Assembly: GCF_037078405.1 (NCBI RefSeq)
Contig: NZ_JAYMGZ010000003.1
Span: 496,001 to 560,000, forward strand
Reading direction: 5' to 3'
Length of the DNA: 64,000 nucleotides
Origin: Haloarcula sp. DT43
GTDB taxonomy: Archaea; Halobacteriota; Halobacteria; Halobacteriales; Haloarculaceae
The position numbers were made by a program, and so were the translations under genes. Shown one piece after another: positions 1 through 64,000 of the stretch. The first letter of the stretch is position 1, and each line of letters begins with the position of its first letter. The notes below the pieces were generated by a model. It searched no databases. It saw only the letters and a program-made list of their open reading frames with translations, and had not been told where the DNA came from.

Positions 1-1281
1 GACGGAGCCCGAGAGGCCGTACTCGGTGTCGTTAGCGAGTTCGACGGCCTCGTCGACGTCCGAGAACGGGATGACCGGCGCGATGGGGCCGAAGTGCTCG
101 TTGCAGGCCGCCGCCATGTCGTTAGTCACGTCCGAGAGGACCGTCGGCTCCACCACGAGCGAGTCCTCGACGCCGTCTAGCTCGACCGTGCCGCCGCCGG
201 TCTCCAGGGTCGCGCCGTCCGCGACGGTCGCCTCGACGTAGTCGAGCATCTCGTCGCGCTGGGTTTCGTCGATGATGGGACCGAGAACGACGTGCTCGTG
301 GGCGCTGCCGGCTGGCAGGTTCCCGGCGCGCTCGGCCAACCGCTCGACGTACTCGTCGTAGACGTCCTCGTGGACGAGGTGGCGGTTGATAGAGATACAG
401 ACCTGTCCCTGGTGGGCGAACGAGCCGAAGACGCCGGCGTCGACCGCCTGTTCGAGGTCCGCGTCGGCGGTGACGACGTGGGCGTTGTTCCCGCCGAGTT
501 CCATCGCGGCCTCCGCGAGGTTCTCGCCGGCCGTGGCGGCGACGCGCCGGCCCACGTCGGTCGAGCCGGTGAAGGCGACCACGTCGCTCTCGGGATGGCC
601 GGCGACGCGGTCGCCGATGTCCGAGCCGCGCCCGGTCACGACGTTCAGGACGCCCTCGGGGAACCCGACCTCCTCGAACAGGCGGGCGAACAGGAGCCCG
701 CCCACGATGGGCGTGTTCGTCGCCGGCTTCAGGACGACCGTGTTGCCGGCGGCGACGGCCGGGACGACGGCCCGCGCCGAGAGGTTCAGCGGGAAGTTCC
801 ACGGGGAGATGACCGTCACCACACCCTGTGGCTCGCGCTGGACGACGTTCTCCTTGCCGGGGATGTTCGAGGCGGCGTGTTCACCCTTCATCCGCCGGGG
901 GAGCGTCGCCGCCTCCGCTATCTGGTCTTCCGCGAGGTGGACCGACGTCTCCCCTATCCCCGCGGCCTGTCCCGCCTCTGCCGCCAGAAGCTCGACTATC
1001 TCCTCACTGTGTTCGTCCACCGTTTGCAGGAGGGTCTGGACGAGTTCCTCGCGCCGGGCGGGCGGGGTCTGTGCCCACGTCTCCTGTGCCTCGGCGGCCG
1101 CTTCGTACGCGGCGTCGACGTCCGCCTCGGTGCCTCGTGGCACCTCTGTCACCGTCTCGCGCGTCGAGGGGTCTTCGACGGCGATGGTGTCTCCGCTCGC
1201 GCTCTCGGTCCACTCGCCGCCGATGTAGAGCTGGTTCCAGTCGGACTCGATACTGTATCGTGATACGCCTTCCTGTGCCAT
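1..1281 (-). CDS. NAD(P)-dependent aldehyde dehydrogenase (C-terminus cut by window edge)
   Basis: Oxidises an aldehyde to the acid with NAD(P) in the cytoplasm. The frame opens at the ATG at 1281 and runs off the left edge with no stop, giving about 427 of the usual 480-500 residues. Family motifs are in order: the SPWNFPLNLS cofactor segment, VLKPA, AFTGSTDVG, the general base in MELGGNN (about residue 261) and the catalytic cysteine in GQVCIS (about residue 295). It starts 66 bases after the end of the FAD/Fe-S dehydrogenase on the same strand, so the two are probably co-transcribed. If so, a lactaldehyde- or glycolaldehyde-type substrate is a reasonable inference, because its product would feed the dehydrogenase. 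The family call is certain; the substrate is not. Confidence 0.93.
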   Translation of the reverse strand, partial: MAQEGVSRYSIESDWNQLYIGGEWTESASGDTIAVEDPSTRETVTEVPRGTEADVDAAYEAAAEAQETWAQTPPARREELVQTLLQTVDEHSEEIVELLAAEAGQAAGIGETSVHLAEDQIAEAATLPRRMKGEHAASNIPGKENVVQREPQGVVTVISPWNFPLNLSARAVVPAVAAGNTVVLKPATNTPIVGGLLFARLFEEVGFPEGVLNVVTGRGSDIGDRVAGHPESDVVAFTGSTDVGRRVAATAGENLAEAAMELGGNNAHVVTADADLEQAVDAGVFGSFAHQGQVCISINRHLVHEDVYDEYVERLAERAGNLPAGSAHEHVVLGPIIDETQRDEMLDYVEATVADGATLETGGGTVELDGVEDSLVVEPTVLSDVTNDMAAACNEHFGPIAPVIPFSDVDEAVELANDTEYGLSGSV

Positions 1282-1347
1282 ACCCCTACATATGGCGAAA
1301 CAATTATGAAGGTTTTGTCACGCGCCGCGGGCCGGTCCCGACGGGCG

Positions 1348-4300
1348 TCAGCCCGAGTCCGGGAGCGCCGCGTCGAGCGCCTCCACGGGGGTCGGCGGCT
1401 CCTCGCTACAGCCCGCGAACGCGCCGTCGACCGCCACGTCGAGGTCGCTCAACTGCGTCCGGCAGGACGCGCCGGGCGCGACGACGCTGTCGGCGTCGCT
1501 GCCGGACACCTGTCCCGCGAGTTCGTCGCCGATAGCCATGCTCATCGCGTGGTGTTCGGCCTCGTAGCCGAAGGAGCCGGCCATGCCACAACAGCCCGAG
1601 TCGAGTGGGTCGACGTCGTAGCCGGCCCGCCGGAGGACGCCGACGGCGTGGTGGTCCTTCTTCGTCGCCTTCTGGTGGCAGTGGCCGTGGTACGCCAGCG
1701 AGCGGTCGGCGCTGTCGAACGCTGCGCCGTCGTCGAGCCGGAAGGTGTCGAGGTACTCACAGACGCCGTAGCTGTTGGCCGCCAGCCGTTCGACTTCCGC
1801 TCCGGAGAGCAGGTCCAAGTAGTCCGACTGGAGCATCACCGCGTCGCTGGGCTCGACGACGACCACGTCCCAGCCATCGGCGACGCGGGGCGCGAGCGCG
1901 TCGACGTTGGTTCGTGCCGTCTCGCGGGTGGCGTCGACGAACCCCTTCGAGTAGGCCGGGCGGCCGCTGTCTGTCACAGCCGCCACGTCGACGTGGACGC
2001 CGGCGGCTTCGAGCACCCGGACCGCCGCCTTCCCCACGTCGGGGTGGCTGTAGTTCGTGTAGGTGTCGGGGAACAGGACCGCTTTGCGCTCGGCCTGTCG
2101 CTCGGGGACCTGCGGCCCCCTGGCCTCGAACCAGTCCTGCAGGCTCTCGCGCTCGAAGGTCGGGAGCGAGCGCTCGGAGGCGATACCGACCGTCTTCTCC
2201 AGCACCGTCCGCGCGCCGGGGAGCTTCGGCCCCCAGTTCGACAGCGGCGCGAGCGCGCTGCCGACCCGGGCCAGCGTGTCGACGTTTGCGAACACCCGCT
2301 CCCGGAGGCTCGCGCCGTGTTCCTCGTGGTGGGCGTGCTCCACTTCGACCTTCAGCTTCGCCATGTCCACTTCGCTCGGGCAGTCGTGGGCACACCCCTT
2401 GCAGCCGATACAGAGGTCCATCACCTCGGTGACGAACTCGTCGTCGGTGGGGTCGTCGGGCAGGTCGCCGCTCATCGCCTGCCGGAGCATGTTCGCCCGG
2501 CCGCGGGTCGACGTGACCTCCTCGTCGGCCGCCCGGAACGTCGGGCACATCACCCCGCCCTCGGACTGCTGTGTCCGGCAGCCGCCACAGCCGTGACAGA
2601 GCTCCACCATCCCCTGCATCCCGTTCTCGTTGTCCCACTCCAGCGCCGAGTCGAAGCCGGCGTCGAACTCGTACTCGGGGGAAAACCGGAGGTGCTCCGT
2701 CAGCGAGACGTCGCCACACACCTGTCCGGGGTTGAGCAGCCAGTCGGGGTCGAACGCGGTCTTGAGGTCGCGGAACGCCTCCCAGAGCCGTTCGCCGTAC
2801 AGTTTGCGGTTCCACTGTGTCCGGGCGCGGCCGTCGCCGTGTTCGCCGGAGACGGACCCGCCGAACTCGACGACGAGGTCGGTCACGGCGTCGCCGATGG
2901 CCTCCATGGCGTCGAGGTCGGTCTGTGACTTCGTGTTGACCAGCGGGCGGACGTGGAGGACGCCGGGGCCGGCGTGGGCGTAGAACGACGCGAACGTGTC
3001 CTGTTCGGCGAGCACGTCCTGGAACTCGCTGACGAACTCGGGGAGGTGCTCCGGCGGGATGGCGCAGTCTTCGAGGAAACTGATGTGCTTCGCGTCGCTC
3101 GTCCGGCCAAGTAGTATCGGCAGGCCGGACTTCCGGAGCTTCCAGAGCTCTTTCCGGTCGGCCGCGTCGTACGCTTCCAAGGCGTCGAACGCGTACCGGT
3201 CGCCGACCGGGTCGTCGCCTTCCGGAAGCCGGTCGGCCAGCAGGTCGCCGACCCGCGCTCGCCCGCGGTCCTCGCTGTCGGCGTAGAACTCGACCAGCAG
3301 GGCGGCCCGCGTCCCTTCGGGCAGTTTGTCGGCCACCGCGGCGAACTCCGTCGTGTCGGCCGCGAGGTCGATGAGCACGTCGTCGATGAGTTCGACCGCG
3401 GCGGGGTCGTGCTGGAGCACGTGCTCCACGTCGCTGACCGCGTCGACCACGCTGTCGTAGGTCAGCAGCGTCACCGCCTTCGTCTCCGGCGTCGTTTCGA
3501 GCGCGACCGTCGCCTCGGTGACGACCGCCAGCGTTCCCTCGCTGCCGGCCAACAGGCTGGCGAGGTTGACCACCCCGGCGTCGCCATACTCGCCCCTGTA
3601 CTCCGCGACGAGGCGGTCCAGGTTGTACCCGGAGACGTTCCGCTTCATCTCGGGGTAACGCTCGTCGATTGCGTCGGCGTGGTCGTCGAGCAACTCGACG
3701 ACGCCCGCGGCGATACGGGCCTCGATGTCGTCGCTCTCGGGGTCGGCCCGCGACCGGAGGTCCTCCACCGACTCCTCGCCGAACGTGGTGACGGTCCCGT
3801 CGGCCAGGACCACCTCGCACGACTCGACGTAGTGGTCCGTCTTCTCGTAGACCAGCGAGTGGGCTCCGGTCGAGTTGTTCCCGATAGCGCCGCCGATGGC
3901 GCTCCGGTTCCCGGCGGCCGGGTCGGGGCCGAACGTCAGCCCGAACGCCGCGGCGCGGTCGTTCAGGTCGGCGAGGACGGCCCCCGACTGCACCGTCGCC
4001 TCCCTTGCGTCGGGGTCGACCTCGCGGACGGCGTCCATGTGGCGCGTGAAATCGAGCACGACGGCTTCGTTGACGGTCTGCCCGGCGAGGCTCGTCCCGC
4101 CGCCCCGCGGCAGCACCGGGATTTTGCGGTCGGCGCAGTAGGAGACGACCGCCGAGACGTCCGCGGTCGACGTGGGAAACACGACGCCGATGGGCGTCAC
4201 CTCGTAGGCGCTGGCGTCGGTGGCGTACAACTGCCGGGTGTAGGCGTCGAACCGCACCTCGCCGTCGATACGGCTCTCTAGGTCGGAGACCAGTCCAGGG

Positions 4301-4407
4301 CGTTCGACCTGCCCGCCGACGTAGTCGTAGTCCGCGCGGCCGTCGCTCGCTTCCGGAGCGAGTCGGACACCGCCGTCTGTGGCGGCGTCGCTGTCGTCAG
4401 GGTGCAT
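1348..4407 (-). CDS. FAD-linked 2-hydroxyacid dehydrogenase fused to Fe-S/CCG domain (D-lactate/glycolate dehydrogenase type)
   Basis: 1019 residues joining two modules that many organisms encode separately. The N-terminal half is an FAD-binding PCMH domain (LPRGGGTSLAGQ at about 100) with a GlcD/DLD C-terminal domain. The second half is GlpC-like: two 4Fe-4S clusters (CHGCGGC and CIGCKGCAHDCP) followed by cysteine-rich CCG motifs (GHCHQK and DSGCCGMAGSFGY). Such enzymes oxidise D-lactate, glycolate or a related 2-hydroxyacid and pass electrons through the Fe-S clusters to the membrane quinone pool. The length and fused layout fit the haloarchaeal 'FAD-binding and (Fe-S)-binding' family of about 1000 residues. 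The start at 4407 is the first ATG before the conserved region. The following ALDH gene suggests an aldehyde to acid to ketoacid route. Substrate is inferred only. Confidence 0.9.
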   Translation of the reverse strand: MHPDDSDAATDGGVRLAPEASDGRADYDYVGGQVERPGLVSDLESRIDGEVRFDAYTRQLYATDASAYEVTPIGVVFPTSTADVSAVVSYCADRKIPVLPRGGGTSLAGQTVNEAVVLDFTRHMDAVREVDPDAREATVQSGAVLADLNDRAAAFGLTFGPDPAAGNRSAIGGAIGNNSTGAHSLVYEKTDHYVESCEVVLADGTVTTFGEESVEDLRSRADPESDDIEARIAAGVVELLDDHADAIDERYPEMKRNVSGYNLDRLVAEYRGEYGDAGVVNLASLLAGSEGTLAVVTEATVALETTPETKAVTLLTYDSVVDAVSDVEHVLQHDPAAVELIDDVLIDLAADTTEFAAVADKLPEGTRAALLVEFYADSEDRGRARVGDLLADRLPEGDDPVGDRYAFDALEAYDAADRKELWKLRKSGLPILLGRTSDAKHISFLEDCAIPPEHLPEFVSEFQDVLAEQDTFASFYAHAGPGVLHVRPLVNTKSQTDLDAMEAIGDAVTDLVVEFGGSVSGEHGDGRARTQWNRKLYGERLWEAFRDLKTAFDPDWLLNPGQVCGDVSLTEHLRFSPEYEFDAGFDSALEWDNENGMQGMVELCHGCGGCRTQQSEGGVMCPTFRAADEEVTSTRGRANMLRQAMSGDLPDDPTDDEFVTEVMDLCIGCKGCAHDCPSEVDMAKLKVEVEHAHHEEHGASLRERVFANVDTLARVGSALAPLSNWGPKLPGARTVLEKTVGIASERSLPTFERESLQDWFEARGPQVPERQAERKAVLFPDTYTNYSHPDVGKAAVRVLEAAGVHVDVAAVTDSGRPAYSKGFVDATRETARTNVDALAPRVADGWDVVVVEPSDAVMLQSDYLDLLSGAEVERLAANSYGVCEYLDTFRLDDGAAFDSADRSLAYHGHCHQKATKKDHHAVGVLRRAGYDVDPLDSGCCGMAGSFGYEAEHHAMSMAIGDELAGQVSGSDADSVVAPGASCRTQLSDLDVAVDGAFAGCSEEPPTPVEALDAALPDSG

Positions 4408-4611
4408 GTGCCACTACCTGTGTGAACCAATAACTTAACGCCGCCGCTATCGGCACAGCGCCGGTGCCGCGTCGCCGGGCGTGTCGGCCGGCCGCTACCG
4501 GCACCGGACCGGCTGTCGCTGTCGTATTTTCAGTCCCCGCCAAAACACTTTCTCCCGAATACAGAACACGAAGAGAACAGACAGAAGATAGCGATGGGAC
4601 AGCAGAAACAA

Positions 4612-4637
4612 GAATATAGATTTGTATAGCTATATTC
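4612..4637. promoter_or_regulatory. Inverted repeat in the AT-rich divergent intergenic region
   Basis: The 470-base space between the divergently transcribed dehydrogenase (starts 4407) and the Bat-like regulator (starts 4880) contains no convincing gene. Its middle, about 4550-4700, is much more AT-rich than the surroundings and carries an 8-bp perfect inverted repeat: GAATATAG at 4612-4619 and CTATATTC at 4630-4637, around a short palindromic TATAGCTATA core. Several TATA-like stretches follow up to 4700. It could be an operator or core promoter for either gene; this is inference from symmetry and position. Confidence 0.35.
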
Positions 4638-4879
4638 AGGAACAAAAATTCGATTATATAGGCTCAAGGTCTAAATATAAAGTTATATTTTGAGAATTTA
4701 GAGTCTGTTGGCGCTATCCGTCTACACCACCGTGTTTCAACCGCCAGTGAGTACCGGACCACACTTCTTCGACGTCTCCACGGCAACGCCGGCCTCCCGA
4801 CGCACGCAGTCGGATACCGAACCGACTTGGTACATACCAACACGCCGTTCATGTGGCCGAGCGGTCTAGTTCGACACCG

Positions 4880-5650
4880 ATGCGAGAATTCGTATTTACT
4901 GTGACCTACAAACAGGGGGCCGACGACCTGATGGACGTGTTCATCAGCAATCCGGACCTGTACGCCCGGACGCTGTCGTGTTACGCGACGCCGCGGACGA
5001 TGTGGCGCGTCGACGAGGTCTCGGGGCCGGAAGCGGCGCTTGCGGAGTACGACACCGCGGTCGCGGGGCTGTCGCGGTGCTCCAACCTCCGCGGGATGGG
5101 CGGCTGTGAGATTGACTGGCAACACGAGGTCCTGGAGGAGCGTCCGGGACGACGGGTCATCTACTCGAAGCAGTCGGAGGACGGCGGCTGCCGGTCGATT
5201 CCGTACCTCGTCGCGCACTACCTCAGCGACGGCGTGTTGTTCCGGGCCGAACAACAGCGCGACGAGTACGTCTGGCGGATTCTGGCGGCCGACAGCGCGG
5301 CGATGAGCGATGTGTACGACGAAATCGACCGGCACCTTCGGGACGGGCTGTCGCTGTCGTTCGACCGGGTCGAGCGCGCGCCGGGCTGGACGGGCCACAG
5401 CACGCCCGCGCCGACGGACCTGCCGGCGGAGCAACGCACCGCCCTCCGGCTGGCAGTGGAGTACGGCTACTACGAGCAGCCGCGACAGCATTCGCTGCAG
5501 GACATCGCCGAAGCCGAGGGCATCCCGACCTCGACGTTACAGTACCGGCTGAACGCGGCGGAGGGGCGGCTGGCCCGGCGGTTCTTGCAGACTGACCGCG
5601 ACGGTGACAGGGCCGACCCCGCGCCGCGGATGACCGGGCAGTCGGACTGA
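4880..5650 (+). CDS. Bat-like (bacterio-opsin activator type) HTH_10 transcriptional regulator
   Basis: About 256 residues. The C-terminal 55 residues form the HTH_10 domain typical of haloarchaeal Bat-like regulators: LRLAVEYGYYEQPR, then LQDIAEAEGIPTSTLQYRL, and a closing RLARRF. The N-terminal part (MREFVFTVTYKQG, then DLMDVFISNPDL) matches the N-terminal sensor half of this family and has no identifiable ligand site. I start it at the ATG at 4880; an upstream in-frame ATG at 4853 would only add a low-complexity stretch. It lies between the divergent dehydrogenase and the downstream amidohydrolase, 75 bases before the latter, and could control either. Family is sure; target is unknown. Confidence 0.88.
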   Translation: MREFVFTVTYKQGADDLMDVFISNPDLYARTLSCYATPRTMWRVDEVSGPEAALAEYDTAVAGLSRCSNLRGMGGCEIDWQHEVLEERPGRRVIYSKQSEDGGCRSIPYLVAHYLSDGVLFRAEQQRDEYVWRILAADSAAMSDVYDEIDRHLRDGLSLSFDRVERAPGWTGHSTPAPTDLPAEQRTALRLAVEYGYYEQPRQHSLQDIAEAEGIPTSTLQYRLNAAEGRLARRFLQTDRDGDRADPAPRMTGQSD

Positions 5651-5724
5651 CCGCCGCGTTCGCCCGCAGTTGGGATATTCCGAACGAACCCCCATCTGCC
5701 ACCACCGCCTCGTACGACCTGTAC

Positions 5725-7191
5725 ATGGCTGACGAGACATCGGACGGTACGGCCGTATCGAGGCGGAACTACCTGAAGGCGGGCGCCGCGACGCTCTCGG
5801 GCATCGTGTTCGCGTCCGGGAACGCGGCGGCCGACCAGCACACCGCGGACGGCGGCTCCGGCGAGGACCGCCTGCTGATAACCGACGGGACGGTCGTGAC
5901 CGTCGACCCGCAACACGGCGTCCTCGACGACGCCGACATCCTGGTCGAAGACGGCGAGATAGCCGCGCTCGGAACGAATCTGGACGCGGGCGGCGCGGAC
6001 GTCATCGACGCCAGCGGCTCCGTCGTCGTCCCCGGGTTCGTCAACTCCCACCTGCACACCTGGGAGGCGGGCGTCCGCGGCGTCGCGGGCGACTGGTCTT
6101 TCTTGGAGTACCTCGAGAAGATGCTCGGGGAGATAAGCGCGAACTACCGCCCGCGCGACGCGTACCTCGGGAACCTCTTCGGGGCAGTCCAGCAGCTCAA
6201 CGCCGGCACGACGACGGTACTCGACTGGTTCCACATCGCGAACACGCCGGGACACACCGACCGCGCCATCGAGGGGCTGGAGGACGCCGGCATCCGCGCG
6301 GTGTTCGCGCACGGCCCGCCCGGCGACGACAGTGCGACGTGGTGGGACAACAGCGACGTGACCCACCCCGACGACATCCAGCGGCTGGCCCGGACCACGT
6401 TCCCCTCCGACGACGGCCTCCTGACCCTGGCCATGGGCATCCGCGGCCCCGACTACTCGACCGACGAGGTCGTCGCACAGGACATCGAGACCGCCCGAGA
6501 GCTGGGTATCCCCGCGTCGATGCACATCGGCTCGCTCGGTGGCGGCGGCGTCAGGACGCTCGATGAACTAGGCCTACTCGGCGACGACCTGAACTACGTC
6601 CACGCGAACCGGCTCTCCGACGCGGAGCACGCCCTCATCGGCGAGTCCGGCGGGTCCGTCTCCACGACGCCGGAGGTCGAACTCCAGATGGGAATGGGTA
6701 TGCCGGTCTTCGGGAAGGCCATCGACAACGGCGCTGTCCCGACCATCGGCGTGGACGTGGTCTCGAACGTCAGCGACGACATGTTCACGCAAGCGCGGAT
6801 GGCCCTGCAGGTCCAGCGCGGCCTCGACAACCAGGACACCGTCGAGGCCGGCCAGCAGATTCAGACCGTCTCGCGGCCCGCACGGCGCGTGCTCGAGGCC
6901 TCGACCATCGACGGGGCCCGCGCACTCGGCCTCGAAGACCGCATCGGCTCGATTACGCCGGGGAAACGCGCCGACATCACCGTCATCGACGGCGGGGACC
7001 TCAACACCGCGCCCGTCCACGACCCCGTCGAGACCGTCGTCTTCCAGTCCGGCATCGAGAACGTCGACACGGTAATCGTCGACGGCGAAATCCGCAAACG
7101 TAACGGTCTGGTGTACAACCAGACCGCCCAGGAACACCTCGACCGACTGGTCGCGTCCGGCCGCCGGATGCTGCGCGAGAGCGACATCTGA
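5725..7191 (+). CDS. Tat-exported amidohydrolase of the cytosine deaminase/chlorohydrolase (AtzA/SsnA-like) type
   Basis: 488 residues. The first 38 form a twin-arginine signal (SRRNYLK, then a hydrophobic Ala/Gly-rich stretch and AAAD), so the enzyme is predicted to leave the cytoplasm folded. The mature part is a metal-dependent amidohydrolase barrel: HLHTW supplies the paired metal-binding histidines after beta-strand 1, MHIG and YVHAN the later histidines, and GVDVVSNVSDDMF the region of the metal-binding aspartate. The end has the usual GSITPGKRADITVID composite beta-domain. Relatives deaminate or dechlorinate heterocycles (guanine, cytosine, S-adenosylhomocysteine, triazines). Most relatives are cytoplasmic, so export is unusual. 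Substrate unknown. Confidence 0.85.
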   Translation: MADETSDGTAVSRRNYLKAGAATLSGIVFASGNAAADQHTADGGSGEDRLLITDGTVVTVDPQHGVLDDADILVEDGEIAALGTNLDAGGADVIDASGSVVVPGFVNSHLHTWEAGVRGVAGDWSFLEYLEKMLGEISANYRPRDAYLGNLFGAVQQLNAGTTTVLDWFHIANTPGHTDRAIEGLEDAGIRAVFAHGPPGDDSATWWDNSDVTHPDDIQRLARTTFPSDDGLLTLAMGIRGPDYSTDEVVAQDIETARELGIPASMHIGSLGGGGVRTLDELGLLGDDLNYVHANRLSDAEHALIGESGGSVSTTPEVELQMGMGMPVFGKAIDNGAVPTIGVDVVSNVSDDMFTQARMALQVQRGLDNQDTVEAGQQIQTVSRPARRVLEASTIDGARALGLEDRIGSITPGKRADITVIDGGDLNTAPVHDPVETVVFQSGIENVDTVIVDGEIRKRNGLVYNQTAQEHLDRLVASGRRMLRESDI

Positions 7192-7336
7192 GCGGCAGTC
7201 GATAGGTTCCCTCGCGCTCTGACCCACGACAGAGCACAGGGCCCCTACCAGTCGATGTCTGCGCCCCCTCCAGTATCGACGGTGCCGCCAACGACTGGTG
7301 TGACGTAACCGGCACTACTGGGTGCCCGACCGGGGA

Positions 7337-7477
7337 TTAGGCTTCCAGACAGTCGCCGCAGCGGCCAGCGCCGGGCAACGACGGGCCACCACATTCAGTA
7401 CAGGCATCGAGGCTCGTACCGCTGTCCTTCTGCCGGACGGGGAGCGAGTGCAACGCGTTTCGTAGCCGTTTCTTCAT
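7337..7477 (-). CDS. 46-residue double-CxxC zinc-knuckle protein
   Basis: A very short gene. ATG at 7475-7477 and TAA at 7337-7339 give 46 residues: a basic N-terminus (MKKRLRNALHSL) and two Cys pairs, CTEC and CGDC, around GGPSLPGAG. Four cysteines spaced this way can bind one zinc ion. Haloarchaea encode many such tiny zinc-finger proteins, some with effects on motility and biofilm; function here is unknown. A perfect palindrome lies 29-48 bases upstream of the start (7506-7525), which supports a real transcription unit. The stretch 7192-7336 before it shows nothing. Confidence 0.6.
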   Translation of the reverse strand: MKKRLRNALHSLPVRQKDSGTSLDACTECGGPSLPGAGRCGDCLEA

Positions 7478-7505
7478 GTGACACAGTATCGCACGCACTG
7501 AACTT

Positions 7506-7525
7506 TAACATTTGGGTAAATGTTA
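7506..7525. promoter_or_regulatory. Perfect 8-bp inverted repeat upstream of the tiny zinc protein gene
   Basis: TAACATTT (7506-7513) and AAATGTTA (7518-7525) are exact reverse complements around GGGT. On the minus strand this sits at about -29 to -48 relative to the ATG at 7477, where a haloarchaeal TATA/BRE element would lie for a leaderless or short-leader message. It is AT-rich in a GC-rich background. It could be the promoter itself or an operator that overlaps it. Confidence 0.4.
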
Positions 7526-7682
7526 GAGGCGAAGAGCCAATCGCTGTGTTCGAAACGAGATAACTGCTGTACCATGCATACAAGACGGATTCGGTAAACG
7601 AATTACCAGTCTTTGGCACACTACACTCGTTCGCACCACGTTCCGGACAGCAGGGCACCCGAACTTGCCGAGCCCGTGGCGA

Positions 7683-7835
7683 CTACGTCTCGTTGTTCTC
7701 TTCCAGCGACTCCAGTGTCGACCGGAGCGATTCGAGGGTCTCTTCGAGTTCCCGCACAACCTCGGGGTCCGTGACATCCTGTTTGGCGAGTCGGACTTGC
7801 TTGATGGATTCCTCTAGTCTGGTCGTCACGTCCAT
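7683..7835 (-). CDS. 50-residue coiled-coil protein, unknown function
   Basis: ATG at 7833-7835, TAG at 7683-7685. The product is highly charged and almost entirely predicted helix: two heptad-like stretches (TRLEESIKQVRLAKQ and VRELEETLESLRSTLES) separated by DVTDPE, with an acidic tail (EENNET). No cysteine or transmembrane segment. It could act as a small dimeric adaptor, but there is no specific evidence. Codon use and composition match the neighbourhood. I do not recognise a named family. Confidence 0.5.
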   Translation of the reverse strand: MDVTTRLEESIKQVRLAKQDVTDPEVVRELEETLESLRSTLESLEENNET

Positions 7836-7978
7836 ACCTGAATAATCAACCAGTCACACAAAAATCATGTGGCTCGGCACGGCTCACAAGCGTCCGGACA
7901 CACGTTGTGGCGACGGTCACGTGGCTCCCGGAGGTGTCGACACCAGCGGGTGTCGTCAGTACCGGCCACTCGCCGCGG

Positions 7979-8431
7979 TCACTGCTGGCCGACGGCCCGG
8001 CCCGACTGCTCCCGTATTTCGAGCGCCCACACGTTGGGGTTTTCCTGCAGTTCGTACTCGGAGAGGAGGTCTGATTCGTAGGCGTTGTCGGCGAGCGCCT
8101 CGCGTGCGGCGTCCCACTCGTCTATCTTGATGCGATTGAGCGGTCCGGCGACGATGACGCTCCGCCAGGCTCCGTCCGGCCCGACGTCGAACGTCGTAAA
8201 GCTCGCCACGTCGGCCTGTTCCGCGTACGTCTCCTTCCGCAGTTCCGCGGTCGCGCCCAGAAACACGAAGTACAGCGTCCCGTCGCCGTCGTACCCGAAC
8301 GACAGCGGCACGCCGTAGGGCACTCCGTCGGCAGCCATCGACAGGACACCGATTCCCTGCTCGGTCAACACGGCGTCGATAGCCGAATCGTCCAGTTCTG
8401 CGCCCAATAACGGGCTGTAATCCGAACTCAT
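7979..8431 (-). CDS. Pyridoxamine 5'-phosphate oxidase family (PNPOx-like) flavoprotein
   Basis: 150 residues with the split-barrel flavin-binding fold of the PNPOx-like family: an N-terminal helix, then GIGVLSMAADGVPYGVPLSFGY, a strand LYFVFLGAT, and FTTFDVGPDGAWRSVIVAGPLNRI. Haloarchaeal members bind FMN, F420 or haem and reduce or detoxify small molecules; the precise cofactor cannot be read from the sequence. The WRSVIVAGPL strand is the usual dimer-interface segment. It stands alone on the minus strand between the coiled-coil protein gene and the DCC thiol oxidoreductase gene. Confidence 0.82.
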   Translation of the reverse strand: MSSDYSPLLGAELDDSAIDAVLTEQGIGVLSMAADGVPYGVPLSFGYDGDGTLYFVFLGATAELRKETYAEQADVASFTTFDVGPDGAWRSVIVAGPLNRIKIDEWDAAREALADNAYESDLLSEYELQENPNVWALEIREQSGRAVGQQ

Positions 8432-8562
8432 AGGCCGAACATGTGGGCGTGGCTGAATTAAAACCGGGTATCGTTCTCACGAACTCGGAATCGAACGCCC
8501 GATTGAGGGGGCCGGCGAACCGGCGCGAGCACCCTGTCCTCGAACACCGTCGGCCGTCGCGG

Positions 8563-8994
8563 CTACGCGTCGGCGCGAATGTCCCGGTCGACGGCGTCCG
8601 CCGCTAGCGCGTCGAACCGGTCCCGCGCGGTGTCGGTCAGCGGGTACCGCTCGTGAACGTCGTCCGGTTCCCTGCCGCGCCCGCTGGCCAAGCCGACGAC
8701 GCGGGCGATTGTCTCGTAGTTCTCCCTGACCAGCGAGCCGACGAGGTCGGGCAGTCCGGCACGCCCGGCCAGTTCCTCGGCGGCGGCGCGGCCGGCGTAC
8801 ACCCGCCCTTCCGACCGGTCGACGAGGACCATCGCGAACGGGGGCTCGTCGAACTGTGCCGCCAGGAACGACTGGGCCGACTCGTCGTACCACGATATCG
8901 CGCCGATGTCGTCGACCCGTTCCAGGGCCTTCGCGGCCACCGAGCAGTACGGACACTCGCCGTCGTAGATGAGAACCGACCCGAATCGTGACAT
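8563..8994 (-). CDS. DCC (DUF393) family thiol-disulfide oxidoreductase
   Basis: 143 residues from the ATG at 8994. The family-defining motif is at the start: YDGECPYC places the active-site cysteines at 14 and 17 in a thioredoxin-like setting, followed by the conserved RVDDIG and SWYDE segments and MVLVD. DCC proteins are small thioredoxin-fold proteins with a proposed redox role. The frame is open upstream to 9159, but that extension is unconserved and would cross the repeat at 9007-9056, so the shorter start is chosen. The upstream region is thus almost entirely a mobile-element fragment, which may supply the promoter. Confidence 0.85.
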   Translation of the reverse strand: MSRFGSVLIYDGECPYCSVAAKALERVDDIGAISWYDESAQSFLAAQFDEPPFAMVLVDRSEGRVYAGRAAAEELAGRAGLPDLVGSLVRENYETIARVVGLASGRGREPDDVHERYPLTDTARDRFDALAADAVDRDIRADA

Positions 8995-9006
8995 ACCCGT
9001 CCTACG

Positions 9007-9056
9007 TGCTCTCGTGCGATCAGGTGTGCATTGATTTTCAATGGCTACTATAGTTG
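9007..9056 (-). repeat. Copy 1 of an exact 50-bp inverted repeat (MITE left-end fragment)
   Basis: Fifty bases here are the exact reverse complement of 32352-32401. In the second copy this sequence forms the left end of a small element with terminal inverted repeats (32356-32441). Here only that end is present, because the sequence changes abruptly 12 bases before the DCC gene start. The two copies bracket 23.3 kb in inverted orientation. The rest of the 8995-9397 spacer holds the hairpin at 9253-9275 and no gene. Confidence 0.75.
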
Positions 9057-9252
9057 GAATGCCACCTCGGTCGCCTCGTCGGCATGGTCGCTCCCATCGG
9101 TCGGGACAAGAATGGTGTTGTATTGTGGTACAGACATGTAATTCGTTACTAATACTCAAATAGATTTCTGCGGCAGAACCACACAGCTACTAGCCACCGA
9201 TTAGACGGGCTGTAGTACTTCATGCGTGTGAAATCCCACGAGTCAGTGAACC

Positions 9253-9275
9253 GCCTCGGGGTCAAGCCCCGAGGC
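9253..9275. terminator. 9-bp GC hairpin downstream of the P-type ATPase; possible IS200/IS605 end
   Basis: GCCTCGGGG (9253-9261) pairs perfectly with CCCCGAGGC (9267-9275) around a five-base loop. It lies 123 bases past the stop of the minus-strand ATPase gene, so it could be a transcription-stop structure. Its form also resembles the subterminal hairpins of haloarchaeal IS1341-type (IS200/IS605) elements, though no transposase fragment is adjacent. I cannot decide between the two. Confidence 0.4.
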
Positions 9276-9397
9276 ACTCGCCTTGTTCATCTGTAGAAAC
9301 ACAGTACCGCCGAGCATGAAGAACCCACCAACCAGGTCCGATATTACCTGTGTTCACCAGAGCTGATTTCACTATGGCCGGGGAGCTGATTTCGGAA

Positions 9398-12100
9398 TCA
9401 TCCCTCCTCAGACTGCTTCGGATACCGCAGTCGCCAGCTCAGCTTGTGCAGTTCCATCGCCGCTACGAGGATGAGGGCGATACCGGCAAGTGTAACCCAC
9501 ACCCCGAGATCAACCGGGGCCGTCCCGAGTACGAGCTGTGCTGGGGGGAAGTAGAGAGCGCCGAGATGGATAAGGAAGGCCCCCACAGCACCGACAAGGA
9601 GAATCGGGCTCTTCCACGGCGGCATCCGGAAAATCGAGCGCGTCTCCGACCGTGTGTTCCCCAAATGGACGTTCTCGAACAGCACCATCAGGAGGAGGAG
9701 GGCGTTCCGTGCCGCCGGCTCACCCCACCCAGTGTCGAGCAACCACTGGAAGGTAAGGAGGCCGGTAACCCCCATCACGGTGGCAGCTACGACCGTACGC
9801 TCGATCATCAGCTGATTGAAGATGCGTTCGGTCGGGGAGCGCGGGTTCCGTTCTAGGACGTCGTCTTCCTTCGGTTCGAATGCGAGCGCGACGTCCTGAA
9901 TGCCATTCGTGACGAGGTTCAGCCAGAGCAGCTGGACGGGTAGTAGTGGTAGCGGTAACCCCGCAGCGAGACTCAAAAGCACGAGGACGACCTCCGCGGC
10001 ACCGGTCGAGATGAGCAGATAAATGACTTTCCGGATGTTGTCGTATGCGACACGGCCCTGTTCGATCCCGGCGACGATTGTCGCGAAGTTATCATCGGAG
10101 ATGATGAGCTCGGCTGCATCTCGGGCTACGTCGGTTCCCTCCTGCCCCATCGCAATCCCGATGTTGGCTACGCGAAGAGCGGGGGCGTCGTTGACACCGT
10201 CGCCCGTGACGGCGACGAAGTGCCCCGCTTGTTGGGCAGCGCTCACGATATCGAGTTTCTGAGCCGGAGAGACACGGGCGAAGACGCGGGTCTGTTCGAC
10301 CGCAGCAACGAGTTCCGCTGGCGTGAAGTCAGCGAGGTCGGCACCCGTCAGGACTTCCTCACGTCCGGATGCTAACCCGAGTTCCTGAGCGATTGAAAGC
10401 GCAGTCTCCGGATGGTCGCCGGTCACCATCGAGACAGCGATTCCCGCCTCCTGTGCCGACGCAATCGCGTCTTTGACACCGGGTCGGAGCGGGTCAACCA
10501 TCCCTACGAACCCGAGAAACGTCAGCCCTGTTGGGTCGGGTGGCTCCTCCTCGGCGGTAATCTCTGTCTCAAACGTGCTCTCGGCAAGCGCGAGCACGCG
10601 GTACCCCTGTTTCGCCATCCCCGTGGCTCTGTTAAGCATCTCTTGGCGAGTTCCATCGTCAGACCACGTACACATCTCTAGAACCCGCTCGGGTGCACCC
10701 TTGACGACGACGCGTGTCCCGACGTCGGTTGTATGAAACGTCGCCGCGAACCGGCGTTCGGGTTCGAACGGAATCTGATTGGTCTGCGGGGCGGCAGTGA
10801 GTTCGGAGTCGCGATACCGGCCCGCTTTTCGAGCGAACGACAGGAGCGCGACATCGGTCGGATCGCCGCTCCATGTCCATTCCCCGTCACGGCGGTGAAT
10901 GCTCCCCTCGTTACACAGTGTGGCCGCTCGGGCAAGGCGAGCGAGGTCGTTCGCCACGTCCGCATCGGGCTGGTGCCCGTCCTGCAGGACCGTCCCGTCG
11001 GGGGTGTAGCCAGCGCCGGTCACTTCCAGCGTCGTCCCGTCCGGCAGTCTGAGCTGCCGAACGGTCAGTTCGTTCTCGGTCAGCGTGCCCGTCTTGTCCG
11101 TCGCAATCATCGTACAACTTCCCAGCCCCTCGACAGCGACGAGCTGCCGAACGATGACGCCGACTCGAACCATCCGACTGGTCGCGACGCCGAGCGCCAC
11201 CGTCATGGCGACGGGGAGCCCCTCGGGAATCGCAGACACAGCGAGGGCCACAGCGAACAGGAACATCTCGATGGTACCGAAGCCACGGACGAAAATCCCC
11301 AGCAGCGCAGCGAGAACCGCCGCGAACAGAACTACGACGGCGACGAGTCGAGTGAATCGTTCCATCCGGACCACCAGCGGTGGATTGCCGCCCTCGACAG
11401 CCGACACGTCGCCAGCGAGTCGTCCGATAACCGTTTCGGACCCGGTCTCGACAACGAGACCGCGCCCTCGCCCCCGAGTGACGGTGGTGCCAGCGAAGGC
11501 CATGTTCCGGCGATCCCCGAGCGGGGCCGTTTCCTCACCCCGCCAGTCGGGGTCTTTCAGGACCGGCACGGATTCGCCGGTCAACGCCGATTCGTCGACT
11601 TCGAGGTTCGTCCCCGCCGTCAATCGGATATCTGCGGGGACTCGGTCGCCCGACTCCAGCAGAACAACATCGCCGGGGACGATATCCTCGCCATCGATGT
11701 CGACCGTCTCCCCGTCGCGGATGACTGTCCCCCTGGTTCGAAGCAACTGCTGCAATGCACGACTACTCCGTTCGGCCTGGAACTCCTGTGTGCCCCCGAT
11801 AATCGCGTTGACGACCAGGACGAGCGCGATGAACCCTGCATCCGTAGTCTCCCCGACAGCGATGGAAATAATTGCCGCCACAGCGAGGATGTAGATGAGC
11901 GGGCTCCGAAACTGCCGGAGAAAGATGAGCCACGCTGGGGTGGGCTCCTTCTGTGGGAGCCGATTCGGCCCGTAGTCCGCCCGCCTGGCCGTGGCTTCCT
12001 CGGCGGAGAGCCCAGACTCAGCACTCGCCAATCGAGAGTACACCGTCTTCATAGCTACCGTGTGCCATGACGTATCCTCCTCCGGAGCGGCGGCAGTCAT
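9398..12100 (-). CDS. P2-type cation-transporting ATPase (Ca2+/Na+ type)
   Basis: 900 residues, a complete P-type ATPase that pumps a cation across the cytoplasmic membrane using ATP. In order: an N-terminal cation-ATPase domain, LTGES in the actuator domain (174-177), PEGLP in transmembrane helix 4 (292-296), the phosphorylated Asp335 in DKTGTLT, the nucleotide domain, [21 protein letters not shown], and a C-terminal six-helix cation ATPase domain. The PEGLP helix-4 motif and the C-terminal domain put it in the SERCA/PMR1/Na,K-like P2 group, so Ca2+, Mn2+ or Na+ is more likely than a heavy metal; this is family-level inference. It is monocistronic, and its first ATG at 12100 is preceded by a divergent region with a TFB-like relic. 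Confidence 0.92.
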   Translation of the reverse strand: MTAAAPEEDTSWHTVAMKTVYSRLASAESGLSAEEATARRADYGPNRLPQKEPTPAWLIFLRQFRSPLIYILAVAAIISIAVGETTDAGFIALVLVVNAIIGGTQEFQAERSSRALQQLLRTRGTVIRDGETVDIDGEDIVPGDVVLLESGDRVPADIRLTAGTNLEVDESALTGESVPVLKDPDWRGEETAPLGDRRNMAFAGTTVTRGRGRGLVVETGSETVIGRLAGDVSAVEGGNPPLVVRMERFTRLVAVVVLFAAVLAALLGIFVRGFGTIEMFLFAVALAVSAIPEGLPVAMTVALGVATSRMVRVGVIVRQLVAVEGLGSCTMIATDKTGTLTENELTVRQLRLPDGTTLEVTGAGYTPDGTVLQDGHQPDADVANDLARLARAATLCNEGSIHRRDGEWTWSGDPTDVALLSFARKAGRYRDSELTAAPQTNQIPFEPERRFAATFHTTDVGTRVVVKGAPERVLEMCTWSDDGTRQEMLNRATGMAKQGYRVLALAESTFETEITAEEEPPDPTGLTFLGFVGMVDPLRPGVKDAIASAQEAGIAVSMVTGDHPETALSIAQELGLASGREEVLTGADLADFTPAELVAAVEQTRVFARVSPAQKLDIVSAAQQAGHFVAVTGDGVNDAPALRVANIGIAMGQEGTDVARDAAELIISDDNFATIVAGIEQGRVAYDNIRKVIYLLISTGAAEVVLVLLSLAAGLPLPLLPVQLLWLNLVTNGIQDVALAFEPKEDDVLERNPRSPTERIFNQLMIERTVVAATVMGVTGLLTFQWLLDTGWGEPAARNALLLLMVLFENVHLGNTRSETRSIFRMPPWKSPILLVGAVGAFLIHLGALYFPPAQLVLGTAPVDLGVWVTLAGIALILVAAMELHKLSWRLRYPKQSEEG

Positions 12101-12226
12101 ATCGAAATTTCTTGCCTTTTGACAACACTGGCCGATAGTATATGTGTTCGCATGCTAGACACTACCGTTACACCGCCCGGCTTCCCTGATAGAACGGGCT
12201 TCTACTGCTCCTGTTCTTGCCCAGCT

Positions 12227-12322
12227 TTGTGGATGACGCAAAGCGACGTCGCGGAGGCAGGGAACGTCACGCCAACGACTGTCCGGACGCACCACGAGAC
12301 GTTAGCGGAGCAGATAGCCTGA
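12227..12322 (+). pseudogene. Relic of the C-terminal HTH of a transcription factor B (TFB)-like protein
   Basis: A 31-codon stretch ending in TGA reads LWMTQSDVAEAGNVTPTTVR, then HHETLAEQIA. This matches the pattern of the last cyclin-fold HTH of haloarchaeal TFBs (TQxDVAEAxxVTxxTIR followed by a short helix). The cyclin repeats and zinc ribbon that should come before are missing; upstream codons are unlike TFB. So it is the tail of a deleted gene, or an unrelated HTH fragment. It lies in the 300-base space between the ATPase and the HTH antitoxin-like gene. Confidence 0.45.
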
Positions 12323-12400
12323 CAACGCTGCTGCACAAGCACTGACGGTGTTATAGTTTTCTCAGGAAATTATTTGTTCATAGCGCATATAGCACCCAGT

Positions 12401-12913
12401 ATGACCGAGACGTGGGACGACGTCAACGAGCAGGTCAAAGCAGACTGGAAAGCCGACACCACGCCGTTCGAGCGGGTGTACGAAATCGTCGAACAAACCC
12501 ACAAGGGACAGTCGGCAGCCGAGATCGCCGACCGCGCCCTCGTGAGCGAGCCGACCGCGCGTCGACACTGCAAGGCGCTCGTGAACACCGGGTTCGCCGA
12601 GACGGAGCAAGACGGCCAAACAACGATATACAAGCGAAACAGCGACCGGGTTCTGATGTCCCGGATCCGCGAGCTTCGTGAGGAAGCCAACCGAACGGAG
12701 TTGCTCGACGGCATCAAGGACATGAAAGCCGAGATCCGTCGCTACGAGGATCGCTACGATGTGGTGTCACCCGAAGAGCTCAGCCAGCAACTTGATGCCG
12801 ACGAGACGGATGGCTGGGACGATCTCACTGCGTGGCGAACGACGCGGAAGAATCTCGCCGTCGCGCAAGCCGCACTCGCCTACGACGAGGCCAGTCACCA
12901 GCTCGCTGTATGA
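12401..12913 (+). CDS. Winged-HTH protein (DUF7342-like), probable antitoxin/regulator of the downstream gene
   Basis: 170 residues from the ATG at 12401 (an in-frame upstream codon at 12374 is not conserved-looking). The first 90 residues are a winged helix: YEIVEQTHKGQSAAEIADRA, recognition helix SEPTARRHCKALVN, and a wing (ETEQDGQTTIYKRN). The rest is a long charged helical region typical of the haloarchaeal DUF7342-type group. Its stop overlaps the start of the next gene by four bases (ATGA), so the two are translationally coupled. The order regulator then small globular protein fits a toxin-antitoxin pair in which this member binds DNA. A broken relative lies at 14232-14585. Confidence 0.7.
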   Translation: MTETWDDVNEQVKADWKADTTPFERVYEIVEQTHKGQSAAEIADRALVSEPTARRHCKALVNTGFAETEQDGQTTIYKRNSDRVLMSRIRELREEANRTELLDGIKDMKAEIRRYEDRYDVVSPEELSQQLDADETDGWDDLTAWRTTRKNLAVAQAALAYDEASHQLAV

Positions 12914-13362
12914 GCGATAACGATCGAGCCGGTGAATTCGGGCCGATCTATCTCCCGGCGCTCCAGCGGATTCGTGACCTCTGGCTCGAACTCGAGCCGT
13001 TAGTCGACGAAACAGCGTACAACGACGTCGTCGCCCCCACGGAACTACAAATCAGTCTCACTGATGGGCTCGGCGACGCCGAGAGCGCCCGGCTCGATAT
13101 CCAGTGGAGCGAACTGGGGATGTATTCGTTTCACTACGTCGACAGCGACAGCGTCAACTGGCGCTTCGATCGCCACCCGAATACACACTCCCCCGAACTC
13201 CATTTCCACCCATTGCCCGAGGCCGCCACGACGGCCGCTGAGCCGTCCTGTATCGATGTGACCGAGGTCTCACTCGTGACTCGTGCAGTCCACGCGATGT
13301 GGCGCGCAGCGTACGAGGACGACGACGTTGAGCAGCTGAATAGCGCATCAAATCCACCGTAA
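12910..13362 (+). CDS. TumE-like putative toxin
   Basis: 150 residues. The core (LDIQWSELGMYSFHYVD, then VNWRFDRHPN, then PELHFHP) resembles the TumE/DUF6516 pattern: a beta-strand ending in YxFHY, a W/R-F-D strand and a histidine-rich segment. TumE-family proteins are small toxins paired with HTH antitoxins, mostly in archaea. Translation is coupled to the upstream HTH gene by an ATGA overlap. The assignment rests on motif pattern and gene order, so a non-toxin role as a cofactor of the regulator remains possible. The SWIM gene starts two bases after the stop, making a three-gene operon. Confidence 0.55.
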   Translation: MSDNDRAGEFGPIYLPALQRIRDLWLELEPLVDETAYNDVVAPTELQISLTDGLGDAESARLDIQWSELGMYSFHYVDSDSVNWRFDRHPNTHSPELHFHPLPEAATTAAEPSCIDVTEVSLVTRAVHAMWRAAYEDDDVEQLNSASNPP

Positions 13363-13364
13363 GA

Positions 13365-14186
13365 ATGGATGTGACCAAGGCCACAGTTCGGGGTGTCTGC
13401 ACGGACGCGGTCTTCGAACGTGGCGAGCGATATCTCGCTGACGGTCGTATCCGCGAGATTCACCGTGTCGACACCACCGTAACCGCCGTCGTGAGCGGTA
13501 GCCGTCAGTACGATGTCCGTGTCGACTTCGCCGCCGACAGGTTTGCCCCGTGGTGTGACTGCCCGTATGACGGGCCGGGGACGTGCAAGCACGTCGTCGC
13601 CGTGTTGCTTCGGTGTGTCAACGACCCTCCTCAAGACGAAAGTAGCCAACTTGATGCTGCACTTGACGGCGCCGACGCCGACGAACTCCGCGCGTTCCTG
13701 CGTGACGAACTCCCAAGCGATGGGGATCTCCGTGATCGGTTTCTCGCCCACGTCGGCGAGCCGACGAGACGGTCAGTCGACGAGCTTCGCACCACGATCA
13801 ACCGGCGGTTCGAGGAGACGAACCCTGAGTACCACGTCGTCTTCGAGCCGATCGACTTCACGCAGTGGTTCGATCTCGCGAACGAGTACCGCGAGCAGGG
13901 GAGGTACGCGTCGGCGGCGACCGTCTACCGGGCACTTGTCGAGTCGCTCGACGACAATATGGAGCGCGTCGACGGCGCGTACGATCACTTCTCGAGGGCG
14001 TTCAGTCGGGCACTCGACGGGTACGTCGACTGTGTCGCGTTCAGTGGCCGCGACGCTGATGCCGTCACTGACGCCGTCGCCTTCCTCAACGAGCGGTCAA
14101 TGTCGGGAACGCCGTTCCTCGCGGAACACTTCGAGAAGGCTGTGGTCGAACTCCAGGAAAAGGCGGACGGTCAGTCCTTCGAGTAG
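13365..14186 (+). CDS. SWIM zinc-finger protein
   Basis: 273 residues. A SWIM finger (CxCxnCxH) is clear: Cys64, Cys66, Cys74 and His76 in WCDCPY...TCKHVVAVLL. SWIM domains bind DNA or proteins and occur near SWI2/SNF2 helicases, MULE transposases and recombination factors. The remaining 190 residues are acidic and helical, with a TPR-like stretch (YREQGRYASAATVYRALVE). It follows the HTH/TumE-like pair by two bases, so it is probably the third gene of that operon and may be its target or partner. Confidence 0.8.
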   Translation: MDVTKATVRGVCTDAVFERGERYLADGRIREIHRVDTTVTAVVSGSRQYDVRVDFAADRFAPWCDCPYDGPGTCKHVVAVLLRCVNDPPQDESSQLDAALDGADADELRAFLRDELPSDGDLRDRFLAHVGEPTRRSVDELRTTINRRFEETNPEYHVVFEPIDFTQWFDLANEYREQGRYASAATVYRALVESLDDNMERVDGAYDHFSRAFSRALDGYVDCVAFSGRDADAVTDAVAFLNERSMSGTPFLAEHFEKAVVELQEKADGQSFE

Positions 14187-14231
14187 CTGTTTCGACCTTG
14201 ATAGCGCCCCCAAGTTCGAAGATCCCGAGAA

Positions 14232-14585
14232 TTAGTTTCTCACACGGTCAGCCACGTTGATCCGCTGTTCGCGAGCGGCTTCGACATCCGAGTAGAGTGC
14301 CAACGCGTGCTTGATGAGGCGGCGATCTCCCAGATTCTCTTCCCAACGCGTAATCACGTCGCGGCGGTCGCGAAGCTCGCCACTTGCGAGAGCCCCTTCA
14401 GCAAGCGACTGTTCGAGCGCCTCCCACGTCTCGACGTCGTAGGTTGCCTGCCACTCCTCTATCTCCTCGGTGATCGCGGCCAATTCGTTGCGTAGCTCCT
14501 CGCGCGCGTTTTCCTCGATGAGCGTACGGATCTCCTCGAAGAGCAGTCGCGTGTAGTCCGGCTGGTAGCGCGTCGTCTCACCGCC
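14232..14585 (-). pseudogene. 5'-truncated second copy of the DUF7342-like HTH protein
   Basis: The last 118 codons of this frame (from GGETTRYQPDYTRLLFEE to the stop) have the same layout as the C-terminal half of the HTH gene at 12401: a wing end, then a long charged helical region with EELxxxxAxIxEEIExWQxxYDVxTWE. The winged-helix half is missing. Beyond about 14585 the frame stays open to 14708 but its residues change to arginine-rich noise, because the DNA there codes on the opposite strand (14594-14803). The gene was therefore decapitated by a rearrangement. Confidence 0.6.
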
Positions 14586-14593
14586 CGGACCGG

Positions 14594-14803
14594 CGGGTCT
14601 TCCAGCGCGCTGATCGCGACCACTACATCGTACTCGGAGATGGAAGCGACGAGTGGCTGGTCGTTCTCTGCAGCCAAGGCGACCGTGCATATCCTGCCCC
14701 GCTCGCACAACGGACGGTTCCCGAGGATGGTGACGTAGAACGGGTAATCTGGGAACTCGCCGAAGAGAGCAACGACCTCATCGAGCCCACGGATGGCGAC
14801 TGA
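14594..14803 (+). pseudogene. C-terminal fragment of an unidentified gene
   Basis: An open plus-strand stretch without a start codon reads RVFQRADRDHYIVLGDGSDE, WLVVLCSQGDRAYPAPLAQR, and ends EESNDLIEPTDGD before TGA at 14801. Codon composition is typical haloarchaeal coding, and the sequence looks like a real acidic protein tail. Its 5' part is gone at the same point where the minus-strand HTH relic loses its head. I do not recognise the family. Confidence 0.45.
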
Positions 14804-14918
14804 TGGAGACGCTTCGACCGGCGCAAGCCACCCACCAGTTCCTCGGACGTTGTGTCGAGGCCCTCGGGAAGAAGATGTTTCTATATCGCCGTTGAACTGG
14901 GAGTAGAAAGGAAAGACA

Positions 14919-15842
14919 ATGACGGAAAACCGTTCGGCGACGGGTATTTTTCGCCTTCTTGCTGACGATACACGGATTGCTATTCTCCGTGCTGTTGCTG
15001 TTGCGCAGTACGAACTCGAGCAGGTCGGGTCGGGAGCTGCTGAGCTCGCGTTTTCCGAGATCTACGACCACGTCGATGTGGAGAACACGTCGAAGCTGTC
15101 GTACCACCTCGGAGAACTCACTGGGACCTATCTGCGGAAAAGCGACGATGGCTACTCGCTGTCACACGCTGGTGAGCGCATCGTTCGATTCATCTTGTCG
15201 AGAAATTACGAGCAACCAGAGTCGTTTGGGCCGAAGCCGATCGATGGGGTGTGCGTCTTTTGCGGCGAAGAGGCGCTGGAGGCGAAGCTCTCGCATCAGT
15301 TTTTCCGAATCGACTGTACGGCATGTGAACAACAGGTTACGGGACAGCCGGTCACGCCCGCACAGGTCAGGACACGGGACGGCAAGTCGCTCGTCCAGAG
15401 TGGCAAGCTACGCAGTGCGGAGGATGCCAGGCAGATCCGGCGGGAGATGTGTCCAGAGTGCGGGGCGCAGCTGTCTGCCGATGTGGTTGCAGTACCCGAA
15501 AGTCCGTTACCTGACGCTGATTCGTTCGTGGTGACGAGCGCGTGTGAGGAGTGTCTCCGGGAGTACAACAGCCCGTTGACCTACAGTGTCATCTACCATC
15601 CGGCATCGATTGCGTTCCACTGGGATCGTGGCATCGATGTGACGACGCGGGGCCTCTGGGAGTTTCACGAACACGTCTACGAGGGCCGTTGGACGTCCGA
15701 ACAGACGGCGTCCGATCCCGAGGAGTACGAAGTCGTGTTGCGTCACGGGGACGATGCAGTTCGACTCTACCTTGATTCGACCGCGACAGTGGTGCGGACG
15801 GAGCGCGTGCGAGGCGAAAGCGGTGAGTTTCAGCACTCCTGA
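14919..15842 (+). CDS. ArsR-type winged-HTH regulator with zinc ribbons
   Basis: 307 residues. Residues 8-95 are an ArsR-like winged helix (IFRLLADDTRIAILRAV; FSEIYDHVDVENTSKLSYHL; a wing around YSLSHAGERIV). After it come four CxxC pairs: Cys112/115, Cys133/136, Cys178/181 and Cys209/212, enough for two zinc ribbons. This DNA-binding plus zinc-ribbon layout is common in haloarchaea and may sense a metal, redox state or ligand through the C-terminal half. It is monocistronic, 76 bases before it being clear of the gene fragment upstream. The target is unknown. Confidence 0.82.
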   Translation: MTENRSATGIFRLLADDTRIAILRAVAVAQYELEQVGSGAAELAFSEIYDHVDVENTSKLSYHLGELTGTYLRKSDDGYSLSHAGERIVRFILSRNYEQPESFGPKPIDGVCVFCGEEALEAKLSHQFFRIDCTACEQQVTGQPVTPAQVRTRDGKSLVQSGKLRSAEDARQIRREMCPECGAQLSADVVAVPESPLPDADSFVVTSACEECLREYNSPLTYSVIYHPASIAFHWDRGIDVTTRGLWEFHEHVYEGRWTSEQTASDPEEYEVVLRHGDDAVRLYLDSTATVVRTERVRGESGEFQHS

Positions 15843-16042
15843 CAGAATTATTACGGTATCATCGTTGAGCAGATGGTGGTGCTGGTCGGAGGGTTCGATG
15901 ATTATCTGCGTTAAGCGCTTGTTGTTGTGGTTTTCTGCTCAACTCGCGTTTTGAAGTAGATCCGATAAAATCATCAAATATCCAATGATTTTATTGGTGT
16001 TGCTGGCCCGGCCCATAATTGCGGTCAACGGAGGCCAACCAC

Positions 16043-16744
16043 GTGCAATCGAACAATCCCCACGACACGGCAGGCCAGCAGCATCGAACACACAACGAGA
16101 ATACCGACCAACAGCGATCAGCACGAAGGCGCTCGAAATCGGCCGACGAGATTGCCGACGCGTATGCAGATGTCGCTGACAAACTCGCACGGTGGCGACA
16201 GCTTGACCGGCTGTTCGCCGGTCGGTATCGTCGCCGCCAGTTCGAGTACGCAAACGGCCGAGTACTCGACGTCGCCTGCGGCACCGGGCGGAACTTCCGC
16301 TATCTCCCGCCGTCGAGCGAGGTCGTTGGCATCGACATCAGCGATGAGATGCTCGGCCACGCCCGCAACGAGATCGACAGGCTCGAACTGAGCGGTACTG
16401 TCCATCAGATGGACGCTCAGGCACTCGACTTCCCTGATGACAGCTTCGACACCGTCATCTCGTCGTTCTCCACGTGCACATTCCCCGACCCGATTGCCGC
16501 GCTCCACGAGATGGAACGAGTCTGCACCCCCGACGGCGAGATCCTGCTGCTCGAACACAGGCACAGCGACGCCGCGCCACTCACCTGGCTCCAAGCCTGG
16601 CGCGCCGAATCTCACTACAAGAAGAACGGCTGCCGGTTGAATCACGAACCGCTGGAGACCGTCAAGCAGGCCGGGCTCTCGGTCGAGAACGTATCGACCG
16701 CGTTCTTCGGTCTCGTCACCACCATCGACGTCACCCCGAGGTGA
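16043..16744 (+). CDS. Class I SAM-dependent methyltransferase (UbiE/COQ5-like)
   Basis: About 233 residues. Motif I is VLDVACGTGRNFRYL, followed by an acidic loop (VVGIDISDEML), motif II/IV (DFPDDSFDTVIS) and the HEMERVCTPDGEILLLEH segment. This is the Rossmann methyltransferase pattern of the UbiE/menG type. The C-terminal part (YKKNGCRLNHEPLETV) resembles small-molecule rather than nucleic-acid methyltransferases. I use the GTG at 16043 as start; a TTG at 16019 is the next in-frame choice. It lies 200 bases after the ArsR-type gene on the same strand, so a shared role is possible. Substrate unknown. The following 16745-17007 holds nothing I recognise. Confidence 0.82.
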   Translation: MQSNNPHDTAGQQHRTHNENTDQQRSARRRSKSADEIADAYADVADKLARWRQLDRLFAGRYRRRQFEYANGRVLDVACGTGRNFRYLPPSSEVVGIDISDEMLGHARNEIDRLELSGTVHQMDAQALDFPDDSFDTVISSFSTCTFPDPIAALHEMERVCTPDGEILLLEHRHSDAAPLTWLQAWRAESHYKKNGCRLNHEPLETVKQAGLSVENVSTAFFGLVTTIDVTPR

Positions 16745-17007
16745 TCGTCCAATGACCACGCACTCGACCCACCAATCGCTCACACACCGACTCGACACCC
16801 ATCACCTCACATTCCACGGAACCACCATGTCCGTCCCACACAAGATGCATTACCACCCCGACGCAGACGAGAGGTTGCATCCGAACTCGGCTATCATACC
16901 GGAGGTGGCGTATGTCTAGTGTGCGCTCCAGCCTCCGGTCGTTCGTCTGGTCGCAAAGTGTCAGAAATAATCATTTTGATTTTCAAAACGAAACTTTGTC
17001 AAAATCC

Positions 17008-18159
17008 TCAGTCTTCGCCCGTCTGGAAGGTGTTCCGGAGTTCCGTTTGCTGATCCCAAGTTCCGTCGGCGTCCGAGAGTACGAGCGACAGGCCAGCACT
17101 GACGAGCGATACCTGTGCGTCGAACAACGCGTACAACGGTTCGAACGGTCCCAACCGGTCTGCCGACCCGAGGAGCACGAAGCCACCGAGCGTGAGCGGA
17201 ACCGCTATGCCCAGCCATCCGAAATTGGAAATCGCGCCGGCCACGATGGCGATGATACCAGCAGTGACGAGCCAGGGAGAAATGACCATCATTCCCCAAT
17301 TTAGTGGGAGGACGACGCGGCCGTAAGCGCCGTGCTGTCCGAGCGCGTCAACCTGCCTGAACAGCAACCGGAGTAGCCCCATCCCGCGTCGGTCTTTCTG
17401 GGCCCGGCGATCGCGAAACGCGGATTGAGCGGCCTCTTTGTACCGGACAGCAGGGTCGAATACGACGCGCGAACCGTTCCGACGGATCCGCAGGGCGAGT
17501 TCGGAGTCGTCCGCCAATGAGTCTTCGTCGATCGGGACGATCAGGTTCCGGCGAAACGCCGAGAACGGTCCATGAAAAATAAGCGTCGAATCGAGATGCG
17601 ACTCGGCCATCTGAACGAACGCCTGCATGCCCCGATAATTCGACTCGACCTCGCTTCCACCGATAACGTCGGCGTTCCGGCCGGTCACACCCCCGACCGA
17701 CGGGTCGTCGAAGTTCGCGACCGCTTCCCGGAGTGCGTCGGGGGCGAGTTTCGAATCACAGTCGGTCTTTACAACAATTTCGTTTGAGGCAGCGGCGTAG
17801 CCGTCGTTCAACGCCACTGCGAGCCCTCGTCGGGAGTCCTCACGAATCACCGACAGCGTCGGACCGTTTTGGTCGGTGTAGAACGACTCGATAAGTTCAC
17901 CTGTTCCGTCGTCGCTCGCGTCGACGACGACCAGTTCGAGTTTCTCGGTAGGGTAATCGAGCGACGCGATGTCTTCAAGTTTCGTCTCAACGATATCGGA
18001 CTCATTGAACGTCGGGAGGACGATACTAACTGAGGGTTCGACCTCTCGTTTATCTACTGGGGATCCGTCGGGCCCGAGTGCCATATGGAGCGCGAAGATT
18101 ATAAGATACGGGACAGCTGCAACCGCCAACAGCACGAACCCGGCCCAGACCGCAATCAC
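17008..18159 (-). CDS. Membrane-anchored family 2 glycosyltransferase
   Basis: 383 residues: an N-terminal transmembrane helix (residues 1-28), a GT2 catalytic domain (SIVLPTFNESDIVETKL, VVDASDDGTGEL, KTDCDSKLAPDAL, ADDSELALRIRRNG), and about three C-terminal membrane helices (WGMMVISPWLVTAGIIAIVAG and LTLGGFVLLG). The layout is like processive or dolichol-linked GT2 enzymes that act at the inner face of the membrane. The conserved TDCD sits where the metal/nucleotide-binding DxD belongs and ADDSE supplies the probable base. It opens the glycan island, divergent from the GT4 gene at 18399. Confidence 0.87.
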   Translation of the reverse strand: MIAVWAGFVLLAVAAVPYLIIFALHMALGPDGSPVDKREVEPSVSIVLPTFNESDIVETKLEDIASLDYPTEKLELVVVDASDDGTGELIESFYTDQNGPTLSVIREDSRRGLAVALNDGYAAASNEIVVKTDCDSKLAPDALREAVANFDDPSVGGVTGRNADVIGGSEVESNYRGMQAFVQMAESHLDSTLIFHGPFSAFRRNLIVPIDEDSLADDSELALRIRRNGSRVVFDPAVRYKEAAQSAFRDRRAQKDRRGMGLLRLLFRQVDALGQHGAYGRVVLPLNWGMMVISPWLVTAGIIAIVAGAISNFGWLGIAVPLTLGGFVLLGSADRLGPFEPLYALFDAQVSLVSAGLSLVLSDADGTWDQQTELRNTFQTGED

Positions 18160-18354
18160 GGGCCTGTCACTCCTGTTCGGCTAGTGGTTCGTGACCGGAT
18201 GAACCGGGCATGCCTCGACATGTAGGGAGGAAAAGGATTTATGACCGATTGTAAATCAGCTCTTACGGACAATAGAAAGCGTATACGCCCGAAACCAGCT
18301 ATTCGCTGTGTTCGGTCGATAGGACCGAGACGTGCTCGACTGCTCTCGGTTCTC

Positions 18355-18371
18355 AGTATACACCGTATACT
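18355..18371. promoter_or_regulatory. AGTATAC palindrome overlapping the core promoter of the GT4 gene
   Basis: AGTATAC (18355-18361) and GTATACT (18365-18371) are exact reverse complements around ACC. The repeat is centred 36 bases before the ATG at 18399, where the TATA box of a leaderless or short-leader transcript should lie. It therefore could be both promoter and operator in the 239-base divergent space between the first two glycan-island genes. Confidence 0.4.
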
Positions 18372-18398
18372 CAAAACCGGGGCAGTCGAGCGCGAAGT

Positions 18399-19664
18399 AT
18401 GAACGGCTCCGATGACCGCCCCCGGGTAGGGATGATCCTTCGCGGATTCTTTCCAAGAGATATACGTGTAGAAAAAGAAGCTCGGTCGCTCGCGGCCGCG
18501 GGCTACGACGTTCACCTCCTCTGTCTTGGGCGCCCCAACGAGCGCGAGCAGGAGCTTGTCGGACCTCTGACCGTCCATCGGATCCATCGTGAAGCGCAGT
18601 ATAACGCGGTCTATCGGACGATCAAGACCGCTCGCTATCTTCTCACACTCCAGGACGTTATTTGGGAACGCGAGATCTCGCGATTCGTCGACGCTGCTGG
18701 GGTTGATATACTCCACGTGCACGACCTCCCGCTTGTCCGGACCGCTCAGACGGTCGCGGCCGATCGCCGGCTCCCGGTTGTCGCCGATCTCCACGAGAAC
18801 TACCCGGAGGCCGCTCGCCAGTGGCGAAAAGGGATGGCGAGTCCTCGACGGATAATTCAAAATACATTTACGCCAATCACCCGGCTAAAACGGCTCGAAC
18901 AGGAGGCAGTCCGTCATGTCGACCGCGTACTCGCAACCACTCCCGAGGGGCGTCGCCACTACGTCGAAGACTGCGGGGCCGACCCGCTGATAGTCCACAT
19001 CGTCTCGAACACGGTCGACTTGGAGACGTTCGACGACACGGCGACACCAGTCCCGGGGTTCGAAGAGGAGTTCGTGGTATCGTATGTCGGTAGTTTCGGT
19101 CCCCATCGCGGCCTGGAGACGGCCATCGACGCGATGCCCGCCCTCATCGAATCGGTTCCGAACGCGCACCTCCTGCTTGTTGGGTCGGCAGGGGAAGACG
19201 CGTACGACCGGGCGTTACGCGACCGCGTCGCCCGCCGTGGCCTCGAAGACCAAGTCACGTTCACCGGCTGGGTCGATTTTGAAGACGTGCCACGATATGT
19301 CGCGGCAAGCGACGTCGCGACTGTCCTCCACCGTGACAACCCACACACTGGGACGACCGTCCCACACAAACTGTTCCAGTATATGGCGCTCCGGACACCG
19401 GTCGTGGTCTCCGATGTCGACCCGCTCGCGCGCGTCGTCGACCGGGCCGACGCTGGTCGGATCGTCCTTGATGGGGACACGTCGTCGCTGGCGTCCGCAC
19501 TCGCGTCGCTCGCGACCGATGAAGAGATGCGACACGAACTCGGGGTCAACGGTCGGGCCGCTGTTCGCCGGCGCTATAACTGGCGAAGAGAAGCCGAACG
19601 GTTAGTGGCTGCATACCAAGGGCTCACCGACGAACGGTCCAAGTCAGTCGAAGGACGCGTCTGA
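18399..19664 (+). CDS. Family 4 glycosyltransferase
   Basis: 421 residues with the two-domain GT-B fold. The N-terminal acceptor domain has GMILRGFFPRDIRVEKEARSL; the C-terminal donor domain shows VSYVGSFGPHRGLETAIDAM, LLLVGSAGEDAYDRALRD, VTFTGWVDFEDVPRYVAASD, and the donor-binding HTGTTVPHKLFQYMALRTPVV. These are the classic GT4 (glycos_transf_1) landmarks of a retaining transferase using a nucleotide-sugar donor. The stop is 53 bases from the stop of the convergent GT2 gene. Sugar and acceptor cannot be read from the sequence. Confidence 0.9.
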   Translation: MNGSDDRPRVGMILRGFFPRDIRVEKEARSLAAAGYDVHLLCLGRPNEREQELVGPLTVHRIHREAQYNAVYRTIKTARYLLTLQDVIWEREISRFVDAAGVDILHVHDLPLVRTAQTVAADRRLPVVADLHENYPEAARQWRKGMASPRRIIQNTFTPITRLKRLEQEAVRHVDRVLATTPEGRRHYVEDCGADPLIVHIVSNTVDLETFDDTATPVPGFEEEFVVSYVGSFGPHRGLETAIDAMPALIESVPNAHLLLVGSAGEDAYDRALRDRVARRGLEDQVTFTGWVDFEDVPRYVAASDVATVLHRDNPHTGTTVPHKLFQYMALRTPVVVSDVDPLARVVDRADAGRIVLDGDTSSLASALASLATDEEMRHELGVNGRAAVRRRYNWRREAERLVAAYQGLTDERSKSVEGRV

Positions 19665-19717
19665 GCGGACCAGCGAACCGAGAGCAGGACACACCCGCGG
19701 CACCACTGCCGACCGTT

Positions 19718-20659
19718 TCAAGGTTCACCGACGGGAGATCGGGTGAGGACTGCGTCACGCAGTCGGCGGGCCGCACGGAGCCCATCGAGGCCGAGAACCG
19801 ACGTGAGCGCGAGGCTCGCGTGGCCCCCGGTCGGTTGCAAGCGAAGCGCCGACACGAAGTGGCCAAGCGCTGCCGTGCGGTCGCCCTCGTGGAGTTCATA
19901 CAGCCCGAGTTCGCGGCGACGGGCCGCCTCGAACGCGCGGGCGCTCTCTGCGTTGACTGCGTCGAGCGCGTCCCGGTGTTTTTCTGCCATGCGACACCGT
20001 GCGCGGATATCGTACGCGGGGTCGCCGGTCACGTTATCGCCGTGGTGAATGCGCTCGACCAGCGTCTCTGGGACGTAGGCGAACTTCCAGCGCTTGGCTA
20101 GGCGAACAGTCAGGTCCCAGTCACAGGCGACGCTAAACTCGGTGTCGAATCCGCCGATCTCGTGCAGGCAGTCGGCCCGAACGAGCTGGCTGGAATGAGG
20201 TAGAATTGACATCCGGACAAGTACGTCGGGATACACGTCACCACTCGCACCCGTCTGCACCTGCTCGACGACCGTGCCGTCGTCGTCAACGATTACGCCT
20301 CCCGTGTAGACACCGCAGTACGAACTGTCGCATTCTGCCATTACTGCGATCTGGCGCTCGACTTTCCGGGGCCGCCACCGGTCGTCGTCTCCGAAGACAC
20401 CGATATACTCCCCTCGAGCAGCCTCAATGCCGCGGTTCATCGTGTAGGGGATACCACGGTTGCGGTCGTTGTGCAGCACCCGAACTCGGTCGTAATCGGC
20501 GTATTCGGCGAGCACTTCGGGCGTCGCGTCAGTGGACCCATCGTTGACCACGACGACTTCTACCCGGTCGTACGTCTGGTGGAGGGCGCTCTCAACCGCG
20601 CCGCCAACGTATTCAGCACGGTTGTACGTGGGTATGACAGCACTGACAAGCGGCTCCAT
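19718..20659 (-). CDS. Family 2 glycosyltransferase with C-terminal helical extension
   Basis: 313 residues from the ATG at 20659; the frame is open to 21007, but the added part overlaps the divergent aminotransferase and is not conserved-looking. The GT2 core reads SAVIPTYNRAEYVGGAVESA, VVVVNDGSTDATPEVL, GEYIGVFGDDDRWRPRKVE (metal-binding DDD) and GGFDTEFSVACDWDLTVRLA. The last 80 residues (NAESARAFEAARRRELGLYE, then AALGHFVSALRLQPTGGHA) look like a TPR-type tail, common in haloarchaeal GT2 proteins. Divergent from the aminotransferase at 20765, so both may share the 105-base promoter space. Confidence 0.88.
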   Translation of the reverse strand: MEPLVSAVIPTYNRAEYVGGAVESALHQTYDRVEVVVVNDGSTDATPEVLAEYADYDRVRVLHNDRNRGIPYTMNRGIEAARGEYIGVFGDDDRWRPRKVERQIAVMAECDSSYCGVYTGGVIVDDDGTVVEQVQTGASGDVYPDVLVRMSILPHSSQLVRADCLHEIGGFDTEFSVACDWDLTVRLAKRWKFAYVPETLVERIHHGDNVTGDPAYDIRARCRMAEKHRDALDAVNAESARAFEAARRRELGLYELHEGDRTAALGHFVSALRLQPTGGHASLALTSVLGLDGLRAARRLRDAVLTRSPVGEP

Positions 20660-20764
20660 TACGGGGACGTACGCAGAGCAGGTTATTGTTAGCCGGTTTG
20701 TACCAGACACTTGTGCAGGATATACTACATCTAACAAAGCGACACTAACCCGAGGCCTCGGTAA

Positions 20765-21877
20765 ATGCCCGACAGGGTCGATTTTACCGACATCTACGTC
20801 GACGACGAGATCGTCGAACGCGTCGCCGAGACACTGCGAAGCACTCGATATGTGAAGGGCGACCGTGTCGAGGCGTTCGAAGACCGGTTCGCATCGAACT
20901 GCGGCACGGACCACGCAGTCGCGGTTAACAGCGGTACAGCGGCGATTCTCTTGTCGCTCAGGGCGGCTGGGGTCGGTGAGGGAGACGACGTATTCGTCCC
21001 CGGGCACACGTTCTTTGCGACCGTGAGTCCGGTGCTCGAACTCAGGGCGAATCCCGTGTTCGTCGACGTGAATCCCGAGACATACACGATCGACACGGCG
21101 GCGCTAGAAGCGGCGGTAGAGCGCTCCGAGTCCCCGACTGCGGTCGTCCCCGTCCACCTCTATGGCCAGCTAGCGGATGTCGTCGAGATCCAGGAACTGG
21201 CCGACAAATACGACCTGACGGTCGTCGAAGACGCGTGTCAGGCTCACTTCGCCACTCGCGACGGGATTACCGCCGGGACCGCCGGGACCGCCGGTGCGTT
21301 CAGTTTCTACCCCTCAAAGAACATGACTGTCGCCGGCGACGGCGGGATGATCGTAACCGACGACGAAGCGATCGCCGAGCAGGCACGGCGCTATCGGAAC
21401 CACGGACGCGACGACGCGGGCGTCCACCGCGAACTGGGGCTGAACTATCGACTGAGCGATGTGGCCGCGACGGTCGGAATCGAACAACTCGACCGCGTGA
21501 CGGCGTGGAACCAACGCCGCGCGGTCGCCGCGAGCCGGTACGACGACCACCTCGGCTCACATCCGTCGGTGACGACGCCGACTGTCGCCGAGGGGGCCAA
21601 CCACGTCTACCACCTCTACGTGGTACAGGTCCCCGAAGACCACCGTGACGCGCTTCGCGAGTATCTCGACGATAATGGGATCGACACCGGTGTCCACTAT
21701 CCGACGCCGGCTCATCGACACCCCGCAGTCACGGAACGGGTCGATCCACCGACACTCCCGACGACGGAGGCCCTCTGTGATCGGATCGTCTCGCTACCGA
21801 TGCATCCCCGGATCGACGACGAGTCGATTGACCGGGTCTGTGAGGCGGTTGAGGCCTACTTCGAGGTGGTCGCGTGA
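20765..21877 (+). CDS. DegT/DnrJ/EryC1/StrS-type sugar aminotransferase
   Basis: 370 residues of the PLP-dependent nucleotide-sugar aminotransferase family. The catalytic lysine is Lys185 in FYPSKNMTVAGDGGM, the PLP-ring aspartate is Asp156 in VVEDACQAH, and the phosphate-binding NSGTAA is at 55-60. Such enzymes convert a 3- or 4-keto nucleotide sugar to the amino sugar, usually with glutamate as donor. The stop overlaps the GTG start of the dehydrogenase by four bases (GTGA), so the two are coupled. With the nearby formyltransferase this argues for an N-acylated amino sugar in the surface glycan. Confidence 0.92.
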   Translation: MPDRVDFTDIYVDDEIVERVAETLRSTRYVKGDRVEAFEDRFASNCGTDHAVAVNSGTAAILLSLRAAGVGEGDDVFVPGHTFFATVSPVLELRANPVFVDVNPETYTIDTAALEAAVERSESPTAVVPVHLYGQLADVVEIQELADKYDLTVVEDACQAHFATRDGITAGTAGTAGAFSFYPSKNMTVAGDGGMIVTDDEAIAEQARRYRNHGRDDAGVHRELGLNYRLSDVAATVGIEQLDRVTAWNQRRAVAASRYDDHLGSHPSVTTPTVAEGANHVYHLYVVQVPEDHRDALREYLDDNGIDTGVHYPTPAHRHPAVTERVDPPTLPTTEALCDRIVSLPMHPRIDDESIDRVCEAVEAYFEVVA

Positions 21878-22875
21878 ACTACGCCGTCATCGGAACTGGG
21901 TACTGGGGGACAAACCACGTCCGCGTGGCCGCAGAGTTGCTCGCAGAGGGGGAAATCGATTCTCTGGTGCTCTGCGACATCGACGAACCACGGGTGGCGG
22001 AGATGGCCGACAACTACGGCGTTGAGTATGCGACCGAGTACACGCGGCTCTCCGACCTAGGCGTCGACGCCGCGGTCGTCGCGTCACCCTCTCCGACTCA
22101 CCGGACCGTTGCGACGGACCTCCTGAGGGCTGGCGTGGACGTACTCGTCGAAAAGCCGCTCGCACTGACCAGCGAAGCAGCCTGGGACATCGTTGAGGCG
22201 GCCGACGAGTGCGACCGAACGCTCGGAGTCGGGCACATCTTCCGGTATCACCCGGCACTCCGGGATCTCAAGCGCCGCATCGACCGCGGCGAACTGGGGG
22301 AAATAATCTACCTCTCGACTAACCGGTACGCGTTCCGCGCGCCCCGGCCGGAGACAGGTGTGTTGTACTCGCTGGCCGTCCACGACGTGGACATCTACGG
22401 GTATCTGCTTGACGACCGACCGACTGACATCCACTGTCAGCTGGATTCGACAGTGCGGGATGGCGTCGCCGAGACGGCGACACTGACGCTCTCGTACGGT
22501 GAAACGACAGGCGTTATTAACGAGTCATGGAACGTCCCAGTATTCGGGAAGCGTCGCGACCTTACCGTCGTCGGGAGCGAGCGATCGGCATACGTCGATT
22601 ATTTGGAAGATACTACCGTGGAACTCTACGACGCCACGATGGTCCACGAAAACGGAGACTTCCGCGCACGGTCAGAGGGCAAGACCGTCCACGAGGCCCC
22701 CCAAACTGAACCGCTGCGCGCAGAAGTCGAAGAGTTCGTCGCAGCCTGTCGCGAGAGGCGATGTCCTGAGGCATCGGGCCGCGTTGGTGCCCGAACAGTC
22801 GAACTACTGGAAGACGCGGAACGCTCTGCAGAGCGCGGACAGGTCGTCACACCAGATGGGCTGTTGCAAGACTGA
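21874..22875 (+). CDS. Gfo/Idh/MocA-family sugar oxidoreductase
   Basis: 333 residues, starting at the GTG at 21874 that overlaps the aminotransferase stop. The Rossmann motif GTGYWGTNH opens the protein, followed by the cofactor region (DVLVEKPLALTSEAAWDIV) carrying the EKP signature, and the C-terminal alpha/beta domain with LAVHDVDIYGYLL, where the conserved HDVD holds the catalytic residues. These enzymes oxidise or reduce sugars with NAD(P). Paired with DegT enzymes they often make the keto sugar that is aminated, as in the WlbA/WlbE-like 3-amino sugar routes. That pairing here is by position, not proof. Confidence 0.9.
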   Translation: MNYAVIGTGYWGTNHVRVAAELLAEGEIDSLVLCDIDEPRVAEMADNYGVEYATEYTRLSDLGVDAAVVASPSPTHRTVATDLLRAGVDVLVEKPLALTSEAAWDIVEAADECDRTLGVGHIFRYHPALRDLKRRIDRGELGEIIYLSTNRYAFRAPRPETGVLYSLAVHDVDIYGYLLDDRPTDIHCQLDSTVRDGVAETATLTLSYGETTGVINESWNVPVFGKRRDLTVVGSERSAYVDYLEDTTVELYDATMVHENGDFRARSEGKTVHEAPQTEPLRAEVEEFVAACRERRCPEASGRVGARTVELLEDAERSAERGQVVTPDGLLQD

Positions 22876-22876
22876 A

Positions 22877-23659
22877 TCAACGGTCTTCGTAGCCTGTCTT
22901 CGTGAGAAATACCGTCCGTCCCTTGAGAACGGTGTACGCCGGTTTATGAGGCGGAAAATCGAGTGCGCGAATCAGGTCGTACACAGCCGTCGCCGCTTCG
23001 GGGTCAGCGAGCCGTTCGGGATCGATCTCTTTGCGACCCTCAAGGCTATCTTTGGTATAAAAATACCGCGGGCCGTCGAACACTGACTGGGGCGTGCGTC
23101 GGTCTTGAATCTCGTGTGCCACTAGATCGGGGAGCGTCGCCTCGAACAAATCGATTGAGGCCTCGCGGGTTCGTTCGTACAGCGAGCGCGCTGTGTCGTC
23201 CTCTCGGATTTCGACGAACCGACGGTCGATGACATCACCGGCGTCGACCTCCTCTGCCATCACGTGCATGGTCGTCCCGTACTGCCAGTAGTCGTCGTCT
23301 CGGGCGTTCAAGATAGCGTGTGTGAACACGTTCGAGCCACGATATCGAGGGAGTTCTGCTTGGTGGAGGTTTATTGCCTCTTGGTCTGGGTGGTCGAGCA
23401 GCTCCGCGTCGAGGATGTTCGGGTAGTACACGCTCAGGAGATAGTCGACCTGGTAGTCGAGAATCCGACGCTCTTCAGCGAGGGGATACACCGGATAGCC
23501 GTACGTCTCGGCACGTGTACGGACCGACCCGTCCCACCAGCCGTCGTGGCCTTCGGGGTACGTGACGACGAGCGCCACGTCGACTTCCGGGTGGTCGTTG
23601 AGTTTGTCGAGACAGGCGACGCCGAGTGGATGGCTCCCGAAGAAGGCGATTTTAGTCAT
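22877..23659 (-). CDS. Sugar N-formyltransferase (methionyl-tRNA/ArnA-type formyltransferase fold)
   Basis: 260 residues from the ATG at 23659. The N-terminal formyltransferase domain has GSHPLGVACLDKL; the active-site Asn97 and His99 lie in NLHQAELPRYRGSN; and Asp139 is in EEVDAGDVI. This is the N-H-D triad of N10-formyl-THF-dependent formyltransferases. Archaea do not use formyl-Met initiation, so a methionyl-tRNA substrate is unlikely; the sugar-island location and short C-terminus point to formylation of an amino sugar as in ArnA, VioF or WlaRD. The gene overlaps the upstream fusion gene by eight bases and converges with the dehydrogenase at 22875. Confidence 0.86.
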   Translation of the reverse strand: MTKIAFFGSHPLGVACLDKLNDHPEVDVALVVTYPEGHDGWWDGSVRTRAETYGYPVYPLAEERRILDYQVDYLLSVYYPNILDAELLDHPDQEAINLHQAELPRYRGSNVFTHAILNARDDDYWQYGTTMHVMAEEVDAGDVIDRRFVEIREDDTARSLYERTREASIDLFEATLPDLVAHEIQDRRTPQSVFDGPRYFYTKDSLEGRKEIDPERLADPEAATAVYDLIRALDFPPHKPAYTVLKGRTVFLTKTGYEDR

Positions 23660-25505
23660 GGGTTGAGGAGTATGCGGGGTTCGTTTCGGTTCGTGCTCGA
23701 TTCGAGATCGGGTTGCGTCGGGCCGAACAGCGCTCGACAAGGTTCGTCAGCGCCATCACCAGCGAACCGACCTCGTAGGCTCCTTTAAATTGCTGGTCGG
23801 GCACATCAAGACGACCGTCAGTCGTCAGGAATCGAACGGGGACGCCGAGCCCGCTCAGCGACCGCAAGTCCTGTTCGCGGTCGTTATCGCCGAACACCCA
23901 ACGCATGGCGTCTCCGAGGGCACTGGCGTAGTCGCGCTCGCCGCCTGCGGCCTCGTAGTGTGCCACAGCGTTAACAAAGAACGTTTGGTGGCATGGGTAG
24001 AGGAACTCCCAGTGGGGCGGTCGACTTTTTCCGCGACCGAGACAGCGGCGGAGTTCCGTTCCTGCGTAGACACGGCGAGATGGGTCCTCCCAGACAAAGG
24101 CGCCATCCCGACGCATCCGCTCTTCGATCGTGTAGTCAAGGACTGCTTCGACGTTCTCAAGGTAGCCCTCGCGGTCGGTCACTTCGATGGCACGACAGAG
24201 CCCCCAGAGAGTGTACATCTGGTTCTGGTGGCGTCGAGTCGTCGGATTATCGAAATAGAACAGCGTCTTCCAAGCGTTCTGTCGCTCGATGATCTCGTAC
24301 ATGGCACTGTCGATAGCGTCGTGAAGGTCGGTATCTACCCACCGGTCGTAAAGATACGTCCAGCCGTACAGCAGGAGGGCGTCCTCGGCGTGGTCAAACG
24401 TGAACCGTTCGTCGGCGTGCTCGAACAGACGTCGCGCGACGGCTAGATAGTCTGGGCTGCTGGGGGTGTCTCCGAACACATCATCAGCTAAGGCGAAGGC
24501 CACCGTCAGCGCTCCGACCCCGTAGCTCGGCATCTCTGACAGGGAGTCGTCAACCCGGTCGGTAAAGTAGGAGAGTTGTCCCTCGAGTCTGTCGTCCCAG
24601 TCCGCAGTCCCGAGTGGAGACGCCCGCCACTGCATGGCGCCCATCAGTGCGAACGGTGCGTATCGCCACTCGTTGTCGTCGACTGGCGTCCAGTTCTCCG
24701 GGCGGCCATCAACAGCGTCGTATGCCAGAGCACGAATCAGTCGCTCGGTGTCGGGGTTCCAGAAGCCGTGCTCGTCAACGGGCCTGAAGAGACAGTCGAG
24801 CGCGTCCGTCAGCGCCCCCTCGTAGTCCAGCGGCCGGGCACCCAGTACGAGATAGGAAGCGTCGTCCCAGTCGTCGTCGCCGAGCGCATCGCTCCGGGAC
24901 TCAGCCCAATCGACGAACGGTCGCTGGACCGCGGGAGGCGCCATCGCCAGTTTCGAGTGGAGCCAGTAAGGATGCTGGTAGACGAGATCACAGTCATCCA
25001 GGCCCATTCCCGGGTCGAGCAGGGACAGTGCCTCTTCAGGTTCGTAGTACCTGAGCCGGTACTTTCCGCCAGTTTCGTACGGAGAACGGGGAGTCGGTAC
25101 GGAGAAGACAAACCGCCCCTCGGGTGCGGTGACGCGCCGTACCTCCGCGGTGAGCGTGTCGATATCGAGAAACCGCCAGTCGTAGGGCCCGATCGAGACT
25201 GCGCCGTCGAAGCTATCGGCTTCGAAGGGGAGCAGCGGCTCCTCGGGCGTTGTCTGTTCGTATCGGTCGACTTCGTCGCCTAGCACGTTTCTGGCGTGGT
25301 CGATCGCGGCCGCGGAGAAGTCGACGCGGGTCACCGAATCGGCATCGAGACCTGCGGTGACGTTTGCCTCGCTCGCGATGTCGAGTACGTGCTCGCGCGG
25401 CCCGAGCACCTCCCACGCCGATTCCTTTTCGGCGTCGCGGAGGTACTGATACACCGGGTCAGCCGACGGCTGGCTCACCCACCGGGTGAGCACTTCGTCA
25501 CGCAT
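23652..25505 (-). CDS. Fusion of a class I methyltransferase with an alpha/alpha-barrel (toroid) domain
   Basis: 617 residues. Residues about 30-200 form a class I SAM methyltransferase: VLDIASEANVTAGLDADSV (motif I, with SEA in place of the usual GxG), VDFSAAAIDHARNVLG, LPFEADSFDGAVSIGPYDW, and APEGRFVFSVPTPRSP. From about 240 to 590 the protein is a series of helix pairs rich in W and Y (LLLYGWTYLYDRWVDTDLHD, RHQNQMYTLWGLCRAI, PCHQTFFVNAVAHYEAAGG, FKGAYEVGSLVMALTNLVE), the signature of an (alpha/alpha)n barrel as in glycoside hydrolases, polysaccharide lyases or epimerase-like sugar enzymes. It is translationally coupled to the formyltransferase. A role in capping or modifying a glycan chain is inferred. 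No exact family recognised. Confidence 0.7.
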   Translation of the reverse strand: MRDEVLTRWVSQPSADPVYQYLRDAEKESAWEVLGPREHVLDIASEANVTAGLDADSVTRVDFSAAAIDHARNVLGDEVDRYEQTTPEEPLLPFEADSFDGAVSIGPYDWRFLDIDTLTAEVRRVTAPEGRFVFSVPTPRSPYETGGKYRLRYYEPEEALSLLDPGMGLDDCDLVYQHPYWLHSKLAMAPPAVQRPFVDWAESRSDALGDDDWDDASYLVLGARPLDYEGALTDALDCLFRPVDEHGFWNPDTERLIRALAYDAVDGRPENWTPVDDNEWRYAPFALMGAMQWRASPLGTADWDDRLEGQLSYFTDRVDDSLSEMPSYGVGALTVAFALADDVFGDTPSSPDYLAVARRLFEHADERFTFDHAEDALLLYGWTYLYDRWVDTDLHDAIDSAMYEIIERQNAWKTLFYFDNPTTRRHQNQMYTLWGLCRAIEVTDREGYLENVEAVLDYTIEERMRRDGAFVWEDPSRRVYAGTELRRCLGRGKSRPPHWEFLYPCHQTFFVNAVAHYEAAGGERDYASALGDAMRWVFGDNDREQDLRSLSGLGVPVRFLTTDGRLDVPDQQFKGAYEVGSLVMALTNLVERCSARRNPISNRARTETNPAYSSTHD

Positions 25506-25601
25506 CAGCGTCCACTCCCGAAACTCCGTCGCCCGATCGTCGTTCGTACAGCGCTGTCATTACCGGTTCGTAACCGAGAGACGGTCATTAGAAATGACCG
25601 C

Positions 25602-27029
25602 CTAACCGACCGACGGAACGAGTCCGACCAGCCGTGTCCGGGTGTCCTCGTGGCCGAGCACCGCTCCCCCATAGACGACGACGCCCAGCGCGACGAGGAC
25701 CAGCAGCCGTGGCGTCGTTGTTGGGGGGATCGCGCGACTCGTTACGTAGACGGCCACACCCATCGCTGCCGCGGCGACAGCCTGCCAGGTAATTGCTCTG
25801 ACATCGAACCGCACCGCAATAGCGCGGTCAAGTGCGGCGGTCTGGGCAAGGGCTGCGGTGCCGGCGGTACTGGTAGTGGCGACCGCAGCCCCGACGAGCC
25901 CGTACCGCGGGACCAGCAGGACGTTCAGCACGATGTTCGCACCGACGGCGACGGTATTCGTCCAGAAGACGAGCCGCTGGCGTTCTGTCCCGAGAAGCGT
26001 GCTCTGGACGATGTCCTTGACTGCCTGGAACAGTTTCTCCGCGACGAGGAGCAGCAAGACGAATCCGCCGGTATCGAACCGATAGAGGTTCCGCATGAAC
26101 GCCCCGCCCAGGATGGCGACACCGACAACGGCGGGAACGACCAGCAAGAGCGCGTACGTTAGGCTCTCCGAGACGGCCGCTTCAATGCGTTCAATCTCAC
26201 CGTTTGCGTGCCAGTTGCTGACTGAGGGGGCTAACGCGGCCCCAATCGACGAACTCGCCAGCATCACGACGACGCTTACCCGCCAAGCGGCCTCATAAAC
26301 ACCAACAGCCGCCGACGAGACGAACACGGCGAGTGCGAGCGTGTCGAACCAGCTGTACGCGAGGTGTGAGACGTTCATGCCGGCTGTGTACTTCGAAAAC
26401 GAGACCAGTCGACCGAACGTCTCTCGCGTCGGCCGAAGCAATGGTGTGCGTACCAGACCGGCAGCCGCGACAGCCCGGACGAACTGGCCGACCAAGAGTC
26501 CGTACACGAGTGCGACCGCGCCACCGCCCCCGAGCACGAGTGCGACGCTGAGTCCAACCCGCGCGACTTCGCCGCACACTTCCACGCCGGCGCTGGTGGC
26601 GATTCGGCGTTCGCCGCGCAGCGCGGATGCGAGTACCCATCCTGCAGACTCGATCCCGATCACGACCACCAACAGCGGGACGAGCCCGACACCGATGCCA
26701 CTGTTGAACAGTGCGCCAACAGTATCGCGGAAACCGACGAGTCCGAGTGAGACGAGCACGAACGGGAGGACAACCGCCAGTAACGCCGCGGTCAGGAACC
26801 GCCCTCGCTCTCGGTCGCTATCTGACTCGCTCATCCGCTTGATGACGGCGTTGTCCGCCCCGAACCGCGCGAACACGCCGAGAACGTTGACAACCGTCTC
26901 GAACGTGAAATACAGACCAAGGCCGGCTGCCCCAAGTTCGCGGGCAAAATATACTGTGCTGAGGAAGCCAACCAGGCTGATGCCTACCCGACTGCCGTAC
27001 AGGACCACACTCGACCGGTCGAGATCCAT
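25602..27029 (-). CDS. Lipid-linked oligosaccharide flippase (Wzx/RfbX, AglR-like MATE-superfamily)
   Basis: 475 residues, about 14 predicted membrane helices (e.g. GLVPLLVVVIGIESAGWVL, ALLLVVPAVVGVAILGGAF, ALVYGLLVGQFVRAV). The opening SRVGISLVGFLSTVYFAREL with GAAGLGLYFTFETV, and FGADNAVIKRMSES, are typical of polysaccharide_synt flippases that carry lipid-linked glycans across the membrane. It follows the sulfatase-like gene by three bases in the same operon. Its presence means that a membrane-lipid-linked oligosaccharide is made here and exported. Confidence 0.88.
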   Translation of the reverse strand: MDLDRSSVVLYGSRVGISLVGFLSTVYFARELGAAGLGLYFTFETVVNVLGVFARFGADNAVIKRMSESDSDRERGRFLTAALLAVVLPFVLVSLGLVGFRDTVGALFNSGIGVGLVPLLVVVIGIESAGWVLASALRGERRIATSAGVEVCGEVARVGLSVALVLGGGGAVALVYGLLVGQFVRAVAAAGLVRTPLLRPTRETFGRLVSFSKYTAGMNVSHLAYSWFDTLALAVFVSSAAVGVYEAAWRVSVVVMLASSSIGAALAPSVSNWHANGEIERIEAAVSESLTYALLLVVPAVVGVAILGGAFMRNLYRFDTGGFVLLLLVAEKLFQAVKDIVQSTLLGTERQRLVFWTNTVAVGANIVLNVLLVPRYGLVGAAVATTSTAGTAALAQTAALDRAIAVRFDVRAITWQAVAAAAMGVAVYVTSRAIPPTTTPRLLVLVALGVVVYGGAVLGHEDTRTRLVGLVPSVG

Positions 27030-27032
27030 GGC

Positions 27033-28466
27033 TCAGCGGTACCCCAATTCGCGGAGCCGATCGGCGACGCCATGGTCAACGGCGTCGTCCGCGTCCGACC
27101 CGGACACCGCGGCGTCTGCATCGCGCGCCGCGGTGGCTGCACTGACCGCAAACGGTCCGTCCTCGGCGTTTGGTCGCGCCCAGTCGGGGACTGTCGGGTC
27201 GTCAGACCGGTCACGCTGCCAGCACGGGCGGTCGGTGTCGAGTCCGAAGCGTTGAACCGACCCCGACTCGTCCCAGACCCACTTGCTGTTCCCCTCGTAG
27301 ACGCATCGGCGGAGACGGTCCCATCGTTCGCCAGACAGCGATTCGTTGCTCGGCGTCACGCCCAAGAGTTCAGCTGCGGCCCGCTCGCGCGTCACATCGG
27401 GGACCCGTCCATTGGCCAGTCCGCGGATCAGCCGCCGGAGGTCGAGGTGCGAGACGTACCCAGAGACCGTCCCGAGTTCACTGGGCGGATTGATCACGAC
27501 GAGTGGAACGTGGAGGACGCCCTCCGAGAGACTCCCGACGTGACCGAACAGTCGATCGTCTGCAGGGTAGGCGAGGTTCTCCCCGTGATCTGCAGTGACG
27601 ACGACGGTTGTTTCCCGGTCGGTCGCTGCCAAAAGATTGTCAACGAACCGCATTGCCCATCGGTCGAGGTAATCGATAGCCGCAGCGTACTGGGTGCGGT
27701 AACGACGGAGGTCCGCCGCGTGGTCGTCCGGGCTCTCAATCACGTCGGCGTTCGAGACGTGTTCGGAGTCCCAGCCCGCTGGGACGTTCGTCTTCCGGTA
27801 GCCGCGCGCGGTCCGCTGTGGCTCGTGGGCATCCATTGCGTTGACGAACAGAAAGAACGGCTCCGTACCGACGCGCTCGGTCGCCGCGCGCGAACAGACA
27901 ACCGCACCGTCGTCGAACAGCTCCGCACGCCCCGACAGCGGGCCGTGTCGGACCGCGTCGTTCGCACGGTAGAGCGCGACGTTCGCGAGGCTGGCGAGCG
28001 GACGGTCGTCGGTTGCGACGGCGCGGGCGAGCGCAAGGTACTTTTCAGGGCCCGCCTCGGCGTGTTCGCGGACGAACGCAGCCGGGTCGAGCGCGTCGGG
28101 AAAGCGCCGGTACCGCGAGACATCGACGAACTCGTCGAACAGACTGTCGAAGCCGTATGTCGATCCAGCGTAGACGTTCGCGCTCACACCGACTGCCCGA
28201 TGTGTCGAGAGGTCTCCAATAATTGTCTTTTCGCTGTCGAGCGCGTCGAACGAAGGCGCACGGCTGTGGACCCCGTGTTCGTGCGGCAGTTGTCCAGTCA
28301 GCATGCTCGCATGGCTGGGGGTGCTCCACCCGCTGGCAGCTCGACACCCTTCGTAGACGATTCCAGCCCGCTCACGCAGGCGTGGTGCGAACAGCCTGAA
28401 GAAGTCGGCCCGAACGGTGTCTAAACAGAGGACGACGACGTTGCGAGTCACTATGTCGCCCTCCAT
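27033..28466 (-). CDS. Sulfatase-family hydrolase/transferase (alkaline phosphatase superfamily)
   Basis: 477 residues. The metal-binding opening LCLDTVRADFF (Asp16) and the nucleophile region SGWSTPSHASMLTG are clear, as is TADHGENL later. In true sulfatases the nucleophile sits in C/S-x-P-S-R; here the text is S48-T49-P50-S51-H52, a Ser-type site with Arg replaced by His. So it may be a phospho- or phosphoglycerol transferase or a noncanonical sulfatase, acting on surface glycans. The ATG at 28466 overlaps the previous gene by 16 bases; a GTG at 28451 is the other possible start. The flippase gene follows three bases after the stop. Confidence 0.82.
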   Translation of the reverse strand: MEGDIVTRNVVVLCLDTVRADFFRLFAPRLRERAGIVYEGCRAASGWSTPSHASMLTGQLPHEHGVHSRAPSFDALDSEKTIIGDLSTHRAVGVSANVYAGSTYGFDSLFDEFVDVSRYRRFPDALDPAAFVREHAEAGPEKYLALARAVATDDRPLASLANVALYRANDAVRHGPLSGRAELFDDGAVVCSRAATERVGTEPFFLFVNAMDAHEPQRTARGYRKTNVPAGWDSEHVSNADVIESPDDHAADLRRYRTQYAAAIDYLDRWAMRFVDNLLAATDRETTVVVTADHGENLAYPADDRLFGHVGSLSEGVLHVPLVVINPPSELGTVSGYVSHLDLRRLIRGLANGRVPDVTRERAAAELLGVTPSNESLSGERWDRLRRCVYEGNSKWVWDESGSVQRFGLDTDRPCWQRDRSDDPTVPDWARPNAEDGPFAVSAATAARDADAAVSGSDADDAVDHGVADRLRELGYR

Positions 28467-30040
28467 GTGGTATCTGCCGGCGAGGCGGCATCGACGTCCA
28501 TTCGAGTCGTAGTCGTCCGCTCGGAGACGGTTCGAGACGTTCCGTTCTCGCTTCGGACGAACAATAGCAGTCGAACACCTTCGTACGGACGGTCGACCGC
28601 GACGGTCATGTTCTGGCCGAGGACGGTTCTGACACGCTCGGACTCGCTCTCGCTAATATGCGAGAGCATGAGCCACACCCGGTCCTCACCGGCAGCCATC
28701 TCCGTGATAGTCTCATTGGACGCCGGCGCATACCCGGTCCCCGACTTCGCGGCGACCAGCCCCAGAACACGCACATCAGACCGGTCGACGTAGTGTTCGG
28801 CACCATACTGGGAGATCTGGTCTGCGACAATAACGAGGTCACCGGACTCAGCGTTGCGCTCAACGTAAGCACCCGTCGCGTCCCACTCTTCTTTTTGTGT
28901 TTCGGTATAATAGACACCGAGTTGCGGGAGCATACTCAGGAGGACTATGCCGGCGAGCACGTAGCGTAATGTCGGTGCCCCGATTCGATCGATACCGAGC
29001 GCAACCAGGAGGAACAGCCCGACAGAGGCGGCGATTGTATAGCGGTCCCAAAACACTGGCGTGATAGTGTACGACACAACGAACGGAAGCCCGATCGCGG
29101 CGGCGAGGACGAGGGTGAAGAGCACGCGTTCTTCCCCCGGACGCGGAACCCACCCCGACCAGTTGCGCAGTCCGTGATGTCGCGGTCGTCGCGGATCGTT
29201 GCCGAGCGCCCCGAATGCTGCCAGCCCGCAGACCACCGCGAGCGGTGCGACGTACAGCGGGAGGGCCGGACCGCCCCTGTACCCCATGTACAGGACGATG
29301 ACCTCGCCGATGTTCAGCAGTGTCGGAAGCGGAATAAACGAGTAGGAGACGCCGCCGCGAACCCGCAAGAACACGGCCACTGCCATCGGAATCGCGGCGA
29401 CGGCGACGGGGGCGAACGGTGCGACCCAGCGCTGGGCCGCACTGGCCCGGTCGTCCTTACTGATAACGACAGCCAGAATCCATAGCACTTCGGCGGCGAC
29501 CACGAAGACGGCGAAGACATGGGTGTACAGTAGCACGACCGTGACGGCACCGTACGCGGCGACTGCACGACGGGTCCGGTCCGCTCGGATCCGGAGCAGT
29601 AGGTACAACGAGAGCAGGACCAGCAACACCAGAAGGCTGTACATTCGCACCTCCTGCGAGTACCGGACGTGAAACCGGGAGACTGCGAGTATCACTGACG
29701 CTAAAAGTCCGACCCAGTGGTTCGCGGCTTCCCGGCCGACGAGATAGATCACGCCGACCGCAGCGATGCCGAAGACCGCCGATGGAAGCCGGAGCGCGAA
29801 CTCGGAGGTGCCGACGAAGCGGATCCAGGCGTCAAGGAGCAGGTAGTACACCGGGAGGTGGGGCTGGGCCTGCGGGAGTTGTATCGCGAGTTCGATCCCG
29901 TCCCACCGCTGGACGAACATCAGCGTCAGCAGTTCGTCCGTCCAGAGGCTCTCCTCGCCCAGTGCGAACAATCGAAGAGCGGATGCGAGGACGATGACGG
30001 CAATAATGTGGCTGTTCTCTGCCGACCGGATCCGAACCAT
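28451..30040 (-). CDS. GT39/GT83 (ArnT/PMT)-like membrane glycosyltransferase
   Basis: 529 residues from the ATG at 30040. The first luminal loop has the family motif LRLFALGEESLWTDELLT (the acidic ExLWxDE signature of ArnT/PMT proteins that use a polyprenyl- or dolichyl-phosphate sugar). About ten membrane helices follow (WVGLLASVILAVSRFHVRYS, VVLLYTHVFAVFVVAAEVLW) with a soluble C-terminal domain of about 150 residues. It transfers a sugar from a lipid donor outside the membrane. An upstream open extension to 30166 contains no membrane or domain signal, so it is left out. Overlaps the sulfatase-like gene. Confidence 0.85.
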   Translation of the reverse strand: MVRIRSAENSHIIAVIVLASALRLFALGEESLWTDELLTLMFVQRWDGIELAIQLPQAQPHLPVYYLLLDAWIRFVGTSEFALRLPSAVFGIAAVGVIYLVGREAANHWVGLLASVILAVSRFHVRYSQEVRMYSLLVLLVLLSLYLLLRIRADRTRRAVAAYGAVTVVLLYTHVFAVFVVAAEVLWILAVVISKDDRASAAQRWVAPFAPVAVAAIPMAVAVFLRVRGGVSYSFIPLPTLLNIGEVIVLYMGYRGGPALPLYVAPLAVVCGLAAFGALGNDPRRPRHHGLRNWSGWVPRPGEERVLFTLVLAAAIGLPFVVSYTITPVFWDRYTIAASVGLFLLVALGIDRIGAPTLRYVLAGIVLLSMLPQLGVYYTETQKEEWDATGAYVERNAESGDLVIVADQISQYGAEHYVDRSDVRVLGLVAAKSGTGYAPASNETITEMAAGEDRVWLMLSHISESESERVRTVLGQNMTVAVDRPYEGVRLLLFVRSENGTSRTVSERTTTTRMDVDAASPADTTWRAT

Positions 30041-30143
30041 TCGACGGCACGAAAGAGAATAGCGGTAATTGTTATAAGGAGCATACAGCCGCAGTAGGTA
30101 CCCTGATTCTAAAACGCAGCACTGCCAACAGGTGAATAACGTC

Positions 30144-31160
30144 ATGCGCACGGTCATGATCTGCACGGACCCCCATCCCGCCCACTTTGGTTTCGCTCAG
30201 GCGGTGGACGCGGAACTGGTCCAGTTCCGCCGGGACGGCGATACTGGTTCACTCGCGGAGGACCTCCGAAACAGCCTCCGCTACCCCGATGCAGACGTGT
30301 ACCTCGTCGAGGGGTCCCAACCGCTCTGGGCGTCGCTCCTTGCAAGCGTTCGGACCGGCGCGAGCGTTGTGTACCTCTGTGCCGACCACGGGTTCTACAA
30401 CCTCGGCCACGGGTCGTTCGAAGGACAGTCTCCACTGAAAACAGTTGTCGGTCGGTTCGGTCGTCCCGTAGTCAAGCGGGTCGGACGGTGGGGGATCGAT
30501 GGCGTCGTCGCCGTTTCGGAGTTCGCCGCCGAGTTCGTCAGCCCATTCGTATCCGCGTCGACGCCAGTCCGTATCGCACATCCGTACGTCCAGCCGGACC
30601 GATACGACTCGCTCCTGACCATAGATCCAGCGTTCGACGAATGCCGGGCGGTGACGATCGGTCGCGGCGCCCGGTACAAGGGGATCGACTTGCTCGTTGA
30701 GGCCTGGCCTATGATACGCGAAAGCCATCCCGACGCGAAACTCGACGTGGTCGGCACGGACCACCCAACTGTGTACGGCGAGCAAGCGGGCGTGACCGTC
30801 CACGGGTACGTTGACGACGACCATCTCATCTCGCTGTTGGGCCAGGCGTCACTGTTCATCCAGCCGTCCCGGATGGATACATTCCCGGTCGCGACGCTGG
30901 AGGCGATGTGCGCTGGCCTCCCACCGCTCGTCACCGACTGCACTGGGACCCGTTCGGAAGCACGGGCGCTTGATGCAGAGTTAGTAGTCAAGCCGACGCC
31001 GCGGTCGATCGCAGCGGGCGTTCGTGCGTACTTCGAACGACTTGTGACCGAGCGCGAACGTCTCGGTGCGGCTGCACGCGAACGTGGGCGACAGTTCGAC
31101 CGGGCGACCCGAACTGCCGCGTTCCGTCGCGCGTTCTACGACGTCGTCGCGCGCTCGTAG
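30144..31160 (+). CDS. Family 4 glycosyltransferase
   Basis: 338 residues with a short N-terminal acceptor domain (MICTDPHPAHFGFAQ...) and a full donor domain: AVTIGRGARYKGIDLLVEAW, LDVVGTDHPTVYG, VTVHGYVDDDHLISLLGQAS, FIQPSRMDTFPVATLEAMCA (the E-x7-E-type donor motif region) and PPLVTDCTGTRSEA. GT-B fold GT4. Start is the ATG at 30144; a GTG at 30132 is possible. Its end overlaps the convergent GT4 gene by 25 bases, with no terminator space between. Divergent from the ArnT-like gene. Confidence 0.87.
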   Translation: MRTVMICTDPHPAHFGFAQAVDAELVQFRRDGDTGSLAEDLRNSLRYPDADVYLVEGSQPLWASLLASVRTGASVVYLCADHGFYNLGHGSFEGQSPLKTVVGRFGRPVVKRVGRWGIDGVVAVSEFAAEFVSPFVSASTPVRIAHPYVQPDRYDSLLTIDPAFDECRAVTIGRGARYKGIDLLVEAWPMIRESHPDAKLDVVGTDHPTVYGEQAGVTVHGYVDDDHLISLLGQASLFIQPSRMDTFPVATLEAMCAGLPPLVTDCTGTRSEARALDAELVVKPTPRSIAAGVRAYFERLVTERERLGAAARERGRQFDRATRTAAFRRAFYDVVARS

Positions 31161-32200
31161 ACCGCTGCTACTCCCTCAGCGCAGTCATCCCAGCTCTGAA
31201 TCGGGGCCGAAGGTGCATCAAGTCCGACCGCAGCGTCGACTGCCTCGGCGATGGCGGCCGGTGATGCCGCGGTAGCGATACAGTCTCGACGGTCGGCCCA
31301 TTCCGAGAGGCCTCCAACTTCGCGGACGACAGACGGTGTCCCAGCGGCGAGTGCTTCACCGACAGTGAGGCCGTAGGCTTCGTGTTCAGAGAGCGCGAGG
31401 TGGGCCGCGGCGCCGGCATAGAGTCCGGGCAGGCGTTCGTCGTCGACGTATCCCAGCAGGTCGAGGCGGTCGGCGACTCCTGCGTCCGTTGCCCGAGACA
31501 CCAGTCGGTCGCGGTCCGGCCCGCGGCCGGCGACGACCAAGTGGTAGCTCGGCAGTTCGGTCAGCGCCGCCACGGCGAGATCAACTCGTTTGTATTGCTC
31601 GAGGCGGCCGACCATGAGGAGGTACGGGCCATCACGTCGCTCCGCTGGCGCGCCTGCAAAGCGGTCCACATCGATTCCGTTCCGGACAACTGTCACCCTG
31701 TCGACTAGGTCACGGCTGAGTATTTTACGCTCCCACTCACTCACAGCCACGATCGCGTCGGCCCGTTCGAGAGCACGACGACCGAGGGGCCGGTAGAGTC
31801 GGAGCAATCGGTCCCGGAACTCCGACGCGCTTTGCCCGTGATAATGGGGCGTGGCGACCAGCGCCGCGTCGCGCGTCGCAAACGCTCCCAGTACGAACGG
31901 AAATGCGTGATAGTTGTGGATGTGAATCACATCTGCCGATGCGTCGTGGCGCCGGACCGCTGGGTACACACTAGGAGACAGGTAGAACGCGCCACCGGGA
32001 GCGAGCGACCGACAGCGCATGACGGGCACGCTATTGGGACGGTCGCCGTCGGCTTCGTTCGGATCGGCAGTGACGACGCAGACGTCATGGCCCGCCGCTC
32101 GTTGTCGGGTCGCGAGCGCTTTGACATGGCGTTCGACGCCGCCGACTCGCGGCGGATACCGGTGTGTCACGTGAAGCACCTGCATCGAGTGTGTAGACAT
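31136..32200 (-). CDS. Family 4 glycosyltransferase
   Basis: 354 residues. VLHVTHRYPPRVGGVERHVKALA is the classic GT4 start; then LLMVGRLEQYKRVDLAVAAL, LVVAGRGPDRDRLVSRATDA, LLGYVDDERLPGLYAGAAAH and LSEHEAYGLTVGEALAAGTP, the E-x7-E donor site. An ATG at 32185 (MQVLHV) is as likely a start as the one at 32200. Last gene of the island before the MITE and TnpB relics; it converges with the other GT4 gene, with a 25-base overlap. Sugar unknown. Confidence 0.9.
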   Translation of the reverse strand: MSTHSMQVLHVTHRYPPRVGGVERHVKALATRQRAAGHDVCVVTADPNEADGDRPNSVPVMRCRSLAPGGAFYLSPSVYPAVRRHDASADVIHIHNYHAFPFVLGAFATRDAALVATPHYHGQSASEFRDRLLRLYRPLGRRALERADAIVAVSEWERKILSRDLVDRVTVVRNGIDVDRFAGAPAERRDGPYLLMVGRLEQYKRVDLAVAALTELPSYHLVVAGRGPDRDRLVSRATDAGVADRLDLLGYVDDERLPGLYAGAAAHLALSEHEAYGLTVGEALAAGTPSVVREVGGLSEWADRRDCIATAASPAAIAEAVDAAVGLDAPSAPIQSWDDCAEGVAAVYERATTS

Positions 32201-32351
32201 TTCTGACTCCTACCGTCAAATACGTTGATAAAGTCCGCGGGCGATACGTTCGATCAAACGTCTTGACTGTCCTCGTCTAACGTTTCTCTGAGGAGGTTTG
32301 CGAGCTTCATGGACAGAACTCACTAAGACCTCCTCGCTTCTCAAACTCGCT

Positions 32352-32441
32352 CAACTATAGTAGCCATTGAAAATCAATGCACACCTGATCGCACGAGAGC
32401 AGTGCGTTCAGTGTGTAAATCGTTTCAATTGTTACTATAGA
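32352..32441 (+). mobile_element. MITE-like element (about 86 bp) with terminal inverted repeats; contains copy 2 of the 50-bp repeat
   Basis: The left end at 32356 (CTATAGTAGCCATTGAAA) and the inverted right end at 32424-32441 (read in reverse CTATAGTAACAATTGAAA) match at 16 of 18 positions, and partial pairing continues for about 30 bases, ending in CACAC on both sides. No coding space lies inside, so it is a miniature element mobilised in trans. Positions 32352-32401 are the exact reverse complement of 9007-9056. The surrounding 32201-32568 holds no gene I can support. Confidence 0.65.
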
Positions 32442-32568
32442 CAGTGCCCCATTGTGACACCTATCAGTGTAGTGCTGTCAAAATGGCTATGTTTTTACGC
32501 TGGAGTCCACCGAACGGCAAGAGTGTAGCCATCAACCGACGATGGCGGTGACAGACACATGCGAAATA

Positions 32569-32881
32569 TCAACAAGGGCACTGGTGATGCGCCGTGTCGT
32601 CCTTCTGTCGAAGGTCGAACCATGACTGGAAAGCGTCGGAAAGTTCTTCGATGACTTTCTGACTGGTTTGCGCGTTCAAGTCTTTCCAGCACGTTTGGTT
32701 CTTCATATACGATTTCAGCACGCCCTCGTCTGGGATTTCGCCGGTTGCGTTCCAGATGCGGTCTGCTGTCCATCGTGCGACGTTCCAAATCTTCGAGGCG
32801 GAGTCCCCGAGCGAGACCATCACGTACCTGTTGGTGGTTCTGGATGAAACCAACGTCGGTGCGTGTGACCTCAATCACCAT
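32569..32881 (-). pseudogene. N-terminal fragment of an IS1341-type TnpB, frameshifted
   Basis: The ATG at 32881 gives VIEVTRTDVGFIQNHQQVRD; one indel near 32815 then switches to the frame reading SASKIWNVARWTADRIWNAT, EIPDEGVLKSYMKNQ and KVIEELSDAFQSWFDLRQKD. This is the first 95-100 residues of haloarchaeal IS200/IS605 TnpB. The rest (RuvC and zinc finger) is absent: after KDD the frame hits a stop at 32569 in unrelated sequence. It is dead. It differs from the TnpB body at 43743 where the two overlap, so they are not halves of one gene. Confidence 0.8.
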
Positions 32882-32980
32882 ACATACCTCATGTCGGTAA
32901 AATTACTAATAGTGTTGATGAGCGTGGAATATCCAACCGCGCTATCGACGGTGGGTTGTGTGGGAAGTGTCGGATTCACT

Positions 32981-32998
32981 CCCACCGTAAACGGCGGG
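32981..32998. repeat. Imperfect hairpin of an IS200/IS605-type end
   Basis: CCCACCGT (32981-32988) pairs with ACGGCGGG (32991-32998), one mismatch, with a two-base loop. The same design, with the same CCGT/ACGG core, occurs downstream of the TnpB body at 44849-44868. It lies 100 bases before the TnpB fragment and 15 bases past the stop of the sodium symporter gene, so it marks one border of this mobile-element scar and may also end symporter transcription. Confidence 0.45.
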
Positions 32999-33012
32999 AT
33001 TCTCTCCTCGAT

Positions 33013-34407
33013 TTAAGATAGCCTCGCCCTGAGGAGCCAGCCCAACGCGACGAGGAGCGAAAGCATGAAACCTGCGACGACGACACCGAGCACCCCATCG
33101 CGTGGCTGGCCGATCAGGATTCGCCACGCCGGCCGCGCCACACCCAGCGCCCTCGCGAGCGTCACGAGCGCGAGGACTGGCGGGATAACGTACTTTACCA
33201 GCGGATAGAGCCGTCCAAGTTCCTTGTGGACAACCTCGAAATCGGCCGCCCAGACGAATACCACCGTGATGAGGAATCCAGAGATGGGGAGAGCGTAAGT
33301 CCCGACGGATTCGTCGACGATGTCGAGGACCGGTCGTTCGGCGATGAGGAGTCGTACCGAGCTGTAACTCAACGCCGAGGGGATGCCGGCAGCGAAGACA
33401 CCGGCAGTGAGGAGCGCTGTCGACCGTGTGCGGTCGAACCGTGTCGTGGTCGTGGCGGCGGCGACCCCGACCTCCAACAGCGAGACGGCCGAACTCAGCG
33501 CGGCGAAAAAGAGCAGCCCGAAGAACGCCACCGCGACGATCCGACCGACTGCCATCGACGCGAACGCTGTCGGGAGCGTCGTGAAAGCGAGCTCCGTCCC
33601 GAGTGTCGGTTCCAGTCCGAAGCTGAACACGATCGGGAAGATGACCAGACCGGCAAATAGTGCTGCCGCAATGTCGGCGACTGTGATCAGAAGCGACGAT
33701 CGGAAGAGGTCCATCTCTTCGTCGGTGTAACTCCCGTACGTCAGCATGATTCCCTGTCCGACCGACAGTGAAAAGAACACTTGCCCGACTGCTGCACTCC
33801 AAACCCCAGGTTCCGTGAGTACGGAGAGGTCGGGGGTGAAAAGGAAGGCGACCGCCTCGCCCCACCCAGAGAAGGTGACGGCGTAGAGGGCGAGGAGGAC
33901 GAGGAGCGCAAAGACTGTCGGCATCACGACCTTCGACATCCGCTCGATGCCGCCGCGAACACCCAGCGACACGATTCCACCGGTGAGGATGGTGGCGATG
34001 ACGAAGTATCCGACCGGAAGCCAGCCGCTGGTGAAGGTCGAAAACGGCGTCTGCGAGCCGACGAGCCACGAAACGAGAAAGCCGAGCACCCAGCCGGTGA
34101 GAACCAGGTAGTAACTCAAGATGAGCAACACTCCACCGACGACGAGCCAGCCGAATGCAGTATAGGAACGATCGATACTCTGAAAGGCCGAGACGACGTC
34201 CGTCCTCAGCGTCCGACCCACAGCGAGTTCAAGGACGAGCAGCGGGACAGCGAGTGTGAAGGCAGCCAGTAGATAGGGCACGAGGTATGCCCCGCCACCG
34301 TTCGTACCAAGAACTGACGAGAACCGCCAGAGGTTGCCCAAGCCGACTGCTGCCCCGACCGTCGCCAGAAGGAATCCGACTCCCGACGACCACCGTTCTG
34401 TTGTCAT
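33013..34407 (-). CDS. Sodium-dependent transporter, SNF/NSS (neurotransmitter:sodium symporter) family
   Basis: 464 residues, about 11-12 membrane helices. The family opening is exact: GVGFLLATVGAAVGLGNLWRFS, where the unwound TM1 segment (AVGLGN) binds substrate and Na+. Then GGGAYLVPYL, and TM6 FFSLSVGQGIMLTYGSY. Relatives such as LeuT, MhsT and TnaT import amino acids with sodium. Start is the ATG at 34407, four codons into the open frame, where conservation begins. Monocistronic, divergent from the PAC2 gene. Confidence 0.92.
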   Translation of the reverse strand: MTTERWSSGVGFLLATVGAAVGLGNLWRFSSVLGTNGGGAYLVPYLLAAFTLAVPLLVLELAVGRTLRTDVVSAFQSIDRSYTAFGWLVVGGVLLILSYYLVLTGWVLGFLVSWLVGSQTPFSTFTSGWLPVGYFVIATILTGGIVSLGVRGGIERMSKVVMPTVFALLVLLALYAVTFSGWGEAVAFLFTPDLSVLTEPGVWSAAVGQVFFSLSVGQGIMLTYGSYTDEEMDLFRSSLLITVADIAAALFAGLVIFPIVFSFGLEPTLGTELAFTTLPTAFASMAVGRIVAVAFFGLLFFAALSSAVSLLEVGVAAATTTTRFDRTRSTALLTAGVFAAGIPSALSYSSVRLLIAERPVLDIVDESVGTYALPISGFLITVVFVWAADFEVVHKELGRLYPLVKYVIPPVLALVTLARALGVARPAWRILIGQPRDGVLGVVVAGFMLSLLVALGWLLRARLS

Positions 34408-34450
34408 AGTCTTCCACACAGAACTCAGTCACTTATCAATGAGGACGTGA

Positions 34451-34461
34451 AAATATAAATA
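34451..34461 (+). promoter_or_regulatory. TATA box of the PAC2 gene (leaderless-type promoter)
   Basis: AAATATAAATA at 34451-34461 is centred 27 bases before the ATG at 34483. This is the spacing expected when transcription starts at or next to the start codon, as for most haloarchaeal genes. The AT content stands out from the surrounding GC-rich sequence. Confidence 0.55.
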
Positions 34462-34482
34462 CACATTTGGAGACGTTCTCGT

Positions 34483-35226
34483 ATGGCAGTCGAACAACCG
34501 AATCAAGCATCGTTCGAGATCACCCACGAGAAAGCGCCGTCAGAATCAGTCATCGCCGGATTCTCGTCCTTTGGACTCGCCGGACTGACCGCCGTCGATT
34601 ACCTCACTGACCAGCTCGGACTCTCTCAGACGGGACACATCACCACTCGAAAACTCCCGTCAATCACACCGTTCGAAAACGGAACCCCTCGCCACCACAC
34701 CCGTCTATTCTCCCGCCCGGAGGGCGACGTGACCGTACTGGTCAACGAACTGTTCGTGCCGGTCTGGGCTGCTGATTCCCTCTCGGAGGCGGTACTCGAA
34801 TGGGCGGATGCCAGTGGTGTCCAGGAGATCACCATCCTTTCGGGCGTCCCCGTCCCTCATGGTCCAGAACAACACCGGACGTACTACGTGGCGACTGAAG
34901 ACTATCAAGCGGCACACCTACAAGATACGAATGTAGAACCGATGGGAAGTGGATTTCTGGATGGCGTGAACGCGAGTCTCATTGGTCAGGGAATCGACTC
35001 TCCACTCCGTGTCGGCGTCCTCCTGACGCCGGCCCATGCCCAGGTGCCGGACGTCGAAGCTGCACTTCGACTGATAGACACCCTCAAACATGTCTTCGAC
35101 ATCGATATCGACACAAGTGCGCTCGAGGGTTTCGCAGCAGAGATAGAACAATACTACCGCGAGCTTGCAGCGCGCCTTGAGGACGTCGACCGAGATCACG
35201 TCGCCGAAGATCGGATGTTCATGTGA
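34483..35226 (+). CDS. PAC2-family (proteasome assembly chaperone-like) protein
   Basis: 247 residues. The PAC2 core is visible: VIAGFSSFGLAGLTAVDYL near residue 25, VTVLVNELFVP, ITILSGVPVPHG, and FLDGVNASLIGQGID with GVLLTPAHAQVPDVEAALRL. Archaeal PAC2 proteins are soluble and resemble eukaryotic proteasome assembly chaperones, but their function in haloarchaea is not settled. The acidic C-terminal helix (EIEQYYRELAARLEDVDRD) is typical. Single-gene unit with a clear TATA box. 35227-35441 shows nothing. Confidence 0.87.
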   Translation: MAVEQPNQASFEITHEKAPSESVIAGFSSFGLAGLTAVDYLTDQLGLSQTGHITTRKLPSITPFENGTPRHHTRLFSRPEGDVTVLVNELFVPVWAADSLSEAVLEWADASGVQEITILSGVPVPHGPEQHRTYYVATEDYQAAHLQDTNVEPMGSGFLDGVNASLIGQGIDSPLRVGVLLTPAHAQVPDVEAALRLIDTLKHVFDIDIDTSALEGFAAEIEQYYRELAARLEDVDRDHVAEDRMFM

Positions 35227-35441
35227 TTGCGTGACAGCAGACCGAGTCCGCCTGAACCGAGTAGCTGGTGGCATCTGCGGCCAGCCGGGACAATCCGAGA
35301 CTGTCAACTCAACGCTCAAACGAAACTACGGTGCGTTCGTCCGCTCATGGCACTGATAGAAACAATTCCGTGAACTCATTCGCCTGTCTCATTCATAATG
35401 TAGACCGGTCACTCTGAACGGCAATACAGTCGAGAAAGGTA

Positions 35442-35615
35442 TCACTCCAGCGTCTCGGAGAATATTCCTGTTAGCACGACGACGGTACCCGCCAGTCCGA
35501 ACAGGAAACCCACCAGCGGATACGGATACACTCCTTCGAAGAACACGACGAGCAATAACCCGACGAGCGACATCTGTACACCGAGAATCCCGGATTCTAC
35601 CGTGTTCACAGCCAT
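35442..35615 (-). CDS. Small two-helix membrane protein, unknown function
   Basis: 57 residues from the ATG at 35615. Two predicted membrane helices: VQMSLVGLLLVVFFEGVY and LVGFLFGLAGTVVVLTGIF, joined by a PYPLVG turn, with an acidic C-terminus (SETLE). Haloarchaea carry many such orphan proteins. No family is recognised. The frame is open a few codons upstream to 35636, but the added residues are basic and probably not translated. Confidence 0.5.
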   Translation of the reverse strand: MAVNTVESGILGVQMSLVGLLLVVFFEGVYPYPLVGFLFGLAGTVVVLTGIFSETLE

Positions 35616-35636
35616 ATGTCTTCGGAGAGACATCAA

Positions 35637-36064
35637 AATACTTCGGTCAGTAAGGTGAGAATATCTCTGCAGAATTGGATTTCAACAGAGCCCTTTCTCC
35701 TGATTGCCGTTGCCAGTGTTAGGTTTCTCGTTGGGAGAACTGTCGCTCAGTCGGATGGCACCGCCACGGGCGGGCCGATGCTCCAGCACGACGCTCGCGT
35801 CACGGTGTACACTCCGACAGCATCTGGCCCGATAGAGGGTGTCAGTCCCTGATAGGTGGTCCACACCGACAGGCCGGCCACCAATATCCGGCTGGTCGTC
35901 TCAAACGGGACGGTGGACGCCGGCAGTTGCAAAACCTCTGTCGGTGGTCTCTCTCTGCCGGACCTATGGAGGGTTCATGGTGGGCTCCTCGTCTTGGGAC
36001 GCCGCAGGGTACCGATGTTGAGTGCCTGGTCGAGAAACCAGTCGGCCGAGGCGTAGCGACGCTA
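35637..36064. other. 428-base stretch with degenerate coding only
   Basis: No complete gene is visible. On the minus strand 35747-35932 reads an uninterrupted 61 codons (VPFETTSRILVAGLSVWTTY near its start, PDAVGVYTVTRASCW later) with no ATG: only a TTG could start it and a stop lies a few codons further up. It may be the remains of a small membrane protein. The strand downstream of it merges with the PH-domain relic. Confidence 0.3.
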
Positions 36065-36527
36065 TCACTCAATACTCCGGCCCTGTTCGAGCAGTTCGCG
36101 TATCCGGCGGAGTTCACCCAGCATCGCGTCGGGGTCGTCGGCTCCGACCTCCTCGGCAGGGACCACGGCGGCGAGTTCCTCCGTCTCGGTCGCCTTCGCG
36201 GGTCGCTCCCTGACCCGTTCCAGAATCTGGTCCTGAATGTCCTCGAAGTCGCTGACGCCGCTGATGGTCAGTTCGGCCCCCATCTGGCCACCATACCCCG
36301 CGGTGTGGATGCCGACGGCCCCGGTGTCCACCAGCCGCTCAATGGGGCCCTGTGAGATGCCGACGTTCGTGATGCGGTTGTACGGCACCGTGGTCTGCTG
36401 CTGGAAGAAGACGCCCCGACGGTTCGACCTCGTCGTCGGTGAACCGATAGCCAACAGTCCGGTAGAACGCCGGTATCCACCACGCGACGTAGGCGAAGCC
36501 GACCTTCGCCCCCAGCGAGGACGTCAT
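36065..36527 (-). pseudogene. PH-domain (bPH2/DUF304-type) protein, truncated and frameshifted
   Basis: Two overlapping minus-strand frames form one gene. The upstream frame gives VGFAYVAWWIPAFYRTVGYR and FTDDEVE; the reading then has to shift near 36425 to continue with RRGVFFQQQTTVPYNRITNV, ISQGPIERLVDTGAVGIHTA and LTISGVSDFEDIQDQILERV. That order is characteristic of bacterial PH-2 membrane-associated domains (WxxxFY...Y, FxxxxxTVPYxRIxxVxxxQGxxER). The first membrane helices are also missing, so it is dead. An acidic tail (PAEEVGADDPDAMLGELRRI) is intact. Confidence 0.65.
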
Positions 36528-36567
36528 CGACGAGGCATTCGCAGAACTCGAACTGTGAGACCTGCCG

Positions 36568-36975
36568 CTACCGATAGCTTTCGTGGGTCACACCCGGAAT
36601 TGTTCCGAAGTAGCTGTCGCCGGCGAGAACAGGCTCATCACGCTCCAGAGCGGTTGCAGCGATTGCCGCACCCCCTTTGCCAATCCCTGGTCCCTCACCG
36701 TCGTCCGCATCGGCCATCCGTTCACCGAGTAGCCGACCAGCGCGGCGGGAGATGCTCGGTGTCATATCGACCAGCGGGTACGAGTCAAGCACAGCTTCTA
36801 CGGTCTGGCGTTCCTCACGGGTATTCGCAATCTTCCCAACACCAATGTAGAGTTCCAAGACCGTCATTGAAGGAATCACTAATGGAACGTTCGCTGCTTC
36901 GAGCTCCCGTTCCTTCTTGAGGGCCGCTTCGACACCGTCGATGATATCCAGAATGAAGCTCGTATCGACAATCAT
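36568..36975 (-). CDS. vapC: PIN-domain toxin of a VapBC pair
   Basis: 135 residues. The first acidic residue is Asp4 in MIVDTSFILDI, the standard PIN-domain opening; SMTVLELYIG holds the second acidic residue; the last acidic position is in the LAGDSYFGTI segment near the end. PIN toxins cut RNA, usually tRNA or mRNA, when freed from the antitoxin. Its start codon overlaps the stop of the antitoxin gene by four bases, as in typical VapBC operons. The target is unknown. Confidence 0.88.
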   Translation of the reverse strand: MIVDTSFILDIIDGVEAALKKERELEAANVPLVIPSMTVLELYIGVGKIANTREERQTVEAVLDSYPLVDMTPSISRRAGRLLGERMADADDGEGPGIGKGGAAIAATALERDEPVLAGDSYFGTIPGVTHESYR

Positions 36976-37202
36976 TCGAATCGCTCCGCGACATCCCGGA
37001 CCTCGTCGCGGTCGTCCTGATCAGCCCGTTCGATGGCGTCCCGCATCTCGTTCACCTGGTCCTCGTCGAACACACCGCGAAGGTCTCTGAGTGATTGCCC
37101 ACCGATAAGCCGCTCCACGGCATCGCTGAACGACTCGTCGTCACGCTTGTTCGCTTTGATCCGTTCGTATACATCATCCTCAAGACGGACTTGATGTGAC
37201 AT
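36972..37202 (-). CDS. vapB: VapB-type antitoxin
   Basis: 76 residues from the ATG at 37202 (an upstream in-frame ATG at 37223 adds seven residues). The N-terminus (MSHQVRLEDDVYERIKANKR) followed by SFSDAVERLI is the ribbon-helix-helix-like DNA-binding and dimer part seen in haloarchaeal antitoxins; the C-terminal charged helix (VNEMRDAIERADQDDRDEVR) would wrap the toxin. Stop overlaps the toxin start (ATGA). It probably represses its own operon. 37203-37399 holds only an AT-rich stretch. Confidence 0.8.
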   Translation of the reverse strand: MSHQVRLEDDVYERIKANKRDDESFSDAVERLIGGQSLRDLRGVFDEDQVNEMRDAIERADQDDRDEVRDVAERFE

Positions 37203-37399
37203 CCTTGTTGACAGCGTTGACACTCTATCGGAATCAACATTTGGGTGCTACAGTAGGACGATAGCGGTGAGACCTCTAATTAGATATTATCTATACATTC
37301 CAGAGAAGAACTACAGTAGTTGAAACTGGACGTCTCAATGCATGCGGTCCTCAACTTCTTCGTGTTCGAGCCTAGCGGTAGCAAGTGTATCATCTGCCA

Positions 37400-38913
37400 T
37401 CAGTCGGATGGCTGTTCGATCTGTTCTCTCAAGTAATCGTCATCATTCGTCCGCATGACCCCCATCCATGATTTCTGTCCGTCGTGGGCGAGTATCATCG
37501 ACGGGACCACTCGTCCTCTGTGTCGACTACGGTCCCTCGGCTCCCTGTAACATACTCCCCCACGAAAGCCGAGTAACCGAAGACCGTTCAGAGAGACGAT
37601 GACCGTCGAACCCTCGTGACCGACCACTGCGAGTGGAAGTGGGATACCGCGGAGAAGGATGGCCCCGACCATGAGCGCAATCGCGCCGAAAGCGATGGCG
37701 AGATTGATGGTGAGCGTCCGGCGGGTCCTGCGTCCGAGGCCGAGGACGTAGGGAATCTTGCTGAGGTCGTCGCCCATCAACACAACGTCGGCCGTGTCGA
37801 GCGCGACGTCGGTCCCCGCGCCTCCCATCGCGATGCCAAGGGTCGCTGTGGCGAGGGCTGGCGCGTCGTTGACGCCGTCACCGACCATCGCCACGTTCTC
37901 GTGTCGGTCGACCAAGTCTTCGATCGTCACCACTTTCTCCTCCAGTAGCAGTTACGCCTGCACTTCGTCGATATCAACCTCGTCAGCGATTCACCGGGCG
38001 ACGCGCTCGTTGTCGCCTGTCAGCCTGACGATGTGCTCCACGCCGAGTGAGCGAAGGTCGGCGATCATCTCGGCCGCGTCGGGGCGAACGGTGTCGGTGA
38101 ACGCGAGCCACCCCAACACGTTGACGTCGCCGTGACGCTCTCGGGCGACGAGGACGCTCGTTTTTCCCTCCGCCTCTAAGTCCGGAGACGGTCGAGGCCT
38201 GGTTCGAGACCGTCGATAGCCACGTCTCCGAGGACAGTCTCGAAGCAACTCCGATTCCCGATGTGCGTCGTGCTGCCTTCAACGTCTGCATTGACGCCTT
38301 TCCCGGCGACTGACTGGAACCGCTCCGCGTCAGGGACCTCGAGAGACCGGGCTTCTGCCGCCCTCACGGTGGCCCGAGCGAGGTGGTGTTCTGAGCGGTC
38401 CTGCACTGCGGCCACAATGGAGAGCAGTCCGTCCTCGGTCAGTGTCACGTCTACCGTGCCCTCACGGACGAATACGTCGGTCAGCTGCGTGTCGCCCCGC
38501 GTGAGTGTGACAGTTTTGTCAAAGGCGACGGCATCGATACGTTCCGCAGTCTCGACGTGTTCGCCGCGCTTGAACATGGCGCTCTGACGGCCCCCGGAGG
38601 CGATTGCCGAGAGCACTGCTGCCGGCGTGGAGCTGATGACTGCACAGGACGAGGCGGCGACCATGAGTGTCATCGCCCGGTAGAACGTGCTAGTGAATTC
38701 GCTCCCGAGCACGAGCGGTATAGCGATCGCGGCGATCGTGAGCCCGAACACTCCGAGTACGTACGGTTGTTGGAGACGATCGATGAGCGCGCCCAAAACA
38801 GGGTGCCGGATAGTCAGTCCGAACATCTCCAGAGATGGTCCCGCCGCAATCCGACCATTGATCGGGAGGATTCGACCTGTCGTGAAGGCACACGCGACGA
38901 GAAGGAGGCTCAT
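37400..38913 (-). pseudogene. Decayed heavy-metal (P1B-type) ATPase
   Basis: Three successive minus-strand frames together cover most of a P1B ATPase: 38176-38913 (membrane helices and phosphorylation domain), about 37991-38180 (nucleotide domain, VLARERHG and GWLAFTDTVRPDAAEMIADL) and 37400-37933 ([20 protein letters not shown] and the last helices). A frameshift at about 38180 and in-frame stops near 37990 and 37951 separate them. The catalytic DKTGT has become DKTVT, and the transport site reads AASSCAVISSTP instead of the usual SPCxxxISTP. The N-terminal helices are missing too. It is non-functional. It was probably a Zn/Cd/Pb or Cu exporter. Confidence 0.8.
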
Positions 38914-39047
38914 CCTGGCGAGTCAGCGGTCGCGCCACTCAAGCACACCGAAGTCGACTGAAAATTCGGTCGGATAAGATGATCATCTCTTTGAGGAGAG
39001 TTGTGGAGATGGATCCTAGCAAGAGAGAGTGATACGGCCGGGTGTGG

Positions 39048-39932
39048 TCAGTCGAGTCCGACGACTTCGGGCCCGGGGATCTCACCGTTTGCAAGCCGGT
39101 CGCTCCCGTAAATCACTACGAGAAGAATCGCGAACAGGAGCAAGGGGACGGCACCAGTCACCTCGGCAAGGAGGTTTAACGCCGTGTCCGGGACTCCGCC
39201 GGGAGCCAATGCTTCCACGTCGGCGGGGTGGAAGATCCCCATTCCGTTGAGACCAGCGTGAACCACGGCGACAGCCAGGACGCTGCCAGTGCTATTGTAC
39301 ATCCAGGTCCAGATGATCGCGCCGGAGAGGATCGAGACGATCCAGATCAGCTGTTGGGAGAGTGGCCACGCACCGTGGGTCGTGGCCGCGTTGAAGAACA
39401 GTGGGAGGTGCCAGGCGGCCCAGGAGACGCCGACGATGAGACTGGACACCAGTGCACTGTACTTGCCCTGGAGGAGTGGGAGCATAAAGCCGCGCCAGCC
39501 GAGGTCTTCCTGACCGCCGCCCCAGATGGTACCCCAGACCAGCACGAAGAGATAGATTCCCGGGAACGGGAACGAGTTCAGGTCGATGGGGCCGCCGAGC
39601 GCTACGAACAGGACGACCCCCGAGCCAAGCAATACGAAGGGCAGCCCGAGCACGATCACCCACCACTTGGCACCGATACGCCACTTGAAGAACTGCCCGA
39701 TCCACTTGCGGAGGTCGCCACCGCTGGCCCAAATCACGACGGCGGCTCCGACGGGTGGCCCGAACCCGCCGAATCCGATGAGAATCGACTGGGTCCACGA
39801 CGCCTCGAGCCCCATCGCCGCTACGATCCCCTGAATCACCCACGTGAACGAGTAGGTGATCAGCAGGAATGCGACGAGTCGGTGGCGATCTATCCAGGAC
39901 CTGACTCGGGACTGTTGAGCCTCATTAGTCAT
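39048..39932 (-). CDS. CPBP intramembrane metalloprotease (Abi/CAAX-type), copy 1
   Basis: 294 residues, about seven membrane helices. The three CPBP motifs are in place: E142-D143-x3-R147 in GQEDLGWRG (ED instead of EE), His175 in SWAAWHLPLFF, and H225-x3-N229 in VVHAGLNG. CPBP proteins are membrane-embedded glutamic proteases of the Rce1 type, used for prenyl-protein cleavage in eukaryotes and for bacteriocin self-immunity or peptide maturation in bacteria. One of four in a row; this one and the next run on the minus strand. Confidence 0.88.
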   Translation of the reverse strand: MTNEAQQSRVRSWIDRHRLVAFLLITYSFTWVIQGIVAAMGLEASWTQSILIGFGGFGPPVGAAVVIWASGGDLRKWIGQFFKWRIGAKWWVIVLGLPFVLLGSGVVLFVALGGPIDLNSFPFPGIYLFVLVWGTIWGGGQEDLGWRGFMLPLLQGKYSALVSSLIVGVSWAAWHLPLFFNAATTHGAWPLSQQLIWIVSILSGAIIWTWMYNSTGSVLAVAVVHAGLNGMGIFHPADVEALAPGGVPDTALNLLAEVTGAVPLLLFAILLVVIYGSDRLANGEIPGPEVVGLD

Positions 39933-40210
39933 CTGACTTCACCCGCTCTCTGGAGAATTTGACAATCTGCTTTCTGAATGCCATGCCCGTAGCCGACCTC
40001 AAGTGTCCATCGAGAAAAGCATGATTATTATTCCAACACTTTGGGAATTCCGAGACTCAGAGATTATGGAGAATCAACCGGCGTTGTCACCGTTCTGAGT
40101 TCGGAGGGTTGAGTGCGCGTGTCTTGCCGACTCGAGGGACCCCTCGAGGAGAGGTTAGAAATTTGTATCTCGGCGGCGCAGAGTTCGAAGCTGGATCGGA
40201 TGGATCCTTG

Positions 40211-41059
40211 TTAGTCCCCTACTGGTGACGTTTTGGGTGCTATGGATGCACGAGCCAGTTGGCCGCTGACGACGAGAGCGGCGACAACCAGCACGAGGGC
40301 AGGAAGCTGAAACGGGAACATCTCGTCGGCGAGGCCGAGAAACTCGCCGGTGAGGTTCATTAGCGAGTGAATCAGGAGGACAGCGAGAATACTCCGTTCC
40401 GTGTTGTTGTAAATCCAGACGAAAATTAGTGTGTGCAGGACGATACTCGGCATCCACCACCACAGCGCCGGGTCGTAGCTGGTGTTCGCGTAATAGCCGG
40501 GGAAGAAGACGAAAGCCGCGTGCCAGGCGGCCCAGGTACTCCCGTTGAGTATTCCGGCGACGACTGGACTGAACCGTTCCTGGAGGCGGTCGAGATAGTA
40601 GCCTCGAAGACCGATTTCCTCGATTGCAGGAAACAGGAGCCCGAGCGCCAGCATGAACCCGAGCGTCCCAGGATCAGTCAGGATTGCCCAAACGACGCTG
40701 ATCGGACGATCTGTGACCCCAAGTGTGATTGCAGCCCCTGCGGTGACGAGATTGAAGAGCGGCCAGAACACGAGGATGACGAGCCACCATTTCGCGGAAA
40801 TTCGTCCAACGTCTACGAGCCGACGACCAAGGTCACCGACGCGCTCTGTCCCGCCCGTGAGCCAGCCCATCGTGAGACCGGCGAGCAACGGGCTCGCGCC
40901 ACCGACGAGGAAGAGCAGGAGGTTCGTCCCCTCCCAAACGGAAGTTGCCGAGTCGAAAATCGGGAACCAGAACAGGTACGCCCACCCGAGATAGAGGATG
41001 GGAAACCCCCACGGAGTGATCGACTGTGCCAGGGTTTCCAATCGGTCGGTGGCCGTCAT
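40211..41059 (-). CDS. CPBP intramembrane metalloprotease, copy 2
   Basis: 282 residues. Motif 1 is AIEEIGLRGYYL (EE-x3-R), motif 2 GSTWAAWHAAFVFFPGYY and motif 3 LLIHSLMNL. The N-terminus reads MTATDRLETLAQ and then two helices (FPILYLGWAYLFWF and LLLFLVGGASPLLAGLTMGW). All catalytic residues are present, so it should be active. A TATA-like GATATAAAAAC at 41096-41106 precedes it. The 357-base space to the divergent copy 3 (41060-41416) holds no gene. Clearly related to copies 1 and 4. Confidence 0.88.
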   Translation of the reverse strand: MTATDRLETLAQSITPWGFPILYLGWAYLFWFPIFDSATSVWEGTNLLLFLVGGASPLLAGLTMGWLTGGTERVGDLGRRLVDVGRISAKWWLVILVFWPLFNLVTAGAAITLGVTDRPISVVWAILTDPGTLGFMLALGLLFPAIEEIGLRGYYLDRLQERFSPVVAGILNGSTWAAWHAAFVFFPGYYANTSYDPALWWWMPSIVLHTLIFVWIYNNTERSILAVLLIHSLMNLTGEFLGLADEMFPFQLPALVLVVAALVVSGQLARASIAPKTSPVGD

Positions 41060-41416
41060 CGTCGTGATTGCTGTGCTGGATCATCTCCCGGCCCCGATAT
41101 AAAAACACGGGGGTACCCCATTCGGTCGGACATCAAACAAGCGGAGGCCCAAGCTGTCTATCTCCCCTCAAACAGTTCACTGATCCGACGGAAGTCGTCG
41201 AGATCGAGCCGACCGCCGTCCACATCTTGGACCACGACGGTCGCTATCTGTTTTGTTGTCGCCGTGCTGTTCGTGGCAACCTTCGGTCAACTGGGTGTAC
41301 GAGTCTGAGACAATTGCAGTAACGACACCGACTCTCGTTCACAGTTTGTAGGTCTACCGACGACGGAAGACGACAATTCCACAACTGCTTTCTCGACGTC
41401 GAGAGTCGACGAACTC

Positions 41417-42226
41417 ATGACCCCGACTACGAACGTCCCTTCTTTCGGTAAGCGGTTCGGTGTATCCCTGCTGTTGGGTATCCCCGGTATCGTGGCGCTC
41501 GTCGGCTACATCTATCTCACGACGCCGCCGAGCGCCGTCCCGTCTGGGCTGTCGCTCCCGCTTCTCGCCGTCCTCTCGAGTGTCAATCCCCTGCTCCTCC
41601 TCGGAGTCGCGTGTTTGCTCGGCGCGTACGCAGCGCCGCGGGTAGGGCTCAACTCGTACGCAATCGACCGGATGGGGACTGGCGACGGAATCTGGCAACG
41701 TCTCCGAAACGATGTCGGACTGGCCGTCGGAATCGGCATCCTCGGGGGTGTCCTGATCGTCGTCCTCGACGCGGTGCTAATGCCCTTTGTCGCCCAGGAC
41801 CTGCCGCATTCGGTAATCGGGACGACGAGGCCGACCGTGCTGGATGTCCTCGCGTACGTTCCCGTCCGATTCCTCTACGGAGGAATCACCGAGGAATTGA
41901 TGCTCCGGTTCGGGCTCATGTCGGTCCTCGCGTTCGTCGGGTGGCGTATCACCGGCCATCGGACGGATGGCCCGGGACCAGTCGTCATGTGGGCCTCGAT
42001 TGTGGTCTCCGCCGTGCTGTTCGGCGTGGGTCACCTCCCCGCGCTCGCCCAATCGGTCGATCTCACTCCGGCACTGATCGCCCGGACGGTCCTTCTGAAC
42101 GCAGTCGCGGGGATACTCTTTGGATGGCTCTACTGGCGACGGAGTCTCGAGGTCGCGATGGTTGCTCACGCGTCGTTTCACGTCCCGCTCGTCGTGCTCT
42201 CGCTCGTCCGGGTTGCATTGGTCTGA
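41417..42226 (+). CDS. CPBP intramembrane metalloprotease, copy 3
   Basis: 269 residues. Motif 1 is GGITEELMLRFGLM (EE-x3-R), motif 2 AVLFGVGHLPALAQ and motif 3 MVAHASFHVPLVV (H-x3-H, where the others have H-x3-N). It lacks the GWRG following motif 1 in copies 1 and 4, so it belongs to a different CPBP branch. Six or seven helices. Divergent from copy 2 and 94 bases before copy 4, so copies 3 and 4 may be co-transcribed. Confidence 0.86.
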   Translation: MTPTTNVPSFGKRFGVSLLLGIPGIVALVGYIYLTTPPSAVPSGLSLPLLAVLSSVNPLLLLGVACLLGAYAAPRVGLNSYAIDRMGTGDGIWQRLRNDVGLAVGIGILGGVLIVVLDAVLMPFVAQDLPHSVIGTTRPTVLDVLAYVPVRFLYGGITEELMLRFGLMSVLAFVGWRITGHRTDGPGPVVMWASIVVSAVLFGVGHLPALAQSVDLTPALIARTVLLNAVAGILFGWLYWRRSLEVAMVAHASFHVPLVVLSLVRVALV

Positions 42227-42320
42227 AGAACTGTCCCCGGCTGTAGCTTCGTTCGTTGCTTTGGAAAGCCAGAAATAGTGTTATATCATTCACTCTCGAA
42301 ACGGTATCTGTGAGTATGAT

Positions 42321-43214
42321 ATGGTAACGCCCCGCCTCTGGGTCCGCCAACATCGATTCTCAACGTTTGTCGCTCTCACTTTTGTCTTGACCTGGGTTCC
42401 TTGGGGAACCGTCGCCATGGAACTTCAGTCCGGGCGGTCGGCTCTCGTTACACCGCTCATTCTGCTCGGAGGATTCGGCCCCCTATTTTCGGCCAGTATC
42501 GTCGCCGCGGCCGGCGGCGACATCCGATCGTGGGTCAGGAACCTCGTCGACGTGAGAGCACCGCTGCACGTCTGGGTCGCCGCGGTTCTGGTCCCTCTCG
42601 TCCTCTACGTCGGTGCGATCGTGTTGTTCGTCGGAGTTGGTGGCGGCTTCGACCGCGCCGGCGTCTTGCCGGCCGCAGCAATCCCCTCGGTTGCGTTCGC
42701 GACACTCATCAGAGGTGGCTTGGAGGAACCGGGGTGGCGCGGTCTCGCCCTGCCGGTCCTGCAGCGACGGATCGGTGCGTTCAAGGCGAGCCTCGTCATC
42801 GGCGCCATCTGGGCAGTCTGGCACGTCCCGCTGTTTCTGCTGCCCGGGAGTTCGCAAGCGGGGACGCCATTCGCGCTGTATGCCGCCGCTGTCCTCGGGA
42901 TCAGCGTCATCACGACGTGGCTCTATAACGCGGCCGGCGGTCGGACGCTCGTCGCCGTCGTCTTCCACACGCTCTCGAACGCGGTGTCGGTGACGACGGC
43001 TGGCGGCGTCATCGGCGACGAGGTGGCATCACAGATCGCGCTGCTCGTTGTTGTCTGGACAGTCGTAGCGCTCATCGTCTGGCGGTACGATACCGAGCGG
43101 CTGTCACCGCATCCGCTCCCGGAGGGTGGACTCGACCTCGCAACACCTACTCCCGGACGGGGGCATGCCGGGCATCCGAGTGAAACGCTGTCCCGGCCGG
43201 ACAGTTCGAGGTGA
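42321..43214 (+). CDS. CPBP intramembrane metalloprotease, copy 4
   Basis: 297 residues. Motif 1 GGLEEPGWRGLALP, motif 2 GAIWAVWHVPLFLLPG, and motif 3 VVFHTLSNAV are complete. Its N-terminus (RFSTFVALTFVLTWVPWGTV, then ILLGGFGPLFSASIVAAAGG and DIRSWV) runs parallel to copy 1 (GGFGPPVGAAV, then GGDLRKWI), so the two are paralogues and probably arose by duplication within the cluster. The C-terminal tail is polar. 43215-43442 after it shows nothing. Confidence 0.88.
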   Translation: MVTPRLWVRQHRFSTFVALTFVLTWVPWGTVAMELQSGRSALVTPLILLGGFGPLFSASIVAAAGGDIRSWVRNLVDVRAPLHVWVAAVLVPLVLYVGAIVLFVGVGGGFDRAGVLPAAAIPSVAFATLIRGGLEEPGWRGLALPVLQRRIGAFKASLVIGAIWAVWHVPLFLLPGSSQAGTPFALYAAAVLGISVITTWLYNAAGGRTLVAVVFHTLSNAVSVTTAGGVIGDEVASQIALLVVVWTVVALIVWRYDTERLSPHPLPEGGLDLATPTPGRGHAGHPSETLSRPDSSR

Positions 43215-43442
43215 TTCCCATCGATTGCGAGTTGTGACTCGATGGTGCCAGGATTCCGTACCGGAGCAAGAACGTTGTCTGTTCTTCGATAGTCCTGTTT
43301 GACGGGAAGTCGTCAGCCTCGATCCGCCAGACCGACCGCGTGAGGGCTGCTTAGGCATGGGAGACGATTGGAGCCAGCGGTCATACTTTGGGATGGTCGG
43401 TATCGGACGGGGGCGGCAAATATCGACCGTAGGATTGGCGCT

Positions 43443-43740
43443 TCAGAGCGCCTCACGAAACGAATCGTCGCCGCCTTCACACAGTGTTGTGACAAACTCA
43501 CGGACGATGCTAGTGTAGGCCGCTGGTCGTTCGAGATTGACGGTATGGCCGGCATCACGGACGACGACCGGGGTAGCGTTCGACAGTCCTGAGCACCGCT
43601 CGATTGCTGCCGGGCGATTGATCAGGTCGTCTTCACCATTGACCAGACAGATCGGCCCATCGAACGCCGAGAGTCGCGACGGGAAATCCTTCCCGACGAG
43701 GGCCAGGCCGGACTGTCCCCACGCGTCTAGGGAGAGTCCG
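43443..43740 (-). pseudogene. Alpha/beta-hydrolase, C-terminal third only
   Basis: An open minus-strand frame ending at 43443 reads SLDAWGQSGLALVGKDFPSR, LSAFDGPICLVNGEDDLINR, and VVVRDAGHTVNLERPAAYTS. These are the landmarks of the end of an alpha/beta-hydrolase: the strand before the acid residue (LVNGEDD) and the catalytic histidine in DAGHTVNLE. The nucleophile elbow and first half are missing. The break at about 43740 is exactly where the TnpB body begins on the other strand, so a rearrangement or element insertion removed the rest. Confidence 0.65.
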
Positions 43741-43742
43741 GT

Positions 43743-44816
43743 CTGGAGGAACTCGCTGAAGCCTTCAACTCGTGGTACTCCTCAGACGACGACCGGGACA
43801 ATCCACCCGGATACCGCAAACGCAATTACTACGACGACCAAGGCTGCCGCGTCCACGAAGAACACCCGCGCAGCACGGTTACGTGGAAGCAGAAGGGCAT
43901 CCGACACGACCCGAAACACAATCGCGTCCGCCTCAGCAAAAGCGCGAATCACAAAAACCACCCACGGGACCGCGATTACATCCTCGTCGAATACGAGACG
44001 CGACCCGGCATCTCGGTCGAGAACCTACAACAGGTTCGTGCCGTCTACGACAACGCGAAGGAACGCTGGGAACTCCACCTCGTCTGCAAAGACGAGATTG
44101 AGACGCCAGACGCACCCGGAGAGGAGACCGCTGGCATCGACCTCGGTATCTCGAATTTCGCCGCTGTCGCCTACAGTACGGAAGAGGCCGAACTATACCC
44201 GGGTAATCGGTTGAAACAGGACGGCTACTACTTCCCGAAGGAGGTTGCCAAGTGTGACGACAGTGGTGGCGAGAGGGCGACACGGCTGCACCGGAAGTGG
44301 TCTGAGCGCCGCCGGCATTTCTTCCACTCCCTCGCCAAGCACATCGTCCAGCGGTGTGTGGAGAAGAGCGTTGGCCGGGTCAACGTCGGAGATTTGAGTA
44401 GCGTGCGTCAGGATGAGAACGGTCAGGCGAAGAACTGGGGACAGCACGGCAACCTTGACCTACACGGGTGGGCGTTCGACCGCTTCACCTCGATTCTCGA
44501 ATATAAGGCGAAGGCCGAGGGGATCGAGGTCGTGGAAGTGGACGAAGGTGACACATCGAAGACGTGTGCTGTGTGCGGGAAAGAAGACGATGGGCAGCGT
44601 GTTGAGCGTGGCTTGTACGTTTGTGAGGAGTGTGACGCAGCGTTCAACGCGGACCTAAATGGAGCGGAGAGCATCCGTCTCGACATCAACGACAGCGCAA
44701 GTAACTCCGAGTCCACGTCTAGGGATAGGAGTACCGGCTGTGTGGCACAGCCCTCGACACACTTGTTCGACCGCGAGAGCGGGACGTTCAACACGAGAGA
44801 GCAAGTCGTGTCGTAG
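43743..44816 (+). pseudogene. tnpB: IS1341-type TnpB lacking its N-terminus
   Basis: About 357 codons of uninterrupted TnpB, from LEELAEAFNSWYSSDDDR to the stop, with no start codon at its head. Downstream parts are intact: the RuvC-I Asp in TAGIDLGISNFAAVAY, LHRKWSERRRHFFHSLAKHI, the acidic RuvC-II region VEVDEGDTSKTCAVCG, the four-cysteine zinc finger (CAVC and CEEC) and the RuvC-III Asp in NADLNGAESI. Roughly the first 85-100 residues are gone. TnpB is the RNA-guided nuclease of IS200/IS605 elements; without its WED/REC N-terminus this one should be inactive, though a TTG at 44211 could start a fragment. The 3' side still carries the element's hairpin end. Confidence 0.85.
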
Positions 44817-44878
44817 ACCGGCAAATATCCCAACTGCGGTACGGGAAGCCCCGCCGTTTGCGGCGGGGAGGATGTCAC
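44817..44878 (+). ncRNA. Right end of the TnpB element with omega-RNA-type hairpin
   Basis: Just after the tnpB stop the sequence has a perfect 8-bp stem: CCCCGCCG (44849-44856) and CGGCGGGG (44861-44868) with loop TTTG, followed by AGGATGTCAC. In IS200/IS605-type elements the transcript reaching through the right end is the guide (omega/re) RNA, whose 3' bases copy the flanking target. The guide-like flank would begin just past the element end near 44878. The hairpin is seen; the RNA role is from the family. 44879-45173 has no gene. Confidence 0.5.
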
Positions 44879-45173
44879 GCTTACGAGCGAGTCGGGTCGT
44901 TCGGTAGATCGCTGATCAGAGAAGTCGCTCGATCTCTCACCTGAGTCAGTAGTCACCTCTGATGACTGCTTGATGTTCTCCAGTGGTCGGAGTTCAGGAA
45001 CGGAGAGATTCTCGTTGTGCATTTGTTTGACAAGGTGGTGTCTCTTGTCTCCAGATACAGTATCCGACTCTAATCTACGAATGGAGTTTGAGACTACAGT
45101 AGATTTGGCGGCGCTGTGATACGGTATTCGACAGATATGTTCAGGGCGAAGACTGCGGACTCAATAGTCTTGG

Positions 45174-45848
45174 TCAGGCAACCGCACTCGTCCCTTCTGG
45201 GCTGGAATCTCCGAGACGCCCTTCGATGCGGCCTAGAATGAAATCAAGAGAGATTGCCAGCAACGCCCCGGGTACTGCTCCAGCGACAACTTGTGGCATA
45301 TTGAATAGATTGATTCCACTGATGACCCAGACTCCGAGTCCTCCACCGCCAATAAAGAAAGCGAGATACGCGGTTCCGACATTGATGATGGTGCTGGTCC
45401 GAATCCCCGCGAAAATGACCGGGAGTGCTAACGGGAGTTCGATCTGTGTCAGACGCTCGTTTCGCGTCATACCCATGCCCCGGGCAGCATCGATAACACC
45501 ATCTTCGACGCTTTCGATGCCAGCGATTGTGTTCGTCAACACTGGCAACAGGGCATAAATAAAGAGTGCCACCACAGACGGAAGGTAGCCTAATCCGAGG
45601 ATTGGGAATGCCAATGCGATGATCGCCAGTGGTGGTATTGTCTGGGCGACGTTCCCCAGCGACAGGATTGTTCCCTTCGCACGCTCGTACCGGGTGGCGA
45701 TAACACCCAGCGGCACGGCAACGGCAATTGCAACCACTTCTGAAATCAATACTAGTAACAGGTGTCGCTGGAGTAGCCCCCGGAAAGTTGAAGCGTTACT
45801 GCTCAAGTATTGCATTCCATCGATAAATGTGCTAGCGATACCAGCCAT
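45174..45848 (-). CDS. Osmoprotectant/choline-type ABC transporter permease (OpuCB/D-like)
   Basis: 224 residues, about six helices, with the binding-protein-dependent permease signature near the middle (EDGVIDAARGMGMTRNERLT, the EAA loop contacting the ATPase). LLVLISEVVAIAVAVPLGVI and NVGTAYLAFFIGGGGLGVWV match the OpuCB/ProW-type family for betaine, choline or carnitine import. Its ATG abuts the stop of the ATPase gene. First-strand order is substrate-binding protein, permease, ATPase, permease, all minus strand, so one operon 48518 to 45174. Confidence 0.88.
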   Translation of the reverse strand: MAGIASTFIDGMQYLSSNASTFRGLLQRHLLLVLISEVVAIAVAVPLGVIATRYERAKGTILSLGNVAQTIPPLAIIALAFPILGLGYLPSVVALFIYALLPVLTNTIAGIESVEDGVIDAARGMGMTRNERLTQIELPLALPVIFAGIRTSTIINVGTAYLAFFIGGGGLGVWVISGINLFNMPQVVAGAVPGALLAISLDFILGRIEGRLGDSSPEGTSAVA

Positions 45849-46853
45849 TTAGCTCCCTCCAGTCTTATCTGGGTGGAAGTAGTCCCGAATATGCCGCTCA
45901 GAGATGGTTCCAATGACATCGTTGTCGCCGACAACTGGAAGTTCGACAGTATCAGTAGCTAGTAGTCGTGAAAGTGCAGTCTTGAGGGTCGCATCTGCGG
46001 CGACGGCAGGTGGTCCGTCACCGCCGTCGGCGGCAACGTGGAGAGATTCGGTATCGGCGACATCACTCTTTCCTGCGTCTACGGGTTCCATCACTTCTGA
46101 GACCAGAGTGATATCCAACTGCTTGAATGTCTGATTATCGCCGATAAAGTCCTCAACAAACTCCGTAGCCGGGTTCGCTAGGATGTTCTGTGGCGTGTCG
46201 TACTGTACAACCTCCCCGACATTGTAGATCGCAATTTTGTCACCCATTTTGAGCGCTTCGTCGATACTGTGTGTCACGAACAAGATGGTGGTATTGATTC
46301 GTGATTGGATGTCGAGGAACTCATTCTGCAGACGCTCTCGAGTGATAGGGTCAAGCGCACCGAAAGGTTCGTCCATCAGTAGGACATCGGGATCGGCCGC
46401 GAGCGCCCGAGCAACGCCAATCCGTTGGCGCTGGCCACCCGATAGTTCATCGGGGAAACTCTCGCGATAGTCCTCAGGCGACAGACCCATCAGTTCTAAG
46501 AGTTCATCTACACGGTTGTCGATGCGTTCTTGCTCCCAGTCTTCCAGATCGGGTACCGTCGCAACGTTCTCGGCCACCGTCAGATGATCAAATAACCCGA
46601 TCTCCTGAATAACGTACCCAACGTCCCGACGGAGTTCGATCTTATCCAACTCTTGATTGTTGACGCCGTTGACATACACCGTTCCCTCGGTGGGGTCTTC
46701 CAGGCGGTTGACCAGTTTCATCGTCGTGGTCTTCCCACACCCTGACGGACCGACGAGTACAGTTGTGGTCCCCTCCTCAACGCTGAAACTGATATCTTCG
46801 ATTGCAACTGTGCCGTCGCGATACTGTTTCATGACGTTCTCGAATTCAATCAT
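45849..46853 (-). CDS. Osmoprotectant-type ABC transporter ATPase with CBS domain (OpuCA/ProV-like)
   Basis: 334 residues from the ATG at 46853, which overlaps the previous stop by four bases. Walker A is VGPSGCGKTTTMKL, the signature LSGGQRQRIGVARAL, Walker B VLLMDEPFGALD, and the switch histidine follows in TILFVTHSID. QEIGLFDHLTVAENV is typical of the OpuCA/ProV subgroup. The last 80 residues include a CBS motif (LPVVGDNDVIGTISERHIRD) with which such transporters sense ionic strength or c-di-AMP. It drives import of a quaternary amine or similar solute. Confidence 0.9.
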   Translation of the reverse strand: MIEFENVMKQYRDGTVAIEDISFSVEEGTTTVLVGPSGCGKTTTMKLVNRLEDPTEGTVYVNGVNNQELDKIELRRDVGYVIQEIGLFDHLTVAENVATVPDLEDWEQERIDNRVDELLELMGLSPEDYRESFPDELSGGQRQRIGVARALAADPDVLLMDEPFGALDPITRERLQNEFLDIQSRINTTILFVTHSIDEALKMGDKIAIYNVGEVVQYDTPQNILANPATEFVEDFIGDNQTFKQLDITLVSEVMEPVDAGKSDVADTESLHVAADGGDGPPAVAADATLKTALSRLLATDTVELPVVGDNDVIGTISERHIRDYFHPDKTGGS

Positions 46854-47566
46854 GGGAGTGCCCTCCTGCATAGTTGGGTGCTGAGCCGTGCGTTGATTTC
46901 TTCGCCGTTGCGGAGTCGAAGGAGTTGTTCGATAGTGGCGATTCCATAGTCTGATGCGAGTGCCAGCGCTGAGACGACGATTGTGGCGACGACCGTCATC
47001 ACCGGGTTCGCCTCGCGGATTCCCTGAAAGATGAGCGCCCCAAGACCACCTGCGCCAACGAATGCACCGACGGCAGCGACGCCCACGACGATAACAACGG
47101 CGTTTCTGACCCCGGCAAGGATAATGGGGAGTGCCTTGGGTATCTGAATCCGGAGGAGCCGCTGGCCGCGTGTCATCCCGAGCCCTCTCCCCGCCTGGAT
47201 GGTTGACTCTTCAATACCGGTAAGACCAACGTATGTGTTCCTGATCACCGGTAACTGTGAGTACAACACCAGAGTGAAGACGACGGGTGGGCTCCCAATA
47301 CCCAGAAACGGGATTAGGAGACCGAACGCAGCTAAACTTGGAATCGTCATGGCGATGCCAGCTAACCACAAAACAGCAGTCGCTGCGCGCTCGTTATAGG
47401 TGATCCCAATCCCCAACGCGACCGCAATCGGCACAGCAATGGCAACTGTTTGTGCGGTTATGAGTACGTGTTCGATGAGAAGCGTCAACAGCTCGCCGAA
47501 GTTCTCCTGAATAAACGTGAGGTACGCTCCCACCGAGACCATCGGAACGACGTTACCGGCGGTCAT
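46850..47566 (-). CDS. Osmoprotectant-type ABC transporter permease (second)
   Basis: 238 residues from the ATG at 47566 (the frame is open to 47677, but that part lies inside the preceding gene). The EAA loop EESTIQAGRGLGMTRGQRLL and IPKALPIILAGVRNAVVIVV are diagnostic. VGAFVGAGGLGALIFQGI is shared with the OpuC family. It pairs with the permease at 45174 as the two membrane subunits. Its stop overlaps the ATPase start; its start is just before the end of the binding-protein gene. Confidence 0.88.
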   Translation of the reverse strand: MTAGNVVPMVSVGAYLTFIQENFGELLTLLIEHVLITAQTVAIAVPIAVALGIGITYNERAATAVLWLAGIAMTIPSLAAFGLLIPFLGIGSPPVVFTLVLYSQLPVIRNTYVGLTGIEESTIQAGRGLGMTRGQRLLRIQIPKALPIILAGVRNAVVIVVGVAAVGAFVGAGGLGALIFQGIREANPVMTVVATIVVSALALASDYGIATIEQLLRLRNGEEINARLSTQLCRRALP

Positions 47567-47570
47567 TGTT

Positions 47571-48518
47571 TCAGATGATCCCCTCAGTCTCGAGAAAGTC
47601 TCTGGCCACGGCTTGGACTTCTTCACCGTCGTTGGAGATACGAGCGTTGAGTTCGATGACTTTCGATTCACTGTCAAGTGAGCGCATTGGTTCGTTCAAT
47701 GCTTCTTCGATCTCTGGCGCTTCCGATAGCGACTCGGAGTTGACCAGTGGCGCAGGATTGTACGGCAAAAAGAAGTTCTCATCGTCTTCGAGTGTGACAA
47801 GGTCGTACTGCCGAATCTTTGGGTTCGTGGTGAACACCATCCCTGCCTCGGCCTCCCCTTCGCCGAGAACCTGGTAGGTCAAGTTTGCTCCGATCTTCCT
47901 GATATTGACATCAGAGACGGCGTCAGAGAACCCGTACGCGTCCACGAGACCGGGCCATCCATCGGACCGTTCAGCAAATTCGGGACCAAGGACGACCGTG
48001 ATATCTGTATTCCCGCTGCTGAGATATTCAGCAAAGCCACTAATCGTATCGAGCCCAGTCTCCTCTTGGAACCCGGGCCGCAGGGCGATGGAATAGGTGT
48101 TGTTGAACTGTGCCCGTTCGAGATACGAGAGATTATGCTCTTCTGCCAGATCTTGTTTGGCAACTTCATACGCTTCTTGGGGAGACTCCGGTTTTTCGGT
48201 GTGTTTTGGTGGAATCGTCGCGTATGCTCCCCCAGTGTAGAGGTGATATAAATCGACCTCTTGGTTCTTGACGGCTTGGAAGCACTGCTGGGAGCCTCCT
48301 AAGCCAATCTCGTCTTCGATTGTATAATCGGTGTTTGCCCTCAGCGATTCGTATCCGAGGTATCCCATCAACTTCGCCTCGGTCCACTGCATTGATGCAG
48401 CGGTGATGCTGGTCGAGTTGCTGCCACTGAGCGAACTACACCCAGCGATGGACCCGATGATGGCTGACCCACCGGTGACTCCACTCGCTTTAAGCAGGCT
48501 TCTGCGTGTGAGTGTCAT
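47571..48518 (-). CDS. Osmoprotectant-type ABC transporter substrate-binding lipoprotein
   Basis: 315 residues from the ATG at 48518. The N-terminus is a Tat lipoprotein signal: TRRSLLKASGV, a hydrophobic stretch and the lipobox IAGC. The mature part is OpuAC/OsmX-like: LYHLYTGGAYATIPPKH (the loop around the substrate), YSIALRPGFQEETGLDTISG, and AEAGMVFTTNPKIRQYDLVT. It would collect a choline/betaine-like ligand outside the cell and hand it to the two permeases. First gene of the operon, divergent from the IclR gene. Confidence 0.86.
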   Translation of the reverse strand: MTLTRRSLLKASGVTGGSAIIGSIAGCSSLSGSNSTSITAASMQWTEAKLMGYLGYESLRANTDYTIEDEIGLGGSQQCFQAVKNQEVDLYHLYTGGAYATIPPKHTEKPESPQEAYEVAKQDLAEEHNLSYLERAQFNNTYSIALRPGFQEETGLDTISGFAEYLSSGNTDITVVLGPEFAERSDGWPGLVDAYGFSDAVSDVNIRKIGANLTYQVLGEGEAEAGMVFTTNPKIRQYDLVTLEDDENFFLPYNPAPLVNSESLSEAPEIEEALNEPMRSLDSESKVIELNARISNDGEEVQAVARDFLETEGII

Positions 48519-48600
48519 ACTCACCCTAAGATTTAGGGGCTTTTACTTAATGTTTGGTGAATTTACAGTATTTTCGACACAAGCTGCCAGCAGATTGGTG

Positions 48601-48644
48601 GATAACAGCGAAGGGCATTTTCAGAAGCAGTGTATTCTGTTATC
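48601..48644. promoter_or_regulatory. Inverted repeat between the ABC operon and iclR-type gene
   Basis: GATAACAG (48601-48608) and CTGTTATC (48637-48644) are exact reverse complements 28 bases apart in the 166-base divergent spacer. The right arm is about 41 bases before the regulator's ATG. Regulators of the IclR family bind such spaced palindromes and control both themselves and their divergent neighbours, so this is the likeliest operator in the window. The ABC side has an AT-rich TTTTACTTAA (48541-48550) near position -27. Confidence 0.5.
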
Positions 48645-48684
48645 GAGAACAATGTTTTTGTAATATCGATGTCTCCTCACGCGT

Positions 48685-49458
48685 ATGCCTCACGAAGCAC
48701 ACAAACCTGTGAAAGCGGTTCTGACAACGAACAAAATAATAGAAACGCTGGATGAGCTGGAGGGCGCGCGTGTAGTCGAGATTGCAGAGCGGGTAGATCG
48801 ATCACAGAGCGTTGTTCATAACCACCTAAGCACGCTCAGAGAACTCGAATACGTTGTAAAGTCTGGTAAAGAATATCAGTTGACGCTCCGGTTTCTGGGC
48901 CTAGGCGAACGTGTGCGTCATCGTATTCCGTTGTATGAGGCCGCTCATCCAGAGGTACAGAAGCTAGCTCAACAGACTGGAGAGTTGATTACGCTTCTAG
49001 TGGAAGAGCACGGTCAGGGGATTTATCTGGATATTGGACAGGGGAGTAAAGATATCCAGTACCCCGCGATTCCGGGAGTTCGAACGCATCTCCACTGTTC
49101 TGCCGTCGGCAAGGTGATTCTTGCACACCTCTCCGAGGAGGAGCGCGAAACGATTCTACAAACGCATGGGTTACCGGAACAGACTCCACAGACGATCACG
49201 GATCGTGATTCGCTGGATGACGAACTCGAAATAATTCGAGACCAAGACTTAGCGTTTGATAGGGAGGAGTTCCGCACCGGGCTCAAATCTGTTGGTGCAC
49301 CGATTACGGGTCAAAACGGGGAGGTGCTCGGTGCACTCAGCATTGCTGGTCCCGCTAACAGGATGGCTGTGGATCGGTTGGAAGGCGAGTTGGCTGCGGA
49401 ATTACGGCAATCGATTAATGTGATTGAATTGAATGTCAACGAACCGAATGTCCGCTGA
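48685..49458 (+). CDS. IclR-family transcriptional regulator
   Basis: 257 residues. The N-terminal winged helix is VLTTNKIIETLDELEGARVV and RSQSVVHNHLSTLRELEYVV; the C-terminal effector domain has LDIGQGSKDIQYPAIPG, HCSAVGKVILAHLSEEERE and GLKSVGAPITGQNGEVLGALS. These are the signature blocks of the IclR superfamily, which senses small carbon compounds. It is divergent from the ABC operon and probably controls it, and perhaps the Rieske/amidohydrolase/ALDH genes beyond it as well. Confidence 0.93.
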   Translation: MPHEAHKPVKAVLTTNKIIETLDELEGARVVEIAERVDRSQSVVHNHLSTLRELEYVVKSGKEYQLTLRFLGLGERVRHRIPLYEAAHPEVQKLAQQTGELITLLVEEHGQGIYLDIGQGSKDIQYPAIPGVRTHLHCSAVGKVILAHLSEEERETILQTHGLPEQTPQTITDRDSLDDELEIIRDQDLAFDREEFRTGLKSVGAPITGQNGEVLGALSIAGPANRMAVDRLEGELAAELRQSINVIELNVNEPNVR

Positions 49459-49495
49459 ATCTAAAGCGCCTCTGACCTGTGAGGAGTCGCCATCT

Positions 49496-49861
49496 TCACA
49501 GAGAGACGATTACTTCGCCATCGTTGACTTCTACCGGGTGTGACGGCAGTTTCGTCCCCTCTTTTGAGAGACACTCTCCCGTTGGAATGTCGTATTCCCA
49601 GCCATGCCACGGACAATTGAGGACCTCACCCTCTTTGCACCACTGGAGGTCTGTTTGGAGGTCATCTCTATCGAACTCCGCGGTACTGGTACCCGTAACG
49701 CTGCCTTCGCAGGCCGGTCCGCCCTGGTGGAGACACCAGTTCGTGTACGCGCGAAATTCACCATCAATCCGGAACAGCGCGACTTCACGTCCTTCAAGTT
49801 CGATCAGCTTTCGATCCCCGTCGTCGAGTTCTTCTACCGTGGCTACTGTATGGTCATTCAT
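49496..49861 (-). CDS. Rieske-type [2Fe-2S] ferredoxin
   Basis: 121 residues. The two cluster motifs are perfect: Cys43/His45 in NWCLHQGGP and Cys83/His86 in CPWHGWEYD. No hydroxylase domain follows, so it is a stand-alone ferredoxin that would pass electrons to a partner oxygenase. It lies two bases after the amidohydrolase stop, so both are one operon. A Rieske ferredoxin plus amidohydrolase plus aldehyde dehydrogenase fits breakdown of an aromatic or heterocyclic compound, but no oxygenase is seen in the window. Confidence 0.92.
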   Translation of the reverse strand: MNDHTVATVEELDDGDRKLIELEGREVALFRIDGEFRAYTNWCLHQGGPACEGSVTGTSTAEFDRDDLQTDLQWCKEGEVLNCPWHGWEYDIPTGECLSKEGTKLPSHPVEVNDGEVIVSL

Positions 49862-49863
49862 TG

Positions 49864-50937
49864 TTACACTGAGAGGCCGAACGCTTCAACTGGCGTCTCG
49901 TACAGGATCTTCTGTCGCTCCGCATCGGTGAAGTAGTGCTGTAGGTATTTATCGAGTTCTTCGAGATGATCGAAGTCCCAGTGTGGATAGTCAGTCGCGA
50001 ACATCAGCATGTCAGCTCCAAGCGTCTCGATCATCCGCTTCATGTCGTCGGATGTATTTGGCTCGCCCAGCGGCTGTGACCCAATATAGAACTGGTCTCG
50101 GAGGTACTCTTCTGGTGATTTTTCAAGGAGTGGCACCTCGCTGCGCCGCATTCTATAGATTTTGTTCATCCGGTGCATCATATACGGCACCCACCCGATT
50201 CCGGCTTCCAAGAAAACAAAATTGAGATCAGGGAATTTCGCAGGCACACCCTCGCCCAATAAACTCGACATCGTAGCCATCTGTTGCCACGGGTGGCCGA
50301 GAGTCTGTACCTCAAAGTAATTATTGAACCCTTTGTTGTGGTGTGGAAAGTCGAACATAAATTCGTCTCCATTGCCGTGGAAGACCACCGGGAGGTCGTT
50401 ATCCTCGGCGGCTCTGTAGATCGGATCATTTGCGGGATCACCAAGGGGCGGATACTCGCCGCTCGTCCCGATATAGATCCCAACAATCCCGTCCTCGTTA
50501 CTCAGACGGTCAATCTCAGCCGCGGCCTCCTCTGGTTTTTGCGTTGCGACTGCCGCGAGACCTAAGAAGTCATAGTCATCTAAAAATTGATCCAGTAGTA
50601 GATCGTTGTACGCCCGCATCAGGCTCATAGCCAAGTCTGGCTGTGGGAACTTCCCCAGCGGCTCAAACGTATTGATTATCGGGTAGTCGATATCAAAGTC
50701 AGACTGGAATTGCTGGACGTCCTCGGGACCGGTGAAGGTGGAGAAGTGGTCGTCAATCTTGCCACCCATTCGTTGATCCCAACTGCTAGAGGGAAACATC
50801 GCATGGGGCGAATCAGTGATACTGGAACGATACGGCTCCTCAAGGTATTTTGCGACGGTTTCTTCCTCGACCGTGATATGCACGTCCGTGTCAACGACAG
50901 TAGTATCCGCTAACGCGTGGGACTTTGCTTGTGACAT
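49864..50937 (-). CDS. Amidohydrolase family 2 (ACMSD/decarboxylase-like) enzyme
   Basis: 357 residues. The barrel landmarks are VVDTDVHITVEE (metal-binding D-x-H start), VVFHGNGDEFMFDFPHHNKG, KFPDLNFVFLEAGIGWVPYM, and MFATDYPHWDFD (the catalytic aspartate). This is the amidohydrolase-2 family that includes ACMSD, resorcylate decarboxylase and related C-C bond enzymes. It heads the two-gene operon with the Rieske ferredoxin. The reaction cannot be fixed; decarboxylation or hydrolysis of an aromatic-ring product would fit the context. Confidence 0.88.
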   Translation of the reverse strand: MSQAKSHALADTTVVDTDVHITVEEETVAKYLEEPYRSSITDSPHAMFPSSSWDQRMGGKIDDHFSTFTGPEDVQQFQSDFDIDYPIINTFEPLGKFPQPDLAMSLMRAYNDLLLDQFLDDYDFLGLAAVATQKPEEAAAEIDRLSNEDGIVGIYIGTSGEYPPLGDPANDPIYRAAEDNDLPVVFHGNGDEFMFDFPHHNKGFNNYFEVQTLGHPWQQMATMSSLLGEGVPAKFPDLNFVFLEAGIGWVPYMMHRMNKIYRMRRSEVPLLEKSPEEYLRDQFYIGSQPLGEPNTSDDMKRMIETLGADMLMFATDYPHWDFDHLEELDKYLQHYFTDAERQKILYETPVEAFGLSV

Positions 50938-51208
50938 CCAGTAGTCATATTCACAGTGGCCATATAATATTTTTTCTCAGTTAGTGATGATTCCATAATA
51001 ACGATTTCAGACTGGTCTCGTTCTCCGTTCCCAGTGCGGGGTCGTGACAAAGAGATCACAGAGGCGACCCACTGTTCGGAATGGGGTAACTACGACGGGC
51101 TCTGTCGGTTCGTGTCTCTCGGTTGAGTCGAACTCACTGTGTTTCGTGATAATCTCGACGAAAGTAGTCGCAAAAACTAACTTACGTGCTATTTGACCCT
51201 GTCATGTG

Positions 51209-51523
51209 ATGTCACAGGAGCGACCTCAGTGGTGGCAAAAGAACGCCGCGCTTCGAGAACGTATGGGTCTGCCGGAGTACGAACCGTCACGACTCACCGA
51301 CGGGACTTACGTTCACGAGATTATCGATAAAATCGAAGCCGAGTACGGTGTCCAGGTCAAACTTATCAGCGAAGATCCAGGCCACCCTAGCGTCTGGGTG
51401 TTCCGTCTTGATGGGACGGACTGTGTGGGGGTCGAACGGCATCGGGACGAGAAGGGAAACAACGTCTACCAGATCAGCGCCAGTGAATTACGCGATCAGA
51501 TCGTCTCGGTGATAGAATCATAA
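51209..51523 (+). CDS. 104-residue hypothetical protein
   Basis: Begins at the ATG at 51209 (a GTG one codon before is also possible). Highly charged: the start RPQWWQKNAALRERMGLPEY is followed by a predicted alpha/beta region (VHEIIDKIEAEYGVQVKLIS) and a beta hairpin (WVFRLDGTDCVGVERHRDEK). One cysteine, no membrane segment or signal peptide. The fold resembles small alpha-beta proteins of unknown function that are common in haloarchaea, and no family is recognised. It interrupts the minus-strand catabolic genes, so it may be a separate insertion. Confidence 0.65.
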   Translation: MSQERPQWWQKNAALRERMGLPEYEPSRLTDGTYVHEIIDKIEAEYGVQVKLISEDPGHPSVWVFRLDGTDCVGVERHRDEKGNNVYQISASELRDQIVSVIES

Positions 51524-51566
51524 TACTGTCCTCACTCGACGAGTCCGCTTACATTGTTGTGGGGTC

Positions 51567-53090
51567 TTACAGGCTTGGTTCGTCGAGGTTCACATATACG
51601 CTCTTTGTCTGCTGATAGTGGTCCAGCGCCTCCTCACCGAGATCCTTTCCGATGCCAGAGTTCTTGAACCCGCCGTATGGCGCATCGGGGAGAATCGGAC
51701 CGTAGTCGTTTATATAAACAAGGCCGGCATCGATATCAGCCGCTGCATTGTGGGCGAGCGATGTCTTTTCCGTTCCGATCCCTGCGGCCAAGCCGAACTT
51801 CGTATCGTTCGCAAGCTTGATCGCCTCTTCGTAGGTTGAGAATGACTGGATCGTCTGTACTGGGCCGAATATCTCTTCTTGTGCGATCCGCATGTCGTTG
51901 GTCACGTCGCCGAACACGGTCGGTTCAACGTACCAGCCATCCTGTAGCTCAGGATCTGTCGGTATATCTCCACCGGAGAGCAGTGTTGCACCTTCCTCAA
52001 TTCCACTCTGTATGTATTCTTGCACGGTCTCCAACTGCGCGGCGGTGGTCAGCGGCCCCATCGTGGTCTCTTCTTCTAGTGGGTCTCCGAGTACGTGGGA
52101 CTCTGCCTTTTCGACGAACCGGTCGGTGAACTCGTTGATGATGTCTTCATGAACGATTGCGCGGGAAAGCGCGTCACAGATCTCTCCCGTGCTATAAAAG
52201 ACGCCCTCAGCGACAGCGTCTACCACTTTGTCTATGTCGGCATCGGGAAATACCACGAACGGGGACTTCCCCCCCAGCTCCAAGGTGACGGCAGCGAAGT
52301 GGCTGGCCGCTGACTCCATCACTTGCTTTCCAACTGATTCGCTCCCGGTGAATGAGATCTTGTGAACATCGTCGTGTTCAGTAAGATGCCCACCGACACC
52401 CGAGCCAGACCCAGTCACTACATTGACAACACCATCGGGGAGGATATCAGCCGTGAGCTGGGCCATTCGGATTGTTGTTAGAGGGGTATTCGCCGACGGT
52501 TTCAGTACGGTACAGTTCCCGGCCGCGAGTGCCGGCCCCAGTTTCCATGCAGCGGCCCAGATGGGGAAGTTCCACGGGACGATCTGTCCCACAACCCCAT
52601 ATGGTTCCTGACGAGTGTAGAGGTGGAGATCGTTTTTTGCATCAATCTGCTTTCCTTCGTTGATCCGCGCTGCTGCGGCGTAGTACTCTAGCGTTTCGAT
52701 TGCGCCCTGTACTTCAGCACGCGCGTGAGCCAGTGGTTTCCCTGTATCAAGACATTCAAGCAGACTCAATTCGTCGGTGTGAGCCTGTAGTTCATCTATC
52801 CAGTCGGAGAGCACTCGTGACCGCTCGGCTGGTGTCGTTCCAGACCAGGTCGTGTCGAACGCGTTCCAGGCTACAGACACTGCGGTGTCGACATCGCCGT
52901 GTCGAAATGCCGGGACAGCAGTGATTGGCTGATCGGTTACCGGGTCAGTAGTTTCAATCCGTTCGCAGCCCTCTCCGCTGGTTGGTTCGCCACCTACCCA
53001 AGCGTCAAATTGTATCGATTCTGTAACCTCTTCTATTGCTGCCCTGTGAGCGGTTGCTGGATCCCCGGCATACTCGTTCGCATTCATCAT
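51567..53090 (-). CDS. Aldehyde dehydrogenase (betaine-aldehyde/semialdehyde type)
   Basis: 507 residues from the ATG at 53090 (another at 53087). The family signature is complete: VPWNFPIWAAAWKLGPALAA, KPSANTPLTTIRMAQL, ISFTGSESVGKQVME, the catalytic base in TLELGGKSPF and the nucleophile Cys in STGEICDALSR. The last is noncanonical (usual GQICSAGSR) but keeps the Cys. VYINDYGPILPDAPYGGFKN is normal. It oxidises an aldehyde with NAD. Because the neighbours import and cleave a small compound, it likely takes a semialdehyde from that pathway. It is not close kin of the ALDH at 1-1281. Confidence 0.92.
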   Translation of the reverse strand: MMNANEYAGDPATAHRAAIEEVTESIQFDAWVGGEPTSGEGCERIETTDPVTDQPITAVPAFRHGDVDTAVSVAWNAFDTTWSGTTPAERSRVLSDWIDELQAHTDELSLLECLDTGKPLAHARAEVQGAIETLEYYAAAARINEGKQIDAKNDLHLYTRQEPYGVVGQIVPWNFPIWAAAWKLGPALAAGNCTVLKPSANTPLTTIRMAQLTADILPDGVVNVVTGSGSGVGGHLTEHDDVHKISFTGSESVGKQVMESAASHFAAVTLELGGKSPFVVFPDADIDKVVDAVAEGVFYSTGEICDALSRAIVHEDIINEFTDRFVEKAESHVLGDPLEEETTMGPLTTAAQLETVQEYIQSGIEEGATLLSGGDIPTDPELQDGWYVEPTVFGDVTNDMRIAQEEIFGPVQTIQSFSTYEEAIKLANDTKFGLAAGIGTEKTSLAHNAAADIDAGLVYINDYGPILPDAPYGGFKNSGIGKDLGEEALDHYQQTKSVYVNLDEPSL

Positions 53091-53105
53091 GCCAACCACT
53101 TCCAC

Positions 53106-53898
53106 GAAGATATAAAAAACTACCGTGACATCAGTTGTTACTCTTCATTTGAGAGGGGCTATCTCGATATTCTACATTACAGAATATCTCTGATTATTTA
53201 GACGAAAGTGGTGTTAATCGTTTCACAGAATATGCAATATCAGCCATGATGTCCACGGTACTGATTTTTGCCATCTTTAGATGTTATATTAAAGGATATG
53301 TTCAAGAACCGAGCCGCTTCCCGAATACTAATTCTGTATTTCAGAATACACTTCTCATTGTGAAGCGGCAGCTAAACCGACCTGTGGCTTAGGCTGCGCT
53401 AACGAGTGTCGGTAGCAGTTGAGATCTGCTAAGGAAAACGGACCTGTGCAGTCGGTGACGATCTGTTTCTACACGACTGCGTTGTCATCCACTAATATCC
53501 ATACGACCAGCTGACGCGGGTGTCAGTTATAGCCTGGAAATAACCGGATGGACGGTACGTAGCCCATCGACCCTTTTGTCCGCCCCAATCTCGCAACAAC
53601 ATCGTACCACGGAGCTGTTTGCGGGGTACAACGACTGAGAATATATCGAGTTAACTGCTAACTGTTCCATACAATAACGCTTGTACAGGTGTTAGGCGAA
53701 CAATGAGAATCTCGGTTCTGTAGAAATCCTATTACCTCGCTTCCTTTCCGCTGAAACAGCGATTCGGTTGGACTGTGAGTCTAGCACTGTCAGCCGAGTT
53801 GTAAGAAGCATCAAGCGATGGAATCTGAAAAACGCGATCAGACCAATGACATCTCGATGTGAAACAGATAATCAGGGGACTTCCGAACTTACTAGCTC
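53106..53898. other. 793-base stretch with a possible HTH relic, otherwise empty
   Basis: AT-richer, no complete gene. At about 53700-53935 a plus-strand frame with no ATG reads VEILLPRFLSAETAIRLDCE and STVSRVVRSIKRWNLK, which has the look of a helix-turn-helix with recognition helix STVSRVVRSI, and then polar residues to TAG at 53933; it runs into the left end of the IS5 element. This may be the tail of a lost regulator. The rest shows only short, weak frames. Confidence 0.3.
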
Positions 53899-54826
53899 TG
53901 GTGAATCGCTGGACAGCGTCGGCTTCGACCGTTAGAACTAGGAAGATGAAGCGGGAAATCGCCGATGCTCTATGTCGAAGATCTCCCGCTTCACGAGCAA
54001 AGTCGTTCAGTTAGCTAAAAATGCTGTTGGTGAACGAGGCGAAGTCGCCGCCCCCGAAGGGGGTGGCGGCTTCGCCGAGTATGCAGTGGTGTCGCTGCAC
54101 TGTCTGCGGGTTTACCGGGAAAAATCCTACCGAGAAGCACTTGATTTGCTGAGCGAGATGCCACAAATACTTGGGGAGATCGGCCTCAACGCGTCCGATC
54201 TCCCCGATCACTCGACGCTAGTCAAATGGTTTGACAGAATCAAGACAGCGCTCTGGCGAGTGCTGCTGCGCCTCTCGGCGCAGCTGCACGAGCCGAGCGG
54301 TCACGCCGCTATCGACGCAACGTTCTTCGACCGAGAAAACGCTAGCAAACACTACTGTCGACGGACGAATTACCGGGTTCAAACGCTCAAAACAACTGCT
54401 CTCGTCGATACAGAAAGCCAAGCCATTCTGGATGTTCACTGTACGACCGAGAAGCGCCACGACACGCAGCTCGGCTGGCAGGTCGCCCTCCGCAACGCGG
54501 GCGACCTCGCCAGCCTCGCTGCCGACAAAGGCTACGATTGGATGGAATTACGCGAGAAACTCCGCGAAGAAGACGTGAGACCGCTGATCAAACATCGTGA
54601 GTACCGGCCCATCGATCACGCGCATAACGCGCGGATCGATGGGCCTCGATACCGCCAACAAGCGATGTGTGAAACCGTCTTCTCGACGATTAAGCGCACG
54701 CTCGGCGACGCCGTGCGTGCGCGAACTTGGTACGGTGAATTTCGTGAACTCGTTCTGATGTGTGCCGTTCACAACATCAAGCAATCGATGAAACCGTGAA
54801 ATCAAGCTACGTCTGACGATTCACCA
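53899..54826 (+). mobile_element. IS5-family insertion sequence, complete
   Basis: The ends are inverted: TGGTGAATCG at 53899-53908 and CGATTCACCA at 54817-54826, with partial pairing continuing inwards (13 of 20). The one internal gene is a full transposase. No clear target-site duplication can be seen. The total of 928 bases suits single-ORF IS5 elements. A broken second copy lies at 57527-58093 with the same right end. Confidence 0.75.
53972..54799 (+). CDS. IS5-family DDE transposase
   Basis: 275 residues. The catalytic triad can be placed: Asp115 in AIDATFFDRENASK, Asp185 in LAADKGYDW and Glu234 in CETVFSTIKRTLGD, followed by the conserved YGEFRELVLMCAVHNIK tail. Single uninterrupted frame, so it should be active and could also move the defective copy 2.7 kb away. 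The Ala/Gly-rich insert near residue 25-35 (GEVAAPEGGGGF) is common in haloarchaeal IS5 transposases. Start ATG at 53972. Confidence 0.93.
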   Translation: MSKISRFTSKVVQLAKNAVGERGEVAAPEGGGGFAEYAVVSLHCLRVYREKSYREALDLLSEMPQILGEIGLNASDLPDHSTLVKWFDRIKTALWRVLLRLSAQLHEPSGHAAIDATFFDRENASKHYCRRTNYRVQTLKTTALVDTESQAILDVHCTTEKRHDTQLGWQVALRNAGDLASLAADKGYDWMELREKLREEDVRPLIKHREYRPIDHAHNARIDGPRYRQQAMCETVFSTIKRTLGDAVRARTWYGEFRELVLMCAVHNIKQSMKP

Positions 54827-55276
54827 CGGCCAACTTACTGCTATTGGTACCACTCGGACGGTACATTCACATCCGATACGATACAAGAGCGATAGCTCGG
54901 GTGTGTAACATACGTGCGTCTGTTATCCGGCGAAAGGTGGGACACGCATTCGCCCGGGCCATTGCTGAATGCCTCAATTACTATCCGCGGTCCATAGATA
55001 TTGTAGTCCATATCCTGGCCGTATTTGAGAATCAGGATGATCAAACTGGTCCTCTCCAGTCCGTCATCGATACAGTTCTGCACAGGAGATCACCGGGTAC
55101 TACTTATTGGTCTGTCTTCGGAAACCCTATTCAGATATCGTGTAACCAGTACACTATTATCGTGGCATCCAATCATAGTACCTACCGAAATTCCGGCGTC
55201 CTGCCCGATATACGCGCAATCTCTCTGCATTCCAATCATAGTAGAATTTATTTGTGTCGTGGGTATAGATGGTCTT
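54827..55276. other. 450-base stretch, no gene seen
   Basis: Between the intact IS5 element and the IclR relic. AT-rich. A long open plus-strand frame exists here (from 54844), but its residues show no family pattern, no compositional acidity and several runs of rare codons, so I read it as noncoding. No inverted repeat or promoter stands out. Confidence 0.3.
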
Positions 55277-55688
55277 ATGAATACCAACAATTCAGATGGC
55301 GGGGGAAAGCGAATCAAGGCCGTGCAACGGGCGTTCGAAGTCGTCGCTGTCCTGAGAGAAGAGGGAACGGTACGAATACAAGATGTTGCGGACTCGCTTG
55401 ATATTCCAACGAGCACTGCACACGTCCATCTAAATTCTTCAGGATGAGGCCGTGGTTAGAAATGAACTGAGAGCGTACCCGACGGCGAAATTAGAAATTC
55501 AAAACTTAGCCGAAACCACGGGTGAGGTCGCCAATCTCGGTGCTGAGGAGGACGGACAGCGCGTTATCGTCTATCAATCAGAAGGTAGCGAAGCCGTGTA
55601 CGACAATGCCCTCATCGGTGAGTTCACCAACATGCACTGGACCGCGCTGGGCAAAGCAATTCTCTATAAATTAATTATTTTATGTGGT
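55277..55688 (+). pseudogene. IclR-family regulator, frameshifted and internally deleted
   Basis: The ATG at 55277 opens a good IclR winged helix: GGGKRIKAVQRAFEVVAVLR, then VRIQDVADSLDIPTSTAHVH. At about 55440 the frame breaks and continues in another frame as RNELRAYPTAKLEIQNLAET, TGEVANLGAEEDGQRVIVYQ and NMHWTALGKAILYKL, i.e. part of the effector domain (compare HCSAVGKVIL in the intact gene). The rest is missing. It is a dead paralogue of the regulator at 48685. Confidence 0.7.
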
Positions 55689-55856
55689 TAGATACGATCT
55701 GTTGAACATGACTGAAAAAGAGTGGTACTGCAGTGATACATATTCAGCAGGACAGAGGATTCGTTGGAGAACTGTTCTGGAAAACGAGCACACCTCAAGA
55801 CCATCTAGTGATTGGCTTGCTATTAGCTGAGCGTCACAGTGTGTAAGTAAGCCCTC

Positions 55857-56303
55857 TTATCCAGCAGGTTGTGTAACAATCGTGACCGGCCCATCGAAAT
55901 CAAGTACCAGCTTTTGTGCTTGATCACCAAAGAGCATTTTTCCGGTTGGAGACCGTTTCTTGCCAGTAGCAAAGATGTGGTTACTATCCCACTTCTCGGC
56001 AATATCTAGAATATCCTCAGGTATCGTGCCAATAACCCCAATTGGTGTGTACTGAACGTCATCACCAAAGTACTCTTTACCGATTACGGCAGCCCCAGCC
56101 TCAGCTTTGGACTCTATTTTTTCGATACTTTCACCACGTTTCCTAGCTTCTGCTTTGGTCAGCACCTCATCCTCGTACTGGTCTCGGTCAATTACTCGAC
56201 ACAACAGGACCTCTGTTTCAGTACCTGTAGCATATGTTTTTGCCGCATTGAGTAATTGTTCGTTCGGATTAGCACTGTCTAATACGACGATTATCGTCCC
56301 CAT
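55857..56303 (-). CDS. Universal stress protein (UspA family)
   Basis: 148 residues with the Usp alpha/beta fold: IIVVLDSANPNEQLLNAAKT, EVLLCRVIDRDQYED, and the ATP-site-like G-x2-G-x9-G region seen as ATGKKRSPTGKMLFGDQAQK before VTIVTQP. It probably binds nucleotide and acts in stress survival. Usually about 140-150 residues, so full length. Monocistronic; the TATA-like CATAATTTATG at 56329-56339, which is also a perfect palindrome, lies about 31 bases before the ATG. 55689-55856 before the stop is empty. Confidence 0.9.
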   Translation of the reverse strand: MGTIIVVLDSANPNEQLLNAAKTYATGTETEVLLCRVIDRDQYEDEVLTKAEARKRGESIEKIESKAEAGAAVIGKEYFGDDVQYTPIGVIGTIPEDILDIAEKWDSNHIFATGKKRSPTGKMLFGDQAQKLVLDFDGPVTIVTQPAG

Positions 56304-56707
56304 ACAACGACTTGAACGCCCTCGAAGACATAATTTATGCGATTATGAGGATATCTGATCAATCCAGCGCTGAAGGCGTGACTCCATAGTCGGGACTGGA
56401 ATCCAACAGATACCAAAGCTGACGTCCTAACTTTGTATGAGTGTGATGTATCTCGGATGCAGTGCTACCTGTAAGTGTATGATTCGCTTGAAGTGTCACA
56501 ATGAAGATCTCACTACAGGATGCGAATTCTAGCTATGAATTCCTGATATATAGCTAACGTAGTGTTCCAAGAAGCGTAATATGCATCTGTTTCAGGGTCG
56601 TCCTTAGTCACGCATCAAAAGCCAGGCGGGAGACCCTCTTGATGCTCTGAGAAGTTGAGACCGGTCATCTAAATGCATACGACTCAAGCTCCTGTCTGCT
56701 CAGTACT
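56304..56707. other. 404-base stretch without a gene
   Basis: AT-rich, with the palindromic TATA box CATAATTTATG (56329-56339) of the Usp gene at its start. Otherwise stop codons are frequent in all frames and no element end or repeat is evident. Confidence 0.4.
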
Positions 56708-56926
56708 TCAGAGTTGGTCGAACAACTCTTGGCCCCCCTCTGAAAGGTTACTGTACCTGAGCACCTCGTCATCGGGAGATACATCCGATTCATCCACCTC
56801 CGTGACGAGAACTTGGGTTCCCGTATCGGGGGCAACGAAAAGGAGTAGGCCAGATATGACGAGTGCTGCTACTCCAATTATAATGAGAGCCCGGCCACTG
56901 AATCGAAATCCTGCTGGTGTACCCAT
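56708..56926 (-). CDS. Small membrane protein, possibly truncated
   Basis: 72 residues: a single predicted membrane helix (GRALIIIGVAALVISGLLLFV) followed by an acidic external-type segment (VLVTEVDESDVSPDDEVLRY) and SNLSEGGQELFDQL before the stop. Haloarchaeal proteins with this ending usually go on for another 60 or more residues, so this may be cut short. Start is the ATG at 56926. No close family can be given. Confidence 0.5.
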   Translation of the reverse strand: MGTPAGFRFSGRALIIIGVAALVISGLLLFVAPDTGTQVLVTEVDESDVSPDDEVLRYSNLSEGGQELFDQL

Positions 56927-56961
56927 TTTGTAGCCTGTCTGGAATGAATAAAGTGTGTTTT

Positions 56962-57420
56962 CTAGATTCCTAATACGTCAGCTGAGGTAGCAAGCGCATC
57001 TTCCGTGCAAGAACTTATATCCGTTATGGCACCGTTGGCCTCCTGCTCGGGATTACCCGAGCAGTTGTCGCAGGGAGGTGGGTTCCCCGATGCGATAGCG
57101 GTTGTATACCAGATTTGTGCTGGTGGTACGTTATTGTATGACGTGGTTTCACCAAGAGAGTGGTCCTTGGAATGATCTTGGGAACAACCGTCTGACGGTG
57201 TATCAATACTATCCACTGTGAGCGAGTGGAGGGCATTGTGGATGACAGTGACCTCAAATTTATCATCCCCAAACGGATAGACCGTTTCACCACCAACCCC
57301 GGAGTACGCATTGACACCAGCCGCAGCAGCCCTGGAGTCGCAGTCCGAGTATGTTGAGAATAGGTTAGCTGAATCGTCCGATATGTCTTTGATCGGTCCA
57401 TAGGTCCCCCCTGAACCAAT
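56962..57420 (-). pseudogene. 5'-truncated Cys-rich protein gene
   Basis: A minus-strand frame of 152 codons with no start: it is open from the mobile-element junction at about 57420 to the stop at 56962. It reads IGSGGTYGPIKDISDDSANL, GVGGETVYPFGDDKFEVTVI, VPPAQIWYTTAIASGNPPPC and NCSGNPEQEANGAITDISSC. Cysteines are in pairs suitable for disulfides, so an extracytoplasmic protein is likely. A GTG at 57216 could start a remnant. The head was removed when an ISH3-like/IS5 chimera landed at 57420. Confidence 0.5.
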
Positions 57421-57422
57421 AT

Positions 57423-58093
57423 TTGGTGTGTTCAGAATTCCGACGAGCCATAAATCGATTACTGGGTGAAGTGGCAGAGACTGAGGAATTCTTTCGAGCA
57501 GGGATTGTTGCTATCGATATTACTGAAGTGCTGCTGCGCCTATCGGCGCAGCTGCACGACCCAAGCGGCCATGCTGCTATCGACGCGACGTTTTTCGACC
57601 GAGAAAACGCTAGCAAGCACTACTGTCGCCGGACGAATTACCGTGTTCAAACGCTCAAAACAACTGCTCTCGTCGACACAGAAAGCCGGGCTATTCTGGA
57701 TGTTCACTGTACGACCGAGAAACGCCACGACACACAGCTCGGCTGGCAGGTCGCCCGCCGCAACGCGGGCGACCTCGCCAGCCTCGCTGCGGACAAAGGC
57801 TACGACGGATGGAATTACGCGAAAAGCTCCGCGAAGAAGGCGTGAGACCGCTAATCAAACATCGTGAGTTCCGGCCCATCGATCACGCGCACAACGCGCG
57901 GATCGATGGACCTCGCTACCGCCAACGAGCAATGTGTGAGACCGTCTTCTCGACGAATAAGCGCACGCTCGGCGACGCCGTGCGTGCGCGAACTTGGTAC
58001 GGTGAATTCCGTGAACTCGTCCTGATGTGTACCGTTCACAACATCAAGCAGGCGGTGAAACAGTGAAATCAAACTCTGTCTGGCGATTCACCA
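57423..58093 (+). pseudogene. Chimeric relic: ISH3-like transposase fragment joined in frame to a truncated IS5 copy
   Basis: The frame opens with EFRRAINRLLGEVAETEEFF and RAGIVAIDITE (57430-57526), which fits the catalytic-Asp region of ISH3-type transposases (AIDIT). At 57527 it runs directly into VLLRLSAQLHDPSGHAAIDA, the middle of the IS5 transposase at 54260, and follows that protein closely to 57808. A frameshift there moves the last 86 codons into another frame (57809-58066). The right inverted repeat (CGATTCACCA, 58084-58093) is intact; the IS5 left end and first 96 residues are missing. Confidence 0.75.
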
Positions 58094-58465
58094 CGGCCAT
58101 GAATATCATATAGTAGACATCGAACGGATTAAAACTCTTAATAATCCGCCAGAAGCTATGGGTGACGAGTTTGCAAATGAAGGAGAAAGAAAGCTAGTGT
58201 ATCAAATTTCTATCGAAGATAACACAACCAATGTGCTGGGTGGGAAATAGGTGGGAGCCACCTATCTTACTGACGATAGAGTCCTGCTGAATTCACGCTC
58301 TCTATGCAGCACGCCGCTTCTTACAGAACCCTGGTAGTTTCTCCCGCTCGTGCTGAATTCACAGCGCGTAGCTCGCACGGAATCATCTTCTCGCTTCAAT
58401 CGGATTCGGTCGGTCAGTACAGTTGTAATACCTATCAAACCGAGCTGTGTTAGATTCTGGAAAGG
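58094..58465. other. 372-base stretch without a gene
   Basis: AT-rich, between the IS5 relic and a small membrane gene. The 11-base GCTGAATTCAC occurs twice within 65 bases (58286-58296 and 58351-58361), a possible remnant of another element's ends. No coding frame with typical composition is visible. Confidence 0.35.
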
Positions 58466-58750
58466 CTAGGAAGATTCGATGTCCGTTGAATCTTGTTCTT
58501 CTATCTCTTCGATACGTTCTTGTAACTCTTCGATGGCCTGTTCATCGACCGTCCCCCAATAGGCGACGACGATGATAGCGAGGACAAACACAACTCCCCA
58601 TCCGATAGTCGCGTACTCGTCTGGAACGTATAGGCCGAAAATCCCGTCGATTACGCCTTCCAACGAGAAGACGATAAGAACTGGGCCGACGACATCACGC
58701 GGGAGAAAATGGTCGATATACGCTTTCAACACCTGTGGATTAAACTCCAT
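58466..58750 (-). CDS. Small two-helix membrane protein with C-terminal coiled coil
   Basis: 94 residues from the ATG at 58750. Two predicted helices (VVGPVLIVFSLEGVIDGIFG and IGWGVVFVLAIIVVAYWGTV) followed by a very acidic coiled coil (AIEELQERIEEIEEQDSTD). Real haloarchaeal composition. No named family; the helix pair plus acidic tail is frequent in small membrane adaptors. 58751-59126 upstream is empty. Confidence 0.6.
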   Translation of the reverse strand: MEFNPQVLKAYIDHFLPRDVVGPVLIVFSLEGVIDGIFGLYVPDEYATIGWGVVFVLAIIVVAYWGTVDEQAIEELQERIEEIEEQDSTDIESS

Positions 58751-59126
58751 GCCGATACCATATTAGCCGGATAGTTAAGCCCTTCCGACAGATCGTGAAA
58801 GTCCTTCAACAATACGCAGGCAGACCTACCGGCTGGCTCATTAGCAAACGCGCGAATCAAACAGACCACGGTGCTGAACTCATCCTCTGTATCGGTCACA
58901 CCGTTACTGAGAAAAACTGACTTGGTGAGAAAGACTCTGCTGCCTGCTGAGCGCACATTTAGCATGTCCCATCACAATATTGATAATTAAACGAGGCAGA
59001 GAGGACCGGCGCTGTCGACGTAGACTCCGGTAGCATCAATGAAACATGTAGTCTCCTTGTCTCTGCATCGCGTAACCGCCTAGTAAATACTCTATAACAA
59101 AATGGTATCGGCTCCTGACAGTGGAT

Positions 59127-59249
59127 ATGAGTTGCGCTAATTGCGACACCGATACCAAGGCGTACACGCTTCGGGTACACCCTGAGGAGTCCGACTCAGA
59201 TATCGATATCTCGTTCTGCTCAACCGACTGTCTCGCAACCTGGGTGTGA
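59127..59249 (+). CDS. 40-residue CxxC/CxxxC zinc-binding protein
   Basis: ATG at 59127-59129, TGA at 59247-59249. The protein is MSCANCDTDTKAYTLRVHPE followed by SDIDISFCSTDCLATWV. Four cysteines in CxxC and CxxxC pairs (Cys3/6 and about Cys31/35) suit one zinc, as in TRASH-like or HVO_2753-like mini-proteins. It is one of several such tiny proteins in the right end of the window. Function unknown. Confidence 0.6.
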   Translation: MSCANCDTDTKAYTLRVHPEESDSDIDISFCSTDCLATWV

Positions 59250-59341
59250 GCCGCTATCTGTTCCTGAACCCTGTTTGCCCTAGTGGGTGTCAAGATATTC
59301 CACTGATAATCTGACCGAGACAGTCTCTATATCGGTCAGAC

Positions 59342-59387
59342 CGTTATTGACGGACTCTGAGAAGGTCGCGAAGGGCTGCTGCATGCA
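59342..59387. repeat. 46-bp direct repeat, copy A (partner at 60086-60131)
   Basis: These 46 bases match 60086-60131 at 43 of 46 positions in the same orientation. The two copies sit on either side of the SRPBCC gene, 744 bases apart. They may be remains of a duplication or the ends of an element. The copies lie in noncoding DNA. Confidence 0.6.
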
Positions 59388-59469
59388 CAGCGCTTGTGCA
59401 GAATACCAGAGTTCAGAAATATGAGGGGCCTCCCTCCTTCAGCACCTACGATTTCTTTCCCGAGTGGAC

Positions 59470-59916
59470 TCAATCTTCGCTTTCGAGTATGTGTTTCAAA
59501 TTTTCGCCCTCCTCGCGCATGTGCGTTCGGACGGCATCGAATTCGCTCTTGTTGAGCCGAGCACCGATCGGTCCGGTTCGTACTTTGATTCGCTGGGTGA
59601 GTTCGCAACCCTCCGCACGAGCGTCGATCGTGAAGCTGATATGAGGTATGAGCAGCCCGATTAGCAGTGATGTCGGTTTAAATTCCAGATAGTGATCCGG
59701 AGTCACCTCGACGAACTTCACCGTCTTTTTTTGCGATTTTCCTGCAATGCGTTCCTCGAAATAGGCCTCGGCGCCTTGTTCTAGGCCACCTCCCTCCGTC
59801 CAGCGGAATGTGATGTGATCAGGGTGCCATCGCTCGTAGTTCTCCTCCATCTCCTCGAAAAATTGGTAGACGCTTTCTGATGGCACCGCAATCGATGTGG
59901 TCTCTTTCAGTATCAT
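59470..59916 (-). CDS. SRPBCC-family (START/Bet v1-like) protein
   Basis: 148 residues of the polyketide-cyclase/START-like superfamily: SIAVPSESVYQFFEEMEENY (first strand and V-shaped helices), EERIAGKSQKKTVKFVEVTP, LEFKPTSLLIGLLIPHISFT, and the long closing helix EFDAVRTHMREEGENLKHIL. Such proteins bind a hydrophobic ligand in the deep cavity. It is a lone gene between the two direct repeats. Ligand unknown. Start ATG at 59916. Confidence 0.82.
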   Translation of the reverse strand: MILKETTSIAVPSESVYQFFEEMEENYERWHPDHITFRWTEGGGLEQGAEAYFEERIAGKSQKKTVKFVEVTPDHYLEFKPTSLLIGLLIPHISFTIDARAEGCELTQRIKVRTGPIGARLNKSEFDAVRTHMREEGENLKHILESED

Positions 59917-60085
59917 TCTATACTGAAAGGGCGGAATCAGCTAAATAGTTGCATGGAGAAACCCTATAGAAATCCGTGCTTTGGACAATGGGTGTCTCTG
60001 AACACGATCCGGTACAGCAAATTACTATGTTTTCGCTCGAGGTCAATCGGCACGTCTCTGCTACAGATACCCTCTGTATCTCGTA

Positions 60086-60131
60086 CGTTACTGACGGACT
60101 CTGAGAAGGTCGCGAGGGGCTGCTGCATACA
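60086..60131. repeat. 46-bp direct repeat, copy B (partner at 59342-59387)
   Basis: Second copy of the repeat, with three changes from the first. It lies 170 bases upstream of the SRPBCC start. 59917-60253 around it holds no gene. Confidence 0.6.
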
Positions 60132-60253
60132 GGGTGCGAGTCTTGTACGACGGGCTAGTTTGATCGAGGTGGTCGAGATCGGTTTATGTAGCTCAGGTAT
60201 GTAGTAGTCTATCGGCATTCCGGTCGGTGGATGGTGGGTTATCCGACTCTTTG

Positions 60254-60934
60254 TCATTCGATGCGGTGACGTTGTCCGCGGAGAATCAGTATTGCACCAG
60301 TAATTCCCAGCAGCCACTGGAGTACGACGACTGTCTGGCTCCGCTCTATCCCCCGATGTTCCTTAACCACGGTTGGAGAGACGACGTAGTAGCTGTCGTC
60401 GGCCTGAACGAGTTCGTGAGCACCTGAAAGTTCGTCGGGTGTTTCGTAGGAGCCTGTTTCGATAGCGGTTCGGACGCCTTTGTTAGTTCTTTCCAGAGGG
60501 GTAGCGATATATCTGAGTGCTTCCTCTTGTGAGACGGCCTCAAGTCCATACCAGACAGTCCCATTTGGACGCTCCTCGCTAACGGGCCGGAAGAACCCTT
60601 CATCCCAGATATGGACATAACTGTATTCGTTGTTAATGAGATGTTTCGTGGGTCCATCGTACGTGATACCCCCGTTGGTGTGGATAGCTCGCTCTAGAAC
60701 ACAGGATCGACTCGGTTCATCACCAAAACACGCCACATCGGAATCGAGGGGAACGGGATGGGTTGAGAACGTGTAGGTGCCGTTCGCGGCGAACGAGACT
60801 TCACTAGCCTCGTATCGATACCTGTCTGGGTCACCGATGTCAAACGCGCCCACGACTAGCGGGTTCAGAAGCAAGATGAAGCCGACGATAATGGCGGCCT
60901 CACCGCGGTATCGCATGACAGAGGACCAATCCAT
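60254..60934 (-). CDS. Membrane protein with a 150-residue extracytoplasmic domain, unknown function
   Basis: 226 residues: an N-terminal helix (GEAAIIVGFILLLNPLVVGA), a large polar middle part, and a C-terminal helix (VVVLQWLLGITGAILIL). The middle has three cysteines (ACFGDEPSRSC and nearby), an Asn/Thr/Tyr-rich beta-strand pattern (YSYVHIWDEGFF, VWYGLEAVSQEEALRYIATP), so a single external beta-domain anchored at both ends. No named family, though the pattern is common in haloarchaeal accessory DNA. The ATG at 60934 is a plausible start. Confidence 0.6.
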   Translation of the reverse strand: MDWSSVMRYRGEAAIIVGFILLLNPLVVGAFDIGDPDRYRYEASEVSFAANGTYTFSTHPVPLDSDVACFGDEPSRSCVLERAIHTNGGITYDGPTKHLINNEYSYVHIWDEGFFRPVSEERPNGTVWYGLEAVSQEEALRYIATPLERTNKGVRTAIETGSYETPDELSGAHELVQADDSYYVVSPTVVKEHRGIERSQTVVVLQWLLGITGAILILRGQRHRIE

Positions 60935-61078
60935 AAGAAATCCTGTTGATCACTTAACTGAAAAATCTACGGATGAAGCCGATCTACCCAGTATTCAGAA
61001 GAGAGTCGGGTAAGGGATCGCAGAACTAAAATACAACCTGAATTCAGTCATCCGAAACTATAGAGGACATTACATAAC

Positions 61079-62043
61079 TCAGCGAAACACGTTGACGACG
61101 AAGCAGTCAAGAAGGCCGTGTAGCGGTGCTCCAGCAAGGTTCAATGTCCGTACGAACCCGTAGGTTCGGACGGACTGCTCCAATCCGGGCTTGGAGAGGC
61201 CGCGGAACTTCTGGAGCCACGGGTTCACCAGCGACCAGAGGCATTCGACTTGGTTGATGTAAACGCCGTCACCAGTAACGAATTCTTCGGAGTGAACGAC
61301 GGTCTGCTCGTTGTCGTAGACGAATGGCGCGTACCCGCGCCATCCGTCGTGCCAAACCTCGTTAAGTTTCCCCGAGGGAATCTCGACTTCGTCGAGTGCT
61401 GGCTTGAGTTCCTCCGGTTGAGCACCAGGTTCAGCTCGGAGCACGCGAAGCGTGTCACGACACGCGCCGATGATCGTCATCGTGTCACCGGGTGCTCCTT
61501 CCCACCGTGATCGTCCGCCTTCCCCAGAGCCGCCGCGGGAGAGACCGTCCCGCGGCGGCGTCTGTCCCTTGTAACCAGAGCACTTGTGGCCGGTTTCGTC
61601 AATCTGGGTTGGGCCGTCGATGGTGTGTTGGATGCGTTTCCAGACGAGATAGAAGCCGCGCTCGAAGGCGGCTTCTACCTCTCGAATCGTGGTGTGGACG
61701 GTATCGTAGACGGCATCGAACAGCTGTGTGACTTGGTGGATGCTGAGGAGCGTGTCAGCGTAGAGGACGAACGCAATGACGATCTCGCCGGGAGTGAGCG
61801 TGCGGCCTTGGAAGGGAGTGTTGCGCGTGTACGTGAACACGTACCGGCAGTTGGTACACCAGACGCGGGGACTGCCGTCCCCGGTTTGGATGGTGGTTTC
61901 GCCATACTCTGGGCAGGGGCCTTTTCCCAGGCCTGCTTACAGCGCCGCTCGATCTCCGCATCGAGCGGCTCTGGGCGCAACACTATTGACGTAAGCTCCA
62001 CAAGTTCTTGTAGCATCCCGCCGAAGGCTGTATGATTGTGCAT
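61079..62043 (-). pseudogene. IS1595-family (ISXO2-like) transposase, one frameshift
   Basis: The gene begins with MHNHTAFGGMLQELVELTSI and EPLDAEIERRCKQAWEKA, then one indel near 61920 forces a shift to read CPEYGETTIQTGDGSPRVWC, TNCRYVFTYTRNTPFQGRTL and onward to the stop at 61079. The N-terminal zinc ribbon (CPEYG, CTNC), DDE catalytic domain (QIDETGHKCSGYKG, then DGWRGYAPFV) and NQVECLWSLVNPWLQKFRGL identify the IS1595 group. Except for the frameshift it looks complete, so the element died recently. No end repeat is confidently located. Confidence 0.75.
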
Positions 62044-62269
62044 AGCAACTAGCGTACGGCGGGATGCTGTAATTCTCGGGGCCTTGTTTCACTCAGTTCG
62101 GTAAGAGCCTTCAGAGTTCATTGTTTTCGTAATTGGGAGAGAGTCAGACAACGGTCTCATACCCGGTCTTCGCATCTTCGAGTTGGTCAGTAGAAACGAG
62201 CTATCCATTAAAAAGGTTAGACATATATCATGTGAAATTTTAGATGCTGTCAAGTGTTTTGTCACACTG

Positions 62270-62383
62270 ATGAGTTTCGACCAGTACAACTGTCCAAACT
62301 GCGGCGCGGGATTGAGCTATCAGACGACGAAGCACAACGGTTGTTCGAACTGCGGTTTCGTTCCTCCACACAGCGCTGAGTGA
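62270..62383 (+). CDS. 37-residue zinc-finger mini-protein
   Basis: ATG at 62270, TGA at 62381-62383. MSFDQYNCPNCGAGLSYQTT is followed by KHNGCSNCGFVPPHSAE. Two CxxCG knuckles (Cys8/11 and Cys25/28) make a classic mini zinc ribbon. Longer in-frame starts up to 62183 are present, but these extra residues are not conserved-looking. Function unknown. 62044-62269 upstream is empty. Confidence 0.6.
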   Translation: MSFDQYNCPNCGAGLSYQTTKHNGCSNCGFVPPHSAE

Positions 62384-62561
62384 CGAATTTGATCGAGATT
62401 GCAGGCGCAATATCCAGACGTCTTGAGCAGATAGTTCTTCCACAAAAGTCCTGAAACAAACTACCCTATGTGTAGTTTCGGCACATAATCAGTCCGTATT
62501 CTGCTTCGGTTAGATCAGGTAGATACGTTGCCCGCAGAACCTTGCCACAACCGACTTTGTG

Positions 62562-62780
62562 TCACTGCTCGCCGGTCGTGGATGATGTCGTCCCCTTCAC
62601 TGCAACTGTTCGGGGCGTTGGACAGTCACACTCCGTTCTGATGAGTGCTCTATATCCAGGGTCGGTCTGTAGGAGTGCTTCCAAATCATCCGTATATACG
62701 CCCCGCTCGGTCTCAACAGTCAACACAACCTGTTCGCCACACCGCCGACATGCCCGTCCGAGAGGGATCGCTTCTCCCAT
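62562..62780 (-). CDS. 72-residue CxxC protein, unknown function
   Basis: ATG at 62780. Two Cys clusters (CRRCGEQVVLTVET and RTECDCPTPRTVAV) sit around a short helical part (YTDDLEALLQTDPGYRALI). The pattern suggests a zinc-binding beta-structured small protein. No family named. It faces the next mini zinc gene divergently (62781-62995 between them is without other genes). Confidence 0.55.
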   Translation of the reverse strand: MGEAIPLGRACRRCGEQVVLTVETERGVYTDDLEALLQTDPGYRALIRTECDCPTPRTVAVKGTTSSTTGEQ

Positions 62781-62995
62781 ATCGTTTCTTTTGCCGGGTA
62801 GAACCTAGAATGTATCGCCACCGGAGTGAAACTGAAACTGACGGACTTTCCCTGGTCACTGACTGGAGTACCGGCAGTCATACTGGCTGATATCGGGTAA
62901 TCTGGACTTGAGTTTTCGACGACGCAAACGGTTATGTCCAAAGCGGCTTGATGTCTCTTCACACACAGTATCGCTGAGTTCCCTGGTATACAGTT

Positions 62996-63148
62996 ATGCC
63001 TGACAACACAGAGACCATTGGTCAGTGCCCGAACTGTGGTGACTCCATCACAGCCGCATGGACGCTGGTCGAATACGAGAAGGGCGACGGGTCAGCAGGC
63101 GTCTGGGCGGAGTGTCCAACATGTGCGGATGTCGTCGCCCCGGAGTAG
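62996..63148 (+). CDS. 50-residue double-CxxC protein (DUF7837-like)
   Basis: ATG at 62996-62998, TAG at 63146-63148. Reads MPDNTETIGQCPNCGDSITA, AWTLVEYEKGDGSAGVWAEC, PTCADVVAPE. Two Cys pairs, CPNC and CPTC (Cys11/14 and Cys40/43), with a WTLVEYE beta-hairpin between, as in the haloarchaeal DUF7837-type putative zinc-binding proteins. Most such proteins are found in many haloarchaea; function unknown. 63149-63424 beyond it has no gene. Confidence 0.65.
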   Translation: MPDNTETIGQCPNCGDSITAAWTLVEYEKGDGSAGVWAECPTCADVVAPE

Positions 63149-63424
63149 GGGGTCACCACAGTACTGTAGCACTGCCGTTGATGGAAGTCAAACAATTCAA
63201 GACCCGGTACGGTGAAAACCATAGGGCAGAGCGGTTGAATCAGAGGACTACAGCTTGGCGATATAGGATGAAGACCAATCTTGACTTCTGAGAGACTCTC
63301 CTTCCCGAGTCGCGTGGAATTGTATTTTTGTGTTCCAGGCAGAGTGAGGAGAGTCAGTAGCAGTTGCTCCAGCGTGCATGCTTGATACTGCGCTTGCTGG
63401 GATCGGCTCTTCTCGAGGAGAACC

Positions 63425-63691
63425 ATGACACGAGACATCGCATCACCGTTGAGTCGTACCGAGAAGAAATTAGAAACCGTGCTCGCTCTTTCCTTTGAGA
63501 GAGATACTGACGACCAGCCACGGCGTGTCCGATACCTTGCCTGTCGTGGCGAGGAAACGATGTGGCGGATCGAAGAGCGTCGCTGCGGTGCTGACTGGCA
63601 GACCGTCGACACTGAACGCCTCGAAGGACTCCAATTGAACCTCCCCGATCAGGCCACGAACGCAGAGCGACAGACGAACGTAGGCGTATGA
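63425..63691 (+). CDS. 88-residue hypothetical protein
   Basis: ATG at 63425. Charged and mixed alpha/beta: SRTEKKLETVLALSFERDTD, VRYLACRGEETMWRIEERRC, TERLEGLQLNLPDQATNAER. No domain or membrane segment recognised. The stop overlaps the next ATG by four bases (ATGA), so the two proteins are made together and may work as a pair. Confidence 0.6.
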   Translation: MTRDIASPLSRTEKKLETVLALSFERDTDDQPRRVRYLACRGEETMWRIEERRCGADWQTVDTERLEGLQLNLPDQATNAERQTNVGV

Positions 63692-64000
63692 CCCAGCCCG
63701 CACCGACAGCTGATCTGGACGGCCTCGTCGACACGACTACACAGGTGCGTTCGACTGAGCAACCCTATGGCAACCGTGCCCAGGTCCTGTCACAAGCCGA
63801 CAGCCAATCCGCGTTGCTGGATGTTCCTGTCGCAATCTGTTGTCCAAATTGTAGTGAGGCAGTCACGCTGTATGAACGAGGCCTCCCAGGTGACGTCCCG
63901 TACTTCGATACTGCATGCACACAGTGTGACATCGACTTACGGACGTGGTGCGCTGTTGGCGTTGACGCGGCCTATCTCCAGATTGTAATCGTACCAGCGG
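63688..64000 (+). CDS. Zinc-ribbon protein, C-terminus cut by window edge
   Basis: Starts at the ATG at 63688 that overlaps the preceding stop. The 104 codons in the window end without a stop. VAICCPNCSEAVTLYERG and DTACTQCDIDLRTWCAVG give two CxxC pairs of a zinc ribbon, spaced about 28 residues apart. Probably a haloarchaeal hypothetical. Coupled to the gene before it. Full size cannot be known. Confidence 0.65.
   Translation, partial: MTQPAPTADLDGLVDTTTQVRSTEQPYGNRAQVLSQADSQSALLDVPVAICCPNCSEAVTLYERGLPGDVPYFDTACTQCDIDLRTWCAVGVDAAYLQIVIVPA

Follow-up and report, generated by a model that had tools for sequence, protein, structure and literature searches.

A haloarchaeal DegT-Gfo/Idh-formyltransferase gene module predicted to make a 3-formamido sugar

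In the genome of Haloarcula sp. DT43, three neighbouring genes coding for a DegT-type sugar aminotransferase (DegT), a Gfo/Idh/MocA dehydrogenase (Gfo/Idh) and a sugar N-formyltransferase (FT) almost certainly make, by a predicted chemistry, a surface sugar bearing a formylated amine. Their product is probably a nucleotide-activated 3-formamido sugar, UDP-2-acetamido-3-formamido-2,3-dideoxyglucose, with both the position of the amine and the polymer predicted. The window, i.e., the whole stretch of DNA that was analysed, has a length of 64,000 nucleotides. An earlier note on it had described the three genes as neighbours, and this proved correct: all three open reading frames were found at their expected positions, each with Pfam support.

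The gene of the DegT/DnrJ/EryC1/StrS aminotransferase, a predicted C3-aminotransferase, lies on the forward strand at 20765..21877 (Pfam PF01041 DegT_DnrJ_EryC1, E 3e-116) and overlaps by 4 bp with the gene of the Gfo/Idh/MocA dehydrogenase, a predicted GnnA-like UDP-GlcNAc 3-dehydrogenase (21874..22875, forward strand; Pfam GFO_IDH_MocA, E 4e-23). The gene of the predicted FT starts with ATG and is located on the reverse strand at 22877..23659 (Pfam PF00551 Formyl_trans_N, E 6e-21). It converges on the Gfo/Idh gene, their stop codons being 1 bp apart. Because of this arrangement on opposite strands, the trio is not one operon: DegT and Gfo/Idh make up one transcription unit and FT belongs to another.

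The FT gene is likely co-transcribed with its upstream neighbour on the same strand (23652..25505, reverse), and the two overlap by 8 bp. This neighbour codes for a 617-aa protein with an N-terminal SAM methyltransferase (Pfam Methyltransf_11, E 7e-7); its long C-terminal region had no family match, the whole protein had none in NCBIfam, and a homologue lies near FT in several of the loci compared. Further along the reverse strand there are a Wzx-type polysaccharide flippase (25602..27029; Polysacc_synt_3, E 2e-21), a sulfatase-superfamily protein (27033..28466; Sulfatase, E 2.5e-19) and a PMT_2-type membrane mannosyltransferase-like protein (28451..30166; PMT_2, E 1e-11). Glycosyltransferases identified with Pfam flank the module on both sides: GT2 enzymes at 17008-18081 and 19718-20605 (both reverse), and GT4 enzymes at 18399-19664 and 30132-31160 (both forward) and at 31136-32200 (reverse). 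The trio is thus surrounded by a polysaccharide island.

The FT keeps all the catalytic residues of the N-H-D set (N97, H99 and D139), as had been claimed. Its best NCBIfam match is the PRK06988 formyltransferase (132 bits), followed by ArnA (88), Fmt (73) and PurN (53), and no NCBIfam model reaches its cutoff. In a tree that also included another group of haloarchaeal FTs and bacterial rows of Fmt, ArnA and PurN, the haloarchaeal group of the window's FT formed its own clade with support 100/100. Six bacterial Fmt-type rows made up a different clade (100/99), which joined ArnA (93/90) and lay outside the haloarchaeal FTs. The earlier note had taken an amino sugar to be the most likely substrate and had named clustering with the methionyl-tRNA formyltransferases (Fmt) as the contrary outcome; with the separate position of the FT clade, its claim survived this test. 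The C-terminal tRNA-binding domain of Fmt (Fmt_C) had no Pfam match in the FT, which has a length of 260 aa versus 306-320 for the Fmt references. A partial match to N_formyltrans_C (PF18216), the C-terminal dimerisation domain of sugar FTs, reached 23.7 bits, below the cutoff of 25.8.

When the AlphaFold model of the FT (pLDDT 87) is compared with solved folds, the E-values for Fmt, ArnA and WbkC are much the same, and the best TM-scores are those for WbkC and ArnA. The single best solved structure by sequence and by fold E-value is 4iqf, which is annotated as a methionyl-tRNA formyltransferase, a match that reflects the catalytic domain FT and Fmt have in common; assignment to Fmt is ruled out by the tree and the domain content despite this match. 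VioF is among the weaker PDB matches, and the VioF/Rv3404c-like haloarchaeal FTs belong to a different group, so the label "VioF-type" given to the enzyme earlier was dropped. Two other Formyl_trans_N proteins are encoded in the genome, PurN (above its cutoff) and a PurU-like protein, and there is only one non-purine FT. The broader claim of an N-formyl amino-sugar module is supported, and the FT, which falls outside the Fmt clade and has no Fmt C-terminal domain, is not a methionyl-tRNA formyltransferase.

The two partner enzymes point to position 3 of the sugar ring. In DegT the PLP lysine K185 is invariant in the alignment of homologues. The top match in the profile comparison, 7b0d, is labelled as glutamine--scyllo-inositol transaminase; the 3-aminotransferases DesV, QdtB and WbpE score 309-358 bits (WbpE 309), and the C4 enzymes rank lower, with about 280 bits for perosamine synthase, 251-265 for ArnB and 152 for PseC. 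NtdA scores 237 bits. Of the structures compared, 2oga is DesV, a C3 aminotransferase, and 2fn6 likewise goes by its established enzyme name. Judged by these profiles, DegT is predicted to be a nucleotide-sugar C3-aminotransferase. It is the only sugar DegT in the genome (388 bits, the next best being 48 bits).

For Gfo/Idh, the best NCBIfam model is NF040723, archaeal UDP-GlcNAc 3-dehydrogenase, with 210 bits where its cutoff requires 450, and the best PDB profile match is GnnA (7bvj, E 5e-51, the next being 2e-32). Its EKP (lysine) and HDxD motifs are invariant in the alignment, and the genome codes for only one such Gfo/Idh. In the fold comparison GnnA ranks 12th among many similar enzymes, and the GnnA-like assignment therefore rests on sequence. 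The protein is predicted to be a UDP-GlcNAc 3-dehydrogenase; for the exact activity of each protein of the trio, no family model scored above its curated cutoff.

How constant is the association of these genes across Halobacteria? To answer this question we compared 36 distinct loci with an FT homologue, using mechanical gene calls (FT identity was 46-69% in one part of the set; the locus counts do not stand for independent events). In 31 of the 36 loci, from several families of Halobacteria, both DegT and Gfo/Idh are found no more than about 10 kb from FT, and in 27 of these 31 the pair converges on FT as in the window. The gap between pair and FT, measured in 21 convergent loci, ranges from 1 bp to 5.4 kb. 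In one locus (L119) all three genes have the same strand and the order DegT-Gfo-FT, and in some genomes FT lies kilobases away from the pair or is unlinked.

At the level of genomes, an orthologue of DegT (412-824 bits; the next-best score, 298, falls well short of this range) is present in 20 of the 146 genomes of the window's family. FT accompanies it in all 20 and occurs in 22 genomes in total. The hypergeometric P of this co-occurrence is about 1e-22, uncorrected for shared ancestry, and the genomes span six genera. FT is also present in at least four more families. The clustering of the trio is more than chance, and the link between DegT/Gfo/Idh and FT is functional.

Decayed copies of the module are consistent with this link. 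In two genomes of the window's family, G014 and G016, FT is present and DegT has no match at E 1e-30 anywhere in the genome. Both FTs carry the catalytic change D139E, and that of G016 also has N97G and H99R and a branch length of 0.74 versus about 0.05 for its neighbours. Outside the family, the FT of G227 is frame-broken and the DegT orthologue is absent from the genome, while in G318 and G404 the FT motifs are intact and a DegT orthologue lies elsewhere in the genome. Second copies of the module are decaying in G064, with five stops in FT, and in G080, where DegT is frame-shifted and FT broken. These patterns fit an FT that serves the cell only when it has DegT as a partner, and the genomes with degenerate orphan FTs offer ready-made natural controls.

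In the proposed pathway, Gfo/Idh would oxidise UDP-GlcNAc at C3 to the 3-ketone, and DegT would put an amino group on C3 to give UDP-GlcNAc3N. The FT would then move a formyl group from N10-formyltetrahydrofolate onto the C3 amine, yielding UDP-2-acetamido-3-formamido-2,3-dideoxyglucose, and would thus stand in for WbpD/WlbB, the acetyltransferase of the bacterial UDP-GlcNAc3NAcA pathway. Enzymes encoded elsewhere may oxidise the product at C6 or epimerise it, and the glycosyltransferases of the island would use it and the flippase export it.

Other products were weighed against this one. A different N-formyl sugar is a possibility of lesser probability, though one to be taken seriously: C3 could be aminated without a 2-acetamido group, in a kanosamine-like route from UDP-glucose or glucose 6-phosphate, or the substrate could be a uronic acid oxidised beforehand, UDP-GlcNAcA, as for WbpB/WbpE. 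Enzymes of this kind, NtdA and WbpE, are found in the DegT and Gfo/Idh families, the window's genome codes for AglM and a UDP-ManNAc-type dehydrogenase, and an operon of Halobacterium salinarum includes a UDP-sugar 6-dehydrogenase. However, NtdA scores well below WbpE, QdtB and DesV, the window's module has no 6-dehydrogenase (the genome's enzyme of the UDP-ManNAc type is encoded some 80 kb beyond the window), and the best Gfo/Idh model is one for UDP-GlcNAc itself.

It is very unlikely that the FT formylates a dTDP- or UDP-linked 4-amino-4,6-dideoxy sugar or an ArnA-like 4-amino sugar. The NCBIfam models that score highest with the FT are PRK06988 and ArnA, and ArnA and WbkC are among its best folds. 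However, the C4 aminotransferases rank below the C3 enzymes in the DegT comparison, and Gfo/Idh, which is foreign to C4 pathways, is kept with the pair in the 31 linked loci. Moreover, the genes that could be identified in the island did not include a 4,6-dehydratase. Together with the likeness of Gfo/Idh to GnnA and of DegT to 3-aminotransferases, this absence argues for a 3-formamido derivative of UDP-GlcNAc and not a 4-formamido-6-deoxy sugar, which we rejected as a candidate. The UDP/dTDP-4-amino substrates proposed earlier accordingly gave way to position 3 of UDP-GlcNAc, to which both DegT and Gfo/Idh point. Least probable is that the FT serves tRNA, purine or peptide formylation and has its present position by accident. 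FT, Fmt and PurN do have the catalytic domain in common, but the FT clade lies apart from both, the Fmt_C domain is missing, the genome has its own PurN scoring over its cutoff, and the co-occurrence with DegT is near-perfect.

The proposed 3-formamido pathway has parallels in other haloarchaea and in bacteria. The Wbp/Wlb enzymes (WbpA/B/E/D/I) form the pathway to UDP-GlcNAc3NAcA and UDP-ManNAc3NAcA (PMC10622841), in which a GlcNAc-type sugar undergoes C3 oxidation, amination and N-acylation, as is predicted for the window. In contrast to that pathway with its acetyltransferase WbpD, the window has an FT, and its module has neither a 6-dehydrogenase nor a 2-epimerase; no WbpD-type N-acetyltransferase was seen among the module genes identified near the trio. 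One neighbourhood family (family 4) was at first suspected to be an acetyltransferase and then set aside; judged by eye, its sequence resembles a winged-helix-type regulator. In Hbt. salinarum DSM 3754 (L005) the operon reads FT, DegT, Gfo/Idh, UDP-ManNAc-type dehydrogenase and WecB-type 2-epimerase, and in another locus (L116) FT likewise accompanies the same four genes. By analogy, these four genes correspond to WbpE, WbpB, WbpA and WbpI of the UDP-ManNAc3NAcA pathway, and FT occupies the place of WbpD. The residue predicted from the operon of L005 is GlcNAc3NFoA or ManNAc3NFoA. The DegT and Gfo/Idh of L005 have about 41% and 32% identity to those of the window, and since both loci use another DegT/Gfo subfamily, they support the pathway logic and not exact orthology.

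GnnA/GnnB, also a Gfo/Idh and DegT pair with GnnA as the best PDB match of the window's Gfo/Idh profile, make UDP-GlcNAc3N, which goes into lipid A in Acidithiobacillus and in some rhizobia (PMC5644692). There the amine is acylated by Lpx enzymes, whereas in the window it is predicted to be formylated, for a surface glycan. The N-terminal formyltransferase of ArnA and Brucella WbkC have the same fold and the same N-H-D residues as the window's FT but only about 20-25% identity to it, and their substrates are 4-amino sugars (UDP-L-Ara4N, GDP-perosamine). Another haloarchaeal accessory sugar formyltransferase, that of plasmid pHILL-c2, is predicted from its structure to be of the Rv3404c (dTDP-Qui4N) type (PMC11431627); the window's FT belongs to a different clade from this Rv3404c-like haloarchaeal group.

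The S-layer N-glycan of Halorubrum sp. PV6 contains 5-N-formyl-legionaminic acid, and HrrPV6_1050 has been proposed as the enzyme that formylates it (PMC6137143). This demonstration qualifies the earlier statement that N-formyl sugars are little described in archaea, which is otherwise fair. That system is likewise haloarchaeal, has its formyltransferase gene within a cluster of glycan genes and makes an N-formyl surface sugar, as predicted for the window; however, its sugar has nine carbons and is made by Leg enzymes. Legionaminic formylation is unlikely in Haloarcula sp. DT43: the only sugar DegT of the genome is paired with Gfo/Idh, and a second aminotransferase for the part of LegC is thus missing.

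Possible destinations of the predicted sugar are the S-layer, exopolysaccharide and glycolipid. The S-layer, named as a destination in the earlier note, is not supported by the layout of the genome: AglB lies on contig C4 and not on the window's contig, and the island itself codes for a flippase. On contig C2, beside AglM, there is a second, weak STT3 match. Diacetamido glucuronic acid has been described in a haloarchaeal exopolysaccharide (PMC3191746) and is chemically close to the predicted product.

That an archaeal S-layer glycan can contain an N-formyl sugar was thus known. New are the module of DegT, Gfo/Idh and FT, the tight co-occurrence of its genes and the product predicted for it; in the open-licence literature we found no description of a 3-formamido-2-acetamido sugar or of the trio's route. 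A public plasmid record gives the genes only generic names ("formyltransferase family protein", "Gfo/Idh/MocA family oxidoreductase"), and a specific, testable product can now be assigned to them. We lean, with caution, to the view that a formyl-transferring variant of the GlcNAc3N pathway is widespread in haloarchaea and probably horizontally mobile. With a distinct FT clade in place of the acetyltransferase, it would provide their surface polysaccharides with a sugar that to our knowledge is undescribed, 2-acetamido-3-formamido-2,3-dideoxy-hexose (or its uronic acid). This would be a second, independent N-formyl sugar of archaeal surface glycans besides 5-N-formyl-legionaminic acid. The N-formyl sugar of Halorubrum has been linked to interaction with the virus HRPV-1 (PMC6137143); a formyl-sugar module that is scattered among genomes and at times carried on plasmids could therefore play a part in virus-host recognition.

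In Halobacterium salinarum DSM 3754 (L005:10001-15366, in coordinates of that locus), genes of the predicted sugar N-formyltransferase, DegT aminotransferase, Gfo/Idh dehydrogenase, an NDP-sugar dehydrogenase and a WecB-type epimerase follow each other in this order on a single strand. This gene set is like that of the bacterial Wbp pathway, with the formyltransferase standing where the acetyltransferase would be.

Beside the formyltransferase gene of the window lies the gene of a 617-aa fusion protein (23652-25505, minus strand), with a SAM methyltransferase as its N-terminal part and C-terminal ~430 residues that had no matches in Pfam or NCBIfam. Homologues of this protein were found repeatedly close to the formyltransferase in several genera.

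Two formyltransferase homologues (L055:9630-10412 and L056:9623-10405) have changed catalytic residues in still full-length open frames and are orphans in genomes that lack the DegT partner; they are decaying or repurposed. Second module copies in two other loci, L080 and L081, each from a different genome, keep the gene order, with the formyltransferase broken in both and DegT also broken in L081.

Elsewhere in the window, a PIN-domain gene and a small gene upstream of it (36568-37223, minus strand) form a VapBC-like toxin-antitoxin pair. GC content drops from ~0.60 to ~0.51-0.55 in 45000-64000, which includes a DDE transposase (53972-54799) and is possibly acquired DNA.

Plasmid pHOS100 of Halorientalis sp. 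IM1011 carries the module too (L090:10065-15415), and the adjoining IS200/IS605-type transposase and TnpB pair suggests that the module is mobile.
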